A stretch of DNA of 64,000 bases from Polaribacter marinus (GTDB lineage Bacteria > Bacteroidota > Bacteroidia > Flavobacteriales > Flavobacteriaceae). The stretch is taken from the NCBI RefSeq assembly GCF_022662535.1, contig NZ_JAKQYM010000006.1, positions 1-64,000 on the forward strand. The letters run 5' to 3'. Positions 1 to 64,000 of this stretch are shown one piece after another. The notes beneath the pieces were generated by a model. It had not been told where the DNA came from. It saw only the letters and a program-made list of their open reading frames with translations, and made no database searches. How positions within the stretch are numbered: position 1 is the stretch's first letter; each line of letters opens with the position of its first letter. A program made the position numbers and the translations under genes.

Positions 1-128
1 CTTTTCTTGTTAATATTAATTTTAAATGTAATTAATTCTAACAAAGTATTTAACACTTGACAAACATAGGATGACAAGAAACTATAATGAAATTGCAGGA
101 TTTTAACCTTTAAATTGATAATATTTTT

Positions 129-506
129 ATGAATGATAATTATAAAATTTTAGCTGTTTTTGACTATTCGACAGAAGCATATGTTACCAAATCAAAATTA
201 GATTCAGAAGGTTTTCAAACCCTATTAATGGATGAAAAAACTATAGATACCGATCCTTTAGTAAGTAATGCAATTGGTGGTGTAAAATTGTTGGTTCATA
301 AAAACGATTTTGATAAAGCTGCCGTAATTTATAATGAAATTAGAACGTATCAAAAAGATAAAAATGGGAATGCTATTTCTTGCCCTGCTTGCAATTCTAC
401 TCGAATTTTAGTTGCACCTGCACAAAGAAAAAATGTGTTTTATATGTTGTTTCCTTTTTTTGAAAAAACAAAGCACATTTGTAATGATTGCAAAACAATA
501 TTTTAA
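129..506 (+). CDS. DUF2007-type protein with C-terminal zinc-ribbon-like motif
   Basis: A 125-residue soluble protein. Residues 5-71 match the pattern of the DUF2007 (putative prokaryotic signal transducing) family: a short ferredoxin-like fold with a conserved stretch around the G-G-V-K-L motif at 50-54, followed by an Asp/Ala-rich helix. The C-terminal part carries two Cys pairs, C85-x2-C88 and C118-x2-C121, which look like a small zinc ribbon. There is no signal peptide or membrane segment, so it is probably cytoplasmic. The exact role of the family is unknown. It ends 38 bases before the UmuD-like gene and may be cotranscribed with it. Family assignment is fairly confident; function is not. 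Confidence 0.75.
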   Translation: MNDNYKILAVFDYSTEAYVTKSKLDSEGFQTLLMDEKTIDTDPLVSNAIGGVKLLVHKNDFDKAAVIYNEIRTYQKDKNGNAISCPACNSTRILVAPAQRKNVFYMLFPFFEKTKHICNDCKTIF

Positions 507-544
507 TACCGAAAGTTTACAAAAAAGTTCTAATTTGCACACAA

Positions 545-979
545 ATGAAAACATCTAAAACACTTACTTTTTTTACACCCAAAGCATCTTCTGGTAATGG
601 AGCTGTTTTTGTAGATACAGGGATTTCTGCTGGTTTTCCTTCACCTGCAGACGATTTTAGAGAAACTAGAATTTCTTTAGATGACGAGCTTATACATAAT
701 AAAGACGCTACATTCTTCGCAAAAGTAAAAGGACAATCTATGATTGATGCAGGTTTAGATGACAATGATTTGTTGGTTATTGACAGAAGTTTAGAACCTG
801 CCAACAATAAAATTGCTGTTTGTTTTTTAGATGGAGAATTTACTGTAAAACGCCTTCGTGTAGAAAAAAATGAGGTTTGGTTACAACCAGAAAACCCTAA
901 TTATCCTATTATAAACATTACAGAAGAGAATGATTTTATGATTTGGGGAATTGTAACAAGCGTGATTAAAAAAGTGTAA
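545..979 (+). CDS. umuD: UmuD-like S24 family self-cleaving protein
   Basis: A 144-residue LexA/UmuD-type serine peptidase. The ATG at 545 is chosen because the upstream in-frame extension to 488 overlaps the preceding gene and has no UmuD similarity. Visible features are an Ala29-Gly30 autocleavage site followed by the FPSPADDF motif typical of UmuD, catalytic Ser65 in G-Q-S-M and catalytic Lys102 in F-T-V-K-R-L. In SOS mutagenesis UmuD is cleaved on RecA filaments and then forms polymerase V with UmuC. No umuC follows here: the next gene is an unrelated lipoprotein. The partner must lie elsewhere or the protein acts alone. I see no SOS box that I could name with confidence. Confidence 0.88.
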   Translation: MKTSKTLTFFTPKASSGNGAVFVDTGISAGFPSPADDFRETRISLDDELIHNKDATFFAKVKGQSMIDAGLDDNDLLVIDRSLEPANNKIAVCFLDGEFTVKRLRVEKNEVWLQPENPNYPIINITEENDFMIWGIVTSVIKKV

Positions 980-1088
980 ACTTTTATGTTTAGTGATTAA
1001 TATATAATTTTAAAGAAATTAGTGCTTTTTTAGTGCTATTTTTTTTTATCTAAAATTAAAATTATTATCATTCTTAAATATTTTATTA

Positions 1089-1118
1089 TTGTTTTTCGAT
1101 AATTTTAATATACATTTG
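1089..1118 (+). promoter_or_regulatory. Bacteroidota-type promoter of the aspartyl-protease lipoprotein gene
   Basis: TTG at 1089-1091, a 19-base spacer, and TACATTTG at 1111-1118, matching the -33/-7 pattern TTG-N19-TAnnTTTG used by the primary sigma factor of Bacteroidota. The start codon lies 24 bases downstream. Confidence 0.65.
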
Positions 1119-1141
1119 TTAAAATATTTAAAATAAAAAAC

Positions 1142-2347
1142 ATGAAATTTAAAACAGTATTGTATTTAGTACTCTTGTCAATAATATTAAGTAGTTGTGC
1201 ATCTTATAAAATAAATAAAACCCTTAAACAAGGAAATATCGTTCAAAAAGACTTTAAAATTAAGGTCCCTTTTGAATACCGTAAAGGACTTATTATCCTT
1301 AAAGTAACTATCGAAAATAAAATATATGACTTTATACTAGACACAGGAGCTTCTAACGTGCTTTCAAAAGAATTAGCAGAGAAACTTAACGTTGTGCCTT
1401 TAGGAAGTGAAAACATAACTGATATCCATAAAACTAGCCAACTACTTAACTATACTAAAATAGATGATATTGAAATAGGAGGGATTCATTTTAAAGAAAC
1501 TATTGCGGCTATTTCAGATTTTAATAGTGGCGAACTTGCCTGTTTAAATGCCGATGGCTTTATTGGTTCTAATTTGATGCGATTTGCTGTTTGGGACTTC
1601 GATTTTGAAAATCAAATAATTACGATAACAGATGATGAACAGAAATTGAATATTCCTGCGAAAGCTATTGTATCAAAAATGTTTATTGGCACAGCATCTA
1701 GTGAACCATCAATAATTACTCAAATAAATGGAGATAGAGTATTAAATAATTTGATTGATTTAGGGAATAATGGAAACGCACATTTATCTTATACTACTTT
1801 TTTAAAGCAAAAGAAATCTAAAAAAATAACTAAGTATATAAAAGGTTCAGGATATTCAGGTATAGGAATGTTTGGAAAAGGCGAGAAGAAAAACGAGTAT
1901 TCTGCAAAAATTGACAAAATAAAAATTGGGGGCCATATTATAACTGACAAAATAATGGTGGTTAAAGATGGTAAAACAAACCTCGGAATTTCATTTTTTA
2001 AAAATTCTAGATTGATTTTAAATTGGAAAGCAAAAAAGGTCAAAATGGTTCCAAAAAGCACTTCTTATAACACAGAATTAAACCAGTTTGGATTCAACTC
2101 TAATTTTAATGGAAATAAGGTAATTGTAGATTTTATATATAATGATAGTCAAGCATCAAAAGTATTACAATTTGGAGACCAAATTTTACAGATAAACAAT
2201 ATTGATTACACCAACATCACTAATGAAAATAAGTGTGATTATTTTTACAATGCTTTGATACCAAAAGATACTGATCAAATAGTAATTAAAGTATTAAGAA
2301 ATGGTCAAGAACTTGAATTCAGTTTAGAAAAAGTAAAATTATTGTAA
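1142..2347 (+). CDS. Lipoprotein with retropepsin-like aspartyl protease and PDZ domains
   Basis: A 401-residue envelope lipoprotein. A signal peptide ends in the lipobox L-S-S-C with lipidated Cys19. Residues about 45-165 form a pepsin/retropepsin-like half with the active-site motif D67-T-G-A and a hydrophobic-hydrophobic-Gly motif near D139-G-F-I-G. A second related half begins near residue 200, where the expected D-T-G is degenerate (D206-L-G). Residues about 315-400 resemble a PDZ domain. The family (aspartyl protease family proteins of Bacteroidota) is known, but substrates are not. The gene has its own promoter upstream. Because the second active-site motif is imperfect, the enzyme may dimerise, be weak, or only bind peptides. 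Confidence 0.8.
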   Translation: MKFKTVLYLVLLSIILSSCASYKINKTLKQGNIVQKDFKIKVPFEYRKGLIILKVTIENKIYDFILDTGASNVLSKELAEKLNVVPLGSENITDIHKTSQLLNYTKIDDIEIGGIHFKETIAAISDFNSGELACLNADGFIGSNLMRFAVWDFDFENQIITITDDEQKLNIPAKAIVSKMFIGTASSEPSIITQINGDRVLNNLIDLGNNGNAHLSYTTFLKQKKSKKITKYIKGSGYSGIGMFGKGEKKNEYSAKIDKIKIGGHIITDKIMVVKDGKTNLGISFFKNSRLILNWKAKKVKMVPKSTSYNTELNQFGFNSNFNGNKVIVDFIYNDSQASKVLQFGDQILQINNIDYTNITNENKCDYFYNALIPKDTDQIVIKVLRNGQELEFSLEKVKLL

Positions 2348-2399
2348 CTCTCTTAAGTTTATTTAATAAATTTATGCGTTTTAGAAAAAATAAAACTTT

Positions 2400-2942
2400 A
2401 TGAAAAAATTCATTTACATCTGCGCGAACTCTTTTTTTTACATGTTTAGTACTTTTTTTTTGTTTGTGTTTTTATTTTCAATTTTATCATTATTTGAAAA
2501 GTATGAATTTTTTGACGCTCCTTTTGTAGATATTTTAGAGAATGACATAGATGGTTTTAATGTCAAAATTAGTATTCCTTTTATAGAAGGAATTGTTAAG
2601 TATCAGTTTTCATATACGATTATTTTCATGTGGCTTTGGCTATTATTCTATGCAATATTTTTTTATGTGCTAAAAGATTTTTTTAAAATTTTTATAGACA
2701 ATGAACTGTTTACGGCAAAACATTTAAATAAACTTAAAATATTCTTTAGATTGAATTTTATTCCAATAATTTTAAATATCGGTAGTATCGTTATGGGCTG
2801 GATAGAAAATAAAAAGGTTAGTTTTGAAGAAGAATATTTTTTTGTTTTTATCCATACTTGTATCGCGATTATAATTTATACATATATTGATATTTTTAAG
2901 AAAGGACAAAGACTACAAGAAGAAAACGACTTAACAATATAA
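2400..2942 (+). CDS. DUF2975 family membrane protein
   Basis: A 180-residue integral membrane protein with four hydrophobic segments (about 10-31, 68-92, 112-134 and 143-166). The layout and the directly following small HTH gene (one base between stop and start) match the widespread DUF2975 membrane protein plus Cro/CI-type regulator pair. The biochemical role of the family is unknown; the pairing suggests that the membrane protein and the regulator act in one circuit. The gene follows the lipoprotein gene by 52 bases, so a common transcript is possible. Confidence 0.78.
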   Translation: MKKFIYICANSFFYMFSTFFLFVFLFSILSLFEKYEFFDAPFVDILENDIDGFNVKISIPFIEGIVKYQFSYTIIFMWLWLLFYAIFFYVLKDFFKIFIDNELFTAKHLNKLKIFFRLNFIPIILNIGSIVMGWIENKKVSFEEEYFFVFIHTCIAIIIYTYIDIFKKGQRLQEENDLTI

Positions 2943-2943
2943 T

Positions 2944-3150
2944 ATGGCAATCATCGTAAATTTAGACGTAATGCTTGCCAAACGTAAAATGCGAAGCAAA
3001 GAATTGGCAGAAATTATTGGCATTACAACCGCAAACTTATCGGTTTTAAAATCAGGAAAAGCAAAGGCAATTCGGTTTTCTACTTTAGAAGCAATTTGCA
3101 AAGCATTAGATTGTCAGCCTGCAGATATTTTAGAATACAAACAAGATTAA
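2944..3150 (+). CDS. Small Cro/CI-type HTH regulator paired with DUF2975 protein
   Basis: A 68-residue protein that is essentially a single XRE-type helix-turn-helix domain. The recognition part is seen around residues 18-37 (ELAEIIGITTANLSVLKSGK), followed by a helix with the A-I-C-K-A-L-D-C-Q-P-A-D-I-L pattern typical of the YozG-like subgroup. It starts one base after the stop of the DUF2975 gene, so translation is probably coupled. It probably regulates its own operon; the targets are unknown. Confidence 0.87.
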   Translation: MAIIVNLDVMLAKRKMRSKELAEIIGITTANLSVLKSGKAKAIRFSTLEAICKALDCQPADILEYKQD

Positions 3151-3175
3151 AACATTTAATAAAAAACAACAAATT

Positions 3176-3628
3176 ATGAAATCACTTATTACAACATTAT
3201 TACTACTGGTTACTTTTACTATTTCTTCACAAGAAATACCTTTTAAAGTAAAAGATGCTCTAAAAAATGATGATGCAAAAGCTTTAAAGAAAGAATTAAA
3301 TAAAGAATTAAATAAAGAATTAAATAAAGAGAATATTAATAACTGTTATAAAGCAGGAAACTCTAATTATTCTTTTTTAATTTTAGCAATAAAATTAAAT
3401 GCTAAAGATTGTTTTAATTTACTTATAAATAAAAAAGCCGATTTAGATAAAGATTGTAATGGTAAAGCACCTTTAATTTATACAGCAAAGTACAATCGAT
3501 TAGAAATGGCTAAAAAGCTTATAAAAAAAGGAGCAAACCCAAAACAAAATTATAGAGGAAGAACAGCTTTAGATTACGCTAAAAAGTATCAGAAAAAAGA
3601 AATGGTAGATTACTTTTCTAACTTGTAA
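3176..3628 (+). CDS. Secreted or periplasmic ankyrin-repeat protein
   Basis: A 150-residue protein with a signal peptide at residues 1-18 (cleavage after I-S-S). Residues 60-150 hold about two to three ankyrin repeats, recognisable by the patterns PLIYTAKYNRLEMAKKLIKK and TALDYAKKYQKKEMVDYF. Between signal peptide and repeats is a Lys/Glu/Leu/Asn tract made from a tandem 12-base DNA repeat near 3290-3331. Ankyrin repeats bind other proteins; no partner can be named. A terminator follows directly. Confidence 0.8.
   Translation: MKSLITTLLLLVTFTISSQEIPFKVKDALKNDDAKALKKELNKELNKELNKENINNCYKAGNSNYSFLILAIKLNAKDCFNLLINKKADLDKDCNGKAPLIYTAKYNRLEMAKKLIKKGANPKQNYRGRTALDYAKKYQKKEMVDYFSNL
3290..3331 (+). 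repeat. In-frame 12-bp tandem repeat in the ankyrin gene
   Basis: About three and a half copies of a 12-base unit reading aaagaattaaat encode repeated K-E-L-N. Since the unit is a multiple of three, copy-number change would alter linker length without breaking the frame. Confidence 0.85.
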
Positions 3629-3642
3629 ATATTTAATTTAAA

Positions 3643-3677
3643 CAAAAAAAATCCGAATTTATAATTCGGATTTTTTT
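3643..3677. terminator. Bidirectional terminator between convergent genes
   Basis: Inverted repeat centred at about 3660 (arms reading tccgaat and attcgga) flanked by an A-run on the left and a T-run on the right, lying between the ankyrin gene (+) and the S9 peptidase gene (-). It can serve both strands. Confidence 0.85.
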
Positions 3678-3704
3678 ATATCATAATTTTAAAAATATAA
3701 ATTT

Positions 3705-6212
3705 TTATCGATTCATTGGCTTATCCATATTCATATATAAAATATCCACATCTGTAGCTTCTGCACCTAATAAATATTTACTAAAGTGATCTGCTCTTAA
3801 CCAAAAAGAATATTCTGTCATACTACCAAAACCATGTCTTTGCCCTGGCATAATCATATATTTAAAACGTTTGTGTGCTTTAATCAATTCATTTGCCATT
3901 CTTATGGTACCTGCCGGATTTACATTATTATCCATATCACCATGAATTAACATTAAGTGTCCTTTTAAGTTTTTTGCCAAAGATTGATTCACATCAATTT
4001 TATATTTATAAGAAATTTTTCCTTTCTCATCTATTTCTTCTTTTACTCCATGATGCGTTTCACTCCACCAAGAATTATACACCGTATTATCATGATTTCC
4101 TGCGGATGAAACTGCTGCTTTAAAGAAATCTGGATACACTAACATTGCTGCTGTAGACATAAAACCACCACCTGAATGACCGTAAATTCCTACTTTTTCT
4201 ATATCGATAAACTTGTGTTTATTTGCCAATTGTTGCGCCACATATTTTTTATCCGCCAAACCATAATCACGTAAATTTCCGTAACCATAGTTATGATACC
4301 ATTTAGATCTATCTGGATGTCCACCTCTATTTCCTAAGGTTATTACCACAAAACCAACTTGTGCCATTCTATCTAAACGATCCATTCTATAAGAAAAAGC
4401 TTTGTTTACTGCTTCTGTTTGCGGACCTGGATACACATATTCTAATAAAGGATACACCTTTGTAGAGTCCATATCAAAAGGCTTGTACATCACTCCGTAA
4501 ATGTCTGTAATTCCATCATCTGCTTTTACTTTAAAAGTTTCTGGAAATTGATATCCTGATGCAAATAATTGCGATAAATCTGCTGTTTCTAAATCCATTA
4601 CTTTACGTCCGTTAGCATCTCTAACTTCCGATTTTGGTACTGTATTTACTCTAGAGTAATTGCTAACAAAATACTTGTTAGAATCTGACATACTTGTACT
4701 TGTCGTAAAATCTCCAGGATTTAACGTTTTTAATCCTGTTCCATTTAAGTTAATTTTATAAGAATGAGCATAATAAGGATCTTGTTCTTTGTTTACGCCG
4801 TTTGCTGTAAAATACAGTGTTCTTGTTTTTTCATCTAACCCTTCAAAATTAGCCACATGGTAATCGCCTTCTGTTACTTGGTTTTTCAAGTTTCCATCCG
4901 TATCATATAAATAAAAATGTGCCCAACCATCTCGTTCTGCCCAATGCAACATTTCTGTTTCATTATTAAACAAAACTAACGGACGAGATTCTATATAGGT
5001 ATTAAAACGTTCTTCAATTAAGGTTTTATATTCTCCGGTATTAATATCAGCAACATTAATATCGTATTTTTTACGATCTCTAGAAATGACACTGAAATAC
5101 ACTTTTCCTTTTTTTGATAAAAGTAAAGAAGGTCTAAAATCATCATCTCTACTAGATTGTTTTCTAGGTGCTCTAAAAACAGAAATACTCTGTTGTTTAA
5201 TAGTATCTAAAGGTACTTTTACATGGGTTTTTGTAGGAATATCAAAAATTAATAATTCTGATTTATAATATTCTTGTTCTCCAGGCATGTGATATTTATA
5301 GGTTTCTAACCTTGGTCTACCATTTTTTGTAGAATTAATTACCCATAAATCTTTAATATGTCTAGAATCTGACTTTTGAAAAACAAACTTTTTAGAATCG
5401 TGAGACCAAGTTCCCCAAACCCCTTTTCTTTTGTCTTTATTTTTTTCTTTATCAACATTGTCTTCTCTAGAACCTCCTCCATAGCCGTAATTTTCTTCAC
5501 CATCTTTGGTCCATTGGTTTTCTACAACTGTACTATCTTTTTCGTTTTTGATAAACTTTTTAAAGTTTAGTTTATCCATCCAATACAAATTGTAGTTTTT
5601 AGAATATAGCACTATAGAACTGTCTGGAGCCACATTTGCCCAACGTTTCCATGGTTCTTTTTCTTTCTTTTTGTTATCAATAATCGTTAAACCATTTCCT
5701 CCTAATCTATATTCTAAATGGTAAACTTTCTTTTCCATTTTAGGTTTTTTCGATTTTGATTTTTTTGATTTTTTATCTGATGAATCCTTTTTTGTAATTT
5801 CTTTTTTATCATCAACAACAGCAACCTCTTCTGTAGATGTTACTCTAAAACGAATGGCATTTTCTGCTTTATTAAACTTAAAACTAAAACGCGGTAAGTG
5901 TTTTGCATCATAAGGGTCTTTAGTAATTTCTGTTAACCATTTTGCCATTTTTACATTATCAAAAAGAGTTTTTTTGGTTTTTCTATCTAAATCTACTAAG
6001 TAATAGTTAGATCCTTCAGAAGTTTTATAAGAATACCAAAAACGATTTCCTTTTTTTAACCAATGAGGGCTTACTGATGTTGAGTGCACCATTTTTGCCA
6101 AATTTTTTGGCGAATATTTGGCAGCAGCTCTGTAATTTGGTCTAGGTGTTTCTTGTGAAAATGCTGTGTTAGCAACAAAAAGTAGCACAAAAAGTAAAGT
6201 AAAGTTTTTCAT
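3705..6212 (-). CDS. S9 family prolyl oligopeptidase / dipeptidyl-peptidase IV-like exopeptidase
   Basis: An 835-residue exported serine peptidase. Residues 1-19 form a signal peptide ending A-F-S-Q. The long middle part is the N-terminal beta-propeller (DPPIV_N type), containing a Lys/Ser-rich insertion near 138-165. The C-terminal alpha/beta-hydrolase domain carries the catalytic triad: Ser680 in G-H-S-G-G-G, Asp761 in H-G-D-M-D-N-N-V and His793 in G-Q-R-H-G-F. Such enzymes cleave dipeptides, often after Pro or Ala, from peptides in the periplasm. The gene is transcribed alone; its stop faces the ankyrin gene across a terminator. Family confident, exact substrate specificity not. Confidence 0.92.
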   Translation of the reverse strand: MKNFTLLFVLLFVANTAFSQETPRPNYRAAAKYSPKNLAKMVHSTSVSPHWLKKGNRFWYSYKTSEGSNYYLVDLDRKTKKTLFDNVKMAKWLTEITKDPYDAKHLPRFSFKFNKAENAIRFRVTSTEEVAVVDDKKEITKKDSSDKKSKKSKSKKPKMEKKVYHLEYRLGGNGLTIIDNKKKEKEPWKRWANVAPDSSIVLYSKNYNLYWMDKLNFKKFIKNEKDSTVVENQWTKDGEENYGYGGGSREDNVDKEKNKDKRKGVWGTWSHDSKKFVFQKSDSRHIKDLWVINSTKNGRPRLETYKYHMPGEQEYYKSELLIFDIPTKTHVKVPLDTIKQQSISVFRAPRKQSSRDDDFRPSLLLSKKGKVYFSVISRDRKKYDINVADINTGEYKTLIEERFNTYIESRPLVLFNNETEMLHWAERDGWAHFYLYDTDGNLKNQVTEGDYHVANFEGLDEKTRTLYFTANGVNKEQDPYYAHSYKINLNGTGLKTLNPGDFTTSTSMSDSNKYFVSNYSRVNTVPKSEVRDANGRKVMDLETADLSQLFASGYQFPETFKVKADDGITDIYGVMYKPFDMDSTKVYPLLEYVYPGPQTEAVNKAFSYRMDRLDRMAQVGFVVITLGNRGGHPDRSKWYHNYGYGNLRDYGLADKKYVAQQLANKHKFIDIEKVGIYGHSGGGFMSTAAMLVYPDFFKAAVSSAGNHDNTVYNSWWSETHHGVKEEIDEKGKISYKYKIDVNQSLAKNLKGHLMLIHGDMDNNVNPAGTIRMANELIKAHKRFKYMIMPGQRHGFGSMTEYSFWLRADHFSKYLLGAEATDVDILYMNMDKPMNR

Positions 6213-6314
6213 GTGTATAAGTTTGAATAAATTATAAGAAGCTAAAGTTCTTTAAAACAAACTACATGGCAAATTTTAAATCTTTTTTTGGTAAAACATT
6301 AACAGTTTTTAACA

Positions 6315-6764
6315 TTAATTCAAATTGCGCTTTTCAATAAAAAAACGCGTTAATAACTGAGAACATTCTTTTTCTAAAATGCCTGCTTCTATTTTTGTTT
6401 TTGGGTGTAACGTAGTCTTTAAATTAACAAAACCTCTTTCTGGTTCTGAAGCCCCATACACAATCTTCCCAATTTGAGTCCAATAACTTGCGCCAGCACA
6501 CATTTGACAAGGTTCTAATGTTACATATAAAATACAATCTTTTAAATATTTGCCTCCTAAAAAATCTGCTGCTGCTGTAAACGCTTGCATTTCTGCATGC
6601 GCAGTAACATCATTTAATGTTTCTGTTAAATTATGTGCTCTTGCTATGATTTTATCTTTAAAGACAATAATAGCGCCTACAGGTACTTCGCCTTTATCAA
6701 AAGCAGATTCGGCCTCTTGCAAGGCTTTTTTCATGAAATAAGTATCGTCAAAAGGTTGTATCAT
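6315..6764 (-). CDS. tadA: tRNA-specific adenosine deaminase
   Basis: Makes inosine at the wobble position of tRNA-Arg(ACG). The start at 6764 gives 149 residues and is preferred over an upstream in-frame ATG at 6809: an AAGGA-like ribosome binding site directly precedes it, and the upstream start would overlap the end of the small membrane-protein gene. The zinc deaminase motif is complete: H56-A-E58 with Glu as proton shuttle, and P85-C86-x2-C89. It is the usual length for the family. It follows the 54-aa gene by 10 bases and is probably cotranscribed with it. Confidence 0.93.
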   Translation of the reverse strand: MIQPFDDTYFMKKALQEAESAFDKGEVPVGAIIVFKDKIIARAHNLTETLNDVTAHAEMQAFTAAADFLGGKYLKDCILYVTLEPCQMCAGASYWTQIGKIVYGASEPERGFVNLKTTLHPKTKIEAGILEKECSQLLTRFFIEKRNLN

Positions 6765-6774
6765 ATCCTTAAAA

Positions 6775-6939
6775 TTAAATCGCTTTTTTATTTTTAAATG
6801 TTTTAACAATTCCCATTATTACAAAAACAATTGCTATTATTCGAAACCAAAAACCTAAATTATATTCATTAGAAGTTAATATGTTTAAAATAATAAGAAT
6901 ACAACTTACTATCAATAAAACTATATTTTTATTTTTCAT
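6775..6939 (-). CDS. Small membrane protein, 54 residues, upstream of tadA
   Basis: Read directly from the complement strand: ATG at 6939-6937, stop TAA at 6777-6775. The protein starts MKNKNIVLLI and has two hydrophobic helices (about 5-21 and 30-46), separated by a short polar loop N-E-Y-N-L-G, and ends in a Lys-rich tail. The frame is open throughout, fills the gap between tadA and dxs, and ends 10 bases before the tadA start, which supports a two-gene operon. I recognise no family. It could be a coincidental ORF in an AT-rich gap, but two membrane helices with a basic tail favour a real gene. Confidence 0.6.
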   Translation of the reverse strand: MKNKNIVLLIVSCILIILNILTSNEYNLGFWFRIIAIVFVIMGIVKTFKNKKAI

Positions 6940-6984
6940 AATAACTATTCTTTTTACAAATCAATATTACAAAAAGTTAAATTG

Positions 6985-6992
6985 TATTTTTG
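6985..6992 (+). promoter_or_regulatory. -7-like element of dxs
   Basis: TATTTTTG matches TAnnTTTG but no TTG is seen about 20 bases upstream. It ends 8 bases before the dxs ATG at 7000, so if used the mRNA would have almost no leader. Confidence 0.35.
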
Positions 6993-6999
6993 TATTCGA

Positions 7000-8769
7000 A
7001 TGAAGAATTTGTTAGATAACATATCAACTCCACAAGATTTACGAAAACTAAATCCAGCGCAATTACCCCAAGTTGCAAAAGAATTACGGGAATTTATTAT
7101 TGATATTATAGCAACAAAAGAAGGGCACTTAGGCGCTAGTTTAGGCGTTGTAGAATTGACGATTGCAATCCATTACTTATTTGATACTCCAAATGATTTA
7201 TTGATTTGGGATGTTGGGCATCAGGCATATGGCCATAAAATTTTAACAGGAAGAAAAGACGTTTTTCATACCAATAGACAATTTGGAGGGGTTGCTGGGT
7301 TTCCATCAAGAAAAGAAAGTAAATTTGATGCTTTTGGAGTTGGGCATTCCTCTACCTCTATTTCTGCAGCATTAGGAATGGCAATTGCATCCAACTTAAA
7401 AGGAGCAACAGAAAAACATCATATTGCAGTTATTGGAGATGCTTCTATAGCAAGCGGAATGGCTTTTGAAGCTTTGAATCACGCAGGGGTTTCTAAGGCC
7501 AACTTATTGATTGTTTTAAATGATAATGCTATTGGAATTGACCCGTCTGTTGGGGCTTTAAAAGAATATTTAACTAAGGTTAAAACAGATAAAAGACTTG
7601 CTGCTCAAAACAATATTATAAAAGCTTTAAATTTTGATTATTCCGGACCAATTGACGGTCATAACTTACCAAAATTACTTTCAGAATTAGAACGATTAAA
7701 ATCTGTAAAAGGCCCCAAATTTTTACATATAATTACAACTAAAGGAAAAGGCTTACAAAAAGCAGAAGAAGATCAAGTAACATATCATGCTCCCGGAAAA
7801 TTTGACAAAATTTCTGGAGAAAGAATTCCGAAAGAAGAAAATTTATTTACCAAGTATCAAGATGTATTTGGCAAAACAATTGTAGAGTTAGCAAAACAAA
7901 ATGAGAAAATTGTAGCCATTACACCTGCAATGTTAACAGGCAGTTCGTTAAAATTAATGCTGCAAGAGTTTCCTAAAAGAACTTTTGATGTAGGTATTGC
8001 AGAACAGCATGCTGTAACTTTAGCTGCTGGTATGGCAACCCAAGGATTAATACCATTTTGCACTATTTATTCTACCTTTTTACAACGTGCTTTTGATCAA
8101 GTAATTCACGATGTTGCTTTGCAAAATTTACCCGTCGTTTTTTGTTTAGATAGAGCTGGTTTGGTGGGGGAAGATGGAGCAACGCATCATGGAGTTTTTG
8201 ATTTGGCTTATTTAAGGATCATTCCTAATTTAATCATTTTTGCTCCAAGAAATGAAATAGAATTGCGTAATATTTTATACACTGCTCAATTGGGATTAAA
8301 AAATCCAATTGCCATTCGTTATCCAAGAGGTAAAGGAACTATTCATAATTGGCAACAAACTTTACAAAAAATAGAAATTGGTAAAGGAATTTGTTTACAA
8401 AAAGGAAATAAAACAGCTGTTTTATCTATAGGAACCATTGCTAAAAATGTTTCTGATGCATTAGAATTGATTGAAGATTCATCTAGTTTTTCTCATTATG
8501 ATATGCGTTTTGTAAAACCTTTAGATGAACAATTATTACATACTATTTTCGAAAAACATCAAACAATAATTACTGTTGAAGATGGTGTTATAAAGGGTGG
8601 GTTTGGCTCTTCTATTTTAGAATTTGCGGCAAAAAACAATTCTCCTCATCAAATAAAATCATTAGGAATTCCTGATGAATTTATTGAGCACGGAGCGATT
8701 GAAAAACTACAACACAAAATTGGTTTAGATGCTAATAGTTTAGCCAATCTATTTGAATTTTTCTCATAA
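7000..8769 (+). CDS. dxs: 1-deoxy-D-xylulose-5-phosphate synthase
   Basis: First step of the MEP isoprenoid pathway: condenses pyruvate and glyceraldehyde 3-phosphate using thiamine diphosphate. The ATG at 7000 gives 589 residues; a TTG at 6982 is in frame but overlaps a -7-like box. The N-terminal half has G-H-L-G-A-S-L-G at 42-49 and the ThDP/Mg motif G146-D-A ... L-N-D-N ending near 176. The transketolase pyrimidine domain has the catalytic-Glu motif VGIAEQHAVTLAAGMA, followed by the C-terminal transketolase domain. At 589 residues it is somewhat shorter than the 620-residue E. coli enzyme, as is usual in Bacteroidota. A strong terminator overlaps its stop codon. Confidence 0.96.
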   Translation: MKNLLDNISTPQDLRKLNPAQLPQVAKELREFIIDIIATKEGHLGASLGVVELTIAIHYLFDTPNDLLIWDVGHQAYGHKILTGRKDVFHTNRQFGGVAGFPSRKESKFDAFGVGHSSTSISAALGMAIASNLKGATEKHHIAVIGDASIASGMAFEALNHAGVSKANLLIVLNDNAIGIDPSVGALKEYLTKVKTDKRLAAQNNIIKALNFDYSGPIDGHNLPKLLSELERLKSVKGPKFLHIITTKGKGLQKAEEDQVTYHAPGKFDKISGERIPKEENLFTKYQDVFGKTIVELAKQNEKIVAITPAMLTGSSLKLMLQEFPKRTFDVGIAEQHAVTLAAGMATQGLIPFCTIYSTFLQRAFDQVIHDVALQNLPVVFCLDRAGLVGEDGATHHGVFDLAYLRIIPNLIIFAPRNEIELRNILYTAQLGLKNPIAIRYPRGKGTIHNWQQTLQKIEIGKGICLQKGNKTAVLSIGTIAKNVSDALELIEDSSSFSHYDMRFVKPLDEQLLHTIFEKHQTIITVEDGVIKGGFGSSILEFAAKNNSPHQIKSLGIPDEFIEHGAIEKLQHKIGLDANSLANLFEFFS

Positions 8770-8805
8770 AAAAAAGACATCAAAGACGTCTTTTTTTTAT
8801 GAGAA
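8761..8805. terminator. Bidirectional terminator with an 18-bp perfect stem overlapping the dxs stop
   Basis: Arms 8761-8778 and 8788-8805 are exact reverse complements (18 bases each) around a 9-base loop, with eight A on one arm and eight T on the other. The dxs stop codon lies inside the left arm. It separates dxs (+) from the convergent T9SS-cargo gene (-). Confidence 0.9.
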
Positions 8806-8818
8806 ATTAAAGTAACCT

Positions 8819-11800
8819 TTATTCTATCACAATCTTTTGAGAAGCTTTTTGGTTGTTTTCATCAATTAAATTAACAATATAAACACCTGAACTTAAATTT
8901 ACAGAAACCTCTTGCTTTTTAATTATATTAAAATCTAAATTAGATTGATATACTTTTTTTCCTGAAAGATCAAAAATATGTATTTTCATTTTTCCTAATT
9001 CATTTTTTCCTAAAACTGTAAAGTTTCCATTAGAAATCGTAGGATAAATCGTAAACACTTCGCTTCCTTTTATTACTTCATCTACAGAAGCAACCTCAGC
9101 TGAGAATTGTCCAGAAAAAACACCTCTACCATAAGTAGCTGCAAAAACAGCATTGTCATCTCTTAAGTCTAAATCCATTACCTTAACGTTATTCATCCCG
9201 TTATTAGATTGTACCCAAATTGGAGCTTCATCATTAAAATTAGCTGTTCTCCAAATACCTAACTCAGTACCAATTATTACTTCTTGTGTATTTAAAGGAT
9301 TTTGTAAAATTGCTTTTACAGGAATGTCTGGTAAGTTTCCTTCTTTAGAAGACCAGCTTTCTCCTGCATCATCAGTATACCAAATGCTTTTTACTCCATA
9401 ATTATGCATTGTAACAAAAATTTCATCTTCACTTGTTCCAAATTCTATATCAGAAATAGAACCTAAAAACTCTGCTCCTGTTATTTCTGACCAAACAGGA
9501 GTCCCATTGGCGTCTTCAATTTTTAAAAGCTTTCCACTTTTTAAACCTGCAAATAATTTTGATGATGCTGTTGTGTAAGGAGAAACTTTCATTGCAGAAG
9601 GAGCATTGTCTAACAAAGCATTTGTTAAACTTGTTTTATCTACAGAGCTTGATTTAATGTTTTTATATCTTCTTATCGCATATCCTTCTGTATTGGAGTA
9701 ATTTGAATATAAAATATCTAAATTAGAATCTAATTCTTCTTGATTGATAAAATCTCCATTAGTTGTTGTTTCTGAATTAATTGTAACTTCAGAACCACTT
9801 CCTAAATCATAAAGCATAATACTTGCATTATATACATAATTTGAAATATAGTATTGGTCTGTTCCATCTTGGTCAAAGAAACTATAAGCACCATCTCCAC
9901 CTTGAGCCTCAACAGAACTATTAACACCAGCTCCTACATTTTCAAAAAGCTGAGTTCCATTATCTTGAGCACCAGCAATATAATTGTCTCCCGGTAATGC
10001 GGTTGTTGGAGCAACACCTACTGAATAAAATTGTAGCGTATTATACCCTTTATTTCTAGCCTCTATATCAGATCCACCGTCATCAGAAAAATACACTCCA
10101 CCATCATTAGAAAACACCATTTTATCTGATGATGTTGTAGAAAATGCCAATCCATGTTGATCTGCATGTACTATAGGTGTTGTTAACATTAATGCTAATA
10201 AATTGTTATTAGACCATTTAGATATTTGAGAAAACAAAAAGCCACTAGTAGTACTTTTAAATAGATCTATTCCTCCTATATAAATATTACTATCATCATT
10301 TGGATCTACTCTTAATAATAAATCATAAAAAGATTGACCTCTAGTAAAATCATTGTATGATATATCAATATCGTTATCATTAGGAAGCACAATTGTTGAA
10401 ACACTATCAAAACCATTGGTTGTTTTGTACATTCCTACAGGAGCATCTGTTGCAGCAACAACGGCTAATTGAGCTAAGACGTATATTTTATCAGCATCTG
10501 TTTTAGAACAAGCAATTTCTGTTCTTAACCCACTAGGAACTATGTGTTTTACTTCAAAAACAGTAGCATTTGCATCTGTAGATTGTAAAATAACACCACC
10601 ACCTTCACCAAGAATGTCTGATGTTGTGGAAATATAAACAGAGTTGTCTGCCGCTATTTTTATATTGTTAGGATTATACTCATTTCCTGAAGCATTTTTA
10701 GGAATATTTAATTGAGTAAAGTTAACACCGTCTACAGATTTATACACTCCTTTATCGTTTATACCAAATAAACTTGCACCCGCTCCATAATATGCTTCTG
10801 TAGCCGCAACATAAACTTCAGAAACACCTCCGTTATCTCTAACAACAATATCATTTACATGCTGAATACCATTAGAAACTACATAATTAGAACCCGCATC
10901 TCTAGATCCAGAAAGTTTTACGTTAACCACACTACTACCAAGAGCAGCAATAATGCTATTTCCAACTTCTTGAGAAACCATAACGGTTGGTATGGTTAAA
11001 GTTAAATCATCTCCTGCTTGGTTGATTGGATACCCTGCTTGATTATTTACAATAACAACTGCAATTGCTCCTGCTGTTTGAGCATTAGCAACTTTATCTT
11101 GAAAACCACAAGTTCCTCTTTTAATAACTGCTATTTTTCCATTTATAGCTGCTCCATTAATTAATGACGTACATCCATCCTCGGTTGGAGCGGTATCATC
11201 TTCTGCTAAAACTAAATCTGCAACAATATCTGAAACCAGATCTACGCCAATAGCCGTTGAAAGAGCAGCACTATATTCGCCTGCTAAACTTGCAGGTGAG
11301 TTGATTGTTATTTTTGCATTTGACTCAAAAAGAGCATCTCCTATTACACCACCAAAAACTTTGCCCCAAGTGGTACCTCCATCTGTTGATTTCCAAACTC
11401 CAGTTCCGTTGACATCACCACTAACATACGATTCACCTGTACCTACATACCAAATCATTGAATCGTTTGGATCTATAGCAATACAAGAAATGGCTAAGTT
11501 TTCAGGAATATCTACATGTGTCCAAGTAGAATTTTCATCAGAAATGTTTGTGTTTTTCCAAAGACCACCACTAACACCACCAGCATAAACTGTTTCTTGG
11601 GTTGCGTCATTAGGATCAAAAATAACTGCTCTTGTTCTACCTCCAACATTATTTGGCCCTCTTTCTTCCCATGCATTATCGTTAGCATCTCCAGGTACTC
11701 TTTGAGTTTCTCTAATTTGCGCTAATTCTTCTTGAAGAGTAAAAACATTTTCTCTATGAGTTCTTCCTGTATAAGGATTAATTTCATTTAAATATTCTTG

Positions 11801-12001
11801 ATCAAAAAAAGCATTAGGTGGTAAACCCTGCGCTCTTCTTTCTTTTTTCGATAAATTTTTTGTTTTGTTATACGGATGATTTTTTAAAATCTCTGCATGT
11901 TGTTTTCTTATTAATTCTATATCATTTTTGGAAGTAGAATTAAAGTAAAATAGCCCAACCCCTACAATTGATGCTATTAAAAAAAGTGCCTTTTTTTTCA
12001 T
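8819..12001 (-). CDS. T9SS-exported beta-propeller protein with inserted PA domain
   Basis: A 1060-residue secreted protein. An N-terminal hydrophobic segment (about 5-20) serves as signal. Residues 110-220 and 370-960 hold sialidase/VPS10-like propeller repeats with motifs such as G-V-W-K-S-T-D-G-G-T-T-W. A protease-associated (PA) domain is inserted at about 230-365, recognisable by G-K-I-A-V-I-K-R-G-T-C-G-F and an Ala/Val-rich helix. Residues about 973-1060 are a type-A T9SS C-terminal sorting domain ending S-Q-K-I-V-I-E. Export would use the SprA translocon encoded in this window. No catalytic site is visible; PA domains usually bind protein or glycan partners, so adhesion or binding is inferred. 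Confidence 0.85.
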   Translation of the reverse strand: MKKKALFLIASIVGVGLFYFNSTSKNDIELIRKQHAEILKNHPYNKTKNLSKKERRAQGLPPNAFFDQEYLNEINPYTGRTHRENVFTLQEELAQIRETQRVPGDANDNAWEERGPNNVGGRTRAVIFDPNDATQETVYAGGVSGGLWKNTNISDENSTWTHVDIPENLAISCIAIDPNDSMIWYVGTGESYVSGDVNGTGVWKSTDGGTTWGKVFGGVIGDALFESNAKITINSPASLAGEYSAALSTAIGVDLVSDIVADLVLAEDDTAPTEDGCTSLINGAAINGKIAVIKRGTCGFQDKVANAQTAGAIAVVIVNNQAGYPINQAGDDLTLTIPTVMVSQEVGNSIIAALGSSVVNVKLSGSRDAGSNYVVSNGIQHVNDIVVRDNGGVSEVYVAATEAYYGAGASLFGINDKGVYKSVDGVNFTQLNIPKNASGNEYNPNNIKIAADNSVYISTTSDILGEGGGVILQSTDANATVFEVKHIVPSGLRTEIACSKTDADKIYVLAQLAVVAATDAPVGMYKTTNGFDSVSTIVLPNDNDIDISYNDFTRGQSFYDLLLRVDPNDDSNIYIGGIDLFKSTTSGFLFSQISKWSNNNLLALMLTTPIVHADQHGLAFSTTSSDKMVFSNDGGVYFSDDGGSDIEARNKGYNTLQFYSVGVAPTTALPGDNYIAGAQDNGTQLFENVGAGVNSSVEAQGGDGAYSFFDQDGTDQYYISNYVYNASIMLYDLGSGSEVTINSETTTNGDFINQEELDSNLDILYSNYSNTEGYAIRRYKNIKSSSVDKTSLTNALLDNAPSAMKVSPYTTASSKLFAGLKSGKLLKIEDANGTPVWSEITGAEFLGSISDIEFGTSEDEIFVTMHNYGVKSIWYTDDAGESWSSKEGNLPDIPVKAILQNPLNTQEVIIGTELGIWRTANFNDEAPIWVQSNNGMNNVKVMDLDLRDDNAVFAATYGRGVFSGQFSAEVASVDEVIKGSEVFTIYPTISNGNFTVLGKNELGKMKIHIFDLSGKKVYQSNLDFNIIKKQEVSVNLSSGVYIVNLIDENNQKASQKIVIE

Positions 12002-12020
12002 TTTTATTTGATAATAATTA

Positions 12021-12050
12021 GTTAAAATGTGTTAAAATATGTTAAAATAT
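12021..12050. repeat. Three tandem 10-bp repeats upstream of the PA/propeller gene
   Basis: Three consecutive copies of gttaaaatat (first copy ends gt instead of at) lie 20-50 bases upstream of the start at 12001 (- strand). The period equals one helical turn. It may be a regulator binding array or only AT-rich sequence. Confidence 0.6.
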
Positions 12051-12065
12051 TATCAAAAGTAGGTA

Positions 12066-13415
12066 TTAAAATGTGTTTTTAGCAATATTTCCTGAAATCT
12101 TTTTATGCATTCTAATTGCATAACTATCTGACATCCCCGAAACATAGCTACAAACCTTCAAAATTCTATTATATAAATTGTTTGTTTCTGTTTGATACTC
12201 TCTAGGTAATAAATTAAGGACTAATTTATCAAAATTAGAAGCAGTACCCTCAAAGTTATTATTTAAAGCATCTACAAATACATCTAATAAATCGGCTATG
12301 ATTCTATAACCTGCCACTTCTTTTTCAATAACATCGGTACTTCTGTAAATTTTATCAACACTAATTTTTATAATATCATTAATTTGTGCTTCATACTTGC
12401 ATTTCTCTAATAATGATTTGTTAAAAGTTCCGTTTAAAATTGCTTCTTCATTTGCTAAGAAAATAGTTACAGCTTCATTAATTAAAACGCCAATAGCTAA
12501 AGCTCTTAAATAACCCACTCTGTCTGTTTTGTGTTGTAGTGAGTGATATTTTTTGCTATCAATAGTATCTTTAACCAATTTAATCATGTATTCTAAAGCG
12601 AATTCTTCATCGATTAACCCAAGATTTATTCCATCTTCAAAATCGATAATTGTGTAGCAAATATCATCTGCAGCTTCTACTAAATAAGCTAATGGATGTC
12701 TATAAAAAGAAATATTATCTGAAGATTTTTGCAGCATACCAAGATCGTTAACAACATCTAAAAACTCCTCTTTTTCTGATTGAAAAAAACCATATTTTTT
12801 ATCTGCAATATGATTTGTTGGTTTTTTAGGAAGGCTTTCTTTTGGGTATTTTAAAAAGGCCCCTAAAGTGGCATAGCTTAAACGCAAACCACCAGGAATT
12901 GCCATTCTAGATTCTGTTAAAATTTTAAATCCGTTGGCATTTCCTTCAAAATCTATTAAATCTTGATATTCTTTTAACGATAATTGATCTTTGTATTTTG
13001 CGCCATTTCCTGATTTAAAATACTCACCAATAGCTTTTTCTCCTGAATGTCCAAAAGGTGGATTTCCAATATCATGTGTTACAGAAGCTGCGGCTACAAT
13101 AGCTCCAAAATCGTTAAAAGTATATCCTAATTTTGCTAAATTTGGATGACGTTCTAGCAACACTTTCCCTACACTTCTACCCAAAGTTCTACCAACAACA
13201 GAAACTTCTAAACTATGTGTTAAGCGCGTGTGAACAAAATCGGTTTCAGATAAAGGAATTACCTGTGTTTTGTCTTGTAAGCTTCTAAATGCAGATGAAA
13301 ATATAATTCTATCAAAATCTACTTCAAAACCCAAACGAGTTTCATCTTGTGCTGCTCTTAGTCTTTTTTCTGTATCACCAAAGCGTTTTAAAGAAAGGAG
13401 TTGTTCCCAGTTCAT
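12066..13415 (-). CDS. dgt: Deoxyguanosinetriphosphate triphosphohydrolase (dGTPase)
   Basis: A 449-residue HD-domain enzyme that removes triphosphate from dGTP and controls dNTP pools. The HD metal site is visible as H67 in R-L-T-H-S-L-E and H114-D115 in V-T-H-D-I-G-N-P-P-F-G-H, with the expected F-R-S-L-Q-D-K-T-Q-V motif near 43-52. Length and motifs fit the dNTPase family. It is the last intact gene of a minus-strand group that includes the thioredoxin-like lipoprotein 12 bases upstream. Its presence a few kilobases from nrdAB places dNTP synthesis and breakdown genes near each other, though not in one operon. Confidence 0.93.
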   Translation of the reverse strand: MNWEQLLSLKRFGDTEKRLRAAQDETRLGFEVDFDRIIFSSAFRSLQDKTQVIPLSETDFVHTRLTHSLEVSVVGRTLGRSVGKVLLERHPNLAKLGYTFNDFGAIVAAASVTHDIGNPPFGHSGEKAIGEYFKSGNGAKYKDQLSLKEYQDLIDFEGNANGFKILTESRMAIPGGLRLSYATLGAFLKYPKESLPKKPTNHIADKKYGFFQSEKEEFLDVVNDLGMLQKSSDNISFYRHPLAYLVEAADDICYTIIDFEDGINLGLIDEEFALEYMIKLVKDTIDSKKYHSLQHKTDRVGYLRALAIGVLINEAVTIFLANEEAILNGTFNKSLLEKCKYEAQINDIIKISVDKIYRSTDVIEKEVAGYRIIADLLDVFVDALNNNFEGTASNFDKLVLNLLPREYQTETNNLYNRILKVCSYVSGMSDSYAIRMHKKISGNIAKNTF

Positions 13416-13427
13416 TGTATTATTTTT

Positions 13428-13946
13428 TTAAAGGCTGATTTCTAAATTTAAATAGGTAATTGCTTTTTGAAAAGAATTAAACTTTTTAAAGATAACTCCC
13501 TTACCATCTACATAATAATAGGTAGGAAAAAGTTTAATATCTAAATCATTTTTTAAGTCATTTTCTTCATTGAACTGATTATAATTTTTCCAATTATACT
13601 GATGTTCAACTAAATATTCTCTCCAGTTTTTTTGACTTCGATCTATAGAAATTCCGATAATTTCTATGTCGTTTTTTAATAGTTGATTTTGATATTCTTG
13701 AAGTTGTTTGTGTTGTTTTACACAAGGTGCACATTCTAAATACCAAAAATCTAAAATATATTTTTTGCCTTCAGATAACGATACTTTTTCTTTAGTTTTA
13801 TTTATTGTATTGAAAGTATATTTATTAAAATTGATGTATTTATCTGTAGTTTCTTTAGCAATTTCACTCTTTTTTATTTGTTTATTCTTTTTACAAGAAA
13901 AACAAATCATGATTAATGTTAAAATTAAAAAGGCTTTCTTCATCAT
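13428..13946 (-). CDS. Thioredoxin-fold lipoprotein (TlpA/AhpC-TSA type)
   Basis: A 172-residue protein beginning with M-M-K-K and a hydrophobic signal ending F-S-C, with Cys18 as the likely lipidated residue. The start at 13946 (or 13943) is chosen because the longer frame to 14024 would put a charged stretch before the signal sequence and overlap the upstream gene. The thioredoxin fold carries the redox pair C-A-P-C in the segment W-Y-L-E-C-A-P-C-V-K-Q, and the later I-G-I-S-I-D-R pattern of TlpA-like proteins. It probably reduces or isomerises disulfides in envelope proteins. It ends 12 bases before dgt. Confidence 0.82.
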   Translation of the reverse strand: MMKKAFLILTLIMICFSCKKNKQIKKSEIAKETTDKYINFNKYTFNTINKTKEKVSLSEGKKYILDFWYLECAPCVKQHKQLQEYQNQLLKNDIEIIGISIDRSQKNWREYLVEHQYNWKNYNQFNEENDLKNDLDIKLFPTYYYVDGKGVIFKKFNSFQKAITYLNLEISL

Positions 13947-13966
13947 AAAATTTCTTCGAAAATACG

Positions 13967-13997
13967 AAAAAAGAGAAGTATTTCTACTTCTCTTTTT
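13967..13997 (-). terminator. Terminator downstream of the 223-aa unknown gene
   Basis: Arms reading aaagagaagta and tacttctcttt around a 4-base loop, with a T-run on the minus strand. It lies just beyond the stop at 14017, in the leader of the thioredoxin-like gene. Confidence 0.75.
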
Positions 13998-14016
13998 ATC
14001 AACTTTTAATTTAAAT

Positions 14017-14688
14017 TTATGCAATCATCCAAAACCTTTTAATCTCAGAACATACTTTCGCAACTTGCATTAGTATTTTTTCTGAATTCTTTGATGCTGA
14101 AACAATTCTACCATCAAAAACATCTAATGAAAAACAAATATCATTTAATGGAATTGCATTATAATTTGATGCAATTTCAGAAATATGCTTATACAAAATT
14201 GTAGCTACCATTTTTGAATCTTGTATTTCAAAAATATTCCCTTTTGATAGATGAATTTTAACCCCTCCAATATATTTTTCACCTTTATAATTAATTGTAA
14301 AAACTATATCTGGAGAAACTAATATTTCCACACCATCAATAAAAGTAGATTTAATTACTCTCTTTTTTATAATAGTTAGGTCATGATTTTTAAGAATCTC
14401 AGGAATATCAATATCTAAAAATTTCCTCATGGCTAACAAAGATGAAGTTTTATTAGTAATTTGTTGTGGTTTACTAACTATTTTATTTTTCAGCTTCTCA
14501 AGCCCTTTAATAATTGGCTCTTCATTTCCATTTTCAGATAAAGATCTTTTTATGCAAGCCCTAGGTGTTTGATACCATCCTACTTTTAATATAGGGGGCT
14601 CTTTAGAATCTTTAATTATCCTTCTTTTTTTTGCGTCTGTACCTTTAGAAAAATCAACTAAAGGATTTATTGAAATTTTATATTTCAT
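14017..14688 (-). CDS. Unrecognised 223-residue protein
   Basis: I do not recognise a family. The protein is soluble, basic in its first 90 residues, with no signal peptide or membrane segment. A central stretch (about 125-155) has an S-P-D-I-V-F-T-I-N-Y pattern followed by G-G-V-K-I-H-L-S-K-G. This resembles the order P-D ... x-x-K of PD-(D/E)xK nucleases, but the middle acidic residue is missing, so I do not call it a nuclease. The N-terminal WYQTPRACIKRS segment is distinctive. The gene is a single unit: terminator downstream, 387-base gap upstream holding a palindrome and a candidate small RNA gene. Possibly an accessory gene. Confidence 0.7.
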   Translation of the reverse strand: MKYKISINPLVDFSKGTDAKKRRIIKDSKEPPILKVGWYQTPRACIKRSLSENGNEEPIIKGLEKLKNKIVSKPQQITNKTSSLLAMRKFLDIDIPEILKNHDLTIIKKRVIKSTFIDGVEILVSPDIVFTINYKGEKYIGGVKIHLSKGNIFEIQDSKMVATILYKHISEIASNYNAIPLNDICFSLDVFDGRIVSASKNSEKILMQVAKVCSEIKRFWMIA

Positions 14689-14771
14689 TTTTTATATAAA
14701 TATATATTGTAATTCTTCTTTTTAAATCACAATTGTTAACAAGTGTATATTTTGTTGATATTTTTTTTTAA

Positions 14772-14796
14772 CTCTTTAACCGCTGTAGTTAAAGAG
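14772..14796. promoter_or_regulatory. 9-bp perfect inverted repeat (possible operator)
   Basis: ctctttaac and gttaaagag separated by 7 bases, about 84-108 bases upstream of the unknown 223-aa gene. No T-run follows on either strand, so a terminator is unlikely; an operator is possible but unproven. Confidence 0.4.
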
Positions 14797-14833
14797 AAAT
14801 CAATAAAAATTCACTTTTAAGAAATATTTATAC

Positions 14834-14864
14834 TTGGTAGAAAGGTTTGAATTTTGTACGTTTG
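14834..14864 (+). promoter_or_regulatory. Promoter of candidate small RNA
   Basis: TTG at 14834-14836, a 20-base spacer and TACGTTTG at 14857-14864 match the Bacteroidota primary promoter pattern. No coding region follows before the terminator at 14951-14978. Confidence 0.65.
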
Positions 14865-14869
14865 AAGTA

Positions 14870-14978
14870 ACAAAATTAGATGAGGTAATCTTTATCTTTT
14901 TTTATCGGCTAAATTTTTGCATCCACTCAAAAATTTATTAGAATACCAAGAGGGATATTTCTAAATGTCCCTTTTTTT
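14870..14978 (+). ncRNA. Candidate structured small RNA, about 110 nt
   Basis: Between a well-formed promoter (14834-14864) and a Rho-independent terminator (14951-14978) there is no open reading frame. The segment folds by eye into an outer helix pairing ggtaatct (14884-14891) with agaatacc (14940-14947) with one mismatch, a large asymmetric bubble, and an apical hairpin with arms 14911-14918 and 14929-14936 (8 bp, exact) around a 10-base loop. Outer stem, bubble and apical stem-loop recall 6S RNA, and a flavobacterial 6S class (6S-Flavo) is known, but I cannot match this sequence to it from memory. The transcript ends are inferred. Confidence 0.5.
14951..14978 (+). terminator. Terminator of the candidate small RNA
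   Basis: Arms agggatatt and aatgtccct (one G-U pair) around a 4-base loop, then at least seven T. It lies 87 bases after the promoter's -7 element. Confidence 0.75.
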
Positions 14979-15028
14979 TATGTGTTTTTTTTACTGCCTC
15001 AGCTTGCTGTTTTTAATATATTCATAAT

Positions 15029-15055
15029 AAAGAGAAGCCTTTCGACTTCTCTTTT
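15029..15055 (-). terminator. Probable terminator of nrdA
   Basis: Arms aaagagaag and cttctcttt downstream of the nrdA stop at 15076. The minus-strand T-run is short. The sequence closely resembles the hairpin at 13967-13997, including the flanking aacttttaattta. Confidence 0.55.
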
Positions 15056-15075
15056 CAACTTTTAATTTAATTGAT

Positions 15076-17472
15076 TTAAGAACCACACATTAAACAATCG
15101 TCATCTGGTGCTCCGTTTTTAGAAGCATCAACCATTGCTTTAAATTCTGCAGGACTCATTGGTTTATCTTCAATAACTTCTGCTTTCTTTTCTTTAGAAA
15201 CTGTAAACTGAGTTGCATTTACAGCAGATTTAGTTCTTAGGTAATACATTCCTGTTTTTAACCCCGATTTCCATCCGTAGAAATGCATTGATGTTAATTT
15301 ACCAAAATCTGGATCTTTCATAAACAAGTTTAACGATTGAGATTGATCAATAAAATATCCTCTATGACGCGCCATATCAATAATATCTTTCATACTCATT
15401 TCCCAAACGGTTTTGTACAATTCTCTTAATTCTGCAGGAATTGCTTCAATATGTTGTATAGAACCGTTTGCACGCATAATATCTTCTTTCATATCGTTAT
15501 CCCACAAACCTAACTCTACTAAGTCTTCTAATAAGTGTTTGTTTACAACAATAAACTCTCCCGATAAAACTCTTCTTGTATAAATATTTGAAGTATAAGG
15601 TTCAAAAGCCTCATTATTTCCTAAAATTTGAGAAGTTGATGCTGTTGGCATTGGAGCAACTAATAAAGAGTTTCTAACCCCATGTTTCATAACTTGCTTA
15701 CGCAATTTGGCCCAATCCCAATTTCCACTTAATTCATCATCTTTAATTCCCCACATGTTAAATTGAAACTCTCCTTCTGACATTGGAGAGCCTTTAAATG
15801 TAGAATAAGGTTCTTTTGCTTTAGCCATTTCCATAGAAGAAGTTACCGCAGCAAAATACATGGTTTCAAAAATTTCTTGATTTAATTTTTTTGCTTCGTC
15901 ACTTGTAAAAGGTAAACGCAAGTTGATAAATGTATCTGCTAAACCTTGAATCCCTAATCCTACAGGTCTGTGTCTAAAATTAGAGTTTTCTGCTTCTATT
16001 ACAGGGTAAAAATTGGCGTCAATAACGGTATCTAAATTACGTGTTACCTTTTTAGTAACATCAAATAATTTTTTATGGTTAAAGAATTTCTCTCCATTTT
16101 CTTTTTCAGAAACAAACATTGGCAAAGCAATAGATGCTAAGTTACATACAGCAACTTCGTCTTTTGCAGTATATTCCATAATTTCTGTACACAAGTTCGA
16201 AGAACGAATTGTACCTAAATTTTTCTGATTTGTTTTTCTATTTGCCGCATCTTTATACAACATGTATGGTGTACCTGTTTCTATTTGAGATTCTAAAATT
16301 TTCTCCCAAAGTTCACGAGCTCTTATTGTTTTTCTTCCTTTACCTGCTGCTTCATAACTAGTATACAAACGTTCAAATTCTTCACCGTAAGTATCGTATA
16401 AATGTGGACATTCATGAGGACACATCAAAGTCCATTCTGCATCTTCCTCTACACGTTTCATGAATAAATCCGAAATCCACATTGCATAGAATAAATCTCT
16501 TGCGCGCATCTCTTCTTTACCGTGATTTTTTTTCAAATCTAAAAAGTCGAAAATATCTGCATGCCAAGGCTCTAAATACATGGCAAAAGAACCTTTACGT
16601 TTTCCTCCACCTTGATCTACATAACGTGCAGTATCATTAAATACTTTTAACATGGGTACAATACCATTAGATGTACCATTGGTACCAGCAATATAAGAAC
16701 CTGTAGCTCTAATATTATGCAAAGACAAACCAATACCACCTGCAGATTGCGAAATTTTTGCAGTTTGTTTTAAGGTATCGTAAATCCCTTCTATACTATC
16801 ATCTTGCATTTGCAATAAAAAACAAGAAGACATTTGAGGTTTTGGTGTACCTGAATTGAATAAGGTTGGTGTTGCATGTGTAAAATATTTTTTACTCATT
16901 AACTCATATGTAGCTATTGCTTCATCGATATCATTTTTATGAATACCAATAGAAACACGCATTAACATATGTTGTGGACGTTCTGCTATTTGTCCGTTCA
17001 ATTTTAATAAATATGAACGTTCTAAAGTTTTAAAACCAAAATAATCATAATTAAAATCTCTATTATAAATAATAGTAGAGTCTAATTTCTCCGCATTTTC
17101 TTTTATTATTTGATACACATCATCTGCCAACAATGGTGCTTTTTTCTCTGTACGTGGATTTACATAATAATACAAATCATCCATTGTTTCTGAAAACGAT
17201 TTTTTTGTGTTTTTATGTAAATTAGACACGGCAATTCTTGCAGCTAATTTTGCATAATCTGGATGAGCAGTTGTCATAGTAGCTGCCGTTTCTGACGCTA
17301 AATTATCTAACTCTGAAGTAGTTACACCATCATACAAACCTTCAATTACACGCATTGCAACTTTTACTGGATCGACAATTTTATTTAATCCGTAACACAT
17401 TTTTTTAACTCTTGCTGTGATTTTGTCGAACATCACTGGCTCTTTCTTGCCGTCTCTTTTTAGTACAAACAT
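15076..17472 (-). CDS. nrdA: Class Ia ribonucleotide reductase, large (alpha) subunit
   Basis: Reduces ribonucleoside diphosphates to deoxy forms. The protein has 798 residues. An ATP-cone occupies about 1-95 ([10 protein letters not shown]). Active-site cysteines are all present: C217 in M-S-S-C-F-L-L, thiyl-radical C428 with E430 in S-N-L-C-T-E-I, and C443 in A-V-C-N-L-A-S. The C-terminal shuttle pair is C793-x2-C796 in D-D-D-C-L-M-C-G-S. It lies 94 bases after nrdB on the same strand; the gap contains a small inverted repeat. The complete set of residues indicates an active enzyme with overall allosteric control through the ATP-cone. Confidence 0.97.
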
Positions 17473-17506
17473 TGTAATATTGGGTTTTTATTTGGTTATT
17501 AAAGCC

Positions 17507-17528
17507 GCCAAAACATCCACTTTTTGGC
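17507..17528 (-). other. Inverted repeat between nrdB and nrdA
   Basis: gccaaaa and ttttggc separated by 8 bases, 35-56 bases upstream of the nrdA start. It has no T-run and may be an mRNA hairpin affecting subunit balance. Confidence 0.4.
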
Positions 17529-17566
17529 TAACTATTTTTATTCTAATATGTTGGAGCGTGTAAACT

Positions 17567-18538
17567 CTAAAAATCTGAATCGAAACTAATGCTTCCTGTT
17601 CCTCCAGATTTTACACCTGCTTTTTGGTATTCTGACACTCTTTTTTCGAAGAAGTTGGTTTTTCCTTCTAAAGAAATCATTTCCATAAAATCGAACGGAT
17701 TTGTTGCTTCATACTCTTTCTCGCAACCAAATTCTAGCAGCAATCTGTCTGTAACAAATTCTAAATACTGTGTCATTAACTTAGAATTCATCCCTATTAA
17801 ACTAGCAGGCAAAGATTCCGTAATAAACTCACGTTCAATATCTAAAGCATCTAAAAGTATTTCTCTAATACGTTCTTTAGGTACTTTATTCACCATATGG
17901 TTATTGTGTAAGTGTACTGCAAAATCACAATGCATTCCTTCATCACGAGAAATTAACTCGTTAGAAAAAGTTAATCCAGGTAATAAACCTCTTTTCTTTA
18001 ACCAAAAAATAGAACAAAATGCACCAGAAAAGAAAATTCCTTCTACTGCCGCAAATGCAATTAATCTTTCTGCAAAAGAATCAGATTCTATCCATTTTAA
18101 TGCCCAATCTGCTTTCTTTTTAATTGCAGGAAAGTTTTCTATTGCTCTAAATAATTTATCTTTTTCTACTTCGTCTTTTACATAGGTATCAATTAATAAA
18201 GAATACGTTTCTGAGTGAACGTTTTCCATCATAATTTGAAAACCATAGAAAAATTTAGCTTCTGAGTATTGTACTTCATTTACAAAGTTTTCTGCTAAGT
18301 TTTCATTTACAATACCATCTGAAGCTGCAAAAAAAGCTAAAATATGTTTGATGAAATAACGCTCATCATTTGTTAATTTAGAATTCCAATCTACAATATC
18401 TGCATGCAAATCTATTTCTTCGGCAGTCCAAAAACATGCTTGTTGTTTTTTATACCAATCCCATAAATCATCATGTTGAATTGGAAAAATTACAAAACGA
18501 TTATCATTAGGCTGTAAGATTGGTTCTATAAAAGACAT
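17567..18538 (-). CDS. nrdB: Class Ia ribonucleotide reductase, small (beta) subunit
   Basis: A 323-residue ferritin-like subunit that generates the stable tyrosyl radical. Diiron ligands are visible as D74 (A-S-D-G), E105 and H108 (M-M-E-N-V-H), E166 (V-E-G-I-F-F), E200 and H203 (R-D-E-G-M-H). The radical Tyr is Y112 in H-S-E-T-Y-S, spaced from the ligands as in class Ia. The gene precedes nrdA on the minus strand; order nrdB-nrdA is common in Flavobacteriia. The 413-base region upstream shows no NrdR box that I can recognise. Confidence 0.97.
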
Positions 18539-18951
18539 ATTTTTTAGCAGTTTTTAAGGTTTATGAATGTTATTTTATCGTTAAGAACGACTCTTACAAA
18601 GATTGCTTTTTTTACTTCAAAATGAAAGTCATACTTATTCACAAAACCCTTGAAGTTTTTAACAAATTCTCTTTTTTTAGTTTTTTTTCGAAATTTCAAT
18701 AATTACACAAACTACACATTATCAGTATTTTAAAATGTTAAATTTTTCTAAAGCCCTAGTTTTATTGACATTCTAGTAAAAGGATTTTAAACCAACAAAA
18801 TCGACTTGTTTTTTAAAAAAACTAAAAACTAAAATTCTACTGAAATTAAAAATAAAAGAAAACTATTATGAATAGAGAACTCAAAAAAATGTAGAAACCT
18901 AAATATATAAACGTATCTTTGTACTATTATTAACATTTATTATATAACAAA
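18539..18951. other. Intergenic region between nrdB and the cold-shock gene
   Basis: A 413-base AT-rich gap between divergent genes. The only element I can support is the -7 box of the cold-shock gene at 18914-18921. No open frame longer than about 13 codons with a plausible start, no clear terminator and no convincing NrdR box were seen. Confidence 0.6.
18914..18921 (+). promoter_or_regulatory. -7 element of the cold-shock gene
   Basis: TATCTTTG matches TAnnTTTG and lies 31 bases upstream of the GTG start. No TTG is seen at the -33 position. Confidence 0.5.
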
Positions 18952-19143
18952 GTGAAAAAAGGGACAGTAAAATTCTTCAACGAATCTAAAGGATTTGGAT
19001 TCGTAACAGAAGATGATTCAAACACAGAGTATTTTGTACACGTATCAGGATTAATTGACGAAGTGAGAGAAGGTGATGCAGTAGAATTCGATCTTAAAGA
19101 AGGTAGAAAAGGTTTAAACGCAGTAGACGTTAGAGTTATCTAA
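18952..19143 (+). CDS. cspA: Cold-shock domain RNA chaperone
   Basis: A 63-residue cold-shock protein that starts with GTG. RNP1 is K13-G-F-G-F-V18 and RNP2 is Y27-F-V-H-V31; the whole protein is one five-stranded OB fold with little else. It binds single-stranded RNA or DNA and melts RNA structure. It is monocistronic: its own -7 box lies upstream and a strong terminator follows. The symbol is used for the family; the paralogue number in this organism is unknown. Confidence 0.94.
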   Translation: MKKGTVKFFNESKGFGFVTEDDSNTEYFVHVSGLIDEVREGDAVEFDLKEGRKGLNAVDVRVI

Positions 19144-19172
19144 TTATATTCTTAAATTTTTTACAAAGTAAC

Positions 19173-19206
19173 AAGTCGCTTAAAATGTTTTAAGCGACTT
19201 TTTTTT
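19173..19206 (+). terminator. Terminator of the cold-shock gene
   Basis: Arms aagtcgcttaaaa and ttttaagcgactt around a 2-base centre, followed by eight T. Its end nearly touches the -7 box of ctaA at 19211. Confidence 0.9.
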
Positions 19207-19210
19207 GTCT

Positions 19211-19218
19211 TATTTTTG
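19211..19218 (+). promoter_or_regulatory. -7-like element of ctaA
   Basis: TATTTTTG, 18 bases upstream of the ctaA ATG and directly after the cold-shock terminator. No clear -33 TTG. Confidence 0.4.
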
Positions 19219-19235
19219 CAGAAATCGTTTCCTTA

Positions 19236-20264
19236 ATGAAAAATAAATTCCCAAGAGTTGTACAAATTGCTATAATTTCTGTTTATATAATTTTTTTAGC
19301 AGGCTCAGTTGTTAGAATGACTGGCTCTGGAATGGGTTGTCCTGACTGGCCTAAATGTTTTGGTTATTACATACCACCAACTTCTGAAGAGCAAATTACA
19401 TGGAAACCAAATACAGAGTTTAAAAAAGGGTTTATTATTATTAAAGACGAAACCTTATTTGTTGCAGAACAAAATGTAAAAACTTCTGATGATTTCAATC
19501 AAAATAATTGGAAAAAATACACAAAACACAATTACGCTAAATTTAACAAATACCACTCTTGGACAGAATATATTAATAGATTGACATCTGTTTTAGCTGG
19601 TTTTGTTTTTCTTTTTTTAATCTATGGAGCTAGCAAATATTGGAAAAAAGACAAAAGAATTCCTTATTTGGCCTTTACTTCTTTCTTTTTAATGCTTGTT
19701 GAAGCGGCTTTAGGAAAAATGGTTGTTGACACTAATTTAAAACCAGAAATGATAACCATACACATGGTTATTGGCTTGATAATTATTGCAATCTTACTGC
19801 AACTAAAGTTTATAATTTCTAATAAAAAGACGCAACACAGATATAATTCACTTTTCAACAAACTGCTAATTGTTTCTGTAGTTTTTTCTTTAATTCAGAT
19901 TGCACTAGGAACTCAAGTAAGACAATTTATAGACGAACAGGTAAAACAATTTGGTTTTGAAAACAAAAATTACAGTTTAATGAACCCTAGTTTTAAATTC
20001 TATTTTCATAGATCTTTTACAATTGCAATTGTGCTCGTAAACTTAGGACTTTTCTATTTGAATCAAATTAAAAACTTAGGTTACAAGTTGGTAAATTGGA
20101 TTGTTGCTTTAATCTTTTTAGAAACCATTACGGGAATTTTAATGTATTACGCATCATTTCCTTTAGGAACACAAGCAACACATTTATTAACTGGTGCTAT
20201 TTTATTTGGATTGCAGTTCTATTTATGGATACAAAGCAGAAAAGGAGTTAACAGTATTCAGTAA
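19236..20264 (+). CDS. ctaA: Heme A synthase (COX15/CtaA family)
   Basis: Oxidises the methyl group of heme O to give heme A for cytochrome oxidase. The 342-residue protein is an integral membrane enzyme with about eight helices. The N-terminal signature G-S-V-V-R-M-T-G-S-G-M-G-C-P-D-W is complete. Four conserved His lie in the segments H-S-W-T-E-Y-I-N-R-L, T-I-H-M-V-I-G, H-R-S-F-T-I and A-T-H-L-L-T-G, expected to bind two hemes. The first extramembrane loop (about 45-105) is longer than in Bacillus CtaA. Its partner ctaB (heme O synthase) is 25 kb away in the oxidase cluster. Confidence 0.94.
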   Translation: MKNKFPRVVQIAIISVYIIFLAGSVVRMTGSGMGCPDWPKCFGYYIPPTSEEQITWKPNTEFKKGFIIIKDETLFVAEQNVKTSDDFNQNNWKKYTKHNYAKFNKYHSWTEYINRLTSVLAGFVFLFLIYGASKYWKKDKRIPYLAFTSFFLMLVEAALGKMVVDTNLKPEMITIHMVIGLIIIAILLQLKFIISNKKTQHRYNSLFNKLLIVSVVFSLIQIALGTQVRQFIDEQVKQFGFENKNYSLMNPSFKFYFHRSFTIAIVLVNLGLFYLNQIKNLGYKLVNWIVALIFLETITGILMYYASFPLGTQATHLLTGAILFGLQFYLWIQSRKGVNSIQ

Positions 20265-20298
20265 CTATTTTTTATTTCTCATTATTTTCAGACTCGGA

Positions 20299-20721
20299 CT
20301 ATGGATGAGCGTTTACCCAAACCTCGCCATCAGAAAAATATTCTTTCTTCCAAATAGGAACCGTTTCTTTTAAGGTATCAATAGCAAATTGACAGGCTAA
20401 AAAAGCTGCTTTTCTATGTTTTGATGATGCTGTAATGATTACCGGAACATCCCCAATTTGTAACATTCCTTCTGCATGATGAATGGCAATTTTTTGGATA
20501 TCAAACTTTTCTAAAACCAAATTAGCAATGTTTTGCATTTCTTTAATTGCCATTGGTTTATATGTAGAAAAATCTAACTGAAGAACTTCTTTTCCTTGTG
20601 TATCATTTCTTACAGTTCCTACAAAAGCAGAAATCCCACCACAGGAATCATCAGTAACAAAATTGTAACACTCATTTAAATCTAATTTCTCTGAGGTTAT
20701 TTTAATAGAAGTTCTTTGCAT
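20299..20721 (-). CDS. moaE: Molybdopterin synthase catalytic subunit
   Basis: A 140-residue MoaE that inserts sulfur into cyclic pyranopterin to make molybdopterin. Typical family segments are G-G-I-S-A-F-V-G-T-V-R-N near 29-40, the H-H-A-E-G-M-L-Q-I-G-D-V region, S-S-K-H-R-K-A-A-F and the C-terminal V-P-I-W-K-K-E-Y-F. The sulfur donor MoaD is encoded 340 bases upstream on the same strand, but an oppositely oriented gene lies between them. No other moa or mob gene is in the window. Confidence 0.94.
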   Translation of the reverse strand: MQRTSIKITSEKLDLNECYNFVTDDSCGGISAFVGTVRNDTQGKEVLQLDFSTYKPMAIKEMQNIANLVLEKFDIQKIAIHHAEGMLQIGDVPVIITASSKHRKAAFLACQFAIDTLKETVPIWKKEYFSDGEVWVNAHP

Positions 20722-20749
20722 ACATCAACAAAAATAATAATTCATAATG

Positions 20750-20757
20750 TATCTTTG
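20750..20757 (+). promoter_or_regulatory. -7 element of the DUF3817 gene
   Basis: TATCTTTG, 27 bases before the ATG at 20785; supports that start rather than an upstream one. No clear -33 TTG. Confidence 0.5.
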
Positions 20758-20784
20758 CCATCTAATTTTCAATACTTCAAAAAA

Positions 20785-21057
20785 ATGAAAAGTATCTTTA
20801 GAATTGTAAGTTTATTAGAAGGAATTTCTTACCTGTTATTATTATTCATTGCAACGCCAATTAAAGCATTTCAAGGCGATGAAACCTATGTGAAAATGTT
20901 AGGAATGCCACATGGGATTCTTTTTATACTGTATGTTATTTTAGCTTTTATGCTAAAAAAAGAAATGAAATGGGATCACAAAAACTTTGGAATAATATTA
21001 CTTTGTTCTTTATTACCTTTTGGCACTTTTTATATGGATAAAAAATATTTGAGATAA
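20785..21057 (+). CDS. DUF3817 family membrane protein
   Basis: A 90-residue protein with three hydrophobic helices (about 10-26, 43-62 and 70-85). The M-P-H-G-I-L-F motif before the second helix and the opening R-I-V-S-L-L-E-G-I-S are typical of DUF3817. The start at 20785 is chosen over 20716 because the upstream extension overlaps moaE on the other strand and a -7 box lies at 20750. The family has no assigned function. It sits in antisense orientation between moaD and moaE; its stop is two bases from that of moaD. Confidence 0.83.
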   Translation: MKSIFRIVSLLEGISYLLLLFIATPIKAFQGDETYVKMLGMPHGILFILYVILAFMLKKEMKWDHKNFGIILLCSLLPFGTFYMDKKYLR

Positions 21058-21059
21058 TT

Positions 21060-21302
21060 TTACCCTCCACTCACTGGAGGTATAATTGCAACAACATCAC
21101 CGTCTTTTAAAAGCAAACCCTCCTCTGCATATGTTTCATTAACAGCAATTGCATACGAATTGATGTTTTTTAATTCCGGATATTTTTCTTTTAAAGTAAT
21201 TTTAAAATTTCCTATTGATATTTTTTCATCAACAAGAATTTCTACCTGAGATGTTTTTACTAAATCTGTTGTAATTCCAAAAAATAATACTTGGATTTTC
21301 AT
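21060..21302 (-). CDS. moaD: Molybdopterin synthase sulfur-carrier subunit
   Basis: An 80-residue ubiquitin-like beta-grasp protein ending in P-P-V-S-G-G. The C-terminal Gly-Gly is adenylated and thiocarboxylated and then donates sulfur within MoaE. The pattern A-I-A-V-N-E-T-Y near 52-59 and D-G-D-V-V-A-I-I-P-P-V are characteristic. The gene starts 13 bases after the end of the DUF5686 gene on the same strand, so it may be read from that transcript. Confidence 0.92.
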   Translation of the reverse strand: MKIQVLFFGITTDLVKTSQVEILVDEKISIGNFKITLKEKYPELKNINSYAIAVNETYAEEGLLLKDGDVVAIIPPVSGG

Positions 21303-21315
21303 TTTTCAAAACTAA

Positions 21316-23784
21316 TTAAAACAAGCTTAATCTAAACAATAATCCATCGTTTTTCACTCCTCCATAATTAGAGTGAACATAATCTACGCGTAAAAACCTC
21401 CATTTACCAAAACCAATATTATCTAAACCGATAGAGTATTCCGTATATGGTTTTTTATCTGCCATAAACAATGTTTTTGCTCCTCCAACCAAATGGAAAT
21501 TTAATTTATTTACTAGTGGAACTTTTCCTAAAACAGCTCCTTTAAAATTGTGTTCTACATGTGCCTCTGCGTATTTGTCATTGGTATAAAACTTATAATA
21601 TTCTAACAAACCAAAACTATTTAACTCACTATCTAAAGGAAAGGCCAATTTATTTCCCTTAGCCTGTAAATAATCCATAAAAGCAATGTTTTTCTTTTTC
21701 AAAAACAAACCTCCTCTAATATTATATACAAACTGACCGTAATTTCCTGCGTTTACATTTTGTCTTATATTAGCTCGTAACAAATCTGAATTTAGCTCAG
21801 AATTAGATGCTCCAAACTTTTTTGTGTACCTAACACTTACAGAAGGAAACTTAGGATTACCAATATTAAATTTACTATTTGGATACGATAAATATTTTTG
21901 CCCAAAAATAAATGTTGCGCCAACATTTAATGTTGCTATTTTATGCTCATCAAAAGGTGCGTTGACAAAATCTGTTATATCTAAAGGATTGTTTGACTTG
22001 TATCCTCCATTTTTATTTTGACTAACAAACGAATAATTTGTAGTATTAAACAGAGGTTTTCTATTTGCATACTCTAAAGAAGATGACAAATAAATTCCGT
22101 TTTCTATCTCTTCAGAATAACTAACCTTTACAAAGCTTTTTTCATAAAATTTTAAATAATTCACTCTTTCAAACAACGAACTAATTGTGTTATTTAGTTT
22201 CATTATTGGGTTTCTGTCATTAAACTGAGCTGTTGTTACCCCTCCAGAAATGGTTACTCTTGGTCTAGAAATATTGTTCCAGTTTTTACTAAAAAAGAAC
22301 GTTGGTCTTATGCGTTCATCAGAAAAACCATAATTCACTTTTACACCTGCATTCCACCATTTTCCTTTTTCATTCTGATCTTTAGAATAACTTACACCTA
22401 AAGAAGTATTAAACCCTTGCACTGTATTAAAACTAAAATCGCCTATTAATCCACTAAAATTTAAAGACCAATCTTCGTATGAATTTCTATAAGAATACCC
22501 TGTAATTGGAGCTAATAAATTAAATTTATTTGTTTTTCTATCTAAAGAATCTAAATACTTTTTAGATTTACGTACAATTTTTATACTGTCTTTAATCTTA
22601 TAATCTTTAACCTCTTCTGTTGTTAATGGTACGGGTCTTAAATTATTCCAAAAAACAGAATCTTTTTCTGTTGCTTCTTTTTCAAAAGTTAAAACCTCAT
22701 TTGTAAAAGTATTCTCTGCATAAACTGGCGTAAAATTATATTCTGAATATGCCGAAGAAAACCGTCCATCAAACTTAAAACCAAATGCATTTACTTTAAA
22801 GTCTATACTTTGACTAATTAGCACCCAAGCATCATTTGATTGTGAGTAATTATAATTCTGTTTTAAATGTAAAACATCTACAATAGGCACATTTATTTGA
22901 GCCCCAGTTACAGAAACATCTGCCCCATACAAAGCCCAATCATCTTCTACAATATATAAAGAACCACTAAATACTCTATCATTTTTACGCTTAGGAATTA
23001 TATTTATTTTATTGATGAGTTTTCCGTTTTTATCATAAAATGTTCCTTCTAATTTAAATCGATAATAGCTAAACGCATTTGTAGAAATTGGTGAAATTAA
23101 ATCGTTTCCAAACTCAACACTATTATCATAAAAGTTAATATTTGCATCTTCGGCTCTGTTAAAACTAATTCCATTGTCTTGTCCGCTAACTTTAGACGCT
23201 ATAATTTTTTCTTTAAATCTTTTTGGCTTTTTTTGAAATTTAATTTCAGAGACTGTCTCTGAAAGGTAAATAATACCACTTCTCGTAGAATCTAAACCCC
23301 CACCAAAGTCGCCCATATTTTGACCTAAAAACTTCTTAGGAGCGTCTTTTATTTTATACATACCACGAGAATAAAACTTAGCCGTATATTTTGAAAACTT
23401 ATCTGTATTCTTTTCTTTACTTGCAATTACACTTCTAATAATTGCATCTGCAGGATTTTCTTTTGTAGAAATAGAAATTTCATCTAATTGTACATTTTCT
23501 TCTGCTAGTTGCACGCTTAATTCAAACGGAAAAGAAATAATATTCACATTCTTTTTTACTGTTTTATATCCTAAAATTTGAAAAACGATTGTATAATTCC
23601 CTTTTTTAGTAAGATTTAAAATATATTCTCCACTATCATTAGAAGTCGTACCTGTTACTGTATTTTCTAAATAAACACTCACAAAAGATAATGGATTCTT
23701 TTTTGAATCTGTAATTTTCCCTTTTACTTGTGCTAAAATAGACGCAGAAATAAAAAGAAATAATAGGGAAGTAATTTTTTTCAT
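21316..23784 (-). CDS. DUF5686 outer-membrane protein with carboxypeptidase-regulatory-like domain
   Basis: An 822-residue exported protein. Residues 1-18 are a signal peptide. Residues 20-95 form a carboxypeptidase-regulatory-like (CarbopepD_reg_2) beta domain with the pattern V-K-G-K-I-T-D-S-K-K-N-P-L-S-F-V-S-V. The remainder matches DUF5686, a large beta-barrel-like family of Bacteroidota related in layout to TonB-dependent receptors but without a plug domain, ending in aromatic strand L-L-F-R-L-S-L-F. The cargo or role is unknown. It lies upstream of moaD on the same strand and has a 219-base divergent promoter region shared with maeB. Confidence 0.85.
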   Translation of the reverse strand: MKKITSLLFLFISASILAQVKGKITDSKKNPLSFVSVYLENTVTGTTSNDSGEYILNLTKKGNYTIVFQILGYKTVKKNVNIISFPFELSVQLAEENVQLDEISISTKENPADAIIRSVIASKEKNTDKFSKYTAKFYSRGMYKIKDAPKKFLGQNMGDFGGGLDSTRSGIIYLSETVSEIKFQKKPKRFKEKIIASKVSGQDNGISFNRAEDANINFYDNSVEFGNDLISPISTNAFSYYRFKLEGTFYDKNGKLINKINIIPKRKNDRVFSGSLYIVEDDWALYGADVSVTGAQINVPIVDVLHLKQNYNYSQSNDAWVLISQSIDFKVNAFGFKFDGRFSSAYSEYNFTPVYAENTFTNEVLTFEKEATEKDSVFWNNLRPVPLTTEEVKDYKIKDSIKIVRKSKKYLDSLDRKTNKFNLLAPITGYSYRNSYEDWSLNFSGLIGDFSFNTVQGFNTSLGVSYSKDQNEKGKWWNAGVKVNYGFSDERIRPTFFFSKNWNNISRPRVTISGGVTTAQFNDRNPIMKLNNTISSLFERVNYLKFYEKSFVKVSYSEEIENGIYLSSSLEYANRKPLFNTTNYSFVSQNKNGGYKSNNPLDITDFVNAPFDEHKIATLNVGATFIFGQKYLSYPNSKFNIGNPKFPSVSVRYTKKFGASNSELNSDLLRANIRQNVNAGNYGQFVYNIRGGLFLKKKNIAFMDYLQAKGNKLAFPLDSELNSFGLLEYYKFYTNDKYAEAHVEHNFKGAVLGKVPLVNKLNFHLVGGAKTLFMADKKPYTEYSIGLDNIGFGKWRFLRVDYVHSNYGGVKNDGLLFRLSLF

Positions 23785-23948
23785 AATTAGGTTTTGTTGA
23801 TAGACGCAAACATAGCTCTTATGTTACATGTAAAAGTTTAAATTTTGTTAAACAACACACAAAGACTTCTTAATTTTCTAAAATACTCTAAAAATACAAA
23901 AGATAGTATTTTCTAAAAAACAACTACTTAAAAGAACAGAAATTTTAT

Positions 23949-23977
23949 TTGCTCTTTCATTGAAAAGCCTATATTTG
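23949..23977 (+). promoter_or_regulatory. Promoter of maeB
   Basis: TTG at 23949-23951, 18-base spacer, TATATTTG at 23970-23977; the maeB ATG is 27 bases downstream. Confidence 0.65.
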
Positions 23978-24003
23978 TATGTTAAACAAGCAAATAATAA
24001 TTT

Positions 24004-26289
24004 ATGAGCGATTCTAGAAAAAGACACGAGGCTTTACTATATCACGCCAAACCAAAACCAGGAAAAATTGAAGTTGTTCCAACTAAAAAATACGCTACTC
24101 AACACGATTTAGGACTAGCATATTCTCCCGGGGTTGCAGAACCTTGTTTAGAAATTGAAAAAGACAAAAACAACGCATATAAATACACTTCAAAAGGAAA
24201 TTTAGTAGCCGTAATATCTAACGGAACAGCTGTTTTAGGCTTAGGAGATATTGGCCCTGATGCTTCTAAACCCGTAATGGAAGGAAAAGCATTGTTATTT
24301 AAAATTTTTGCTGATATTGATGTTTTTGATATTGAAGTTGACGCAACAGATGTAGAGCATTTTATTCAAACCGTAAAAGCTATAGCTCCGACTTTTGGAG
24401 GGATCAATCTTGAAGATATTAAAGCTCCTGAAGCTTTTGAAATTGAAAGACGTTTAAAGGAAGAATTAGACATTCCTGTAATGCACGATGACCAACATGG
24501 AACTGCAATTATTTCTGCTGCCGCATTAAAAAATGCCATCGACATTACAAATAAAGAGATTAATAAGGTAAAAATTGTTGTAAACGGAGCAGGTGCTGCC
24601 GCAATTTCTTGTACACGTTTGTATTTAAAATTAGGTGTAAAAAGAGAAAATGTTGTAATGTGCGACAGTAAAGGGGTAATTAGAAAAGATAGAGATAATC
24701 TTACCTCACAAAAAGCTGAATTTGCAACAGATGTAGACATCAATACTTTAGATGAAGCCATGCATAATGCAGATGTTTTTATCGGCTTATCTAAAGGAAA
24801 TGTAGTTTCTCCAGAAATGCTTTTATCTATGGCAAAAGATCCAATTGTTTTTGCCATGGCAAATCCAGTTGCTGAAATAGAATACGATTTAGCAGTTGCC
24901 ACTAGAAAAGATATAATTATGGCAACAGGAAGATCAGACCATCCTAATCAAGTAAATAATGTACTTGGATTTCCTTTTATTTTTAGAGGTGCTTTAGATG
25001 TTAGAGCAACCAAAATTAATGAAGAAATGAAAATGGCTGCTGTACATGCCTTAGCCGATTTAGCTAAAAAATCAGTGCCAGAGCAAGTAAATATTGTTTA
25101 TGACGAAGTGAGCTTAACATATGGTAGAGAATACATTATTCCAAAACCTTTTGATCCAAGATTAATTTACGAAATTCCACCAGCAATTGCTAAAGCAGCA
25201 ATGGATTCTGGAGTTGCTCTAGAGCCAATCTCTGATTGGAATAAATATCGTGAAGAACTAATGGAACGTTCTGGATCTGGAAGTAAAGAAATTAGACTTC
25301 TACACAACAGAGCAAAAAGCAATAAAAAAAGAATTGTTTTTGCAGAAGCAGATCATTTGGATGTTTTAAAAGCAGCACAAAGGGTTTATGATGAAAGACT
25401 TGGAAACCCTATTTTACTAGGAAGAAAAGAGGTGATCTTAGAATTAAAAGAAGAAATTGGGTTTACAGCTAATGTCCCTATTATAGATCCAAAAACAGAC
25501 GAAGAAGAAGATAGAAGAAGTCGTTTTGGTAAAGCATATTGGAAAACTCGTCAAAGAAAAGGACGTACGCTTTCTGAAGCAACAAAATTAATGAGAGAAC
25601 GTAATTATTTTGCAGCAATGATGGTAAACGAAGGAGAAGCAGATGCTTTAATTACTGGATACTCTAGACCTTACCCTTCTGTAGTAAAACCAATGTTAGA
25701 ACTTATTGAAAAAGACAAAGGAATTACAAAAATTGCAGCTTGTAATTTAATGTTAACCAAACAAGGTCCATTATTTTTATCAGACACCACCATCAATATA
25801 AATCCTTCTGCCAAAGATTTAGTAAAAATCTCTCAGATGACAGCTAAATTGGTGAAAATGTTTGGCATGCAACCCAACACCGCAATGTTATCATTCTCTA
25901 ACTTTGGATCTTCAAATACAGAAACTTCTAAAAAAATTAGTGAAGCCGTTTCTTATATTCATCGTCATTTTCCTAATGCTATTGTAGACGGAGAAATTCA
26001 GGCAGATTTTGCATTAAATCCAGAAATGTTAGCTAAAGAGTTTCCTTTTTCTAAATTAAATGGAAAAAAAGTAAATGTATTAATTTTCCCTAATTTAGAA
26101 TCTGCTAATATTACCTATAAGTTATTAAAACAAGTAGATGGAGCAGAATCTATTGGTCCAGTAGTTTTAGGTTTAAGTAAAGCTGTTCATATTTTACAAT
26201 TGGGTGCAAGTGTAGATGAAATGGTGAATATGGCTGCTTTAGCTGCTGTAGACGCACAAGAAAGAGAAAGAAATAAATTGTTAAATTAG
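24004..26289 (+). CDS. maeB: NADP-dependent malic enzyme with C-terminal phosphotransacetylase-like domain
   Basis: Decarboxylates malate to pyruvate, yielding NADPH. The 761-residue protein is the hybrid MaeB type. The N-terminal malic domain (about 15-160) carries [14 protein letters not shown] and E-G-K-A-L-L-F-K. The NAD(P)-binding domain (165-425) has the nucleotide loop [10 protein letters not shown]. Residues about 430-755 match phosphate acetyltransferase; in MaeB this part has a regulatory, not catalytic, role in studied cases. Own promoter upstream; ruvA follows 18 bases after the stop and is likely cotranscribed. Confidence 0.95.
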
Positions 26290-26307
26290 AATCCCGAAAA
26301 AGAATAT

Positions 26308-26889
26308 ATGATTACACAAATTAGAGGAAGATTAGTAGAGAAAAATCCAACAGAAGTTGTTGTAGATTGCAATGGTGTTGGATATTTACTTCATATTTCT
26401 TTAAACACTTTTTCTAGTTTACCTTCAGAGGAAAATGTAATTTTATATACGCATTTATCTGTTAGAGAGGATGCTCATACACTTTTTGGCTTTATTAATA
26501 AAACAGAAAGAGAGGTCTTTAAATTATTAATTTCCGTTTCTGGTGTTGGACCTAGTATAGCAAGAACAATGTTGTCATCTATGACCTCGGAAGAGATACA
26601 AAATGCAATTGCCGCAGAAAACGTAGCTTTAATTCAATCTGTAAAAGGAATTGGTGTTAAAACTGCCCAAAGAGTAATTGTAGATTTAAAAGATAAAATT
26701 TTAAAAACCTTTGATATCGATGAAGTTTCTGTTTCAGCAAGCAATACAAACAAAGATGAAGCGTTATCTGCTTTAGAAGTTTTAGGGTTTAACAGAAAGC
26801 AAGCGAGCAAGGTTGTATCTTCCGTTTTAAAAGAAAGCCCAGAAGCAACTGTGGAAAAAATAATAAAATTAGCTTTAAAAAACTTATAA
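26308..26889 (+). CDS. ruvA: Holliday junction branch migration protein RuvA
   Basis: A 193-residue DNA-binding tetramer subunit that loads the RuvB motor on Holliday junctions. The N-terminal OB fold (1-63) starts M-I-T-Q-I-R-G-R-L. Two helix-hairpin-helix motifs follow (L-L-I-S-V-S-G-V-G-P and L-I-Q-S-V-K-G-I-G-V-K-T-A). The C-terminal domain (about 145-193) that contacts RuvB has the A-L-E-V-L-G-F-N pattern. It lies between maeB and sprA with gaps of 18 and 4 bases, a gene order seen in many Flavobacteriia. Confidence 0.96.
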   Translation: MITQIRGRLVEKNPTEVVVDCNGVGYLLHISLNTFSSLPSEENVILYTHLSVREDAHTLFGFINKTEREVFKLLISVSGVGPSIARTMLSSMTSEEIQNAIAAENVALIQSVKGIGVKTAQRVIVDLKDKILKTFDIDEVSVSASNTNKDEALSALEVLGFNRKQASKVVSSVLKESPEATVEKIIKLALKNL

Positions 26890-26893
26890 TCAA

Positions 26894-29800
26894 TTGAGTA
26901 GATTATTTAAAAAAATACTTTTATTTGTTCTTTTTACTTTTACAGTAAACTTAATTTCTTACGCGCAAACTACCCAAAGTAACGATTCTACAACTGTAAA
27001 AAAAGACACTACAAAGTTACAATATAGCTTTAAGCATAATCAAAGAGGGGCTTTATTCTTAGACAATTTAGCAAAAAAAGTTGTTGTTTTTGACAAGGCA
27101 CTAAACAAGTATGTAATTGTAGAAAAAATTGGGACTTACCAAATTAAAACACCTATTTATCTAACACCACAAGAATACCAGGCATATCGATTAAAAAGAG
27201 ATATATTAGAGTATTTTAAAGCTAAGGTGAGCGCAACAAACAGTAAGAAAAAAGGTGCTGCTGCAGCTCAAAAAGATTTACTACCAACCTATTATGTAAA
27301 CTCCGATTTTTTCCAATCTATTTTTGGAGGAAATACAGTAAAAGTTACACCGGCAGGTAGCCTAAATTTAAAACTAGGTTTTATCTATCAAAACACAGAT
27401 AACCCACAAATTACCGAAGAAAATAGAAGTAGTTTTACTTTTGATTTTGACCAACAAATAAATGCAAGTATAAAAGCTAAAGTTGGAGAACGATTAGAGT
27501 TTACGGCAAATTATGATACACAAGCTTCGTTTGACTTTCAAAATGTAGTAAAAATAGATTATACACCAACAGAAGATGATATTTTACAAGGAATTGAAGC
27601 AGGTAATGTTTCTATGCCTATTAAAAATTCTTTGATAAACGGTGCGCAAAGTTTATTTGGTGTTAAAACCCAATTAAAATTTGGAAACACTAATGTAACA
27701 GCTGTTTTTTCTCAACAAAATTCAGAAAGCAAAACAGTGGTTTCAGAAGCTGGTGCTTCAATTCAATCTTTTGAATTAAAAACAACAGATTATGACAACG
27801 ATAGGCACTTTTTCTTATCACAGTATTTTATAGACAACTACGCCAACTCACTAAAAAGTTACCCTTTAATCAATAGTCAAATAAACATTACAAGAATAGA
27901 GGTTTGGGTTACCAATAGAAACGCAAATACAGAAGACTTTAGAAGTATTGTTGCGCTTGCAGATCTTGGTGAGTCAGAAAGTAGTGTTTTAGTAAATCAA
28001 ACAGGTTCAGTGCAACCAACAAGTCCTCCTGTAGTTTCTGGTGGAAATTTACCCGCAAACGAATCTAATAATTTATCTGCTTTATTAGCACCCAATAGCG
28101 GAATAAGAGATATTTCTACAGTAGATGCAACTTTGCAGCCTTATATGATGCAACAAGGAACAGATTATTCTGTACTACAAAATGCTAGAAAATTAAATGC
28201 AAATGAATATAAAATAAACGCTCAATTAGGTTTTATTTCTTTAAATAGAAGATTGAATGATGGTGAAGTTTTAGCAGTTGCTTATGAGTATACCGTTGCA
28301 GGAAACATAATGGGTAGCACCAAAAAATCTTTTAAAGTTGGTGAGTTTTCAAATGATGGAATTCAAGCTCCAGAAAACTTAGCTGTAAAGTTACTGCGTT
28401 CAGAAATTTTACAAACAAAAAGAGATGATGGAACGGGTGGAGAAGAATCTTTTCCTACATGGCGATTAATGATGAAAAACGTTTATGCATTAGGTGCTTT
28501 TCCATTAACACAAGATGGTTTTCGTTTTGAAATTCAATACCGAGATGATGCGACCGGAATTGCATCTAACACATTACAAAATGCTAATTCTACCGGAATT
28601 TCTAACCTCCCTTTAATTCAAGTTTTAAAATTAGATCAATTAGATCAAAGTCAGTTTAGAGATCCAGATGGATTTTTTGATTACGTAGAAGGAATTACTG
28701 TAAACTCTGAAAACGGGTTTGTTATTTTTCCAGAACCAGAACCTTTTGGAAATGATTTGATAAAAAATCCTAGTATAACAAATGATGTTGGTTTAGAAAC
28801 ACAATCAGACATAGATGCCTATGTATTTGAAGAACTTTATTTAAATACAAAAACCAACGTAAAAAACAACTATCAAAATAAAGACAAGTATTTCTTAAAA
28901 GGATATTTTAAATCAGAAAATTCAGGAGGAATTCCTATCGGGGCATTTAATGTTCCTAGAGGGTCAGTAAGAGTTACTGCTGGTGGAAGACAACTAGTAG
29001 AAGGGGTAGATTTTGTTGTAGATTATTTAGCAGGTAGAGTACAAATTATTGATCCAGGTTTACAAGCTTCTGGAACACCAATAAGTGTATCAACAGAAAA
29101 TAATGCGGTTTTTAATCAACAAAGAAAAACCTTTATGGGGGTAGATGTTGAGCATAAGTTTTCCGAAAATTTTATTGTAGGAGCCACAATTTTAAATGTA
29201 AACGAAAGACCAATTACACCAAAAGTAAATTTTGGAGCAGAACCAATAGATAATACCATGTTTGGACTAAATATAGATTACTCTACAGAGGTTCCGTATT
29301 TTACCAAATTGGCAAATAAATTACCTTTTGTAGATACAGATGCTCCATCAAATTTATCAGTTAGAGCTGATATGGCATATTTACTTCCAGGAACACCAAG
29401 CGGAATAGATGTAGCAGGTGCTGCAACTTCTTATATTGATGATTTTGAAGCATCACAAATCCCTATAAGTTTGCTTTCTCCTTTAGATTGGCACGAAGCA
29501 AGTACACCAAGATTTTTCCCAGGTTTTAATGGTGATCAAGATGATTTATCATACAATTATAAAAGAGGAAAATTAGCTTGGTATAGCATTGACCAAATTT
29601 TTTACGGTGTTGGTAGTACTCCAAGTAGCATAGATGCTGATGAACTTTCTAGAGCAGAAACAAGACAAATTAACTTTAGAGAGTTATTTCCTAACCTAGA
29701 ATTAGACATTACTCAGAACTCGCTTATAAGAACTTTAGATTTGGCTTATTTCCCAGAAGAAAGGGGTTCGTATAACTTTAATCAAAATGCCAGTATTATA

Positions 29801-32800
29801 GACGGAAGAGTAAAATTACCAAACCCAGAAACAAACTGGGGAGGAATTATGCGTGCTTTAACAACCAATAATTTTGATCAAGCCAATGTAGAGTACATCC
29901 AGTTTTGGGTAATGGATCCTTATGAAAATTATTCGATTACCACAGAAGAAGGTTTACCTCAGGGAATGAACCCTAACAACCCTTCAAATCAAGTAGGAGA
30001 TTTATATATTAATTTAGGTAATGTTTCTGAAGATATTTTAAAAGACAATCGTAAAATGTACGAAAATGGATTGCCAGAACTAGGTGGCAGTCAAAATACA
30101 ATAACTACAAATTGGGGAAAAGTTCCTACAAACCCATCTATTATTTACGCATTTGCAGAAGATGATGCAGCAAGAACAAATCAAGATGTTGGTTTTGATG
30201 GCTTAAATGATGATGAGGAAAAAAGTCTTGCAGGAATTGGTAATTATGCAACTCTATTAGATCCCGCAGCAGATAATTTTCAATTCTTTAGAGGAAGTCA
30301 ATTAGATGCTATAGATGCGTCTATTATTACTAGATATAAAGACTTTAACAACCCTCAAGGAAACTCGCCAACATTAAATCAATCTACAGAGTCTTATCCA
30401 ACATCATCTACAACCTATCCAGATGTAGAAGACATCAACAAAGACCAAACAATGAATACCGTAGAAAGTTATTACGAGTATAAAGTTTCTATGAATAAAG
30501 CAGATTTGGTAAAAGGCCAAAACTTTATTGTTGATGAAAAAACGACCACTGTAACACTTGAAAACGGAAGTCAACAACAAACAAAATGGTATCAATTTAG
30601 AGTTCCTGTTAGAAGTGGAACACCTATAAACGGAATTTCTGATTTTAATAGCATTCGTTTTATCAGAATGTTTTTAACTAATTTTAAAATGCCTGTAGTA
30701 GTTAGGTTTGGAGAATTAGATTTAGTTCGTGGAGATTGGAGACGTTATGTAAAAACTTTAGATCCTACTATAACACCAGAAATAGATTTAACACAAACAG
30801 AATTAGAAAACTTTGAAGTAGGTGTTGTTAGTATAGAAGAAAATGAAGGGAGTTATATACAACCACCTGGAATAGAAAGAGAGCGTTTACAAGGAAGTAC
30901 AACAGTACAATTACAAAATGAACAATCTTTAACTTTAAAAGTAAAAAACTTATCACCTGATAAAATTAGAGCTGTTTACAAAAATATTAGTGTAGATTTA
31001 AGACGATTTAAAAACTTAAAAATGTTTATGCATTTGCAAGAAAACCAAGGTGGTGGTGTTTTAAATGATAATGATTTTTCTGCAATTATAAGATTAGGGA
31101 CAGATTTAGATGAAAATTTTTATCAAATAGAAATCCCTCTAAAAGTTTCTACAAGTAGTACTACTGCTTTAGATATTTGGCCAGAAGCAAACAACCTAGA
31201 TGCTTTTTTAGAAACATTTGGAAAAGTAAAATTAGAAAGAGATGCTATTGGAGCACCCATAAATAACATTTATACTTCAACAACTCAAGATGCAAACCTA
31301 CCCTACACAATAAGTGTAAAAGGGAGTCCTACATTAGCAGAATTAAAAACCATTATGTTAGGAGTAAAAAACACTAGTACTTCGCCAAAAAGTGGAGAAA
31401 TTTGGTTTAATGAATTACGTTCTGCAGGTTTTGATAATAAAGGGGGTTGGGCTGCCGTTGTAAATGCAGATGCAAATTTTGCTGATATTGCCAATATTTC
31501 TCTCTCTGGTAGAATGCAAACTGTTGGTTTTGGAAATGTAGAAGATAGGGTTGGTCAGCGAAGTTTAGACGAAACCAAACAATATGATGTAGCTACAAGC
31601 ATCAACTTAGGAAAAGTATTAACTCCTAAAAAATGGGGAATTCAATTGCCTATGAGTTATAGTATTGGAGAAACTTTTATCGATCCAAAATTTGATCCTC
31701 AATATCAAGATGTTAAATTAGAGGATGCTCTAGATCAAAACCCTAATAGCGAATTTTCTAGAGACTATACCAAACGAACAAGTATTAGCTTTAATAATGT
31801 AAAAAAGAACAGAAATCCAAACTCTACTAAAAAACCAAAATTTTATGATGTAGAAAACGTATCTGTTTCTTATGCTCATAATAAAGAGTTTCATCGAGAT
31901 TATAATATTAAAAAGTATATTAATGAAAACGTTACAGCCTCTGCAACCTATAACTTTTCTTTTAATTCAGAATTCATAGAACCTTTTAAGAATTCTAAAA
32001 AACTAAAAAATAAATATTGGAAATTAATTAAAGATTTCAACTTTAATCCGATACCTAAAACATTAGCTATTAACTCTAGAATTAATAGAAGTTATAACGA
32101 ACAACAATCTAGAAATTTAGTTGCAGGACTATCACCTCAACCAGAATTAAAACAACGTAGATTTTTATTTGATTGGGATTACACAATTGGTTTCGATTTA
32201 ACCAAATCACTTCAATTAAACTTTAACGCCACCAATAGTCATATTTACGATGCATTTGATAGCGGAGAGGAATTGGAAGTTTTTGATAATTTCTTTAATA
32301 CAGGAAGACCAAATCAATACCATCAAAAACTTAATACAACCTATAAATTACCTATCGATAAACTTCCTTATTTAAATTTTATAAAAGCAGATTATGCTTA
32401 TACAGCAGATTTTGATTGGCAAGTATCTTCACAAGACCAAACGGTTGTAGAACAAATTGGAAATGTTATTCAGAATTCTAATACACACAATATAAATACA
32501 ACTATTTCTTTTGATAAATTCTATAAAAGTTTAGGATTAGAAAAATTATTACTTACAAAATCAAAACGAAAAGCAGCTAAAAAATTAAAAGGACCTAGCT
32601 TACCAAGAGCTCCTAGGAAAGTTAATACGAAAACAAAATTATCACTAGGGAAAAAAATATTAAAAGGTGTTTATGATGTTGTAACTTCCGTTAAACAAGG
32701 TAAAATAAGTTATTCAGAAAACAACGGCCAGTTCTTACCTGGATATACTGAAGATATTGGTTTCTTAGGAGGCTCACCAACAGCATTCGCTTTTGGTAGT

Positions 32801-33994
32801 CAAGTAGATATTAGAAACAAAGCCTTAGAAAACGGTTGGTTAATAAACCCAAGAGACCCAATAAACAGTGAGTACTATAACAAAACATATAGTAAAACTC
32901 ACTACAACAAACTAGATTATACATTTACTGTAAAACCTTTTAAAGATTTAAATATTGATATAAGAGGAAATAAAATTAAAACAAGTGACTTACAGCAACA
33001 ATTAGACATCATTGATGATGGCACACCAAATGGTGCAATAGATTATGGTATAGATCCTTTTAAAACAGGAAACTTTAGCACCAGTTATTCTATGATTTCT
33101 ACTTCTTTTTCTGATGGAGACGAGTTGTTTCAAAAAATGAAAGATTACAGAAGTATTATTTCTAATAGATTAGCAACAGAAAACTCAGTACCAGTTTCTG
33201 GTTTTGGAGAAAACAGCCAACAAGTTTTATTACCGGCATTTCTAGCCGCATATTCTGGTAGTAATCCAAATAAAGTAAGTACTGGTTTATTTAAAAATAT
33301 CCCTATTCCAAACTGGACTTTACGCTATAATGGATTAATGAAGTTTAAATTTTTCAAAAAGAACTTCAGTAACTTTGTTGTCTCACACGGATATAGATCA
33401 TCTTATACTGTATCTAGTTTTACTAATAATTTGCAGCACGATACAAATAACCCGTTTTCAACAACAAATGTAGCAGGTAATTATGAACCAGAATTATTAG
33501 TTTCTGCCGTTACTTTAGTAGATGAATTTTCTCCTTTAATAAAAGTAGATTTTAAAATGAAAAGTAGTTTTTCTTTTAGAGGAGAAATTAAAAGAGACAG
33601 AACTCTTACAATGAATTTTAACAATAGTACACTAACAGATATTAAAGGAACAGAATATGTTTTTGGTTTAGGCTATGTGTTTAAAGATGTAAAAATGAAC
33701 ACCCGTTTTACCGGAAAAAAACAAACTTTAAAGGGAGATATTAACTTAAGAGCAGATGTTTCTTTAAGAGACAACCTTACACAAATTAGATATGTAGATG
33801 AAGATAATAACCAAATTAGTGGTGGTCAAAAATTATTTTCTATAAAATTTACAGCAGATTATAGATTAAATAGTAATTTAACCGCGTCGTTTTATTACAA
33901 TCATCAAACGTCTAAATATGCTATTTCTACCACGTTCCCAAGACAATCAATAAATGGTGGATTTAACATAGTTTACAATTTAGGAGGAAATTAA
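26894..33994 (+). CDS. sprA: SprA/Sov, outer-membrane translocon of the type IX secretion system
   Basis: A 2366-residue outer-membrane protein; SprA forms a very large beta-barrel through which T9SS cargo crosses the outer membrane. The start codon is TTG at 26894, four bases after the ruvA stop; it leads directly into a good signal peptide (MSRLFKKILLFVLFTFTV, cleaved after S-Y-A-Q at 25), and no closer ATG gives one. Length matches the family. Barrel-type motifs such as T-P-A-G-S-L-N-L-K-L-G-F recur, and the protein ends with alternating strand patterns to the last residue. It would serve the three CTD-bearing proteins in this window. gcvH follows 25 bases downstream. Confidence 0.95.
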   Translation: MSRLFKKILLFVLFTFTVNLISYAQTTQSNDSTTVKKDTTKLQYSFKHNQRGALFLDNLAKKVVVFDKALNKYVIVEKIGTYQIKTPIYLTPQEYQAYRLKRDILEYFKAKVSATNSKKKGAAAAQKDLLPTYYVNSDFFQSIFGGNTVKVTPAGSLNLKLGFIYQNTDNPQITEENRSSFTFDFDQQINASIKAKVGERLEFTANYDTQASFDFQNVVKIDYTPTEDDILQGIEAGNVSMPIKNSLINGAQSLFGVKTQLKFGNTNVTAVFSQQNSESKTVVSEAGASIQSFELKTTDYDNDRHFFLSQYFIDNYANSLKSYPLINSQINITRIEVWVTNRNANTEDFRSIVALADLGESESSVLVNQTGSVQPTSPPVVSGGNLPANESNNLSALLAPNSGIRDISTVDATLQPYMMQQGTDYSVLQNARKLNANEYKINAQLGFISLNRRLNDGEVLAVAYEYTVAGNIMGSTKKSFKVGEFSNDGIQAPENLAVKLLRSEILQTKRDDGTGGEESFPTWRLMMKNVYALGAFPLTQDGFRFEIQYRDDATGIASNTLQNANSTGISNLPLIQVLKLDQLDQSQFRDPDGFFDYVEGITVNSENGFVIFPEPEPFGNDLIKNPSITNDVGLETQSDIDAYVFEELYLNTKTNVKNNYQNKDKYFLKGYFKSENSGGIPIGAFNVPRGSVRVTAGGRQLVEGVDFVVDYLAGRVQIIDPGLQASGTPISVSTENNAVFNQQRKTFMGVDVEHKFSENFIVGATILNVNERPITPKVNFGAEPIDNTMFGLNIDYSTEVPYFTKLANKLPFVDTDAPSNLSVRADMAYLLPGTPSGIDVAGAATSYIDDFEASQIPISLLSPLDWHEASTPRFFPGFNGDQDDLSYNYKRGKLAWYSIDQIFYGVGSTPSSIDADELSRAETRQINFRELFPNLELDITQNSLIRTLDLAYFPEERGSYNFNQNASIIDGRVKLPNPETNWGGIMRALTTNNFDQANVEYIQFWVMDPYENYSITTEEGLPQGMNPNNPSNQVGDLYINLGNVSEDILKDNRKMYENGLPELGGSQNTITTNWGKVPTNPSIIYAFAEDDAARTNQDVGFDGLNDDEEKSLAGIGNYATLLDPAADNFQFFRGSQLDAIDASIITRYKDFNNPQGNSPTLNQSTESYPTSSTTYPDVEDINKDQTMNTVESYYEYKVSMNKADLVKGQNFIVDEKTTTVTLENGSQQQTKWYQFRVPVRSGTPINGISDFNSIRFIRMFLTNFKMPVVVRFGELDLVRGDWRRYVKTLDPTITPEIDLTQTELENFEVGVVSIEENEGSYIQPPGIERERLQGSTTVQLQNEQSLTLKVKNLSPDKIRAVYKNISVDLRRFKNLKMFMHLQENQGGGVLNDNDFSAIIRLGTDLDENFYQIEIPLKVSTSSTTALDIWPEANNLDAFLETFGKVKLERDAIGAPINNIYTSTTQDANLPYTISVKGSPTLAELKTIMLGVKNTSTSPKSGEIWFNELRSAGFDNKGGWAAVVNADANFADIANISLSGRMQTVGFGNVEDRVGQRSLDETKQYDVATSINLGKVLTPKKWGIQLPMSYSIGETFIDPKFDPQYQDVKLEDALDQNPNSEFSRDYTKRTSISFNNVKKNRNPNSTKKPKFYDVENVSVSYAHNKEFHRDYNIKKYINENVTASATYNFSFNSEFIEPFKNSKKLKNKYWKLIKDFNFNPIPKTLAINSRINRSYNEQQSRNLVAGLSPQPELKQRRFLFDWDYTIGFDLTKSLQLNFNATNSHIYDAFDSGEELEVFDNFFNTGRPNQYHQKLNTTYKLPIDKLPYLNFIKADYAYTADFDWQVSSQDQTVVEQIGNVIQNSNTHNINTTISFDKFYKSLGLEKLLLTKSKRKAAKKLKGPSLPRAPRKVNTKTKLSLGKKILKGVYDVVTSVKQGKISYSENNGQFLPGYTEDIGFLGGSPTAFAFGSQVDIRNKALENGWLINPRDPINSEYYNKTYSKTHYNKLDYTFTVKPFKDLNIDIRGNKIKTSDLQQQLDIIDDGTPNGAIDYGIDPFKTGNFSTSYSMISTSFSDGDELFQKMKDYRSIISNRLATENSVPVSGFGENSQQVLLPAFLAAYSGSNPNKVSTGLFKNIPIPNWTLRYNGLMKFKFFKKNFSNFVVSHGYRSSYTVSSFTNNLQHDTNNPFSTTNVAGNYEPELLVSAVTLVDEFSPLIKVDFKMKSSFSFRGEIKRDRTLTMNFNNSTLTDIKGTEYVFGLGYVFKDVKMNTRFTGKKQTLKGDINLRADVSLRDNLTQIRYVDEDNNQISGGQKLFSIKFTADYRLNSNLTASFYYNHQTSKYAISTTFPRQSINGGFNIVYNLGGN

Positions 33995-34019
33995 AAATAA
34001 CACATAAAATTATTAAAAA

Positions 34020-34400
34020 ATGAACATTCCATCAAATTTAAAATACACGAAAGATCACGAGTGGGTTAAAGTTGAAGACAACGTTGCTACTGTAGGAATT
34101 ACAGATTTTGCACAAGGTGAATTAGGAGACATCGTATATGTAGATGTAGATACTCTTGATGACACGGTAGAAGAAGGAGAAGTTTTTGGTTCTGTAGAAG
34201 CTGTAAAAACAGTTTCAGATTTATTTATGCCTTTAACAGGAGAGGTAACAGAATTTAACGAAGAGCTAGAAGATGAACCAGAATTAGTAAATACAGATCC
34301 TTATGGAAAAGGATGGATGATTAAAATAGCTATTTCGGATAGCTCACAAATAGACGGTTTATTAGATGCTGAAGCATATCAAAACCTTATTAAAGGGTAA
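34020..34400 (+). CDS. gcvH: Glycine cleavage system H protein
   Basis: A 126-residue lipoyl carrier that shuttles the aminomethyl group between the P, T and L proteins. The lipoylated Lys is K63 in [12 protein letters not shown]. The start [12 protein letters not shown] is the standard family N-terminus. The gene lies 25 bases after sprA and its 3' end overlaps the VanZ-like gene by 35 bases. No other gcv gene is in the window. Confidence 0.96.
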
Positions 34401-34743
34401 TATCTTCTTAATAGCAATTCTTATTACCATTAGTATTGCTTATTTAAGCTTAATGAAAATGCCCCAATATCAACCTACAATTAGTAATCTTGATAAATGG
34501 GAACATAGTTTTGCGTACTTTACTCTAAGTATTTCTTGGTTATTTGTATTTTACAAAAAACCACAAAAAAAATACCTTATTGTTTTGGTATGTATTATTT
34601 ATGGCATAATTATTGAAATACTACAACAAACATTAACAGATTATAGAACAGGAGATTATTTAGATGTTTTAGCAAACTCATCTGGTGTACTCTTAGGATT
34701 ATTGATTTTTAATCAAATTTTGAAAAAAAATCAACTTAATTAA
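34366..34743 (+). CDS. VanZ-like family membrane protein
   Basis: A 125-residue protein with four hydrophobic helices (about 14-29, 45-62, 68-87 and 102-118). Family signs are [12 protein letters not shown] near 42-53, and [24 protein letters not shown], the typical VanZ acidic signature. The start at 34366 overlaps gcvH by 35 bases; no internal ATG gives a complete first helix. VanZ itself gives low-level teicoplanin resistance, but the family is broad and no resistance role is claimed here. Confidence 0.82.
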
Positions 34744-34807
34744 CAATAAGACTTGTGTATAACACAATAATTTAATTAAATTAGCGAACTATTAAAAACT
34801 CTTTACA

Positions 34808-35527
34808 ATGGAAATAAAGAAAAATCCAAAATCTAACTTAGAAAACTATAGTAAGATTTTTATGCAAATTGGCCTAGTTTTGGCGTTATTTGTTACTTAT
34901 GCTGCAATCGAAAAGAAAACCTATGATAGAACATACGGAGATCTTGGAACAGTAAACATGAATGCAGAAATGGAAGAAGACATTCCAATTACAGAAAGAG
35001 TAGAACCTGTAAAACCTAAAACACCACCACCACCAGCTCCAGAAAAAATTGAAATTGTTGAAGATGAAAAGGAGATTGAAGAGACTGTAATAGAATCTAC
35101 AGAAACAGATGAAACTGTAGCGGTAGAAGTTGAGGAAATTGAAGAGGTTGAAGAAGTTGAAGAGGTTATAGAAGACGTAAGTTTTATGATTATTGAAGAC
35201 GTACCTGTTTTTCCTGGATGTAAAGGAAATAAAGCAGAATTAAAAAAATGCTTTAGTAAAATGATTCAAAAACACTTCTTAAGAAAATTCGATGCAGAAT
35301 TACCAAACGAATTAGGTTTATCTTCTGGTAAGAAAAAAGTTTACATCGGTTTTAAAATTGATAAAAACGGAAATGTTGTAAACATTAATGCTAGAGCACC
35401 TCACCCAAAAATTAAAAGTGAAGTTATTAAAGTAATGAAACAATTACCTAAAATGAAACCTGGTAAACAAAGAGGTAAACCAGTAGGTGTAAAATACAGC
35501 ATTCCTTTTACTCTTATTGTAGAATAA
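34808..35527 (+). CDS. tonB: TonB family energy transducer (first copy)
   Basis: A 239-residue inner-membrane-anchored protein. TM helix about 18-34; then a Pro-rich piece (V-K-P-K-T-P-P-P-P-A-P near 68-78) and a long Glu/Val-rich stretch (80-125) to span the periplasm; then a TonB C-terminal domain from about 128. That domain contains a distinctive pair of Cys in F-P-G-C-K-G and K-K-C-F, also found in the second tonB and in the barrel protein at 45297-47363. It would transmit proton-motive force to outer-membrane receptors. No exbB or exbD adjoins. A strong terminator follows. Confidence 0.9.
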   Translation: MEIKKNPKSNLENYSKIFMQIGLVLALFVTYAAIEKKTYDRTYGDLGTVNMNAEMEEDIPITERVEPVKPKTPPPPAPEKIEIVEDEKEIEETVIESTETDETVAVEVEEIEEVEEVEEVIEDVSFMIIEDVPVFPGCKGNKAELKKCFSKMIQKHFLRKFDAELPNELGLSSGKKKVYIGFKIDKNGNVVNINARAPHPKIKSEVIKVMKQLPKMKPGKQRGKPVGVKYSIPFTLIVE

Positions 35528-35546
35528 TTACAATAACATATAAAAT

Positions 35547-35585
35547 AAAAAACCGATTAGAATTAAAATTCTAATCGGTTTTTTT
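35547..35585 (+). terminator. Terminator of tonB (first copy)
   Basis: Arms aaccgattagaatt and attctaatcggtt around 3 bases, followed by seven T. Confidence 0.9.
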
Positions 35586-35755
35586 ATGATCCAAATTTAA
35601 CTCACCTGGCAAATTACTACTATAACAAATACAAAACCTAACTTATATCCTTATCAGTACAAAACAGTACTCTAAATCACCTTAAAACAGGTCCCTTTTA
35701 TAAAAGCACAACAGTTGGTAAAACTCAAGTTTTAAAACATCAAATTATAACAAAC

Positions 35756-35792
35756 AAAAAAAGGCTCAATAAAATATTGAGCCTTTTTTAAA
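35756..35792 (-). terminator. Terminator of the YwqK-like gene
   Basis: Arms aaggctcaata and tattgagcctt with A-run and T-run on either side, so usable on both strands. The 165 bases between this and the tonB terminator hold nothing I can identify. Confidence 0.85.
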
Positions 35793-35811
35793 TTCTATTT
35801 TAGAAAAATAA

Positions 35812-36165
35812 CTATTTATTAGCTGCTACCTTAATTTCAGAAGATTTCCAAACATTTACATTAACAACAGCATTGTTTTGATAATTAATTTCTTTCAATG
35901 TTTCTTTAGACCAAACAAACCATTTACCAACTTTCTTACCATTATCATAATAAGCTATTTGTTTTTTATTTCCAGATTTATCGAAACGAACCCATTCGCC
36001 TGTAAGTTTTTTATCTTTAAAGTAACCTTGAGTTTTAATTGCGCCATTATCATAATAATAGGTTGCTTTTACCAAATCACCTTCCACACTATAGGTTGGC
36101 TGTTTATCTTGAGAGTATCCAACTGCTGTCAAGCAAAAGATACAAATTGCTAAAAAATTTTTCAT
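35812..36165 (-). CDS. Secreted YwqK/MORN-repeat-like protein
   Basis: A 117-residue protein with signal peptide 1-19 (ends V-G-Y-S-Q). Two to three repeats of the YwqK/MORN-variant pattern follow: Y-Y-D-N-G-A-I-K-T-Q-G-Y-F-K-D, L-T-G-E-W-V-R-F-D-K-S-G, Y-Y-D-N-G-K-K-V-G-K-W. Databases often name such proteins antitoxin component YwqK, but secreted flavobacterial members are not shown to act as antitoxins, and no toxin gene adjoins. It is monocistronic with its own terminator. Confidence 0.82.
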   Translation of the reverse strand: MKNFLAICIFCLTAVGYSQDKQPTYSVEGDLVKATYYYDNGAIKTQGYFKDKKLTGEWVRFDKSGNKKQIAYYDNGKKVGKWFVWSKETLKEINYQNNAVVNVNVWKSSEIKVAANK

Positions 36166-36321
36166 GATTATATCAGTTTAAGTTTAACGTTCTTTTTACA
36201 AATATAAAAATTTTGTAACAATTTACAAACATTTTGGTAACATTAAATTAACATTGAGTACTTGATAGGGTTTCTTGATGAAAAACTCTATCTTTACAAT
36301 CATATTAATAATAAAAGTATT

Positions 36322-36522
36322 ATGGCAATCATAAAAGTTATTGAAGTATTGGCAAATTCTAGCAAAAGCTGGGAAGATGCAGCCAAAAAAGCAGTTAAAC
36401 AAGCATCTAAATCCGTAAAAAACATCAAGTCGGTATTTGTTCAGTCACAGAGTGCTGTTGTAAATAATGATGAAATTACAGAGTTTAGAGTAAATTTAAA
36501 AATTACTTTTGAGGTAAAGTAA
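36322..36522 (+). CDS. Dodecin, flavin-binding storage protein
   Basis: A 66-residue dodecin that assembles into hollow dodecamers that bind flavin. The start at 36322 gives the standard length (M-A-I-I-K-V-I-E-V-L-A-N-S-S); an in-frame start at 36262 would add an unrelated 20-residue extension. The W-E-D-A-A-K-K-A-V helix with the flavin-stacking Trp and the C-terminal strand E-F-R-V-N-L-K-I-T-F-E-V are clear. It has its own terminator, so it is likely monocistronic. Confidence 0.93.
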   Translation: MAIIKVIEVLANSSKSWEDAAKKAVKQASKSVKNIKSVFVQSQSAVVNNDEITEFRVNLKITFEVK

Positions 36523-36544
36523 ATTAAAAAACGAACCTTTTTAT

Positions 36545-36580
36545 AAAGCGATTTAATTTTAGTATTAAATCGCTTTTTAT
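36545..36580 (+). terminator. Terminator of the dodecin gene
   Basis: Arms aaagcgatttaa and ttaaatcgcttt around 8 bases, followed by a short T-run, just before the DUF1304 gene at 36596. Confidence 0.82.
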
Positions 36581-36595
36581 GTCTTATTTAGAAAA

Positions 36596-36955
36596 ATGAA
36601 AACAATACAAATAATAATAATAATTGGTTTGGTGGCGCTTATTCACATATACATTGTGTATTTAGAAATGGTTTTATGGACCACTAAAAAAGGAATAAAA
36701 ACCTTTGGATTAAAAAACAAGGAGTTTGCAGAAGAAACAAAAGTAATGGCAGCAAACCAAGGCTTATACAATGGTTTCTTAGCGGCAGGCTTAATCTGGT
36801 CTTTAATTACAGATAAAACAGATGTATCTCTTTTCTTTTTAATCTGTGTTTTTGTTGCAGGTATCTACGGATCTTACTCTACCAATAAAAAAAGTATTTT
36901 ATATGTACAATCAATTCCTGCTCTGCTTGGAATCTTATTTATAATATTGAATTAA
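36596..36955 (+). CDS. DUF1304 family membrane protein
   Basis: A 119-residue protein with four hydrophobic helices (about 5-26, 56-68, 76-90 and 100-118). The motif V-Y-L-E-M-V-L-W-T-T near 20-30 and the N-Q-G-L-Y-N-G-F-L-A-A-G-L stretch near 53-65 match DUF1304. Function of the family is unknown. It starts 16 bases after the dodecin terminator and lies 69 bases before the MscS gene. Confidence 0.85.
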   Translation: MKTIQIIIIIGLVALIHIYIVYLEMVLWTTKKGIKTFGLKNKEFAEETKVMAANQGLYNGFLAAGLIWSLITDKTDVSLFFLICVFVAGIYGSYSTNKKSILYVQSIPALLGILFIILN

Positions 36956-37024
36956 TAATAGTTCTTTGAATGTTTATCAACTATAAATAAACCATTATTT
37001 TTACAATTCAAAAAATCTAACAAA

Positions 37025-37825
37025 ATGGAAGAATACATTAACAAAATTAAAATTCTACTTATAGAGTTTACACCAAACATTTTAACGGCATTAGCAATTC
37101 TAATTATTGGTTTATTTGTAATAAACCTAATGGTAAAAGCATCAAAAAAAATAATGCAAAAAAGTGGTTTAGATATAACCCTTCAAAAATTCTTAGGAAA
37201 CTTACTTGGTTGGGGACTTAAAATTTTACTTTTTATTACCGTTATTTCTAAATTAGGAGTTACCACAACATCTTTTGCTGCGATATTTGCTGCAGCTGGT
37301 TTAGCAGTAGGATTAGCATTACAAGGATCTCTTGCTAATTTTGCAGGAGGGGTTTTAATTATGATTTTTAAACCATTTAAAATTGGAGATTTAATAGAAG
37401 CCCAAGGAGAAATAGGTGTTGTTAAAGAAATTGAAATCTTTACAACCAAACTTACTGGTCTATCTAATAAAGAAATTATAATCCCTAATGGGTCAATATC
37501 TAATGGAACTATTGTAAATTATACTACAGAAGGAACTCGAAGAGTAGATTTAACTTTTGGTGTTTCTTATGATGCAGATATCAAACAAACAAAAGAGGTA
37601 TTAATGAGTGTTTTAACTTCTCATCCAAAAGTATTAAAAGATCCAGCTCCTGCAATTACAGTTTCTGAATTAGCAGATAGTTCTGTAAACTTTGCTGTAA
37701 GACCTTGGTGTAAAACAGAAGATTATTGGACTGTGTATTTTGATGTTACAGAAAACACTAAAATAGCATTAGATAAAGCAGGAATAGAAATTCCTTATCC
37801 ACATCAAGTAGAAATTAAAAGGTAG
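37025..37825 (+). CDS. mscS: Small-conductance mechanosensitive channel (MscS family)
   Basis: A 266-residue channel subunit; the heptamer opens under membrane tension and releases solutes at hypo-osmotic shock. Three helices (about 13-35, 58-77 and 85-112) precede the beta and C-terminal domains. The pore helix A-A-A-G-L-A-V-G-L-A-L-Q-G-S-L-A-N-F-A-G-G is intact, as are F-K-P-F-K-I-G-D and the N-G-S-I-S-N-G signature. It is near the E. coli MscS length. Its 3' end overlaps the convergent tsaB by 11 bases and its likely terminator lies inside tsaB. Confidence 0.94.
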   Translation: MEEYINKIKILLIEFTPNILTALAILIIGLFVINLMVKASKKIMQKSGLDITLQKFLGNLLGWGLKILLFITVISKLGVTTTSFAAIFAAAGLAVGLALQGSLANFAGGVLIMIFKPFKIGDLIEAQGEIGVVKEIEIFTTKLTGLSNKEIIIPNGSISNGTIVNYTTEGTRRVDLTFGVSYDADIKQTKEVLMSVLTSHPKVLKDPAPAITVSELADSSVNFAVRPWCKTEDYWTVYFDVTENTKIALDKAGIEIPYPHQVEIKR

Positions 37826-38501
37826 GTTTCTTTTTCTTTTCTGGAATCACAACAAAATCTTTCAAATAAAAAGGTTCAAAATAAGCGACATCTTCGATGT
37901 CGTTTTTTTTGTATTTATCAAAAGATAGTTTTGCCATTTCTTTTGCAGAAGGAAACTTATCATCAACAAAAACAGCATTTTTGTTTGTCAATATTTCTTT
38001 ACACTTTTGAGAACCATCACCTAAAAAATATACTTTTCCTTTGGCTAATTCATCAGAAAAAGAATGCGCATCTATAATTTGTGCTTTAATATCTCTTATT
38101 TGTTTGTGGTTCTTATCAAAAACCACAGAATATACTTCCATTCTTCTAGCATCTAACATGGGTACAATCAAACCATCATCAATAGAAATTGAATGGGCTA
38201 AAGAAGATAATGTTTCAATGGAAATTAAAGGCTTGTTAAAGGCAAAACAAAGTCCTTTTGCAGCAGAAACTCCAATTCGAAGTCCTGTATATGAACCCGG
38301 ACCTTTACTAACAGCTACAGCGTCTATTTCTTTGGTTGTAAGTTTTGCTTCTTTTAAAACATCAACAATAAAAGGATGCAATACTTCTGCATGAGAATAG
38401 TTACCGTTATTCAATTCTTTCATTGCTAAAATTTCACCGTTTTTTGCAATACTTACAGAACAATTTTTTGTTGCTGTTTCTATGTTAAGGATTATAGACA
38501 A
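37815..38501 (-). CDS. tsaB: tRNA t6A37 threonylcarbamoyltransferase complex subunit TsaB
   Basis: A 228-residue ASKHA-fold pseudo-enzyme that supports TsaD in making t6A at position 37 of ANN-decoding tRNAs. The N-terminal I-L-N-I-E-T-A-T-K-N-C-S-V-S and the S-K-G-P-G-S-Y-T-G-L-R-I-G motif near 65-77 are diagnostic. The length is usual. It is convergent with mscS, with an 11-base overlap of the coding ends, and its last codons include a hairpin plus T-run on the plus strand. Confidence 0.95.
   Translation of the reverse strand: MSIILNIETATKNCSVSIAKNGEILAMKELNNGNYSHAEVLHPFIVDVLKEAKLTTKEIDAVAVSKGPGSYTGLRIGVSAAKGLCFAFNKPLISIETLSSLAHSISIDDGLIVPMLDARRMEVYSVVFDKNHKQIRDIKAQIIDAHSFSDELAKGKVYFLGDGSQKCKEILTNKNAVFVDDKFPSAKEMAKLSFDKYKKNDIEDVAYFEPFYLKDFVVIPEKKKKPTF
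37886..37910 (+). terminator. mscS terminator embedded in convergent tsaB
   Basis: cgacatc (37886-37892) and gatgtcg (37896-37902) pair around ttc, followed by eight T (37903-37910). It lies 61 bases after the mscS stop and inside tsaB coding sequence, where it encodes Lys-Lys-Asn-Asp-type codons on the other strand. Confidence 0.75.
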
Positions 38502-38541
38502 GTTGTAATATTTTTATGACAAAGATAACTTTTACAAAAAA

Positions 38542-38569
38542 GAAAACCTCGTAAAAAATACGAGGTTTT
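38542..38569 (-). terminator. Terminator of the TolC-family gene
   Basis: Arms aaaacctcgta and tacgaggtttt around 5-6 bases, with a T-rich tract on the minus strand, 21 bases after the stop at 38590. Confidence 0.82.
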
Positions 38570-38589
38570 AATATTATAAAAAAATGAGA

Positions 38590-39912
38590 TTAATCTAAAT
38601 TTAACTCTCCAGAATAAAACTGCAATACTTTGGTCTTAAAAACGTAATCGTATTTAGATCGAATAAGTGCAGCTTCGGCATTCACCAAACGAGTTCTTAC
38701 TTGGTCAAAATCAAACAAGGTCATAGCTCCGTAATTATATCTTTCTTGAGCGTTTTTAAAAGCTTCTTTTTGTGCAATTAAAGAAATTTTTGAGGCTTCG
38801 TAAGATTTTAAAGCAGATTTAACATCTAAAAAAGCTTGCTCTATCGTTTGTTTTAAAGATAATTTTTCACTCTCTAATCTTGTTTCAGAAATCTGTTTAT
38901 TTATTTTAGATTTTGCTACATTGTTTTTTGTCTGAAATCTATTAAAAATAGGAATGCTTACATTAAAACCAACTCCATAACCTAAATTATCATCTAATTG
39001 ATTAAAAAAGGGTGTATCGGGACCTGTTTTTAAATTATATCCATAATTCGTTGACAATCCTGCAGATGCAGAAACAGATGGTAAAAAGTAGCTTTTAGAA
39101 ATTTCGATATTTAAATCTGCATTTTCAATTGCTAATTTTGCTCTTTCTATTTCTGGCATTGTTTCTAAGGATTTCTGATAAACAACGTTAGAATTTTTAT
39201 AGAATAAAGTTGCTGAAGGCGTACCAACTTCTATAGGAGCAATATCAAAACCTTCTACAGGTTCTTGAATTAACTGTGCCAAATTTAAAAGTGCAATGTC
39301 TAACGCATTTTCTTGCTGAATTACAGATTGTAAATTTGTAGCAGCTGTAGATTCTGTATTTAATAATTCTCCTTTAGGAACAACTCCTGCTTCAAATCTT
39401 TTTTTCGCAGATTCTATTTGAGTTTTACTTATCTCGTACTGAATTTTTGCTGCATTTAAATTTTCTTTAGCAAATAAGACATTTAAATATCCATTTACCA
39501 CAAAAAGAGAAATATCATTTTCTATCTTTTTTAAATCTAACATACTAGATTCTACTCCTAATTTTGCTTGCTTGTATGTATTTGTATTTCTAAAACCATT
39601 AAACACAGTATAACCCGCATTTAAACTTATAGATCCACCAAAAATACTTGTAGAAACTCTATTTTGTGAAACTGGATCAAATCCTGAACCAAAATTTAAG
39701 TTTCCTCCTGTAGAACCATTTAGGTTAGGTAAAAAATTCCCTTTTGCAATTTCTACATCTTTTTTTGCTAACTCTAAGCTTAATTTATTTTGTTGAATGG
39801 AAATGTTCTTTTTTAAGGCTTCGTCTACACATTCTCTAAGAGTCCACTCTTTTTGAGAAAAAGTAGCCATGGATGTTAAAAAAGCGACTAGAATAATAAG
39901 TTTGGTTTTCAA
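38590..39912 (-). CDS. TolC family outer-membrane efflux protein
   Basis: A 440-residue outer-membrane channel subunit. Signal peptide about 1-20 (ends T-F-S-Q-K). Two OEP repeats of the TolC fold follow, each with long alpha-helical, Ala/Glu/Lys-rich segments and short barrel strands (for example Q-N-R-V-S-T-S-I-F-G-G-S-I-S-L-N). The N-terminal W-T-L-R-E-C-V-D-E-A-L-K-K-N motif is typical. TolC-type channels work with an inner-membrane pump and a periplasmic adaptor; neither is next to it, so its substrate cannot be guessed. Confidence 0.91.
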   Translation of the reverse strand: MKTKLIILVAFLTSMATFSQKEWTLRECVDEALKKNISIQQNKLSLELAKKDVEIAKGNFLPNLNGSTGGNLNFGSGFDPVSQNRVSTSIFGGSISLNAGYTVFNGFRNTNTYKQAKLGVESSMLDLKKIENDISLFVVNGYLNVLFAKENLNAAKIQYEISKTQIESAKKRFEAGVVPKGELLNTESTAATNLQSVIQQENALDIALLNLAQLIQEPVEGFDIAPIEVGTPSATLFYKNSNVVYQKSLETMPEIERAKLAIENADLNIEISKSYFLPSVSASAGLSTNYGYNLKTGPDTPFFNQLDDNLGYGVGFNVSIPIFNRFQTKNNVAKSKINKQISETRLESEKLSLKQTIEQAFLDVKSALKSYEASKISLIAQKEAFKNAQERYNYGAMTLFDFDQVRTRLVNAEAALIRSKYDYVFKTKVLQFYSGELNLD

Positions 39913-40037
39913 AACGTACTGATTTTTGTTAGTTTATTTTTTATCTCATTTTAAAAAAAGAATTATTATTCTTTTAATAGTTTTAATAAGACGACTAAAA
40001 GTAAAATATGTTACAAAACTTTACACTTATTAAACTG

Positions 40038-40259
40038 TTAAATTTTAGCTCTCTTCTTATATCTGTATATAGCAAAGAATAAAACAGCAATTAAAAGATA
40101 AGGAAACACCATTAAATAGGTAATTCCGTTATTTACTCCTTCTGCTATAGAAATGTCTCCGTTTTCTACAACCGCTTTACACATTGCACATTGAGAATAT
40201 GTTGATTTTACAAATAAAACCATCAATACTAAAAATATAAAAACTTTTTTTTTAAACAT
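40038..40259 (-). CDS. Small CxxC membrane protein at the end of the oxidase-assembly cluster
   Basis: A 73-residue protein: signal-like N-terminus (1-22, ends T-Y-S-Q), then C24-A-M-C27, a short polar loop, a TM helix at about 48-66 and a basic tail. It overlaps the DUF420 gene by 8 bases, so it is translationally coupled. I know it only as a conserved hypothetical companion of these genes in Flavobacteriia. The exported CxxC pair next to SCO suggests a thiol or copper-related role, but this is inference. Confidence 0.8.
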   Translation of the reverse strand: MFKKKVFIFLVLMVLFVKSTYSQCAMCKAVVENGDISIAEGVNNGITYLMVFPYLLIAVLFFAIYRYKKRAKI

Positions 40260-40791
40260 AATATGGAGATATCATTATATAAACTATTACACCAGTAATT
40301 GCAACATACAGCCACAAAGGAAAGGTAAATTTTGCTATTTTTTTATGCTGTGGGAAATTACCCAATTTTGCTCTCATATAGGTTGTAAGTACAAATGGAA
40401 TTACTACTATTGATAAAATAATGTGGGTAAATAAAATAAAATAATACACATACTTTATAGTTCCTTCTCCTTCAAACTTAGTTGAATCGGATGTCATATG
40501 GTATCCAATATATAAAAGTAAAAAGACCAAAGAACACCCAATTGCAAATGTATTTAGCTGCTCGTGTAATTTTTTATTTCCTTTTTTAATTGCAATTACT
40601 GCAAAAATTAAAACAATAGCTGTTAAACCATTTATAGAGGCATAAATTGGTGGTAAAAAAGTTAGGGGCTCTACATTAAAGCCTAAATTTTTTAAGTTAA
40701 TTGTAAATAATGCGGCAACAGCAATAGGTATTAAAATTGACAGTACCGTAATTATTCTCTTATACTTCTTTTCTTTTGTTAAGTTACTCAT
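40252..40791 (-). CDS. DUF420 family membrane protein
   Basis: A 179-residue protein with five hydrophobic helices (about 13-29, 40-66, 79-100, 112-134 and 152-172). Conserved His in the helix ends, such as K-L-H-E-Q-L-N and F-T-H-I-I-L-S, fit DUF420, a family (YozB-like) that often sits next to SCO and cytochrome-oxidase assembly genes. Overlaps the SCO gene by 8 bases upstream and the 73-aa gene by 8 bases downstream, so all three form one tight unit. Confidence 0.88.
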   Translation of the reverse strand: MSNLTKEKKYKRIITVLSILIPIAVAALFTINLKNLGFNVEPLTFLPPIYASINGLTAIVLIFAVIAIKKGNKKLHEQLNTFAIGCSLVFLLLYIGYHMTSDSTKFEGEGTIKYVYYFILFTHIILSIVVIPFVLTTYMRAKLGNFPQHKKIAKFTFPLWLYVAITGVIVYIMISPYYV

Positions 40792-41485
40792 TCAACAAAA
40801 TTTTAATATCTTCTTTTAATTCTTTTATTTGATCTGAAAAACCTTGCTCTTCTAAAGCTCTGTAATACATTATTGGGTTTCCATAATCATCTTTTCTAGA
40901 ACGTATATATCCGTTTTTATCTACCAAAGCAAACAAACCAGAATGCTCAAAACCTCCATGTTCTTCATCTCCTTTTCCTGCATATAGTTTAAATCCTTTA
41001 TTAGCCAATGCATATACTACCTCATCACTTTTACCCGTTAAGAGGTGCCAGTTTTTATGGGTAATTCTATTTTTTTTAGCATATTCTTTTAATATTTCTG
41101 GCGTATCAATATCAGGAGTAATAGAGAATGAGGCAATTCCAAAATCAGATTCTGAAGAAAAATCATCTTGAATTGTAAGCATTTTTTTGTTCATTATAGG
41201 ACAAATAGTTGGACAAGTAGAAAAGAAAAATTCTACTACATAAACCTTTCCTTTATAATCTTTATTAGAAATTGTTTCTCCATTTTGATCTGTAAACTCA
41301 AATTCCGGGACTTTATCAAAAGTAAATAAGGCATTATTTTTAACATAATCTTTATCTACTTTATTTAATCGATCTTCTTGAACAAGGTCGTTCTCTTTTG
41401 ATCTTCTATCTAAGTTTCTAACAACATAAATTCCAAATAACAGTATTATAAATGTAATACCTACATATGAATATTTTTTTTTCAT
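40784..41485 (-). CDS. SCO1/SenC copper chaperone for cytochrome oxidase
   Basis: A 233-residue membrane-anchored thioredoxin-fold protein. TM anchor about 5-22; copper ligands C91 and C95 in T-C-P-T-I-C-P and H181 in F-E-H-S-G-L-F. SCO proteins deliver copper to the CuA site of subunit II or keep its thiols reduced. It lies within the oxidase cluster, 11 bases downstream of a related but Cys-poor gene (41497-42144), and overlaps DUF420. Confidence 0.93.
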   Translation of the reverse strand: MKKKYSYVGITFIILLFGIYVVRNLDRRSKENDLVQEDRLNKVDKDYVKNNALFTFDKVPEFEFTDQNGETISNKDYKGKVYVVEFFFSTCPTICPIMNKKMLTIQDDFSSESDFGIASFSITPDIDTPEILKEYAKKNRITHKNWHLLTGKSDEVVYALANKGFKLYAGKGDEEHGGFEHSGLFALVDKNGYIRSRKDDYGNPIMYYRALEEQGFSDQIKELKEDIKILLNE

Positions 41486-41496
41486 AATTCTATTTA

Positions 41497-42144
41497 TTAT
41501 CTATCGGCTTTGTTTTTATTTTTGTCTTTAAAAGCAGCATAATACTCATAGTAGAGCACTTTTACATCATCTTTTAATTTAGCATTTAATTCTGCAACAG
41601 ATTTCACATTATAACCAAATAGTTTTCCATTAATAGTATCTTCATCTTTTTCTCTTCCTCTTAAGTTTCCGTTTTTATCTACTAAGAAAACGTTATTACT
41701 GTACAAATTAGTAAGTGAGTCTGGAGAATTAAAACTTGTATATAAAGAAGTAATTTCTTCTTGAGTTCCTTCAATAAAGTTCCATTTTACCATATCTGTA
41801 AAAGCACCTATTTCTTTTTTAAGTTCTTGTGCTTCTACTTCTTTTCCTTTAGGATAAATTGCAATAATTTGAAATTTTTTATACTCTATAAATTTCTTAT
41901 AGATTTTCTCATTCAAATTAAAAAACCCTCCTTTATTTGCCTTTAAATCATTTCCTAAAAAACACACAATAGAAATATGACCTTTAAATGTTTTTGTAGA
42001 ATCTATAGTAGAAATATCTATAACATTATTAGTAACAATAGGTAATTTTGTAAAATTATTTGTTCCTGTTGAGAGTAATAAAAAACAGATTAAGGGGAAA
42101 ATAAAAAGTAAAAATAATACAACTCTTTTTTTAGATATTTTCAT
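41497..42144 (-). CDS. SCO-like membrane-anchored protein lacking the copper motif
   Basis: A 215-residue protein with an N-terminal TM anchor (about 7-24). The fold pattern resembles SCO/thioredoxin: T-F-K-G-H-I-S-I-V-C-F-L-G near 52-64, I-I-A-I-Y-P-K-G near 93-100, and F-L-V-D-K-N-G-N-L-R-G-R near 152-163, parallel to L-V-D-K-N-G-Y-I-R-S-R in the neighbouring SCO. But it keeps only one Cys (C61) at the active-site position and no CxxxC. It is probably a diverged duplicate or structural partner. A terminator separates it from the subunit IV gene upstream. Confidence 0.75.
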   Translation of the reverse strand: MKISKKRVVLFLLFIFPLICFLLLSTGTNNFTKLPIVTNNVIDISTIDSTKTFKGHISIVCFLGNDLKANKGGFFNLNEKIYKKFIEYKKFQIIAIYPKGKEVEAQELKKEIGAFTDMVKWNFIEGTQEEITSLYTSFNSPDSLTNLYSNNVFLVDKNGNLRGREKDEDTINGKLFGYNVKSVAELNAKLKDDVKVLYYEYYAAFKDKNKNKADR

Positions 42145-42158
42145 AATTACTTTATATA

Positions 42159-42186
42159 AAAAAAGGTGGTTAAAACCACCTTTTTA
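42159..42186 (-). terminator. Terminator after the oxidase subunit IV gene
   Basis: Arms aaaaaggtggtt and aaccaccttttt around a 2-base centre, with a T-run on the minus strand. It splits the oxidase-subunit genes from the SCO/DUF420 group or attenuates read-through. Confidence 0.82.
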
Positions 42187-42198
42187 TTTTTATTTAAT

Positions 42199-42540
42199 TT
42201 ACCATTTTACAAGTGGTGCCAATGTATTGTGGATATAGCTTCCTTCAATTATGAGAAGTGTTAACAAATAACTGATTAAGAAAACTGCAGTCCAAACTAC
42301 AGAACGTCTTAACCATTTTTTTTCTCCTTCCATATGCATAAAGGCCCAAGTAATGTAATACGCTTTTACCAATGTTAGGATGATAAAAATCCAGTTTAAA
42401 GGGCTTGTTCCTAAAAAACTAGTAAGGTGTAAAGAAGCTGGTTTAACAATTCCTAATGCAACTTCAACAGTAGTGATAACTGTTAAGATTATTAAAACTA
42501 TCCAAATTCTCTTTGTGTTTGATTCGTGTGCGTGTGCCAT
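42199..42540 (-). CDS. Cytochrome c oxidase subunit IV family protein
   Basis: A 113-residue membrane protein with three helices (about 11-28, 45-66 and 79-103) and an N-terminal His/Glu-rich tip (M-A-H-A-H-E-S). The W-A-F-M-H-M-E-G-E motif is typical of the COX4/CyoD-like proteins of Bacteroidota. It is the accessory fourth subunit of the heme-copper oxidase and probably stabilises the core. It follows the long subunit III gene by 18 bases. Confidence 0.88.
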   Translation of the reverse strand: MAHAHESNTKRIWIVLIILTVITTVEVALGIVKPASLHLTSFLGTSPLNWIFIILTLVKAYYITWAFMHMEGEKKWLRRSVVWTAVFLISYLLTLLIIEGSYIHNTLAPLVKW

Positions 42541-42558
42541 TTTAATCTCTTTTATAAA

Positions 42559-43542
42559 TTATACTAAGTAGAAGAATGTGAATACAAATACCCAAACTAA
42601 ATCTACAAAGTGCCAATATAACCCTACCTTTTCTACCATTTCATAATGTCCTCTACGTTCATACGTACCTAAAATAACATTAAAGAAAATGATGATGTTA
42701 ATAATAATTCCTGAGAACACGTGAAAACCGTGAAAACCTGTAATAAAGAAAAAGAAATCAGCAAAAATGGTGTTTCCATATTCGTTTACTTCTAAATTTG
42801 CTCCTTCTACAACCATTTTAGTTTTAGCCAACTGTGCTAAACCATCTTCTCTGGATAAGATTGTTTTTGATTTTGAAGCTTTATCAATAAGCTCTGTTCT
42901 TACTAATATATCTGGATTAGATTTATAAGAATTCACGACTTGATCTACAGAATATGTAGAAATAGTTCCCTCATTCTCAAACCATAAACCATTTTTTCTT
43001 GTATGTTCTTCTCTGTGGTCTGTTCTTTCACCAACAACAAAATCGGATAAAGCAATTTGATGACCATCTTTTACAAACTGTAAAATTTTTCCATCTGTAG
43101 TTTTTACAGCTCCATAAGATCCAGAAATAAAATTTTTCCATTCCCAAGCTTGAGAACCAACGAATATTATTCCAAAAATAATAGTAGCAAACATATACCA
43201 AGCTACTTTCTTTTGTTTCATTTGATGACCTGCATCTACAGCTAATACCATTGTAACAGAAGAAACAATAAGAATAAAAGTCATTAATGCTACATAATAC
43301 ATTGGTGCGTGTACACCGTGTAGCCCTGGAAAGTGAGTAAAAACCTCATCGGCTATTGGCCATGAATCAATAAATTTAAAACGTGTTAAACCATAAGCGG
43401 CTAAAAATCCTGAAAATGTTAATGCATCAGAAACGATAAAAAACCACATCATCATTTTACCATAACTTGCTCCAAATGGTTTTTGACCACCACCACTCCA
43501 AGTGTTTTTTGCGTCAGTAGGTACAGCAATATTTGCTTCCAT
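42559..43542 (-). CDS. Cytochrome c oxidase subunit III (long form)
   Basis: A 327-residue oxidase subunit III. Membrane helices are visible at about 29-54, 79-102, 113-132, 262-290 and 305-326. The motif F-F-F-I-T-G-F-H-G-F-H-V near 264-275 is the conserved subunit III signature. Between helices at about 141-258 is a long, charged, non-membrane insertion, rich in Lys/Glu/Thr, that ordinary subunit III proteins lack. It is one of two subunit III-type proteins in the cluster; subunits I and II are outside the window. Confidence 0.9.
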   Translation of the reverse strand: MEANIAVPTDAKNTWSGGGQKPFGASYGKMMMWFFIVSDALTFSGFLAAYGLTRFKFIDSWPIADEVFTHFPGLHGVHAPMYYVALMTFILIVSSVTMVLAVDAGHQMKQKKVAWYMFATIIFGIIFVGSQAWEWKNFISGSYGAVKTTDGKILQFVKDGHQIALSDFVVGERTDHREEHTRKNGLWFENEGTISTYSVDQVVNSYKSNPDILVRTELIDKASKSKTILSREDGLAQLAKTKMVVEGANLEVNEYGNTIFADFFFFITGFHGFHVFSGIIINIIIFFNVILGTYERRGHYEMVEKVGLYWHFVDLVWVFVFTFFYLV

Positions 43543-43597
43543 ATATATTCTCTGTTAATTATTTCTTAATTAGTTTGCCAAAATTAATCATTTTCTA

Positions 43598-44185
43598 TCA
43601 CTTGATAAAATAGAAAAAGAAAAATAGATAAATCCATAGTATATCTACAAAGTGCCAGAAGATTGCACCTAGTTCAAACCCAAGCATATCTTCTGATTTA
43701 TATTTATATTTAAAATGATTATAAATAACGACTAAAAGAACAATCATACCCGCTAGCAAGTGCAAAACGTGCATAAATGTAATTCCTATTATAAATGATG
43801 TTGACACGGTGCTTTCAGGCCCTGTAAAAAACAAACCTACACTCTTTAATTGATTAAAGCCCACATATTGTTGCCAAACAAAACCAATTCCTAATAATAA
43901 AGTAGCAACAACAAATATTAATGATAATTGTCTTTTACTCTGTTTTAAAAACCTTTGTGATAAAAATAAAGTAATACTGCTAATAATAATTAAAATTGTA
44001 CTTGTATAAAATGCGCTTGGCAAATCAAAAGAAACCCAATCATCTCTTTTCATGCTGATAACATAAGCACTTGTTAAACCTGCAAAAAACATAACCATAC
44101 TAATCATAGAAATCCATAGCATTGGTTTTGCTGATTTCTTTTTTGCAACAGTTAGTTCTTCTTGTACCGTTTGTTCGTTTACCAT
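43598..44185 (-). CDS. Cytochrome c oxidase subunit III (short form)
   Basis: A 195-residue heme-copper oxidase subunit III-type protein with five helices (about 19-40, 53-72, 87-105, 130-155 and 172-194). The I-G-I-T-F-M-H-V-L-H-L-L-A-G segment matches the family's G-x-H-x-x-H-V-x-x-G pattern. It lies 3 bases downstream of ctaB and 55 bases upstream of the long form, in the same direction. Two different subunit III genes in tandem are common in flavobacterial caa3/aa3 clusters. Confidence 0.9.
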   Translation of the reverse strand: MVNEQTVQEELTVAKKKSAKPMLWISMISMVMFFAGLTSAYVISMKRDDWVSFDLPSAFYTSTILIIISSITLFLSQRFLKQSKRQLSLIFVVATLLLGIGFVWQQYVGFNQLKSVGLFFTGPESTVSTSFIIGITFMHVLHLLAGMIVLLVVIYNHFKYKYKSEDMLGFELGAIFWHFVDILWIYLFFFFYFIK

Positions 44186-44188
44186 TTT

Positions 44189-45091
44189 TTAATGTAAAAA
44201 TTTATCTACTACATATATAATTTGCACAACAGTGATATATAAAACACTAGATAACATTAGTTTTCTAGCATCTGTATTTTGTTCGCTCTTGTGTAATTTT
44301 ATTCCATAAAACAACATTATTCCTCCTAAAAGAGCAATAATTACAGCTGTAATTGGACTGATATAAAATGTTCCTGAAACTTTAAGAACTGGTGCAATAG
44401 AAACTAAAATCATAATTATTGTATAAAAAATGATTTGTTTTACCGCTCCTTTATCTTTAGTATTCATTGGTAACATGTTAAACCCTGCTTTTTTATATTC
44501 TTCATATTGCAGCCAACCAATTGCCCAAAAGTGTGGAAACTGCCAAAAAAACTGAATCATAAAAAGCATACCAGCTTCTATTCCAAATTGATTTGTAGCT
44601 GCTACCCAACCTAACATAAAAGGAATTGCTCCAGGAATTGCTCCAACAAAAACTGCTAAAGGCGTAACCGATTTTAAAGGAGTATAAGCACTTGTATATA
44701 AAAAAATTGAAATAGCGCCAAATAAAGCTGTCTTTGGATTGATCGTGTACAAAATTGAAAGCCCTACAATAGTAAACAAAATAGCAATTGTTAAAGCCAC
44801 TCCTACAGACATTCTACCTGTTGGCAGTGGTCTGTTTTGTGTACGCAACATAATGGCGTCTGTATCTCTTTCTATAATTTGATTATATGCATTTGAAGCA
44901 CCTACCATTAAAAACCCTCCAATAGCCAAGAGAATTAATGTTGTATAGTTTACAACATCTACCGCTAATAAATAACCTGCAACAGAAGAAAACACAACAC
45001 TTAAAGATAAACCAACTTTAGTAAGTTGTTTAAAATCTGAAATTAGCGTTTGCATAGAAGTTTTATTGTCTGTAATAACTATTGAATTCAT
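44189..45091 (-). CDS. ctaB: Protoheme IX farnesyltransferase (heme O synthase)
   Basis: Transfers a farnesyl group to heme B, giving heme O, which CtaA turns into heme A. The ATG at 45091 gives 300 residues; a TTG start at 45112 is also in frame but less likely, and another ATG lies at 45055. UbiA-type prenyltransferase with about nine helices; the first Asp-rich motif is N-A-Y-N-Q-I-I-E-R-D-T-D-A-I-M near the third helix, followed by R-T-Q-N-R-P-L-P-T-G-R. First gene of the oxidase cluster, 3 bases before the short subunit III gene. Confidence 0.94.
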   Translation of the reverse strand: MNSIVITDNKTSMQTLISDFKQLTKVGLSLSVVFSSVAGYLLAVDVVNYTTLILLAIGGFLMVGASNAYNQIIERDTDAIMLRTQNRPLPTGRMSVGVALTIAILFTIVGLSILYTINPKTALFGAISIFLYTSAYTPLKSVTPLAVFVGAIPGAIPFMLGWVAATNQFGIEAGMLFMIQFFWQFPHFWAIGWLQYEEYKKAGFNMLPMNTKDKGAVKQIIFYTIIMILVSIAPVLKVSGTFYISPITAVIIALLGGIMLFYGIKLHKSEQNTDARKLMLSSVLYITVVQIIYVVDKFLH

Positions 45092-45173
45092 TGTATCACA
45101 ATTCAACTGCAAAGATATTTTATAAATATGACTTTACCATAAGTTTTAATAGCTTTTGTTTAATATCTGTAAT

Positions 45174-45202
45174 AAAAAAACCCACTCAAAAAATTGAGTG
45201 GG
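45174..45202 (-). terminator. Terminator of the barrel-protein gene group
   Basis: cccactca and tgagtggg pair around 6 bases, with a T-run on the minus strand, 95 bases beyond the stop at 45297. A second palindrome (45227-45247, tgtggttt/aaaccaca) lies between. Confidence 0.8.
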
Positions 45203-45296
45203 AAAATTGCTATGAAAAAGAAAAAGTGTGGTTTATAAAAAACCACATACAAATATATATAAATATTTATATTCTTCTCTAAAATTCTTTAAAAAA

Positions 45297-47363
45297 TTAA
45301 AAATCTAAATAAGTATTAAATAAGTCTGCTTTTATACCCGCAGAAAACCAAACAGTACTACCTGCAGGGTAACCTGCTAAAGAGACTTCTGGTGTAAAAT
45401 TCCTGTAAGAAAGTCCCGCAAAAAGACTTAAATTGTTTGATGGGTTTAACAAATAATTTCCTTGTAATTCTGCTATAAGTATATTTGCTGTATTTCCTTG
45501 TGCCAATTCGTTGCCTGTATCTCCAAAACGAGCTTCGTAAGATTGATAAATATCTCCACCATAACTTACCGTTTGATCTTGATAATCAAACCCTTTTTTT
45601 CCTAAAATTAATTTAGCACTACCACTCCATCTATCTTTTTTATACCTAGCTATTGCAATTGCTTCCCAAAAATTTGCTCCCCAAAGATGTCCTAAAGGTT
45701 GACTATAATTTCCGTAATTTAATATTGGAGATTTATGAGCAAATGTATAAGGTCTTGCATAATTGTATTCTAATTGTAAAAAAAGATGATCAACATTAAA
45801 AGCATTAAAGTATTTTGCCCCTAACTGATAAGCAAATTTATTTTCCCATTTCCCTAAATCACTTAAATTTCCTACAGAAAATTCATCAATAATTAATTGA
45901 GAGTATAAAGAAACATTATCATTTAGTTTATATTTTCCTGTTAAACCTATAATTGCATTTCCTGCGTCTTCTCCTCTATTAAATTCAACAGTTCTATAAA
46001 ACATTATTGGATTAAGAAAACCTGCATCAAAACCATTTTCTCCAGTAGAAATGGCTGTTTCAAAAAAACCTATATTTAATCTATCTGTAAGATTTAAACT
46101 TAAATAATGAGCTGCAACATATTTTCTAGCATGCTCATTAGGGTTAGAAGCAGAAGATATTGAGGGTTCTGTATTCCACATCCAAATATTGGTGTATTGT
46201 ACTTTCCAAAAATCTATCTTCATTTTTAAATATGTTGTTGGAGATGAAACATCAGAAAGGATAAAAGAACGATAACCATCACCAATAAAGTTTTTACCAC
46301 TTCCAAACTGAAATTGCATAAACTTATTTGGTGTATACGAAATGTAACCTTCTGCTACTGGGTAATCGTAAGCATCTGTTTTAAATCCTTTAGCTTTTCC
46401 TCTTCCAGGAACCAATCCTTCAGAGTTTTTAGGCCTAGTCGTTAGTGATGGGTTTGAAATAAAACTGTTAACATATTCTGCAAATCTACCTTGGCTTTCA
46501 TAAATTGTAGCAGAATAAGAGAGTTTATCTCCAAAACCTCCATTTACACTCATAATTCTAGAATTATTATATGTATACGTTTGGTTTGAATTATCTTTTC
46601 CTAATTGTACATCTAATAAGAAATCTAATGTAAACCAATAATCTTTCTTTTTAACTTGTAAAAGATGTTCGTTCCATATCTTATTTCCTACCCAAGTTTT
46701 TGCCATAGGCTTTAAGAATTTTTTCTTTTCTTCTGTTAAATTATAATATTTACCTATTTCACTATACAAATAAGGTTTTGATGCCGTATGTGTTCCTTTT
46801 TGCTTATGTAAAGCAAATTCATAATCTACATATCTTTGATGTGTAAAAGGAATATTTAATTGACTGTTATGTTCTAAAAAAGATGAATCTGCTATTCTTG
46901 TTTTTTCTACAACTTCAAATAAATCTTCTTTAAGCTTATCATTTTGTGGTCTAATTTTATTTTCTGTTGCATTTTTATCAATTGGAAAAGTAATTGGCAA
47001 AACAAATTTCATTTCTATAGAATGGTTATTGTACCATGCAGGAGTTATTCTTGGAAATATTTTAAACGCTCTTTCTATTTCTGTTTTTATTTCTTGATAA
47101 GGTGTGTTTATGTAAATCAATTTAAAATCGCCTTCTACTGTTACCACAAAAACAGCATTTACAGTTCCTTTAAAGTTTTCGTTTTCTACTATTGGTGGTG
47201 TTTTGAATTCTGCAAAAAAATGTTTTTTTGTTGTTTGATAAAAACAATCTTTTATAGATGATATTTCGTTTCCTTTACAAACATCAAAAATTGGATATCT
47301 TTCTTTTTGTGCTAATAACACTGCAGGAAACAATAAAATTAGTAATATGTATTTTCTTATCAT
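45297..47363 (-). CDS. Wzi-like outer-membrane barrel with N-terminal TonB-C-like domain
   Basis: A 688-residue exported protein. Signal peptide 1-19. Residues about 22-129 resemble the TonB C-terminal domains of the two tonB genes in this window: P-I-F-D-V-C-K-G, then K-D-C-F, K-K-H-F, and the closing V-L-P-I-T-F-P-I-D. From about residue 165 to the end, the protein shows the alternating strands and aromatic belts of a capsule assembly Wzi-type barrel, with N-Y-A-R-P-Y-T-F and F-S-A-G-I-K-A-D-L-F near the end. It lies in a run with an acetyltransferase gene typical of surface polysaccharide loci (1-base gap). A role in surface glycan attachment is inferred. Confidence 0.8.
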   Translation of the reverse strand: MIRKYILLILLFPAVLLAQKERYPIFDVCKGNEISSIKDCFYQTTKKHFFAEFKTPPIVENENFKGTVNAVFVVTVEGDFKLIYINTPYQEIKTEIERAFKIFPRITPAWYNNHSIEMKFVLPITFPIDKNATENKIRPQNDKLKEDLFEVVEKTRIADSSFLEHNSQLNIPFTHQRYVDYEFALHKQKGTHTASKPYLYSEIGKYYNLTEEKKKFLKPMAKTWVGNKIWNEHLLQVKKKDYWFTLDFLLDVQLGKDNSNQTYTYNNSRIMSVNGGFGDKLSYSATIYESQGRFAEYVNSFISNPSLTTRPKNSEGLVPGRGKAKGFKTDAYDYPVAEGYISYTPNKFMQFQFGSGKNFIGDGYRSFILSDVSSPTTYLKMKIDFWKVQYTNIWMWNTEPSISSASNPNEHARKYVAAHYLSLNLTDRLNIGFFETAISTGENGFDAGFLNPIMFYRTVEFNRGEDAGNAIIGLTGKYKLNDNVSLYSQLIIDEFSVGNLSDLGKWENKFAYQLGAKYFNAFNVDHLFLQLEYNYARPYTFAHKSPILNYGNYSQPLGHLWGANFWEAIAIARYKKDRWSGSAKLILGKKGFDYQDQTVSYGGDIYQSYEARFGDTGNELAQGNTANILIAELQGNYLLNPSNNLSLFAGLSYRNFTPEVSLAGYPAGSTVWFSAGIKADLFNTYLDF

Positions 47364-47364
47364 T

Positions 47365-47937
47365 CTATATTTTTTTTACAGTATTATTCTTTAATTGATA
47401 TTTTTGTTTACTTTCTTTACAAGTCGCAAAACCGTTTTCATCAAAATTTAGCCTATGTCCATATTCACTAACCCAACCTATTTGTTTTGATGGATTGCCA
47501 ACAACTAAGGCAAATGGTAAAACTTCTTTAGTTACGACTGCGCCTGCGCCAACAAAAGCATACTCCCCTATATCATTTCCACAAACAATCGTGGCATTTG
47601 CACCAATACTTGCTCCCTTTTTTACAACGGTTTGTTTATACTCGTCTTGTCTTTTAATAGCACTCCTAGGGTTCATCACATTTGTAAATACCATAGACGG
47701 ACCTAAAAAAACATCGTCTTCACAAATAACTCCTGTATAAATAGAAACGTTGTTTTGCACTTTCACGTTTTTCCCTAAAGTTACTTGCGGAGAAACTACT
47801 ACATTCTGACCAATATTGCATTGCTTACCAATAACACAATTAGACATAACATGACTGAAATGCCAAATCTTTGTACCCTCTCCAATACTGCAGTTTTTAT
47901 CTATGACAGCCGTTTCATGTGCAAAATAGTTTTTCAA
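47365..47937 (-). CDS. Hexapeptide-repeat N-acetyltransferase, WbpD/WlbB-like
   Basis: A 190-residue left-handed beta-helix acyltransferase. The hexapeptide repeats (I/L/V-G-x-x-x-x) run from about residue 14 to 145, with F-L-G-P-S-M-V-F-T-N-V-M-N-P-R near 77-91. Overall layout fits WbpD/WlbB enzymes, which acetylate the 3-amino group of UDP-2-acetamido-3-amino-glucuronate for O-antigen or capsule synthesis. The exact substrate is inferred. It starts 2 bases before the deoC end and ends 1 base before the barrel gene. Confidence 0.85.
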   Translation of the reverse strand: MKNYFAHETAVIDKNCSIGEGTKIWHFSHVMSNCVIGKQCNIGQNVVVSPQVTLGKNVKVQNNVSIYTGVICEDDVFLGPSMVFTNVMNPRSAIKRQDEYKQTVVKKGASIGANATIVCGNDIGEYAFVGAGAVVTKEVLPFALVVGNPSKQIGWVSEYGHRLNFDENGFATCKESKQKYQLKNNTVKKI

Positions 47938-47939
47938 AA

Positions 47940-48686
47940 TTAATAACTTGAATTTGAGGGTTTACTTTTATTTATTATTTCTTTAGAAGATGATGTCCCT
48001 ATTCTGTCTACACCTAATGCAATCATTTTTAAAGCTGTTCCATAATCCCTAACACCACCAGCTGCTTTAATTTTTAATGGTTTTGCATTTGCTGCAATTA
48101 ACTTCATTGCTTCAAAGGTTGCACCATTTGGAGAATTATCTTCTGTTTTAAAGAAGCCTGTAGAAGATTTTACAAAAACCTTATCCGCGTTTTCTTCTCC
48201 AAAAGAACTAAAAACAACTTCTTTAATAAGTTGTGAAATTACAATTATTTCTTCATTTGTTAGGGCAGCAACTTCAATTATCCATTTTGTAATTTTCTTG
48301 TTTTCTAAACAGAGTTTTGTACAGGCAAAAACCTCTTCTTTTACAAGGTCTATTTGTCCTTGTTTAAAAGCAACATAATTTATTACAAAATCTAGTTCGT
48401 CTGCACCTAAATTAATTGCTTTTTTTGCTTCTTCTAATTTTTCTTTTATACTTGATGTACCTTCGTGAAAGCCAATTACAGTACCTACTAAAACTTTAGA
48501 TTTTGCTTTACTAAGCATTTTTTTTGCAAGGGTTATATATTTAGAGCGAATCATAATCAACTTATAATTATACAAAATCGACTCATTTATTAAATCGACA
48601 ACTTTTTGTTGATTTTCTTCCTCTGTAAGATTTGCTTGAACCGCTGTTTTTAAATACGTAGCGTCTAAAAATTGATTTATTTCCAT
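47940..48686 (-). CDS. deoC: Deoxyribose-phosphate aldolase
   Basis: A 248-residue TIM-barrel class I aldolase that cleaves 2-deoxyribose 5-phosphate to acetaldehyde and glyceraldehyde 3-phosphate in nucleoside breakdown. The Schiff-base Lys is K173 in V-F-V-K-S-S-T-G-F; partner residues are D99 in A-D-E-L-D-F-V and K207 in K-I-K-A-A-G-G-V-R. All three are present. The 2-base gap to the acetyltransferase gene suggests cotranscription although the functions differ. Confidence 0.95.
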   Translation of the reverse strand: MEINQFLDATYLKTAVQANLTEEENQQKVVDLINESILYNYKLIMIRSKYITLAKKMLSKAKSKVLVGTVIGFHEGTSSIKEKLEEAKKAINLGADELDFVINYVAFKQGQIDLVKEEVFACTKLCLENKKITKWIIEVAALTNEEIIVISQLIKEVVFSSFGEENADKVFVKSSTGFFKTEDNSPNGATFEAMKLIAANAKPLKIKAAGGVRDYGTALKMIALGVDRIGTSSSKEIINKSKPSNSSY

Positions 48687-48714
48687 TTTGTAAAAATACT
48701 AAAATCTTATATTA

Positions 48715-48742
48715 AAAAACCCAACCTAATTGGTTGGGTTTT
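48715..48742 (-). terminator. Terminator of tonB (second copy)
   Basis: Arms aaaacccaacc and ggttgggtttt around 5 bases with a T-run on the minus strand, directly after the stop at 48747. Confidence 0.88.
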
Positions 48743-48746
48743 TATT

Positions 48747-49484
48747 TTAATCTACTCTAAAAGAAATAGGCAGTGTATATCGAACTTTAACAGGGATAGC
48801 CCTTTGTTTTCCTGGTGTAAATTTTGGGAGCTTTTCTATTAAATTTTGGGTTTCTTTTTTTAACCTAACATGTGGTGCTCTAATTTTAACATCAATTACA
48901 TTGCCTTCTTTATCAATGATAAATTGTGTTTGAATTTTATAGATTCCAGTATTTAAACCTAATTCATTTCCGAGTTCAGCATCAAAATTTCGTTGTACAA
49001 ATTGTTTCATTTTTTTATCAAAACAAATTTTATTTTCCTCTCTAGACAATCCTTCACAACCTTTAAAAACAGGAGCATCTTCTATATTAACAAAAGGAAC
49101 ATCTTCTTCTATAATTGGTTTTTCTACAATTTCTATAACAGCATCAATATCTATTATTTTTGGATCCTCTATTGGTTCATCAATTACAGAAATTTCTACA
49201 ATATCATTATCTCCTTTTTTGACTTGATCTAAAATAAACGGATTTTGCTTTGGCAATTCTATCTTAGGCTCTACCTTGGGTTCTTTCACAAAAACGATTA
49301 CTTCATCGGGTTCCATATAGATTCTTTCAGAAACCACAGGCTCTTTGAGAGCAAAAGTTTTCTCTTCGGTTTGGTGTTCTAAAGTTAGGTAAACTATAAA
49401 GAGCACTAATACTAACCCTAACTGCATAAAAATGTTAGAGAATTTTTCTAATTGTTTGGTTGGTAGTTTTTTTAAGTCTTTCAT
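48747..49484 (-). CDS. tonB: TonB family energy transducer (second copy)
   Basis: A 245-residue paralogue of the tonB at 34808. N-terminus K-F-S-N-I-F-M-Q-L-G-L-V-L-V-L-F parallels Y-S-K-I-F-M-Q-I-G-L-V-L-A-L-F of the first copy; TM about 17-35. A less Pro-rich, Glu/Val/Ile-rich spacer follows (45-130). The C-terminal domain has the same Cys pair (V-F-K-G-C-E-G and K-I-C-F), F-D-A-E-L-G-N-E-L-G-L and P-G-K-Q-R. Its own terminator follows. The receptor it serves is unknown. Confidence 0.88.
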   Translation of the reverse strand: MKDLKKLPTKQLEKFSNIFMQLGLVLVLFIVYLTLEHQTEEKTFALKEPVVSERIYMEPDEVIVFVKEPKVEPKIELPKQNPFILDQVKKGDNDIVEISVIDEPIEDPKIIDIDAVIEIVEKPIIEEDVPFVNIEDAPVFKGCEGLSREENKICFDKKMKQFVQRNFDAELGNELGLNTGIYKIQTQFIIDKEGNVIDVKIRAPHVRLKKETQNLIEKLPKFTPGKQRAIPVKVRYTLPISFRVD

Positions 49485-49532
49485 AATTAGAAAATTTTTA
49501 AATGTTAAGACTATGTTAAAACAAATAATATG

Positions 49533-49567
49533 CCAAAAAAAACAGCATCAATAAAATTGATGCTGTT
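49533..49567 (-). terminator. Terminator of the 1311-aa T9SS cargo gene
   Basis: Hairpin with arms acagcatcaat and attgatgctgt and a T-run on the minus strand. The same hairpin with its flanks recurs at 53709-53742. Confidence 0.88.
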
Positions 49568-49625
49568 TACACAATTAAAATATAAACATTAAAACCTAAT
49601 AATTGTGATAAACTACTCTCTCTTT

Positions 49626-52600
49626 CTATTTTATTATCAGTTTTTTTGATACTGTCTTTCCTTTAGAAAAAACTTTAACAAAGTAAATTCCTTTAGATAA
49701 TTTAGAGATATCTATTTCTACAAAAGTTAAATTATCAACACTTTTTTCTACTACTATTTGACCCATAATATTATATAGATCTACTTTTTGAATTTGTTGG
49801 GTTTCTTTTAATGAAACAGCTATTTTTGAATTTGCTGGATTTGGATAAAGAAAAAGATTTTCTTTATCTGTAATTTGATTTAGGCTAGCTGTAGCTGGTG
49901 TTTTAAATTTATTTTGAGTTGTATTAGTTACAATGTAAGGGTTTTGATCAAAATAAATATAAGCAGTGTTTTCTACAATCGTGTTTTCAGTAATGGTTTT
50001 TTTTGCCTTTATTTTGTATTTAAAATAACCTTGACTTTCTATGGGGCTAGATAAGCTATCTGGTAAATAGATGTCTTGAAATAAGAATTTTTTTATGCTT
50101 TTTGTTTCGTCTCCAACTTCAGATATTTTAACGTTATGACTGCTTTCTAAAAACTTGAAAGAATTTTTATCAAAATTATCATCAATAGTATCTAATACGT
50201 AAATATCTTTGGCAGAAAAATTTCCATTATTTTGAAAACGAATAGTGTAGGTTAACCATTTTCTATCAATATCTACTTCATTAAGTTTTCCTGGAACACC
50301 TGGGGTTACTAATTTGTCATTTGGATCATATGAACTAAAAATTGGACTAAAATAAGGGCCATCGAAAAACAATTCTTTTTCGTCTCTATAAACATCATCT
50401 TCATCTAAATAAATGTCTTCTGGTTCTTCATATGGAGAAAAATCTTCATCGTCTCCTAGCCGGTTGTCATTACTTTCTGGAGTAACATCAATCCAATCTG
50501 ATAAATTAGGATTATTTCCGTTCGAAGGATTTTCCCAACTAGAAGAAGAAATGGCTGTTGGACCAAATTGAATATTATCTCCAATAGCAGTTGGATCAAA
50601 AACACCTGTTTTCACCTCTAAAACAATAGCTTCAAAAGGATCTATATTTCCTAATTCTATCTCAATAATTTTACTTCTTTCTGTGTTACTTTCTGTAAAA
50701 ACAGGATTAATATCGGTAGAAATAGTATAATTATTACTTTCTAAATTTACTTTCCAAAACTGACTTTTACCTGGATCAATATTAATTTTATTAATAATAT
50801 GATTATTACTTTGGTTATTTTTTAATCTATGTAGCGTAATAGATGCAATTGAATTAACATTATAATTTGCATTATTCTCATTTGTATTGATAAATTCGTA
50901 ACGAAGTTTAACATTGTTAAATATTTTAGAACGAGATAAGTTGCCTACTGATGTTACAAACCTATTATCAAAACCATCTCTTACAAAGCCCCAAGCGCCT
51001 TCTTTTGTAGAACCTTTTACATACAGACTTTTTAAATCTTCGTTTTTTAAATCAATATTATTATTACTATAATCTGCATCTAAATTGGTTACGTCTACTT
51101 TATAAACTCTCTTAGGTGTATAAGAAAAACCATCTGTTGAAGTTAGTGCAATTTCGTAAGTTTGATTTGCTATATAAATAGGAAATGAAAAATTCCCTTG
51201 ATTATCTGAATAAACAATAAAAGAAGAACTGCCCTTTTTAATATTTAAAGCCTGATTAGGCACAATAACATCTGTAGCCTCTTCGTAAGTTCCGTTTTCA
51301 TTAATGTCAACAAATATTTTTCCTGATGCTTTACCTCTTAAACTACTTGTTGTAGCGGCATTAACAATACCTCCAGTATCATTTACCTCTTTAAATTTTA
51401 ATAATTTAGAGAGATAAGTACCTGTAGAAGCCAACCATTTGTTTCCTTGATTATCTATAGTAAGTTTACTAAAATTCGCCAAATTTGGACCATTAGTTGT
51501 TGTTGGGTAATAAAATTCTTTAGTTGTAGGTGTAGCGTTTTGTATGTCTGAAATTTTTAATAAACCGTTAGAGCTTAAAACATATAGATTATTATCAGCA
51601 TCTATTTTAGCGTCATTAATAGTGTTTAAAGTTGGATAATCTGCCTTTAAAAGCTTGTGAGTTTCTACTTCATTTTTTAGGAAAATGACACCATTTTTAC
51701 CTATTAGCCATAACTCACTAGTGTTCGTTCCAAAAAGCAATTGTTCGATGTTTCCAATTTCAGAATGCGAATTATAATTTAAGTTTGCTAAAGCTAATAC
51801 TCCATTTGTATCTGTAACAGGATCGTACCACTTAATACTTTCAGATTGTGATGCTGATGATATAGACCATATACGCTCGTCTGGCGCTTCTGTTAAAAAG
51901 ACTAATGAACTTGAGCCAAAATCAAAATTAGAATTATTAGAAGTATAACTAACATTAGTATCTAAATTGGTTAATCTTCCTCCATTTTCATCAAAATACC
52001 ATCTATTAAAGCCTTCTACAGCAAACTTATCGCCTGATCGAAGCGAATAATTTTCTAATAAATTATTAAAGACTGGGTAATTTAGTGCTGAAAATCGATC
52101 TTCATAACTTCCGTTATTATTGATAAGGTATCTTCCATACACATTACCATTTTCATCTATTTGTCCTTTTTCTTCAAAACCACCAATATGTGTTACACCT
52201 TTTCCTATTGGTTGATTTTCAATTATATCATTTTTTAGTTTAGAGGCTACTAAAATATCTTTCCCTGAATTAGATGTAAAAGTACTAAATACAACTCCTC
52301 CTGTTTTATCTTGTTTTAAAAAACCTATTCTTCTATTGTTTCCCGTTGGAATATTGTTTTTTAATGGACTATAATGTTGCCATTCTCCATTTTCATAAAC
52401 AACTGTTCCGCCTCCTATTACCGACATGTATAACTTGTCTCCATAAGAAGCTAAATCATATACTCCCGCTTGATAACCAAAAATATAAAAATAATCTATA
52501 AAACCTTTTTGTTGAAAAAAAGCTTGGTCATAATGTTGCCAAACTGGTGTGTTATTGCTTTCAAAAGTTAGGTTATAAACGCCTATTAAATCATTAGACT

Positions 52601-53561
52601 CTTGTCTTGCAGTAAGCCAAATTTTGTTACCTACAACTTCTATTCTGTTAAATCTAACAGTGCTATTGCCAATAGTGTGTTCAAAATTTTCAAAAGTATT
52701 GTTAGTAATATCCCATTTAGATACCCCGCCTTTAGAAGCAGTTCGGTACGCAATCCATAAGTATCCATCATTATCAAAATCTAAATCTTGTAAAAAATTT
52801 GATGGTAAACCATCTGCTTCGGTAATTATTGACACATTGCCATTTACAGGATTAAAAATTAAAATCCCTTCATTATCTACTGCTAAATAAATTTTATTGT
52901 CTTGACCAATATCAATCCCACTAATAAAAATATTAGATGCAATCCCTAAATCTTGGCTATCATATTCCTCGTAAACGCCATTATGATACTTCATTAAACT
53001 ACTACCTGAAATTGCCCATACGCTATTTTTAAAAGCACCTTCGTTTTCATTTTTTTTAAATTGATTAAAGCCTCGGTTTTGATCACTAATTTGTGTAATA
53101 GTATTGTTTGTTAAACTATATTTTTGCGTGCCTTTACTTGCTCCGTGAAAAATAATATTTCCATTTCCATCGTCTATTGCTCCATAAAAAGTAGCGTATA
53201 CATTATCATCGTTAAATGCAACAAACGGAATATTACGCCACTTTTTTTGACTAATATTATATATAGAAATTCCTTTTTCTGTTGTAAATACAGTATAGTT
53301 ATCATTATTAAAAGTAAACTCATGAGAAGAAATAACATTTCCATGTGTTAATCCAAAACTTTCTGTAGTTACTCTGTCTGGACCATCACACCAAAAATAT
53401 TCTTCGGTATTGGGTTCAGATTCGTTATTAGCACATGCATTAATGTGATAGGTGAGTTTTACTCCTGGATAAAAGACTTCCCATGTTTGAGTATCGTCTA
53501 TCTGAGCTTTTAAAAAAAAACTATAAAAAAGGGTTAATAATAAAAGTAATTTTAATTTCAT
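49626..53561 (-). CDS. Large T9SS-secreted propeller protein with DUF7619-like and sorting domains
   Basis: A 1311-residue protein with signal peptide 1-20. Residues about 60-740 hold two-component-regulator-propeller-like repeats, for example D-G-L-P-S-N-F-L-Q-D-L-D-F-D-N-D-G-Y-L-W-I. A SdrD/CNA-B-like beta domain follows near 790-860 (S-G-K-I-F-V-D-I-N-E-N-G-T-Y). Residues about 1095-1225 match the DUF7619/conserved-repeat pattern (Y-T-I-R-F-Q-N-N-G-N-F-S-A-K-D-I). The end (about 1226-1311, S-K-K-L-I-I-K) is a type-A T9SS sorting domain. It has no kinase or transmembrane helix, so it is a free or surface protein. It shares promoter-upstream and 3' sequences with the next gene. Confidence 0.85.
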   Translation of the reverse strand: MKLKLLLLLTLFYSFFLKAQIDDTQTWEVFYPGVKLTYHINACANNESEPNTEEYFWCDGPDRVTTESFGLTHGNVISSHEFTFNNDNYTVFTTEKGISIYNISQKKWRNIPFVAFNDDNVYATFYGAIDDGNGNIIFHGASKGTQKYSLTNNTITQISDQNRGFNQFKKNENEGAFKNSVWAISGSSLMKYHNGVYEEYDSQDLGIASNIFISGIDIGQDNKIYLAVDNEGILIFNPVNGNVSIITEADGLPSNFLQDLDFDNDGYLWIAYRTASKGGVSKWDITNNTFENFEHTIGNSTVRFNRIEVVGNKIWLTARQESNDLIGVYNLTFESNNTPVWQHYDQAFFQQKGFIDYFYIFGYQAGVYDLASYGDKLYMSVIGGGTVVYENGEWQHYSPLKNNIPTGNNRRIGFLKQDKTGGVVFSTFTSNSGKDILVASKLKNDIIENQPIGKGVTHIGGFEEKGQIDENGNVYGRYLINNNGSYEDRFSALNYPVFNNLLENYSLRSGDKFAVEGFNRWYFDENGGRLTNLDTNVSYTSNNSNFDFGSSSLVFLTEAPDERIWSISSASQSESIKWYDPVTDTNGVLALANLNYNSHSEIGNIEQLLFGTNTSELWLIGKNGVIFLKNEVETHKLLKADYPTLNTINDAKIDADNNLYVLSSNGLLKISDIQNATPTTKEFYYPTTTNGPNLANFSKLTIDNQGNKWLASTGTYLSKLLKFKEVNDTGGIVNAATTSSLRGKASGKIFVDINENGTYEEATDVIVPNQALNIKKGSSSFIVYSDNQGNFSFPIYIANQTYEIALTSTDGFSYTPKRVYKVDVTNLDADYSNNNIDLKNEDLKSLYVKGSTKEGAWGFVRDGFDNRFVTSVGNLSRSKIFNNVKLRYEFINTNENNANYNVNSIASITLHRLKNNQSNNHIINKINIDPGKSQFWKVNLESNNYTISTDINPVFTESNTERSKIIEIELGNIDPFEAIVLEVKTGVFDPTAIGDNIQFGPTAISSSSWENPSNGNNPNLSDWIDVTPESNDNRLGDDEDFSPYEEPEDIYLDEDDVYRDEKELFFDGPYFSPIFSSYDPNDKLVTPGVPGKLNEVDIDRKWLTYTIRFQNNGNFSAKDIYVLDTIDDNFDKNSFKFLESSHNVKISEVGDETKSIKKFLFQDIYLPDSLSSPIESQGYFKYKIKAKKTITENTIVENTAYIYFDQNPYIVTNTTQNKFKTPATASLNQITDKENLFLYPNPANSKIAVSLKETQQIQKVDLYNIMGQIVVEKSVDNLTFVEIDISKLSKGIYFVKVFSKGKTVSKKLIIK

Positions 53562-53594
53562 AACAAATGTTTTAGTAGCGTATAATTTTTATCC

Positions 53595-53671
53595 CACAAA
53601 CATTAAACAATCATTAGCCTTAAAAAAGAGATATTGTATAGTTGGTCATAAATTATGTGTAAATTGTTTTT
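53595..53671 (-). promoter_or_regulatory. LytTR-like direct repeats and -7-like element of the 1311-aa gene
   Basis: An element at 53634-53671 contains half-sites whose cores start at 53645 and 53666, 21 bases apart. A 39-base comparison with 56944-56982 gives 31 identities by eye. The -7-like sequence TAATGTTTGTG (minus strand, 53595-53605) lies about 30 bases downstream of it, the same spacing as in the other gene. LytTR regulators bind such 21-22-bp-spaced repeats. Confidence 0.6.
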
Positions 53672-53708
53672 AAAATAATTAAGAAATCATTGCAACATTG
53701 AGAAAATC

Positions 53709-53742
53709 AAAAAAAACAGCATCAATAAAATTGATGCTGTTT
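53709..53742 (-). terminator. Terminator of the ELWxxDGT gene (copy of 49533-49567)
   Basis: Same hairpin, loop and flanking ttacacaattaaaa as at 49533-49567, with a T-run on the minus strand. Confidence 0.88.
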
Positions 53743-53805
53743 ACACAATTAAAAATATTACCACTAAAACCTAATAATTGTGATGAAATACTACTTTTCC
53801 TTTTC

Positions 53806-56800
53806 TTATTTGATAATCAACTTTTTTGAAACTGATGTATTATTAATGTTCGCTTTAATTATATAAATGCCCGATGATAATCTAGACACATCTAATGTTT
53901 TGTTATTTTCATCTTCTGAAGCTTTTAAAAGAACTCTCTTTCCCATTATATTATAAACTTCTATTTTTTGAATTTTATCATTATTTAATGACGAAATAGT
54001 AACAGTCGTTGATGCTGGATTTGGGTAAACATTTACTTTTAAATCTAAATTTAATAATGTTTGGTTTTCTACATTTAAAACTGCATTTTCTAATTTAAAT
54101 AGCTCCAGTCCGTATTCTAAAGTATTTGCAGAAAAATATAAATCATTTCCTAGTGCAGTTAAATTTGAAGGGTTACTACTATTTTTAAAACCAAAACTAT
54201 CTTCGCCCGGATATAGGTCTTGCACCAAAACAGTACCTGCTTCTGTACCATCAGTTTTCCATAACTCTGTACCATTTGCATCATTATTTAAGGATAAGTA
54301 TAAAATATCTCCTGCCATGGCCAAATCATTTACATATGAAAAATTGTCTAGTAGTTTTACTGTTCCTTCGTCTGTTCCATCAGATTTCCAAAGAGATTTT
54401 ACTGATCCCTCTTCATAAACAGTAAAGTATAAATTACCATTTACTAATTTTCTAAAATTTGTAAATGGAGCATATCCAGTAGAAGCTCCTTCATAAAATG
54501 CTTTAAAAATTTCTGCATTTTCACCATCATATTTCCACATTTCCTGTCCTTCTTCTCCATTTGTTGCCGCTAAAAACATTTCATCATTAATCACTATCAT
54601 ATTATTAGGATAATCAAACCCAACATATGCTGCTTCTGTACCTGCTTCTGTACCATCTGTTCTCCAAAGGTGAATGGCTCCTGTAGAATTATCGAAAACA
54701 GTAAAATATAGCTTGCTTTTATATTCTGTAAAATATGGAGGATAATTATTTCCATAAAAATCAAACTCTTTAACAAGAATTGTACCTGCTTCTGTACCAT
54801 CTGTTTTCCAAAGCGTTTTTTTATAGCTTCTAGGAAACGAAGAAGTTGCTTTTGTAGTCATAAAGTACAGATTATTATTAAATTCGAAAAAATCAGAAGG
54901 AGAGCTATCATTTTCACCTGGTTCTATATCTTTTACTAAAACAGTTCCTACATCTGTACCATCTGTTTTCCATAATTCTTTACCGTTTACTCCATCATCT
55001 GCAGCAAAAAATAATTCGTTTGTATTTTCATAATGAAAAAATGAAGAAATATTTGCAAAACCTCCAGGGTTTATTTTTGTTACAAACTCTTTACTATTTT
55101 CTAAATCTGTATAAAAAATTCCATAATCTTCTGAAAAATCTGTTGAAACAAAATATGCTTTATCTTTATATTCTGTTATTGCTTTTGGTCCTATTATTGG
55201 TCCATTATCATTATCTATAACCCAATCTGAAGTTATACCGTCAGTAGCGAATAATCTAGAGCTTCCAAAATTTGTACTATCTGCCTGTATATATAATCTA
55301 TCTAAAGCTACTGCAAAATTTGAAGGATTACTTCCGTTTGGTATTCCATTTAAATTTTTCAACATAACGGTACCAGCTTCTGTTCCGTCTGTTTTCCATA
55401 ATTCAAATCCATTAATGCCATTACTTCCATTAAAAATTAATGTGTTATTTATAACAACCGCTCCTTCCATACTTGTTCCCCAACCTCTCCCTGGATTCAT
55501 GTCTTTAATTATAACAGTACCTGCTTCGGTACCATCTGTTTGCCATAACTCTCTATTAGTATCCGTACTAAAAGCTTCAAAAACAACTTTATTATTCAAG
55601 AGAGAGAAGCCATGTATCACACCTCTACCATTATCTATAGTATTATCAGAATTTATATCTTTTATCATAAGTGTACCAACTTCGGTACCATCAGTTTTCC
55701 ATAATTCAAATCCATTAACGCCATCATTTCCAGAAAAATACATAATTCCATTTTGTACAATAGGATCAATACTAGAGAATTCAGAAATTCCAGATTCTAC
55801 TCCTGGGTTTATATCTTTTACAAGAATAGTACCTGCTTCGGTGCCATCGGTTTTCCATAGTTCTACTCCAAAATCTTCTGTATTAGCTAGAAAAAAAGTC
55901 GTTGTTGCATCAAAAGGAATAAAGTTGTTAAATATTGTTGAAGCATCTCCTGTAGAGATATTTTTAACCATTACAGTACCTGCTTCAGTTCCATCTGTTT
56001 TCCACAACTCTCTACCATTTATATTGTCATTTGCTGAAAACATTAAAGAGTTGTTATTAATAATTAAATTACCAATATCACTTCCTAAATCTCCATTGTT
56101 AATTTCTTTAAGCATTACGGTACCTGCTTCGGTACCGTCGGTTTTCCATAACTCTTCTCCTGATGTATCTGTATAAGCAGCAAAAAATAATTCGTTATTA
56201 AAAACAATAAAATCATGTGGAGAACTACTTCCTACAGGAGAAATATTTTTCAGCATTTCTGTTCCAGCTTCCGTACCGTCGGTTTTCCATAGTTCTGAAT
56301 CAAAATTCTCATCTTCACCTAAAAAATACAAGTTATCATTAAAAACAGTTAAATTGCTAGGATATTTCACATCATTGTTTACAATAGTTGTACCCGCTTC
56401 GGTACCATCTGTTTTCCATAGTTTCGTCCCAAACCAATCAGCATCCGCAGTAAAATAAAGTTCATTATTAAAAATAATAAAATTATCTGGATTTGATCCA
56501 GAATTTGGATTTGTGTTTATATCTTTAACAATAGTTGTTCCTGCTTCGGTACCATCTGTTTTAAACACTTCTGCTCCAGTATCTCCAGTTTCAAGTACAA
56601 AATACAATTCATTGTTAAAAACGATAGACTTCTCGTGCATATTAAAAATATCTGGAATATTTCCTCCTATATTTTTTGTGCCCGCTTCAGTGCCATTTGA
56701 TGCCCAAATTTCGGAACCTCCATTACCGTTATACATAAAAACGGTATAACTACCTCCATCTAATAGACTAAAAACCCAAGCATCTCCATCTGTTTGAAGA

Positions 56801-56883
56801 ATATCTTTTACCAAGGTAATTTGGGATGAAATGCTGACAGAAATAAACAGCATTAAACTAGTGATTAATGTAATTTTTTTCAT
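53806..56883 (-). CDS. T9SS-secreted ELWxxDGT-repeat protein
   Basis: A 1025-residue secreted protein: signal peptide 1-21, then about 18 repeats of roughly 45-60 residues each centred on E-L-W-K-T-D-G-T-E-A-G-T, a known repeat of secreted proteins in Bacteroidota and Myxococcota. Several repeats near 560-600 and 800 are degenerate. Residues about 936-1025 are a type-A T9SS sorting domain ending V-S-K-K-L-I-I-K. The repeats likely form a beta-propeller-like binding surface. Terminator and promoter elements match those of the 1311-aa gene. The LytTR regulator gene lies divergently, 217 bases away. Confidence 0.88.
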   Translation of the reverse strand: MKKITLITSLMLFISVSISSQITLVKDILQTDGDAWVFSLLDGGSYTVFMYNGNGGSEIWASNGTEAGTKNIGGNIPDIFNMHEKSIVFNNELYFVLETGDTGAEVFKTDGTEAGTTIVKDINTNPNSGSNPDNFIIFNNELYFTADADWFGTKLWKTDGTEAGTTIVNNDVKYPSNLTVFNDNLYFLGEDENFDSELWKTDGTEAGTEMLKNISPVGSSSPHDFIVFNNELFFAAYTDTSGEELWKTDGTEAGTVMLKEINNGDLGSDIGNLIINNNSLMFSANDNINGRELWKTDGTEAGTVMVKNISTGDASTIFNNFIPFDATTTFFLANTEDFGVELWKTDGTEAGTILVKDINPGVESGISEFSSIDPIVQNGIMYFSGNDGVNGFELWKTDGTEVGTLMIKDINSDNTIDNGRGVIHGFSLLNNKVVFEAFSTDTNRELWQTDGTEAGTVIIKDMNPGRGWGTSMEGAVVINNTLIFNGSNGINGFELWKTDGTEAGTVMLKNLNGIPNGSNPSNFAVALDRLYIQADSTNFGSSRLFATDGITSDWVIDNDNGPIIGPKAITEYKDKAYFVSTDFSEDYGIFYTDLENSKEFVTKINPGGFANISSFFHYENTNELFFAADDGVNGKELWKTDGTDVGTVLVKDIEPGENDSSPSDFFEFNNNLYFMTTKATSSFPRSYKKTLWKTDGTEAGTILVKEFDFYGNNYPPYFTEYKSKLYFTVFDNSTGAIHLWRTDGTEAGTEAAYVGFDYPNNMIVINDEMFLAATNGEEGQEMWKYDGENAEIFKAFYEGASTGYAPFTNFRKLVNGNLYFTVYEEGSVKSLWKSDGTDEGTVKLLDNFSYVNDLAMAGDILYLSLNNDANGTELWKTDGTEAGTVLVQDLYPGEDSFGFKNSSNPSNLTALGNDLYFSANTLEYGLELFKLENAVLNVENQTLLNLDLKVNVYPNPASTTVTISSLNNDKIQKIEVYNIMGKRVLLKASEDENNKTLDVSRLSSGIYIIKANINNTSVSKKLIIK

Positions 56884-56904
56884 TTTTCTAAATTTTAATT
56901 ATTA

Positions 56905-56982
56905 CACAAATATTAGGCAACTATCAACTCAAAAAAAGAAAAATTGTATAGCTGGTTCAAAATTCTGTATAACCTGTTTTTA
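56905..56982 (-). promoter_or_regulatory. LytTR-like direct repeats and -7-like element of the ELWxxDGT gene
   Basis: Half-sites with GTT cores at 56955 and 56976, exactly 21 bases apart, lie in 56944-56982, within the divergent region shared with the LytTR regulator gene. The -7-like TAATATTTGTG (minus strand, 56905-56915) follows at the same distance as in the other cargo gene. Binding by the neighbouring regulator is inferred. Confidence 0.6.
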
Positions 56983-57024
56983 GGGTGTATTTCTCCAATT
57001 ATCATCAATAAAACCCTTTTTATG

Positions 57025-57047
57025 CTTAAAAACAGGTCGTTTATACA
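57025..57047 (+). promoter_or_regulatory. Related LytTR-like half-site upstream of the regulator gene
   Basis: cttaaaaacaggt followed by ttataca resembles, in the same gene-sense orientation, the element of the ELWxxDGT gene (ctaaaaacaggttataca) but with a 3-base insertion; the second half-site is weak. It lies 30 bases upstream of the -7 element at 57077 and may mediate autoregulation. Confidence 0.45.
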
Positions 57048-57076
57048 TCAATAAAGTATATTTTAGAAATATGTTT

Positions 57077-57084
57077 TAACTTTG
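57077..57084 (+). promoter_or_regulatory. -7 element of the LytTR regulator gene
   Basis: TAACTTTG matches TAnnTTTG, 17 bases upstream of the ATG at 57101. No TTG at -33, as expected for an activator-dependent promoter. Confidence 0.5.
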
Positions 57085-57100
57085 AGAAAATTGATGAATA

Positions 57101-57835
57101 ATGATTAAAGCTGTAATTATAGATGATGAACCTAAAGCTGTACAAGGTTTAACTTGGGAATTATCTAACTTTAAAGATGAATTAGAAGTTGTTGCAACAT
57201 TTACAGAACCCGAAAAAGCAATACCTTATTTAAAATCATCTCAAATAGATTGCCTATTTTTAGACATAGAAATGCCAACTATGGATGGGTTTCAATTTTT
57301 AGAAAAGCTAGATAAAAAAGATTTTGCTGTAGTAATTACTACCGCTTATAACGAATACGCAATTACTGCTTTAAAAAAAGAAGCTATAGATTATTTATTA
57401 AAGCCTATTGATACGGATGATTTAAGAGAGACTATTTCTAAAATTAAAAAATATATTTCTAAAGGTTTTAACTCTGATAAATTTGAAGAAATTTTATTAC
57501 AGTTTAACAACAAATTAAATCATAAAAAAATAACAATTAATACTGATGGTAAATTGGTGTTTTTAGAACCAAAAGATATTTTTCATGTTGCTTCAGACGG
57601 AAATTATTCTACCTTATATCTTTCTGATAACAAAAAAATTGTAATCACAAAAAAACTCAAAGAAATTGATGAATTACTTCCAACAGATCATTTTTTTAGA
57701 ATACACAATTCTTACATTATCAATTTAAATAAAATAAAAGAGTTTTTAAAATCTGATGGGTATGTAATTTTAGAAAACAACACTAAAATACCTGTTTCTA
57801 GACAGCGAAAATCCGAATTTTTAGAAAAGCTTTAA
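57101..57835 (+). CDS. LytTR-type response regulator
   Basis: A 244-residue response regulator. Receiver domain about 1-120: acidic pocket D8-D9, phosphoacceptor D55 in L-F-L-D-I-E-M-P, T80/T81 and K101 in L-L-K-P-I-D. LytTR DNA-binding domain about 143-244 with F-F-R-I-H-N-S-Y-I-I-N and the end P-V-S-R-Q-R-K. LytTR proteins bind paired direct repeats one or two helical turns apart. It precedes two LytS-type kinases (20 bases before the first) and is divergent from the ELWxxDGT gene, with a shared regulatory region. Confidence 0.94.
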   Translation: MIKAVIIDDEPKAVQGLTWELSNFKDELEVVATFTEPEKAIPYLKSSQIDCLFLDIEMPTMDGFQFLEKLDKKDFAVVITTAYNEYAITALKKEAIDYLLKPIDTDDLRETISKIKKYISKGFNSDKFEEILLQFNNKLNHKKITINTDGKLVFLEPKDIFHVASDGNYSTLYLSDNKKIVITKKLKEIDELLPTDHFFRIHNSYIINLNKIKEFLKSDGYVILENNTKIPVSRQRKSEFLEKL

Positions 57836-57855
57836 CCCAGAATCATTCGCCTTTT

Positions 57856-59772
57856 ATGGTAAAATTTTTAATCCTTTTTTTTTCGATTATTTTTTCTGTA
57901 AATGCACAGAAAAACAAACCTGAATTTACTATACAAATAGATAGCGTTCTTAAAACAAAGCCAATTACATATAAAGGTATTAATAAATTCTTACGTCCTT
58001 TTAGAAGAGATACCACCAAACTAAAAGGCTTAATTACAATCTTTAAAGAAAACAATTATTTAGACGGAAAAACCTATGTGGAAAACCTTTTAGGAATTCA
58101 ATACAGAAACTTTTCTCACTATCAAAAAGCAATTACGATTCATAAACAAGCACTAGAAACTGCCAAAAAAGCTAATAGTATAGAGTTTAAAGTTTTTAGT
58201 TTAAATATGTTAGGTGTAGATTACAGAAAAATAGATGCAAACAGAACCGCGTTAGATTATAATTACGAAGCTTTAAAATTAGCAGAAACTGTAGATAATC
58301 CAAGTTTAGGATTGCGCAGAAGTATTGCTGTTTCTTTAAACAGTATGGGTAATATTTATTTACTTTTAAAACAATACAGCTTAGCTATAGAGCGGTTTAA
58401 GAAATCTCAAGAAATAGAAAGAAGTATAAATAACAAATTGGGGTTGGCTATTAATTACCAAAACATTGGCTATGCAAAAGATGCTCAAGGAAAAACAGAA
58501 GAAGCCTTAGATTACTTTAAAAAATCTTTAAACTTAAATAATAAACTTAAAAATACTTACGGACAAATAATTTGTAAAAGTAGTATTGCTAATCTTTACA
58601 TAAAACAAGGTAAACCTCAAAAAGCCATCAACCTTATTAAAGAAAATATAGAAACAGCAGAAAAAATGGGGAACATAGAATACTTAGCTTATGAGTATTT
58701 AAGTTTAGGATGGGCGCAATCTAGATTAAATCAATTTTCTGAGGCAGAAACAAATTTAAATAAAGGATTAAAAATTGCTAAAAAACACAATTTTTCTTCG
58801 GCTTTGTCTTATGCTTATAGCCATTTTTCTGAGTTATATCAAAGTAAAAAAGACTATAAAAGTGCTTTAAAATATTATAAGATTTCCGAAAACTTTGAAA
58901 ACACTATTTCTAACGAAAGAACTATTCAATATGTTAACGATTTAATTATAAAGTACGATAGTGAACGACAAGACAATGAAATAAAAAATCTTGCAAAACA
59001 GAACGAAATTACTCAACTAAAGCTTATAAAAAATAGAAATATTTGGATTATTATTATAGTAACCCTAACATTATTTATAGCTGTTTTGTATTTCTTATAT
59101 AGACAACGTTTATTAAAAAAGGAAAAAAGAATTTTGACATTAGAACAAGATGTTTTGCGTACGCAAATGAATCCACATTTTATTTTTAATGCCTTAAATT
59201 CTATTAAGCATTACATCATAAATAACGAACAAAAAAACGCCGTTCATTACTTAAACAAATTCTCTAAACTGGTAAGAAAAATTTTAGAATCTTCAACCTT
59301 AAAAGAAGTTTCGTTACAAGAAGAGTTAGAAACCATGGATTTGTATATGAACATAGAAAATATTCGTTTTTCTAATGAAATAAATTTTGAAATAAATGTA
59401 GATAATACTTTAGATTTATCTACCATAAATGTACCTCCATTAGTGTTACAACCATTTTTAGAAAATGCTTTATGGCATGGGTTATCCTCTAAAAAAGGTG
59501 ATAAAAAAATAACTTTATCTGTTTTTAAACCTTCTAAAGATTTTATTGAAATAAATATCGAAGACAATGGAATTGGTAGAAAAGCATCTGCAAAAATAAA
59601 ATCTAATAAATTTATTAATAGAAAATCTATTGGTATCAAATTAACTAAAGAACGCTTGCATAACTTTATCAAAGATTTTAAAAACCCCTTTTCTTTAGTT
59701 TTTAATGATTTAATTAATGACGATAAAACATCTAGGGGAACCAAAGTTGCCTTAAAAATACCTCTAAAATAA
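57856..59772 (+). CDS. LytS-family sensor histidine kinase with TPR input domain
   Basis: A 638-residue kinase. Signal peptide 1-18 (ends V-N-A-Q). Residues about 75-375 form tetratricopeptide repeats in the periplasm (for example G-N-I-Y-L-L-L-K-Q-Y-S-L-A-I). A TM helix lies at about 395-415. The His_kinase domain has H441 in Q-M-N-P-H-F-I-F-N-A-L-N-S-I-K and the HATPase part has I-E-D-N-G-I-G-R. The kinase core is nearly identical to that of the next gene. With the LytTR regulator it forms a complete two-component system. TPRs suggest that it senses a protein or peptide partner; ligand unknown. Confidence 0.93.
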   Translation: MVKFLILFFSIIFSVNAQKNKPEFTIQIDSVLKTKPITYKGINKFLRPFRRDTTKLKGLITIFKENNYLDGKTYVENLLGIQYRNFSHYQKAITIHKQALETAKKANSIEFKVFSLNMLGVDYRKIDANRTALDYNYEALKLAETVDNPSLGLRRSIAVSLNSMGNIYLLLKQYSLAIERFKKSQEIERSINNKLGLAINYQNIGYAKDAQGKTEEALDYFKKSLNLNNKLKNTYGQIICKSSIANLYIKQGKPQKAINLIKENIETAEKMGNIEYLAYEYLSLGWAQSRLNQFSEAETNLNKGLKIAKKHNFSSALSYAYSHFSELYQSKKDYKSALKYYKISENFENTISNERTIQYVNDLIIKYDSERQDNEIKNLAKQNEITQLKLIKNRNIWIIIIVTLTLFIAVLYFLYRQRLLKKEKRILTLEQDVLRTQMNPHFIFNALNSIKHYIINNEQKNAVHYLNKFSKLVRKILESSTLKEVSLQEELETMDLYMNIENIRFSNEINFEINVDNTLDLSTINVPPLVLQPFLENALWHGLSSKKGDKKITLSVFKPSKDFIEINIEDNGIGRKASAKIKSNKFINRKSIGIKLTKERLHNFIKDFKNPFSLVFNDLINDDKTSRGTKVALKIPLK

Positions 59773-59773
59773 A

Positions 59774-61228
59774 ATGGAAATTATTTTTCAAGACTTTTCT
59801 ATTTGGCTTCAAGGAATGCTTTTTATTTTAATTGCATACCATACAAGCACTTACTTTTTTACAAAAGATAAGAGTTTTGTAGTTTACGCATTTTATTTAT
59901 TGTTGCTTACTATTTATTTAATTCCTAAAACAAATAGTAAAACCTCAGACTATTTAACCAGTCATTATTCTACTTTTTTTAAAACCTTTAATTGGATTAT
60001 TCAAATCTGGTTTTGGCTAGTTTATACTTGGTTTTCTTTACTTTTTCTAGATGTAAAAAATAAAAGTAAGAAATGGTTTACTATAATGAAAAACTACATA
60101 AAAATTACATTTATAGTAACACTTACCTTCTTTTTAATAGATGTTATCTTTTTAGAAAACACTTATACAGAAAGGTTTTTTATTTATTTTTATACACCAA
60201 TTTCGCTAAGTGTAGTAAGTGCTTTTCTATATGTAATATACATGTTTAAAAATCCACTCAATAAAATTTATGTTATTGGATTAACCACATACCTAACCTT
60301 TTCATTACTTTCTTTATATTTTTCTATAAACAGAGGTTCTTTTATAGAAGAATACATGCTACCCATACACATTTTTATGGTGGGTATTTCTTTAGAAGCG
60401 CTTATTTTTTCTGTTGGATTGGGTTATAAATATCATATCTATAGACAAGAAAGAGACAATTATAATCGTCAATTAATAAATGAGCTACAAAAAAATGAGC
60501 AACTAAAAGACCAACTAAATCAAAAATTGTCAGAAAAAGTAAAAGATCATAAACTTGCAGAAATAGAAGCTTTGTATGAAAATCAAATAAACGAGTTAAA
60601 GCTAACGAGTTTATTAAGTCAAATGAATCCGCATTTTATTTTTAATGCCTTAAATTCTATTAAATTATATATTATAAATAACGAATCTAAAATAGCAGCA
60701 CATTATTTAAATAAATTCTCGAAATTAATTAGAAAAATTTTAGAAGCATCAACCTCAAAAGAAGTTTCATTACAAGAAGAATTAGAAACAATGGATTTAT
60801 ATATGACTATAGAAAACATTCGTTTTTCTAATGAAATAGATTTTAATATTAGTGTAGATGAAAATATTAATCTTACGGCTATTAAAGTACCTCCATTAAT
60901 GCTTCAACCTTTTTTAGAAAATGCTCTTTGGCATGGATTATCTTCTAAAAAATCTGATAAAAAAATTATGCTTTCTATTAATAAAAAAGATAAAACACAC
61001 ATTCAAATTACCATAGAAGATAATGGAATTGGCAGAGAAAGATCTGCAAAAATAAAATTAGAAAAATCTATAAAAAGAAAATCTATAGGAATAAGCTTAA
61101 CAAAAGATAGGCTTACAAATTTTGTAACAACCTTAAAAAATGATTTTTCTATTACTTATGAAGACTTATTTGATAAAAACAAAAAAGCTATAGGAACAAA
61201 GGTTATTTTAAAAATTCCTTTATTTTAA
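59774..61228 (+). CDS. LytS-family sensor histidine kinase with multi-TM input domain
   Basis: A 484-residue kinase beginning one base after the previous stop. Residues 1-215 hold about seven hydrophobic helices, similar to 7TM sensor (7TMR-DISM-like) modules but without an extracellular domain. A coiled coil follows (about 220-275). The catalytic His is H287 in Q-M-N-P-H-F-I-F-N-A-L-N-S-I-K, and I-E-D-N-G-I-G-R is in the ATPase. The core matches the previous kinase at most positions, so a kinase-core duplication joined to a new sensor is likely. Both kinases probably phosphorylate the same regulator or form mixed dimers. Confidence 0.92.
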   Translation: MEIIFQDFSIWLQGMLFILIAYHTSTYFFTKDKSFVVYAFYLLLLTIYLIPKTNSKTSDYLTSHYSTFFKTFNWIIQIWFWLVYTWFSLLFLDVKNKSKKWFTIMKNYIKITFIVTLTFFLIDVIFLENTYTERFFIYFYTPISLSVVSAFLYVIYMFKNPLNKIYVIGLTTYLTFSLLSLYFSINRGSFIEEYMLPIHIFMVGISLEALIFSVGLGYKYHIYRQERDNYNRQLINELQKNEQLKDQLNQKLSEKVKDHKLAEIEALYENQINELKLTSLLSQMNPHFIFNALNSIKLYIINNESKIAAHYLNKFSKLIRKILEASTSKEVSLQEELETMDLYMTIENIRFSNEIDFNISVDENINLTAIKVPPLMLQPFLENALWHGLSSKKSDKKIMLSINKKDKTHIQITIEDNGIGRERSAKIKLEKSIKRKSIGISLTKDRLTNFVTTLKNDFSITYEDLFDKNKKAIGTKVILKIPLF

Positions 61229-61789
61229 ATGTTTTTCTGCTACTTTTTCTAATTCATCATACCAATTTTGTCCAAATTTTCTTACTAACGCTTGTTTTAC
61301 AAATTTGTAAATTGGTACTTGTAGTTCTTTTCCAAGAGAGCAAGCATCATCACAAATTTCCCATTTATGATAATTAACTGCAGAAAACTCACTATAATCT
61401 TTTACTCTAATAGGATATAAATGGCAAGAAACTGGTTTTTTCCAATCAATTTCTCCTTGATTATACGCTTCTTCAATGGCACAAAGAGCAGTGTTTTTCT
61501 CATCAAAGATTACGTATGCACAATCTGCGCCATTTATTAAAGGCGTTTCTAATTCACCCCATTCACTAGTAACCCAAGTTCCTTCTTTTTCAATGACCTC
61601 TATTCCTTCTTTACGTAAAAAAGGTTTTACTTTCGGATAAATGTCTTCCAAGATCTTTGTCTCTTCTTTATCTAGAGGTGCTCCCGCTTCGCCATCTACA
61701 CAGCAAGCGCCTTTGCAGGCAGATAAATTACAAACAAAATCTTTTTCTATAATATCTTCTGAAACTATTGTTTTTCCTAGTTGAAACAT
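61220..61789 (-). CDS. DUF3109 family Cys-rich protein
   Basis: A 189-residue soluble protein starting M-F-Q-L-G-K-T-I at 61789; the six-residue in-frame extension is not conserved in the family as I know it. Cysteines occur in C-N-L-S-A-C-K-G-A-C-C near 21-31, in S-C-H-L-Y-P near 126-131 and in C-D-D-A-C near 148-152, resembling the YkgJ-type metal- or Fe-S-binding Cys pattern. The function is unknown. Its 3' end overlaps the second kinase gene by 9 bases in convergent orientation. Confidence 0.88.
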   Translation of the reverse strand: MFQLGKTIVSEDIIEKDFVCNLSACKGACCVDGEAGAPLDKEETKILEDIYPKVKPFLRKEGIEVIEKEGTWVTSEWGELETPLINGADCAYVIFDEKNTALCAIEEAYNQGEIDWKKPVSCHLYPIRVKDYSEFSAVNYHKWEICDDACSLGKELQVPIYKFVKQALVRKFGQNWYDELEKVAEKHLK

Positions 61790-61847
61790 ATTGCAAAAAT
61801 AGGGCATTTTTTTTTTATTATTTTACCTTTTGCTAAAGTTAGTTGAC

Positions 61848-61855
61848 TAATTTTG
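61848..61855 (+). promoter_or_regulatory. -7-like element of marC
   Basis: TAATTTTG, 19 bases upstream of the ATG at 61875; the nearest TTG (61830) is 15 bases upstream, shorter than optimal. Confidence 0.4.
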
Positions 61856-61874
61856 CAAAATAAAATAGACTACT

Positions 61875-62459
61875 ATGAATTTTAATTTTAAAGAAATTTT
61901 TACTGCCTTTATGGTTTTATTTGCAGTAATAGATATTATTGGAAGTATTCCTATTATTATTGATTTACGAAAGAAAGTGGGTCATATTCAATCAGAAAAA
62001 GCATCTTTAATTGCAGGTGTTATTATGATTATTTTCTTGTTTTTAGGACAGAGTTTATTAGGGTTAATTGGCATTGATGTAAATTCTTTTGCCGTTGCCG
62101 GTTCTTTTATTTTATTTTTTATTGCTTTAGAAATGATTTTAGGAATTACATTATATAAAGACAATGAAGATAGTGGAGCAATTACAGCTTCTGTTTTCCC
62201 TCTTGCTTTTCCTTTAATTGCAGGACCAGGAAGTTTGACAACATTACTTTCTTTACGTGCAGAATTTCATATAGAAAACATTATTACTGCGGTTTTATTA
62301 AACGTAATATTAATTTATATTGTATTAAAAACATCGTCTAAAATAGAAAGGTTAATTGGACCTAACGGAATACTAATTATTAGAAAAGTATTTGGAGTAA
62401 TTTTATTAGCCATTGCTGTAAAACTTTTTGCTCATAATATTAAAGCCTTATTTGTTTAA
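61875..62459 (+). CDS. marC: MarC family integral membrane protein
   Basis: A 194-residue protein with six hydrophobic helices, the layout of the UPF0056/MarC family (helices about 9-25, 42-63, 66-88, 107-126, 137-153 and 168-190). Family signs are D-I-I-G-S-I-P-I near 19-26 and A-F-P-L-I-A-G-P-G-S-L-T-T near 115-127. It was once thought to control multiple antibiotic resistance, but that was not confirmed; function remains unclear. It is followed after one base by the FAD-protein gene, probably cotranscribed. Confidence 0.9.
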   Translation: MNFNFKEIFTAFMVLFAVIDIIGSIPIIIDLRKKVGHIQSEKASLIAGVIMIIFLFLGQSLLGLIGIDVNSFAVAGSFILFFIALEMILGITLYKDNEDSGAITASVFPLAFPLIAGPGSLTTLLSLRAEFHIENIITAVLLNVILIYIVLKTSSKIERLIGPNGILIIRKVFGVILLAIAVKLFAHNIKALFV

Positions 62460-62460
62460 T

Positions 62461-63066
62461 ATGAATTTTGATGTTTTAATAATTGGAGGAGGGGTTTCTG
62501 CAATGCAATGTGCGTTGGTTTTAGGATCTGCAAAAAACAAATCTTTTGCATCAAACAAAAACATTGGCATAATAATAAATCAAAAATCTTCTCATTTACA
62601 AAACGCTCTTTTTAATAACGTTTTAGGTTTATCTCCTAAAACGTTGGGACAAGATATTTTAATTGAAGGAAAAGAACAATTATCAACCTTATATCCACAT
62701 ATTTCTCAAATAGAAAACGAAAAAGTTTGTTCTATTGATGATTGTAAAAGTGGTTATAAAGTAATTACAAATAAAAGTATTTATGAATCTAAAATTGTAA
62801 TTGTTGCTTTAAATTACTCAAAACCTTTTACAATTGAAGGTTTAAACCATTTTATTGAACCACATCAAAAAGCAAATCCAACAAAAGATAGAATTCAACT
62901 TAAGAACAAAGATCATTTTATAAAAAAAGGATTGTATTGTTGCGGAACAATTGCTGGTCATAGAAGTCAATTTGCAATTGCTGCCGGAAGTGGCGCTTCT
63001 GTTGCAACAGATATTTTAACACTTTGGAATGATGGAAACCATGTTAAAGTTCATGATAAGGTTTAA
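62461..63066 (+). CDS. Short FAD/NAD(P)-binding oxidoreductase-like protein
   Basis: A 201-residue protein. The start at 62461 (M-N-F-D-V-L-I-I-G-G-G-V-S) begins two bases after the marC stop; an ATG at 62428 would overlap marC. The Rossmann motif G-G-G-V-S-A at 9-14 binds FAD. The C-terminal G-L-Y-C-C-G-T-I-A-G-H-R-S-Q-F and the A-A-G-S-G-A-S-V-A-T helix match the FAD-contact end of thioredoxin-reductase-like enzymes. The family's middle NADPH domain and CxxC are missing, so it is much shorter than typical members. An active role with another reductant is possible. Confidence 0.8.
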   Translation: MNFDVLIIGGGVSAMQCALVLGSAKNKSFASNKNIGIIINQKSSHLQNALFNNVLGLSPKTLGQDILIEGKEQLSTLYPHISQIENEKVCSIDDCKSGYKVITNKSIYESKIVIVALNYSKPFTIEGLNHFIEPHQKANPTKDRIQLKNKDHFIKKGLYCCGTIAGHRSQFAIAAGSGASVATDILTLWNDGNHVKVHDKV

Positions 63067-63410
63067 ATTAGACTGCAGTAACTTATTCAATATCTTTTAA
63101 AGTATCTCTTTCCTTCTTCTTTATCAAGAAACTTCAATCACTCTTTTTTTTAGAAGAGACACCTTCTAAAACACAACTATCATTAATCTATTTATTGATA
63201 TTTTTATAATTATAATCTTATCTAAAACATCTAAAAAGACTCACTATAAAAACTTTTTTTATCCTTAATTACTCAGATTAAGGATTTTACCTATTGAACA
63301 AGCTTAAATAGTTATATATGTTTGTAGAGTAATATTAAACTTAATGTTATTATTTATTAACCCCCACTTTTGCAGAAAACAATTTCTATGAAAGTTTTAA
63401 ATTATTTATT
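63067..63410. other. Intergenic region upstream of the secreted 144-aa gene
   Basis: A 344-base gap. It contains a 9-bp inverted repeat (63261-63269 with 63277-63285), possibly a terminator of the marC transcript, and the promoter at 63294-63324. The rest shows no gene. Confidence 0.55.
63294..63324 (+). promoter_or_regulatory. Promoter of the secreted 144-aa protein gene
   Basis: TTG at 63294-63296, 20-base spacer and TATGTTTG at 63317-63324; the leader to the ATG at 63411 is about 80 bases and contains a tiny upstream frame (63388-63414). Confidence 0.65.
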
Positions 63411-63845
63411 ATGAAAAAATTACATTTATTTTTTACACTTGCAATAATCGCTTTTTCAATCCAAGGTCAAGAATTAGCAATGAACACTCCTAGTAATTAC
63501 TCAAACAATATTACTAGTGAAGCTACAAGCTCCGCAATAGTTCCTTTATTAACAAAAACAACCTACACATATAAGTATCATGGAAATGATGTTTTAGTAA
63601 TCTTTACAGACAATGAACATATAGAGTACTTTAATAATAAAAAACACTTTATTAAATCTAGTTTGGTATGGACATCTAATGACGAATGTTATATGACTAT
63701 AGAAGACTCTAATTTACCCAACTTTCCTTTTAGTAATGGTACTAAATTAAACATGAAAATCACAAAAATTAAACGTGGTTATATTTTTTACGAATCGACT
63801 TTAGGTGGCAGAAGCTGGACTGGTAAAATGAAAAAACTAAACTAA
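63411..63845 (+). CDS. Secreted protein of unknown function, 144 residues
   Basis: A signal peptide at 1-19 (ends I-Q-G-Q) is followed by a Ser/Thr/Asn-rich linker (20-50) and a mostly beta domain (50-144) with alternating strands (Y-T-Y-K-Y-H-G-N-D-V-L-V-I-F and Y-E-S-T-L-G-G-R-S-W). I do not recognise a family; lipocalin-like small exported proteins of Bacteroidota look similar. It has its own promoter. The start may be coupled to an upstream 8-codon frame whose TGA overlaps the ATG. Confidence 0.7.
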   Translation: MKKLHLFFTLAIIAFSIQGQELAMNTPSNYSNNITSEATSSAIVPLLTKTTYTYKYHGNDVLVIFTDNEHIEYFNNKKHFIKSSLVWTSNDECYMTIEDSNLPNFPFSNGTKLNMKITKIKRGYIFYESTLGGRSWTGKMKKLN

Positions 63846-63900
63846 AATTTAAATACAATTAAAAGTTGTATCTAAATAAGTATTAAAATTCCCCTAAGCT

Positions 63901-64000
63901 ATGAAAAAATTATTTTTACTTATTTGTTGTTTTCTTTTTGTGCTTCCTAGTTACGGACAAAACAACATAGAAATCTCTTTGCAACAAGATGTAAGATTAA
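63901..64000 (+). CDS. Start of a secreted protein, cut by the window edge
   Basis: An ATG at 63901 opens a frame to the window end: M-K-K-L-F-L-L-I-C-C-F-L-F-V-L-P-S-Y-G-Q then N-N-I-E-I-S-L. This is a clear signal peptide with cleavage after about residue 19-20. Nothing can be said about the mature protein. The 55-base gap from the previous gene suggests the same transcript or a close promoter. Confidence 0.65.
   Translation, partial: MKKLFLLICCFLFVLPSYGQNNIEISLQQDVRL

Follow-up and report, generated by a model that had tools for sequence, protein, structure and literature searches.

The two large T9SS cargo genes in the window, the 64-kb stretch of Polaribacter marinus DNA analysed here, are very probably activated by the neighbouring LytTR response regulator through a tandem operator, and this arrangement would be the local form of a family-wide switch. 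The operator was observed in its sequence, geometry and conservation, in its co-occurrence with the regulator and in its unlinked copies. On this reading, the adjacent TPR histidine kinase(s) would signal to the regulator (both the kinase pairing and the signal are inferred), and the regulator would bind two direct half-sites with a gene-sense consensus of about ACCATTTATACA and a 21-bp period, binding also being inferred. The operator, centred near -59, would then recruit RNA polymerase to promoters with a -7 box and without a conserved -33 hexamer. In the window, this would switch on two T9SS-exported proteins, divergent from the regulator and each its own unit, and the regulator operon is perhaps weakly controlled as well; activation is an inference. 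Across the family, the regulator, operator and promoter geometry would be kept and the controlled product replaced, by a DUF4412-type protein with variable T9SS cargo, a putative non-coding RNA, a small membrane peptide or an amphipathic peptide.

To our knowledge, few Bacteroidota LytTR regulators have a known operator or target, and for one of them the operator would now be defined precisely, together with the geometry of its promoters and a small set of targets. Two-component control touching the T9SS is represented by PorX/PorY, which as far as we know involves neither a LytTR regulator nor a cargo-specific tandem operator. Here, T9SS cargo control is linked to a circuit of a putative non-coding RNA and peptides that related genera have, an example of how the product can be replaced during evolution while the operator is conserved. 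No description of the regulator, operator, RNA or peptide was found in the literature, at the level of titles and the beginnings of abstracts, with most subscription journals and bioRxiv outside the coverage. The features are listed in Table 1.

Table 1. The cargo genes, their control regions and transcript ends, and the regulator with its kinases in the window.
Feature	Position	Strand	Evidence
Terminator hairpin, 3' UTR of 1311-aa gene	49541..49568	-	local alignment
1311-aa secreted protein (cargo), DUF7619 and T9SS type A sorting domain	49626..53561	-	PF24595 8.1e-38, PF18962 4.1e-16, TIGR04183
-7-like box AATGTTTG of 1311-aa gene	53597..53604	-	sequence; 48-locus -7 match peaks at this 30-bp offset
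Tandem operator, 1311-aa gene	53634..53672	-	half-sites 53635-53646 and 53656-53667, 21-bp period; profile score 33.7
Matching terminator hairpin, 3' UTR of ELWxxDGT gene	53715..53742	-	local alignment
1025-aa ELWxxDGT-repeat protein (cargo), T9SS sorting domain	53806..56883	-	TIGR04534 4.7e-209, TIGR04183, PF18962 2.3e-18
-7-like box AATATTTG of ELWxxDGT gene	56907..56914	-	30 bp downstream of proximal half-site; sequence
Tandem operator, ELWxxDGT gene	56944..56982	-	half-sites 56945-56956 and 56966-56977; profile score 31.9
Weak sense-oriented site before regulator	57015..57047	+	distal half-site 57015-57026 poor, proximal 57036-57047 good; score 4.0
LytTR response regulator, proposed activator	57101..57835	+	Response_reg PF00072 2e-23, LytTR PF04397 1.4e-22
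K1, TPR sensor histidine kinase	57856..59772	+	His_kinase PF06580 (Pfam)
K2, 7TMR-DISM histidine kinase	59774..61228	+	PF06580 (Pfam)

Both cargo proteins carry a C-terminal sorting domain (PF18962 / TIGR04183), the mark of T9SS cargo. A preliminary description of this DNA had claimed that the regions upstream of the two genes share an element with 31 of 39 identical bases, that the half-site cores lie 21 bp apart in both, and that a -7-like box follows at the same distance of about 30 bp. All of this was reproduced on the minus strand (53634-53672 against 56944-56982), with the box 30 bp past the proximal half-site in both. When the whole window was scored with a profile from 48 loci, the next best position reached 14.9, compared with 33.7 and 31.9 for the two operators; the ELWxxDGT site is itself one of the 48 training loci. 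In the 3.39-Mb genome, the exact pattern CMRNYYRYACA-N10-CMRNYYRYACA, which was composed after the family was known, had two matches, the two window operators, and the reversed control had none. With up to two mismatches, 22 sites were found against 5 controls. A less strict pattern used before, with one mismatch allowed, found no more sites than control matches (3 each), so the discrimination holds at the exact level only.

The regulator has the receiver and LytTR DNA-binding domains of a LytTR two-component system (Pfam), and the adjacent His_kinase PF06580 that such a system also calls for is provided by K1 and K2. A relative of K1 stands directly after the regulator in all 31 orthologue loci from the scan across genera; K2 adjoins in five relatives (L031-L035) and is not next in L278 and L281. 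The best NCBIfam match of the regulator was BtsR, with 128 bits, below the cut-off of 246. The earlier suggestions of a half-site ahead of the regulator and of possible autoregulation hold in part. The half-site 57036-57047 is present, with TAACTTTG at 57077-57084 (+) 29 bp past it; the half-site 21 bp upstream, however, matches poorly, and together the two scored 4.0. Autoregulation, weak in the window for its part, is supported in 29 of 46 loci, where a second, sense-oriented element ahead of the regulator scored at least 8.3 at the same spacing; at all 29, the -7 box matched best at an offset of 29 or 30 bp. Two of the 48 loci were too short to be scored, and the threshold of 8.3 derives from a 17-locus profile, the sense elements having been scored with the 48-locus profile. 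Among the 46 loci scored, the Tenacibaculum-like ones had no sense-oriented element.

In 59 genomes, 16 same-genus orthologues of the regulator were found at 67-90% identity and one more at 48%, and among the matches listed in the scan across genera (80 loci) there were at least 31 clear orthologues at 63-84% identity. The genera include Polaribacter, Tenacibaculum, Gelidibacter, Winogradskyella, Maribacter, Mangrovimonas, Arenibacter, Eudoraea, Allomuricauda, Hanstruepera, Lacinutrix, Olleya, Paucihalobacter and Robiginitalea; Flavobacterium was not among the titles of the 31 orthologue loci in the matches listed. In the regulator tree, the window clustered with L031-L035 and an uncultured Polaribacter with a support of 100/100. 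The loci L276-L284 were left out of this tree and were placed near the window by a regulator identity of 77-89%; L055 and L281 are one genome (G469).

An element missing from relatives that retain the cluster would have refuted the proposed regulon. All 48 orthologue loci (the window, 16 same-genus loci and 31 from the scan across genera) have the element ahead of the regulator, with scores of 23.5-38.7 against a shuffled maximum of 14.0 (33-bp profile). This profile was trained on the same loci that it scores. In a held-out test, the 17-locus profile (window and 16 same-genus loci) recovered all 31 other loci with scores of 16.3-38.7. The control set, 897 windows taken from these loci, had a 99th percentile of 8.3, and the two windows that exceeded 12 both precede DUF4412 genes. 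The half-sites lie 21 bp apart in 48/48 loci, which satisfies a tandem-repeat definition with a period of about 20-24 bp; this is not an independent result, because profile and pattern were fixed at 21 bp and the comparison with alternative periods was confined to sites that had been selected at 21 bp. The mean majority base was 0.84 in the half-sites, 0.49 in the spacer and 0.46 in the flanks, and three columns of the -7 box were conserved at 0.85-0.96. Judged by these alignments, conservation across the 48 loci is essentially limited to the half-sites and part of the -7 box.

The association of regulator and element was also seen in 166 genomes of the same genus. The exact pattern gave 89 sites in 70 of them (reversed control, one site), and a regulator orthologue was present in 84 (E<=1e-85). 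The exact element occurred in 67 of the 84 genomes with the regulator, compared with 3 of the 82 without it. Among the 17 regulator genomes lacking an exact match, the 11 examined all had an inexact site of at least 18.1; six were left out of this check (G415, G434, G435, G470, G473 and G477). The three element genomes without the regulator were G009, G011 and G460 (fragmented assembly), and the G009 site was rejected as a genuine element, being inside a coding frame and taken as chance. These counts are uncorrected for shared ancestry and are partly built in by linkage.

An alternative is that the element is bound by a different protein, either a LytTR paralogue or some other activator, and that the regulator stands beside it by coincidence. 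Since the regulator query had 28 matches in the window's genome, some of which may be receiver domains only, a paralogue is a possible binder. Moreover, G011 has no close orthologue (best regulator match 43% identical), and still the element precedes a DUF4412-like gene there, in the syntenic place. We consider this improbable, since the exact element tracks the orthologue in the 166 genomes and adjoins it in 48/48 loci, many of which have two copies that face opposite ways; in the full scan, scores of at least 17 were reached in all 31 orthologue loci compared with 4 of the 49 others among the 80 listed loci (L085, L088, L089 and L098). Activation by the neighbouring regulator from the tandem operator, by analogy with other LytTR proteins, is the most likely reading. 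The LytTR regulon over two T9SS cargo genes proposed in the preliminary description thus has strong comparative support, with no binding or expression data.

The promoter geometry bears on the direction of control. Without any tie-break, the -7 match over the 48 loci was 4.38 of 6 at an offset of 30 bp, 3.15 at 29 and at most 2.77 elsewhere; with a tie-break towards 30, the best match lay at 29-31 bp in 43 loci and elsewhere in 5. No column between the element and the -7 box exceeded 0.62, which fits promoters without a fixed -33 hexamer; the absence of a TTG at -33 had been judged by eye only. For Flavobacterium sigma-A promoters, the part of the source available places the -7 box at -12 to -5 (PMC9723704); if the box spans these positions here, the operator is centred near -59. 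LytTR sites are described, in an account available to us in part, as two repeats of 9-11 nt with spacers of 11-13 nt (PMC4847170). The sign of the effect is not fixed by sequence and there are no expression data, which leaves room for the element to mediate repression. There is little to recommend this, since the inferred centre and the missing -33 hexamer fit activation, and AgrA, in the accessible portion of its source, activates from direct repeats centred about -60 (PMC4227749).

The 3' UTRs of the two cargo genes are near copies with the same terminator hairpin (local alignment), the promoters are also near copies of each other, and the coding sequences differ. Because a matching hairpin lies behind the ELWxxDGT gene, the two genes look like two separate transcription units with matching ends. 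That the likeness of the two elements is a functionless mark of recent cargo-unit duplication, as the copied promoters and 3' UTRs might suggest, is hardly credible, since the half-sites are conserved over 48 loci and the flanks are not, unlinked RNA copies carry half-sites too, and duplication may explain the origin of the second site, not its conservation.

If the neighbouring regulator acts through this operator, its targets differ between clades. In close relatives, a DUF4412-type protein stands directly behind the element in 11 of 14 loci (L031-L035 and L276-L284). DUF4412 was supported by Pfam in eight (L031, L033, L034, L276-L278, L280 and L281); L032 and L035 showed resemblance only and L283 a BLAST identity of 31%, none of these three with a Pfam match. 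L282 had no DUF4412-type protein behind the element, and L279 and L284 were cut off. Large secreted genes of varying kind (DUF7619, LRR, ELWxxDGT) follow in the same direction. A T9SS sorting domain was found in 12 of 13 cargo ORFs scanned, the 12 coming from 10 relatives and the 13th, from L283, being cut at its end. By locus, 10 of the 12 with a readable divergent side had a Pfam T9SS sorting-domain gene behind the element; L282 had none and the L283 gene was cut by the contig end. In the window, there is no DUF4412 gene behind the element and instead one element per cargo gene. G015 has a second element, with a score of 31.2, 113 bp before its own ELWxxDGT-type gene.

In Tenacibaculum-like genomes, the element faces a putative transcript of about 95 nt with a terminator hairpin and an almost invariant core, GGGGAAUCAU...UGGGGGAUUAAUCA; L037 and L039 differ from the other copies by a one-base gap in the core. 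Since no ORF of at least 25 aa was kept over the core, and in view of this gap, a hidden reading frame was rejected. The fold is predicted and not proven by covariation: the RNAalifold covariation term was unfavourable (+0.97) despite a two-sided change in 6 of 27 pairs. The divergent RNA fell in no Rfam family at the gathering threshold in 8 loci. Rfam gave four matches to other RNAs in these loci, a pair of tRNAs (L037) and a pair of Flavo-1 RNAs (L043). In the same genus, the RNA model matched 53 of 166 genomes at E <= 0.01; the stricter E < 1e-3 left 39, comprising 37 of the 84 with the regulator and 2 of the 82 without (G026 and G357). The element was carried at a score of at least 14 by 44 of 46 distinct copies examined, 7 of which had helped build the model. 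In 41 of the 46, the best site was 41-46 bp before the model start. The low-scoring copies were L200 (12.2) and L208 (none; from G026, without the regulator). Ten copies in G364, G374 and G399 are unlinked to the regulator, and nine of these scored at least 19.5. A wider family search with the model (299 genomes, 236 genera) gave four weak matches, which resemble ordinary terminators.

In Maribacter, Allomuricauda and relatives, the element faces small membrane-peptide ORFs of 39-65 aa whose start resembles MKKC or MRKC (13 loci). Sorted by coordinates, the 89 exact sites in the 166 genomes comprise about 65 that are no more than about 0.5 kb from the regulator, 3 that are up to a few kb away, 18 unlinked ones and 3 from genomes that lack the regulator. 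Nine of the 18 unlinked sites precede a 33-aa cationic amphipathic peptide, e.g. MKKKLLKGIQNFFKNILARLAEFGKAAGYAINH; two precede copies of the RNA, one a 52-aa lipoprotein-like ORF, and six are unclear. A search for related peptides at the lax cut-off of E <= 0.1 gave matches in 47 of 166 genomes and none in the window's genome. The 32 peptide ORFs read were taken from retrieved loci with a motif filter and do not cover all 47 genomes. The element scores at least 14 at 17 of these ORFs; the rest, many of them in arrays, do not have it at that level. Nine of the 32 were first noticed through the element, and 8 of the other 23 score at least 14. Pfam and NCBIfam searches with the peptides gave no match over the cut-off. 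On the regulator tree, the target class requires at least 6 changes compared with 21.4 in shuffles, with labels assigned by the analyst ('sRNA' meaning no ORF, a hairpin and a T-run, and only the Tenacibaculum-like type being backed by a model). As far as the compared loci tell, the operator was retained while its product was swapped a few times.

The layout resembles Staphylococcus agr. In the available part of the source (PMC4227749), agr likewise has a LytTR response regulator, AgrA, whose two direct repeats are centred about -60, and short amphipathic peptides (PSMs) at unlinked promoters. Its promoters P2 and P3 diverge, one serving the regulator operon and the other an RNA, a place that is taken by the putative non-coding RNA in Tenacibaculum-like genomes. 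It differs in that the kinase here is of the TPR PF06580 type, that the product in the window's clade is T9SS cargo and not an RNA such as RNAIII, and that the Tenacibaculum-like RNA loci lack the sense element, which occurs at loci in other clades. The regulator is not an AgrA orthologue by the test used (39.5 bits against the NCBIfam cut-off of 400). AgrB was found in 0 of 6 genomes searched; the sensitivity of this test is not shown, because none of 14 control genomes passed the cut-off either. The parallel is one of layout, homology to RNAIII or PSMs is not claimed, and RNA and peptides are without a family match over the cut-off. A Flavobacteriaceae agr-like switch may be envisaged, in which, in Tenacibaculum-like species, one LytTR regulator would act on a dedicated 21-bp tandem operator and so drive a dispersed family of non-coding RNAs along with 33-aa amphipathic peptides that resemble PSMs. 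The window's lineage would have turned this operator over to T9SS-exported proteins, and the Maribacter/Allomuricauda relatives to small membrane peptides; we regard the case for it as evenly balanced.

YpdA/YpdB and BtsS/BtsR of E. coli are also LytS/LytTR-type pairs with tandem direct repeats and very few targets, only one in the case of YpdB (PMC4847170). Here the sensor is a TPR kinase, the operator is unlike GGCATTTCAT, and the targets are T9SS cargo, RNA or peptides, varying by clade. Rfp18 of Flavobacterium psychrophilum offers a likeness of kind only, as a flavobacterial sRNA tied to protease expression in the part of the source available (PMC9723704).

Because the exact sites are mostly close to the regulator, the putative regulon would, by this measure, have few members, most of them nearby. 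The preliminary description had called it self-contained, which may be too narrow. Allowing one mismatch added two matches in the window's genome (G000), C33:103101 and C33:306772, and the latter, with a profile score of 28.4, lies upstream of an unlinked FG-GAP gene with a T9SS tail. This third gene is probably also controlled, an inference from its site. It has an apparent frameshift, and its start region lies in a different frame past a poly-A run.

The two cargo genes of the window (the 1311-aa gene and the ELWxxDGT gene) have nearly identical 3' untranslated regions that share one terminator hairpin, and it looks as if coding sequences had been swapped between fixed ends. On another contig of the same genome, an FG-GAP gene with a T9SS tail lies behind a third operator-like site (two half-sites 21 bp apart, putatively bound by the LytTR regulator). 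Its start region is out of frame past a run of 11 A, and the gene seems to be interrupted; this could represent a pseudogene, phase variation or an assembly error.

Coordinates of the features described in this part
Feature	Locus	Position
3' UTR, 1311-aa gene	window	49541-49640
3' UTR, ELWxxDGT gene	window	53715-53815
FG-GAP/T9SS-tail gene	L054 (G000 C33)	5103-6770
52-aa ORF region	L152 (G015)	2154-8046
DUF4412-like gene and element	L153 (G011)	6376-7199
Operator-like site	L058	13508
Operator-like site	L067	13460
Flavo-1 RNA (RF01705)	L043	538-623
Flavo-1 RNA (RF01705)	L043	8699-8782

In genome G015, an exact element precedes a 52-aa lipoprotein-like ORF; next come genes resembling those for a kinase and a response regulator, and then a further gene for a large secreted protein. 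A DUF4412-like gene with an element occupies the syntenic place in G011, a genome without a close orthologue of the LytTR regulator. L058 and L067 each have an additional operator-like site past the kinase gene, followed by a second-type DUF4412 gene (Pfam). L045 and L046 retain the element 51-57 bp upstream of the regulator start; on their divergent side, neither a -7 box at the usual spacing nor a product can be recognised.

Small peptide ORFs were also observed. ORFs for small MKKC-type membrane peptides (39-65 aa) lie behind the operator on the divergent side at 13 loci within L060-L086, from Maribacter, Allomuricauda, Arenibacter and relatives. One family of cationic amphipathic peptides (33-34 aa; L209-L213, L216-L218, L225-L267), sometimes in tandem arrays, ends in (S/G)YAI(N/R)(H/N) and had no match above cut-off in Pfam or NCBIfam. 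By eye, some of their leaders share AAGGGGAAT with the 5' end of a putative non-coding RNA of about 95 nt.

This RNA, without an Rfam match, occurs in L037-L043, L056 and G364, G374 and G399 (L189-L201). It is multi-copy (4-5 copies per genome in three genomes), its conserved core is G-rich, and almost all examined copies have their own tandem operator. A single locus, L043, also carries two Flavo-1 RNAs.
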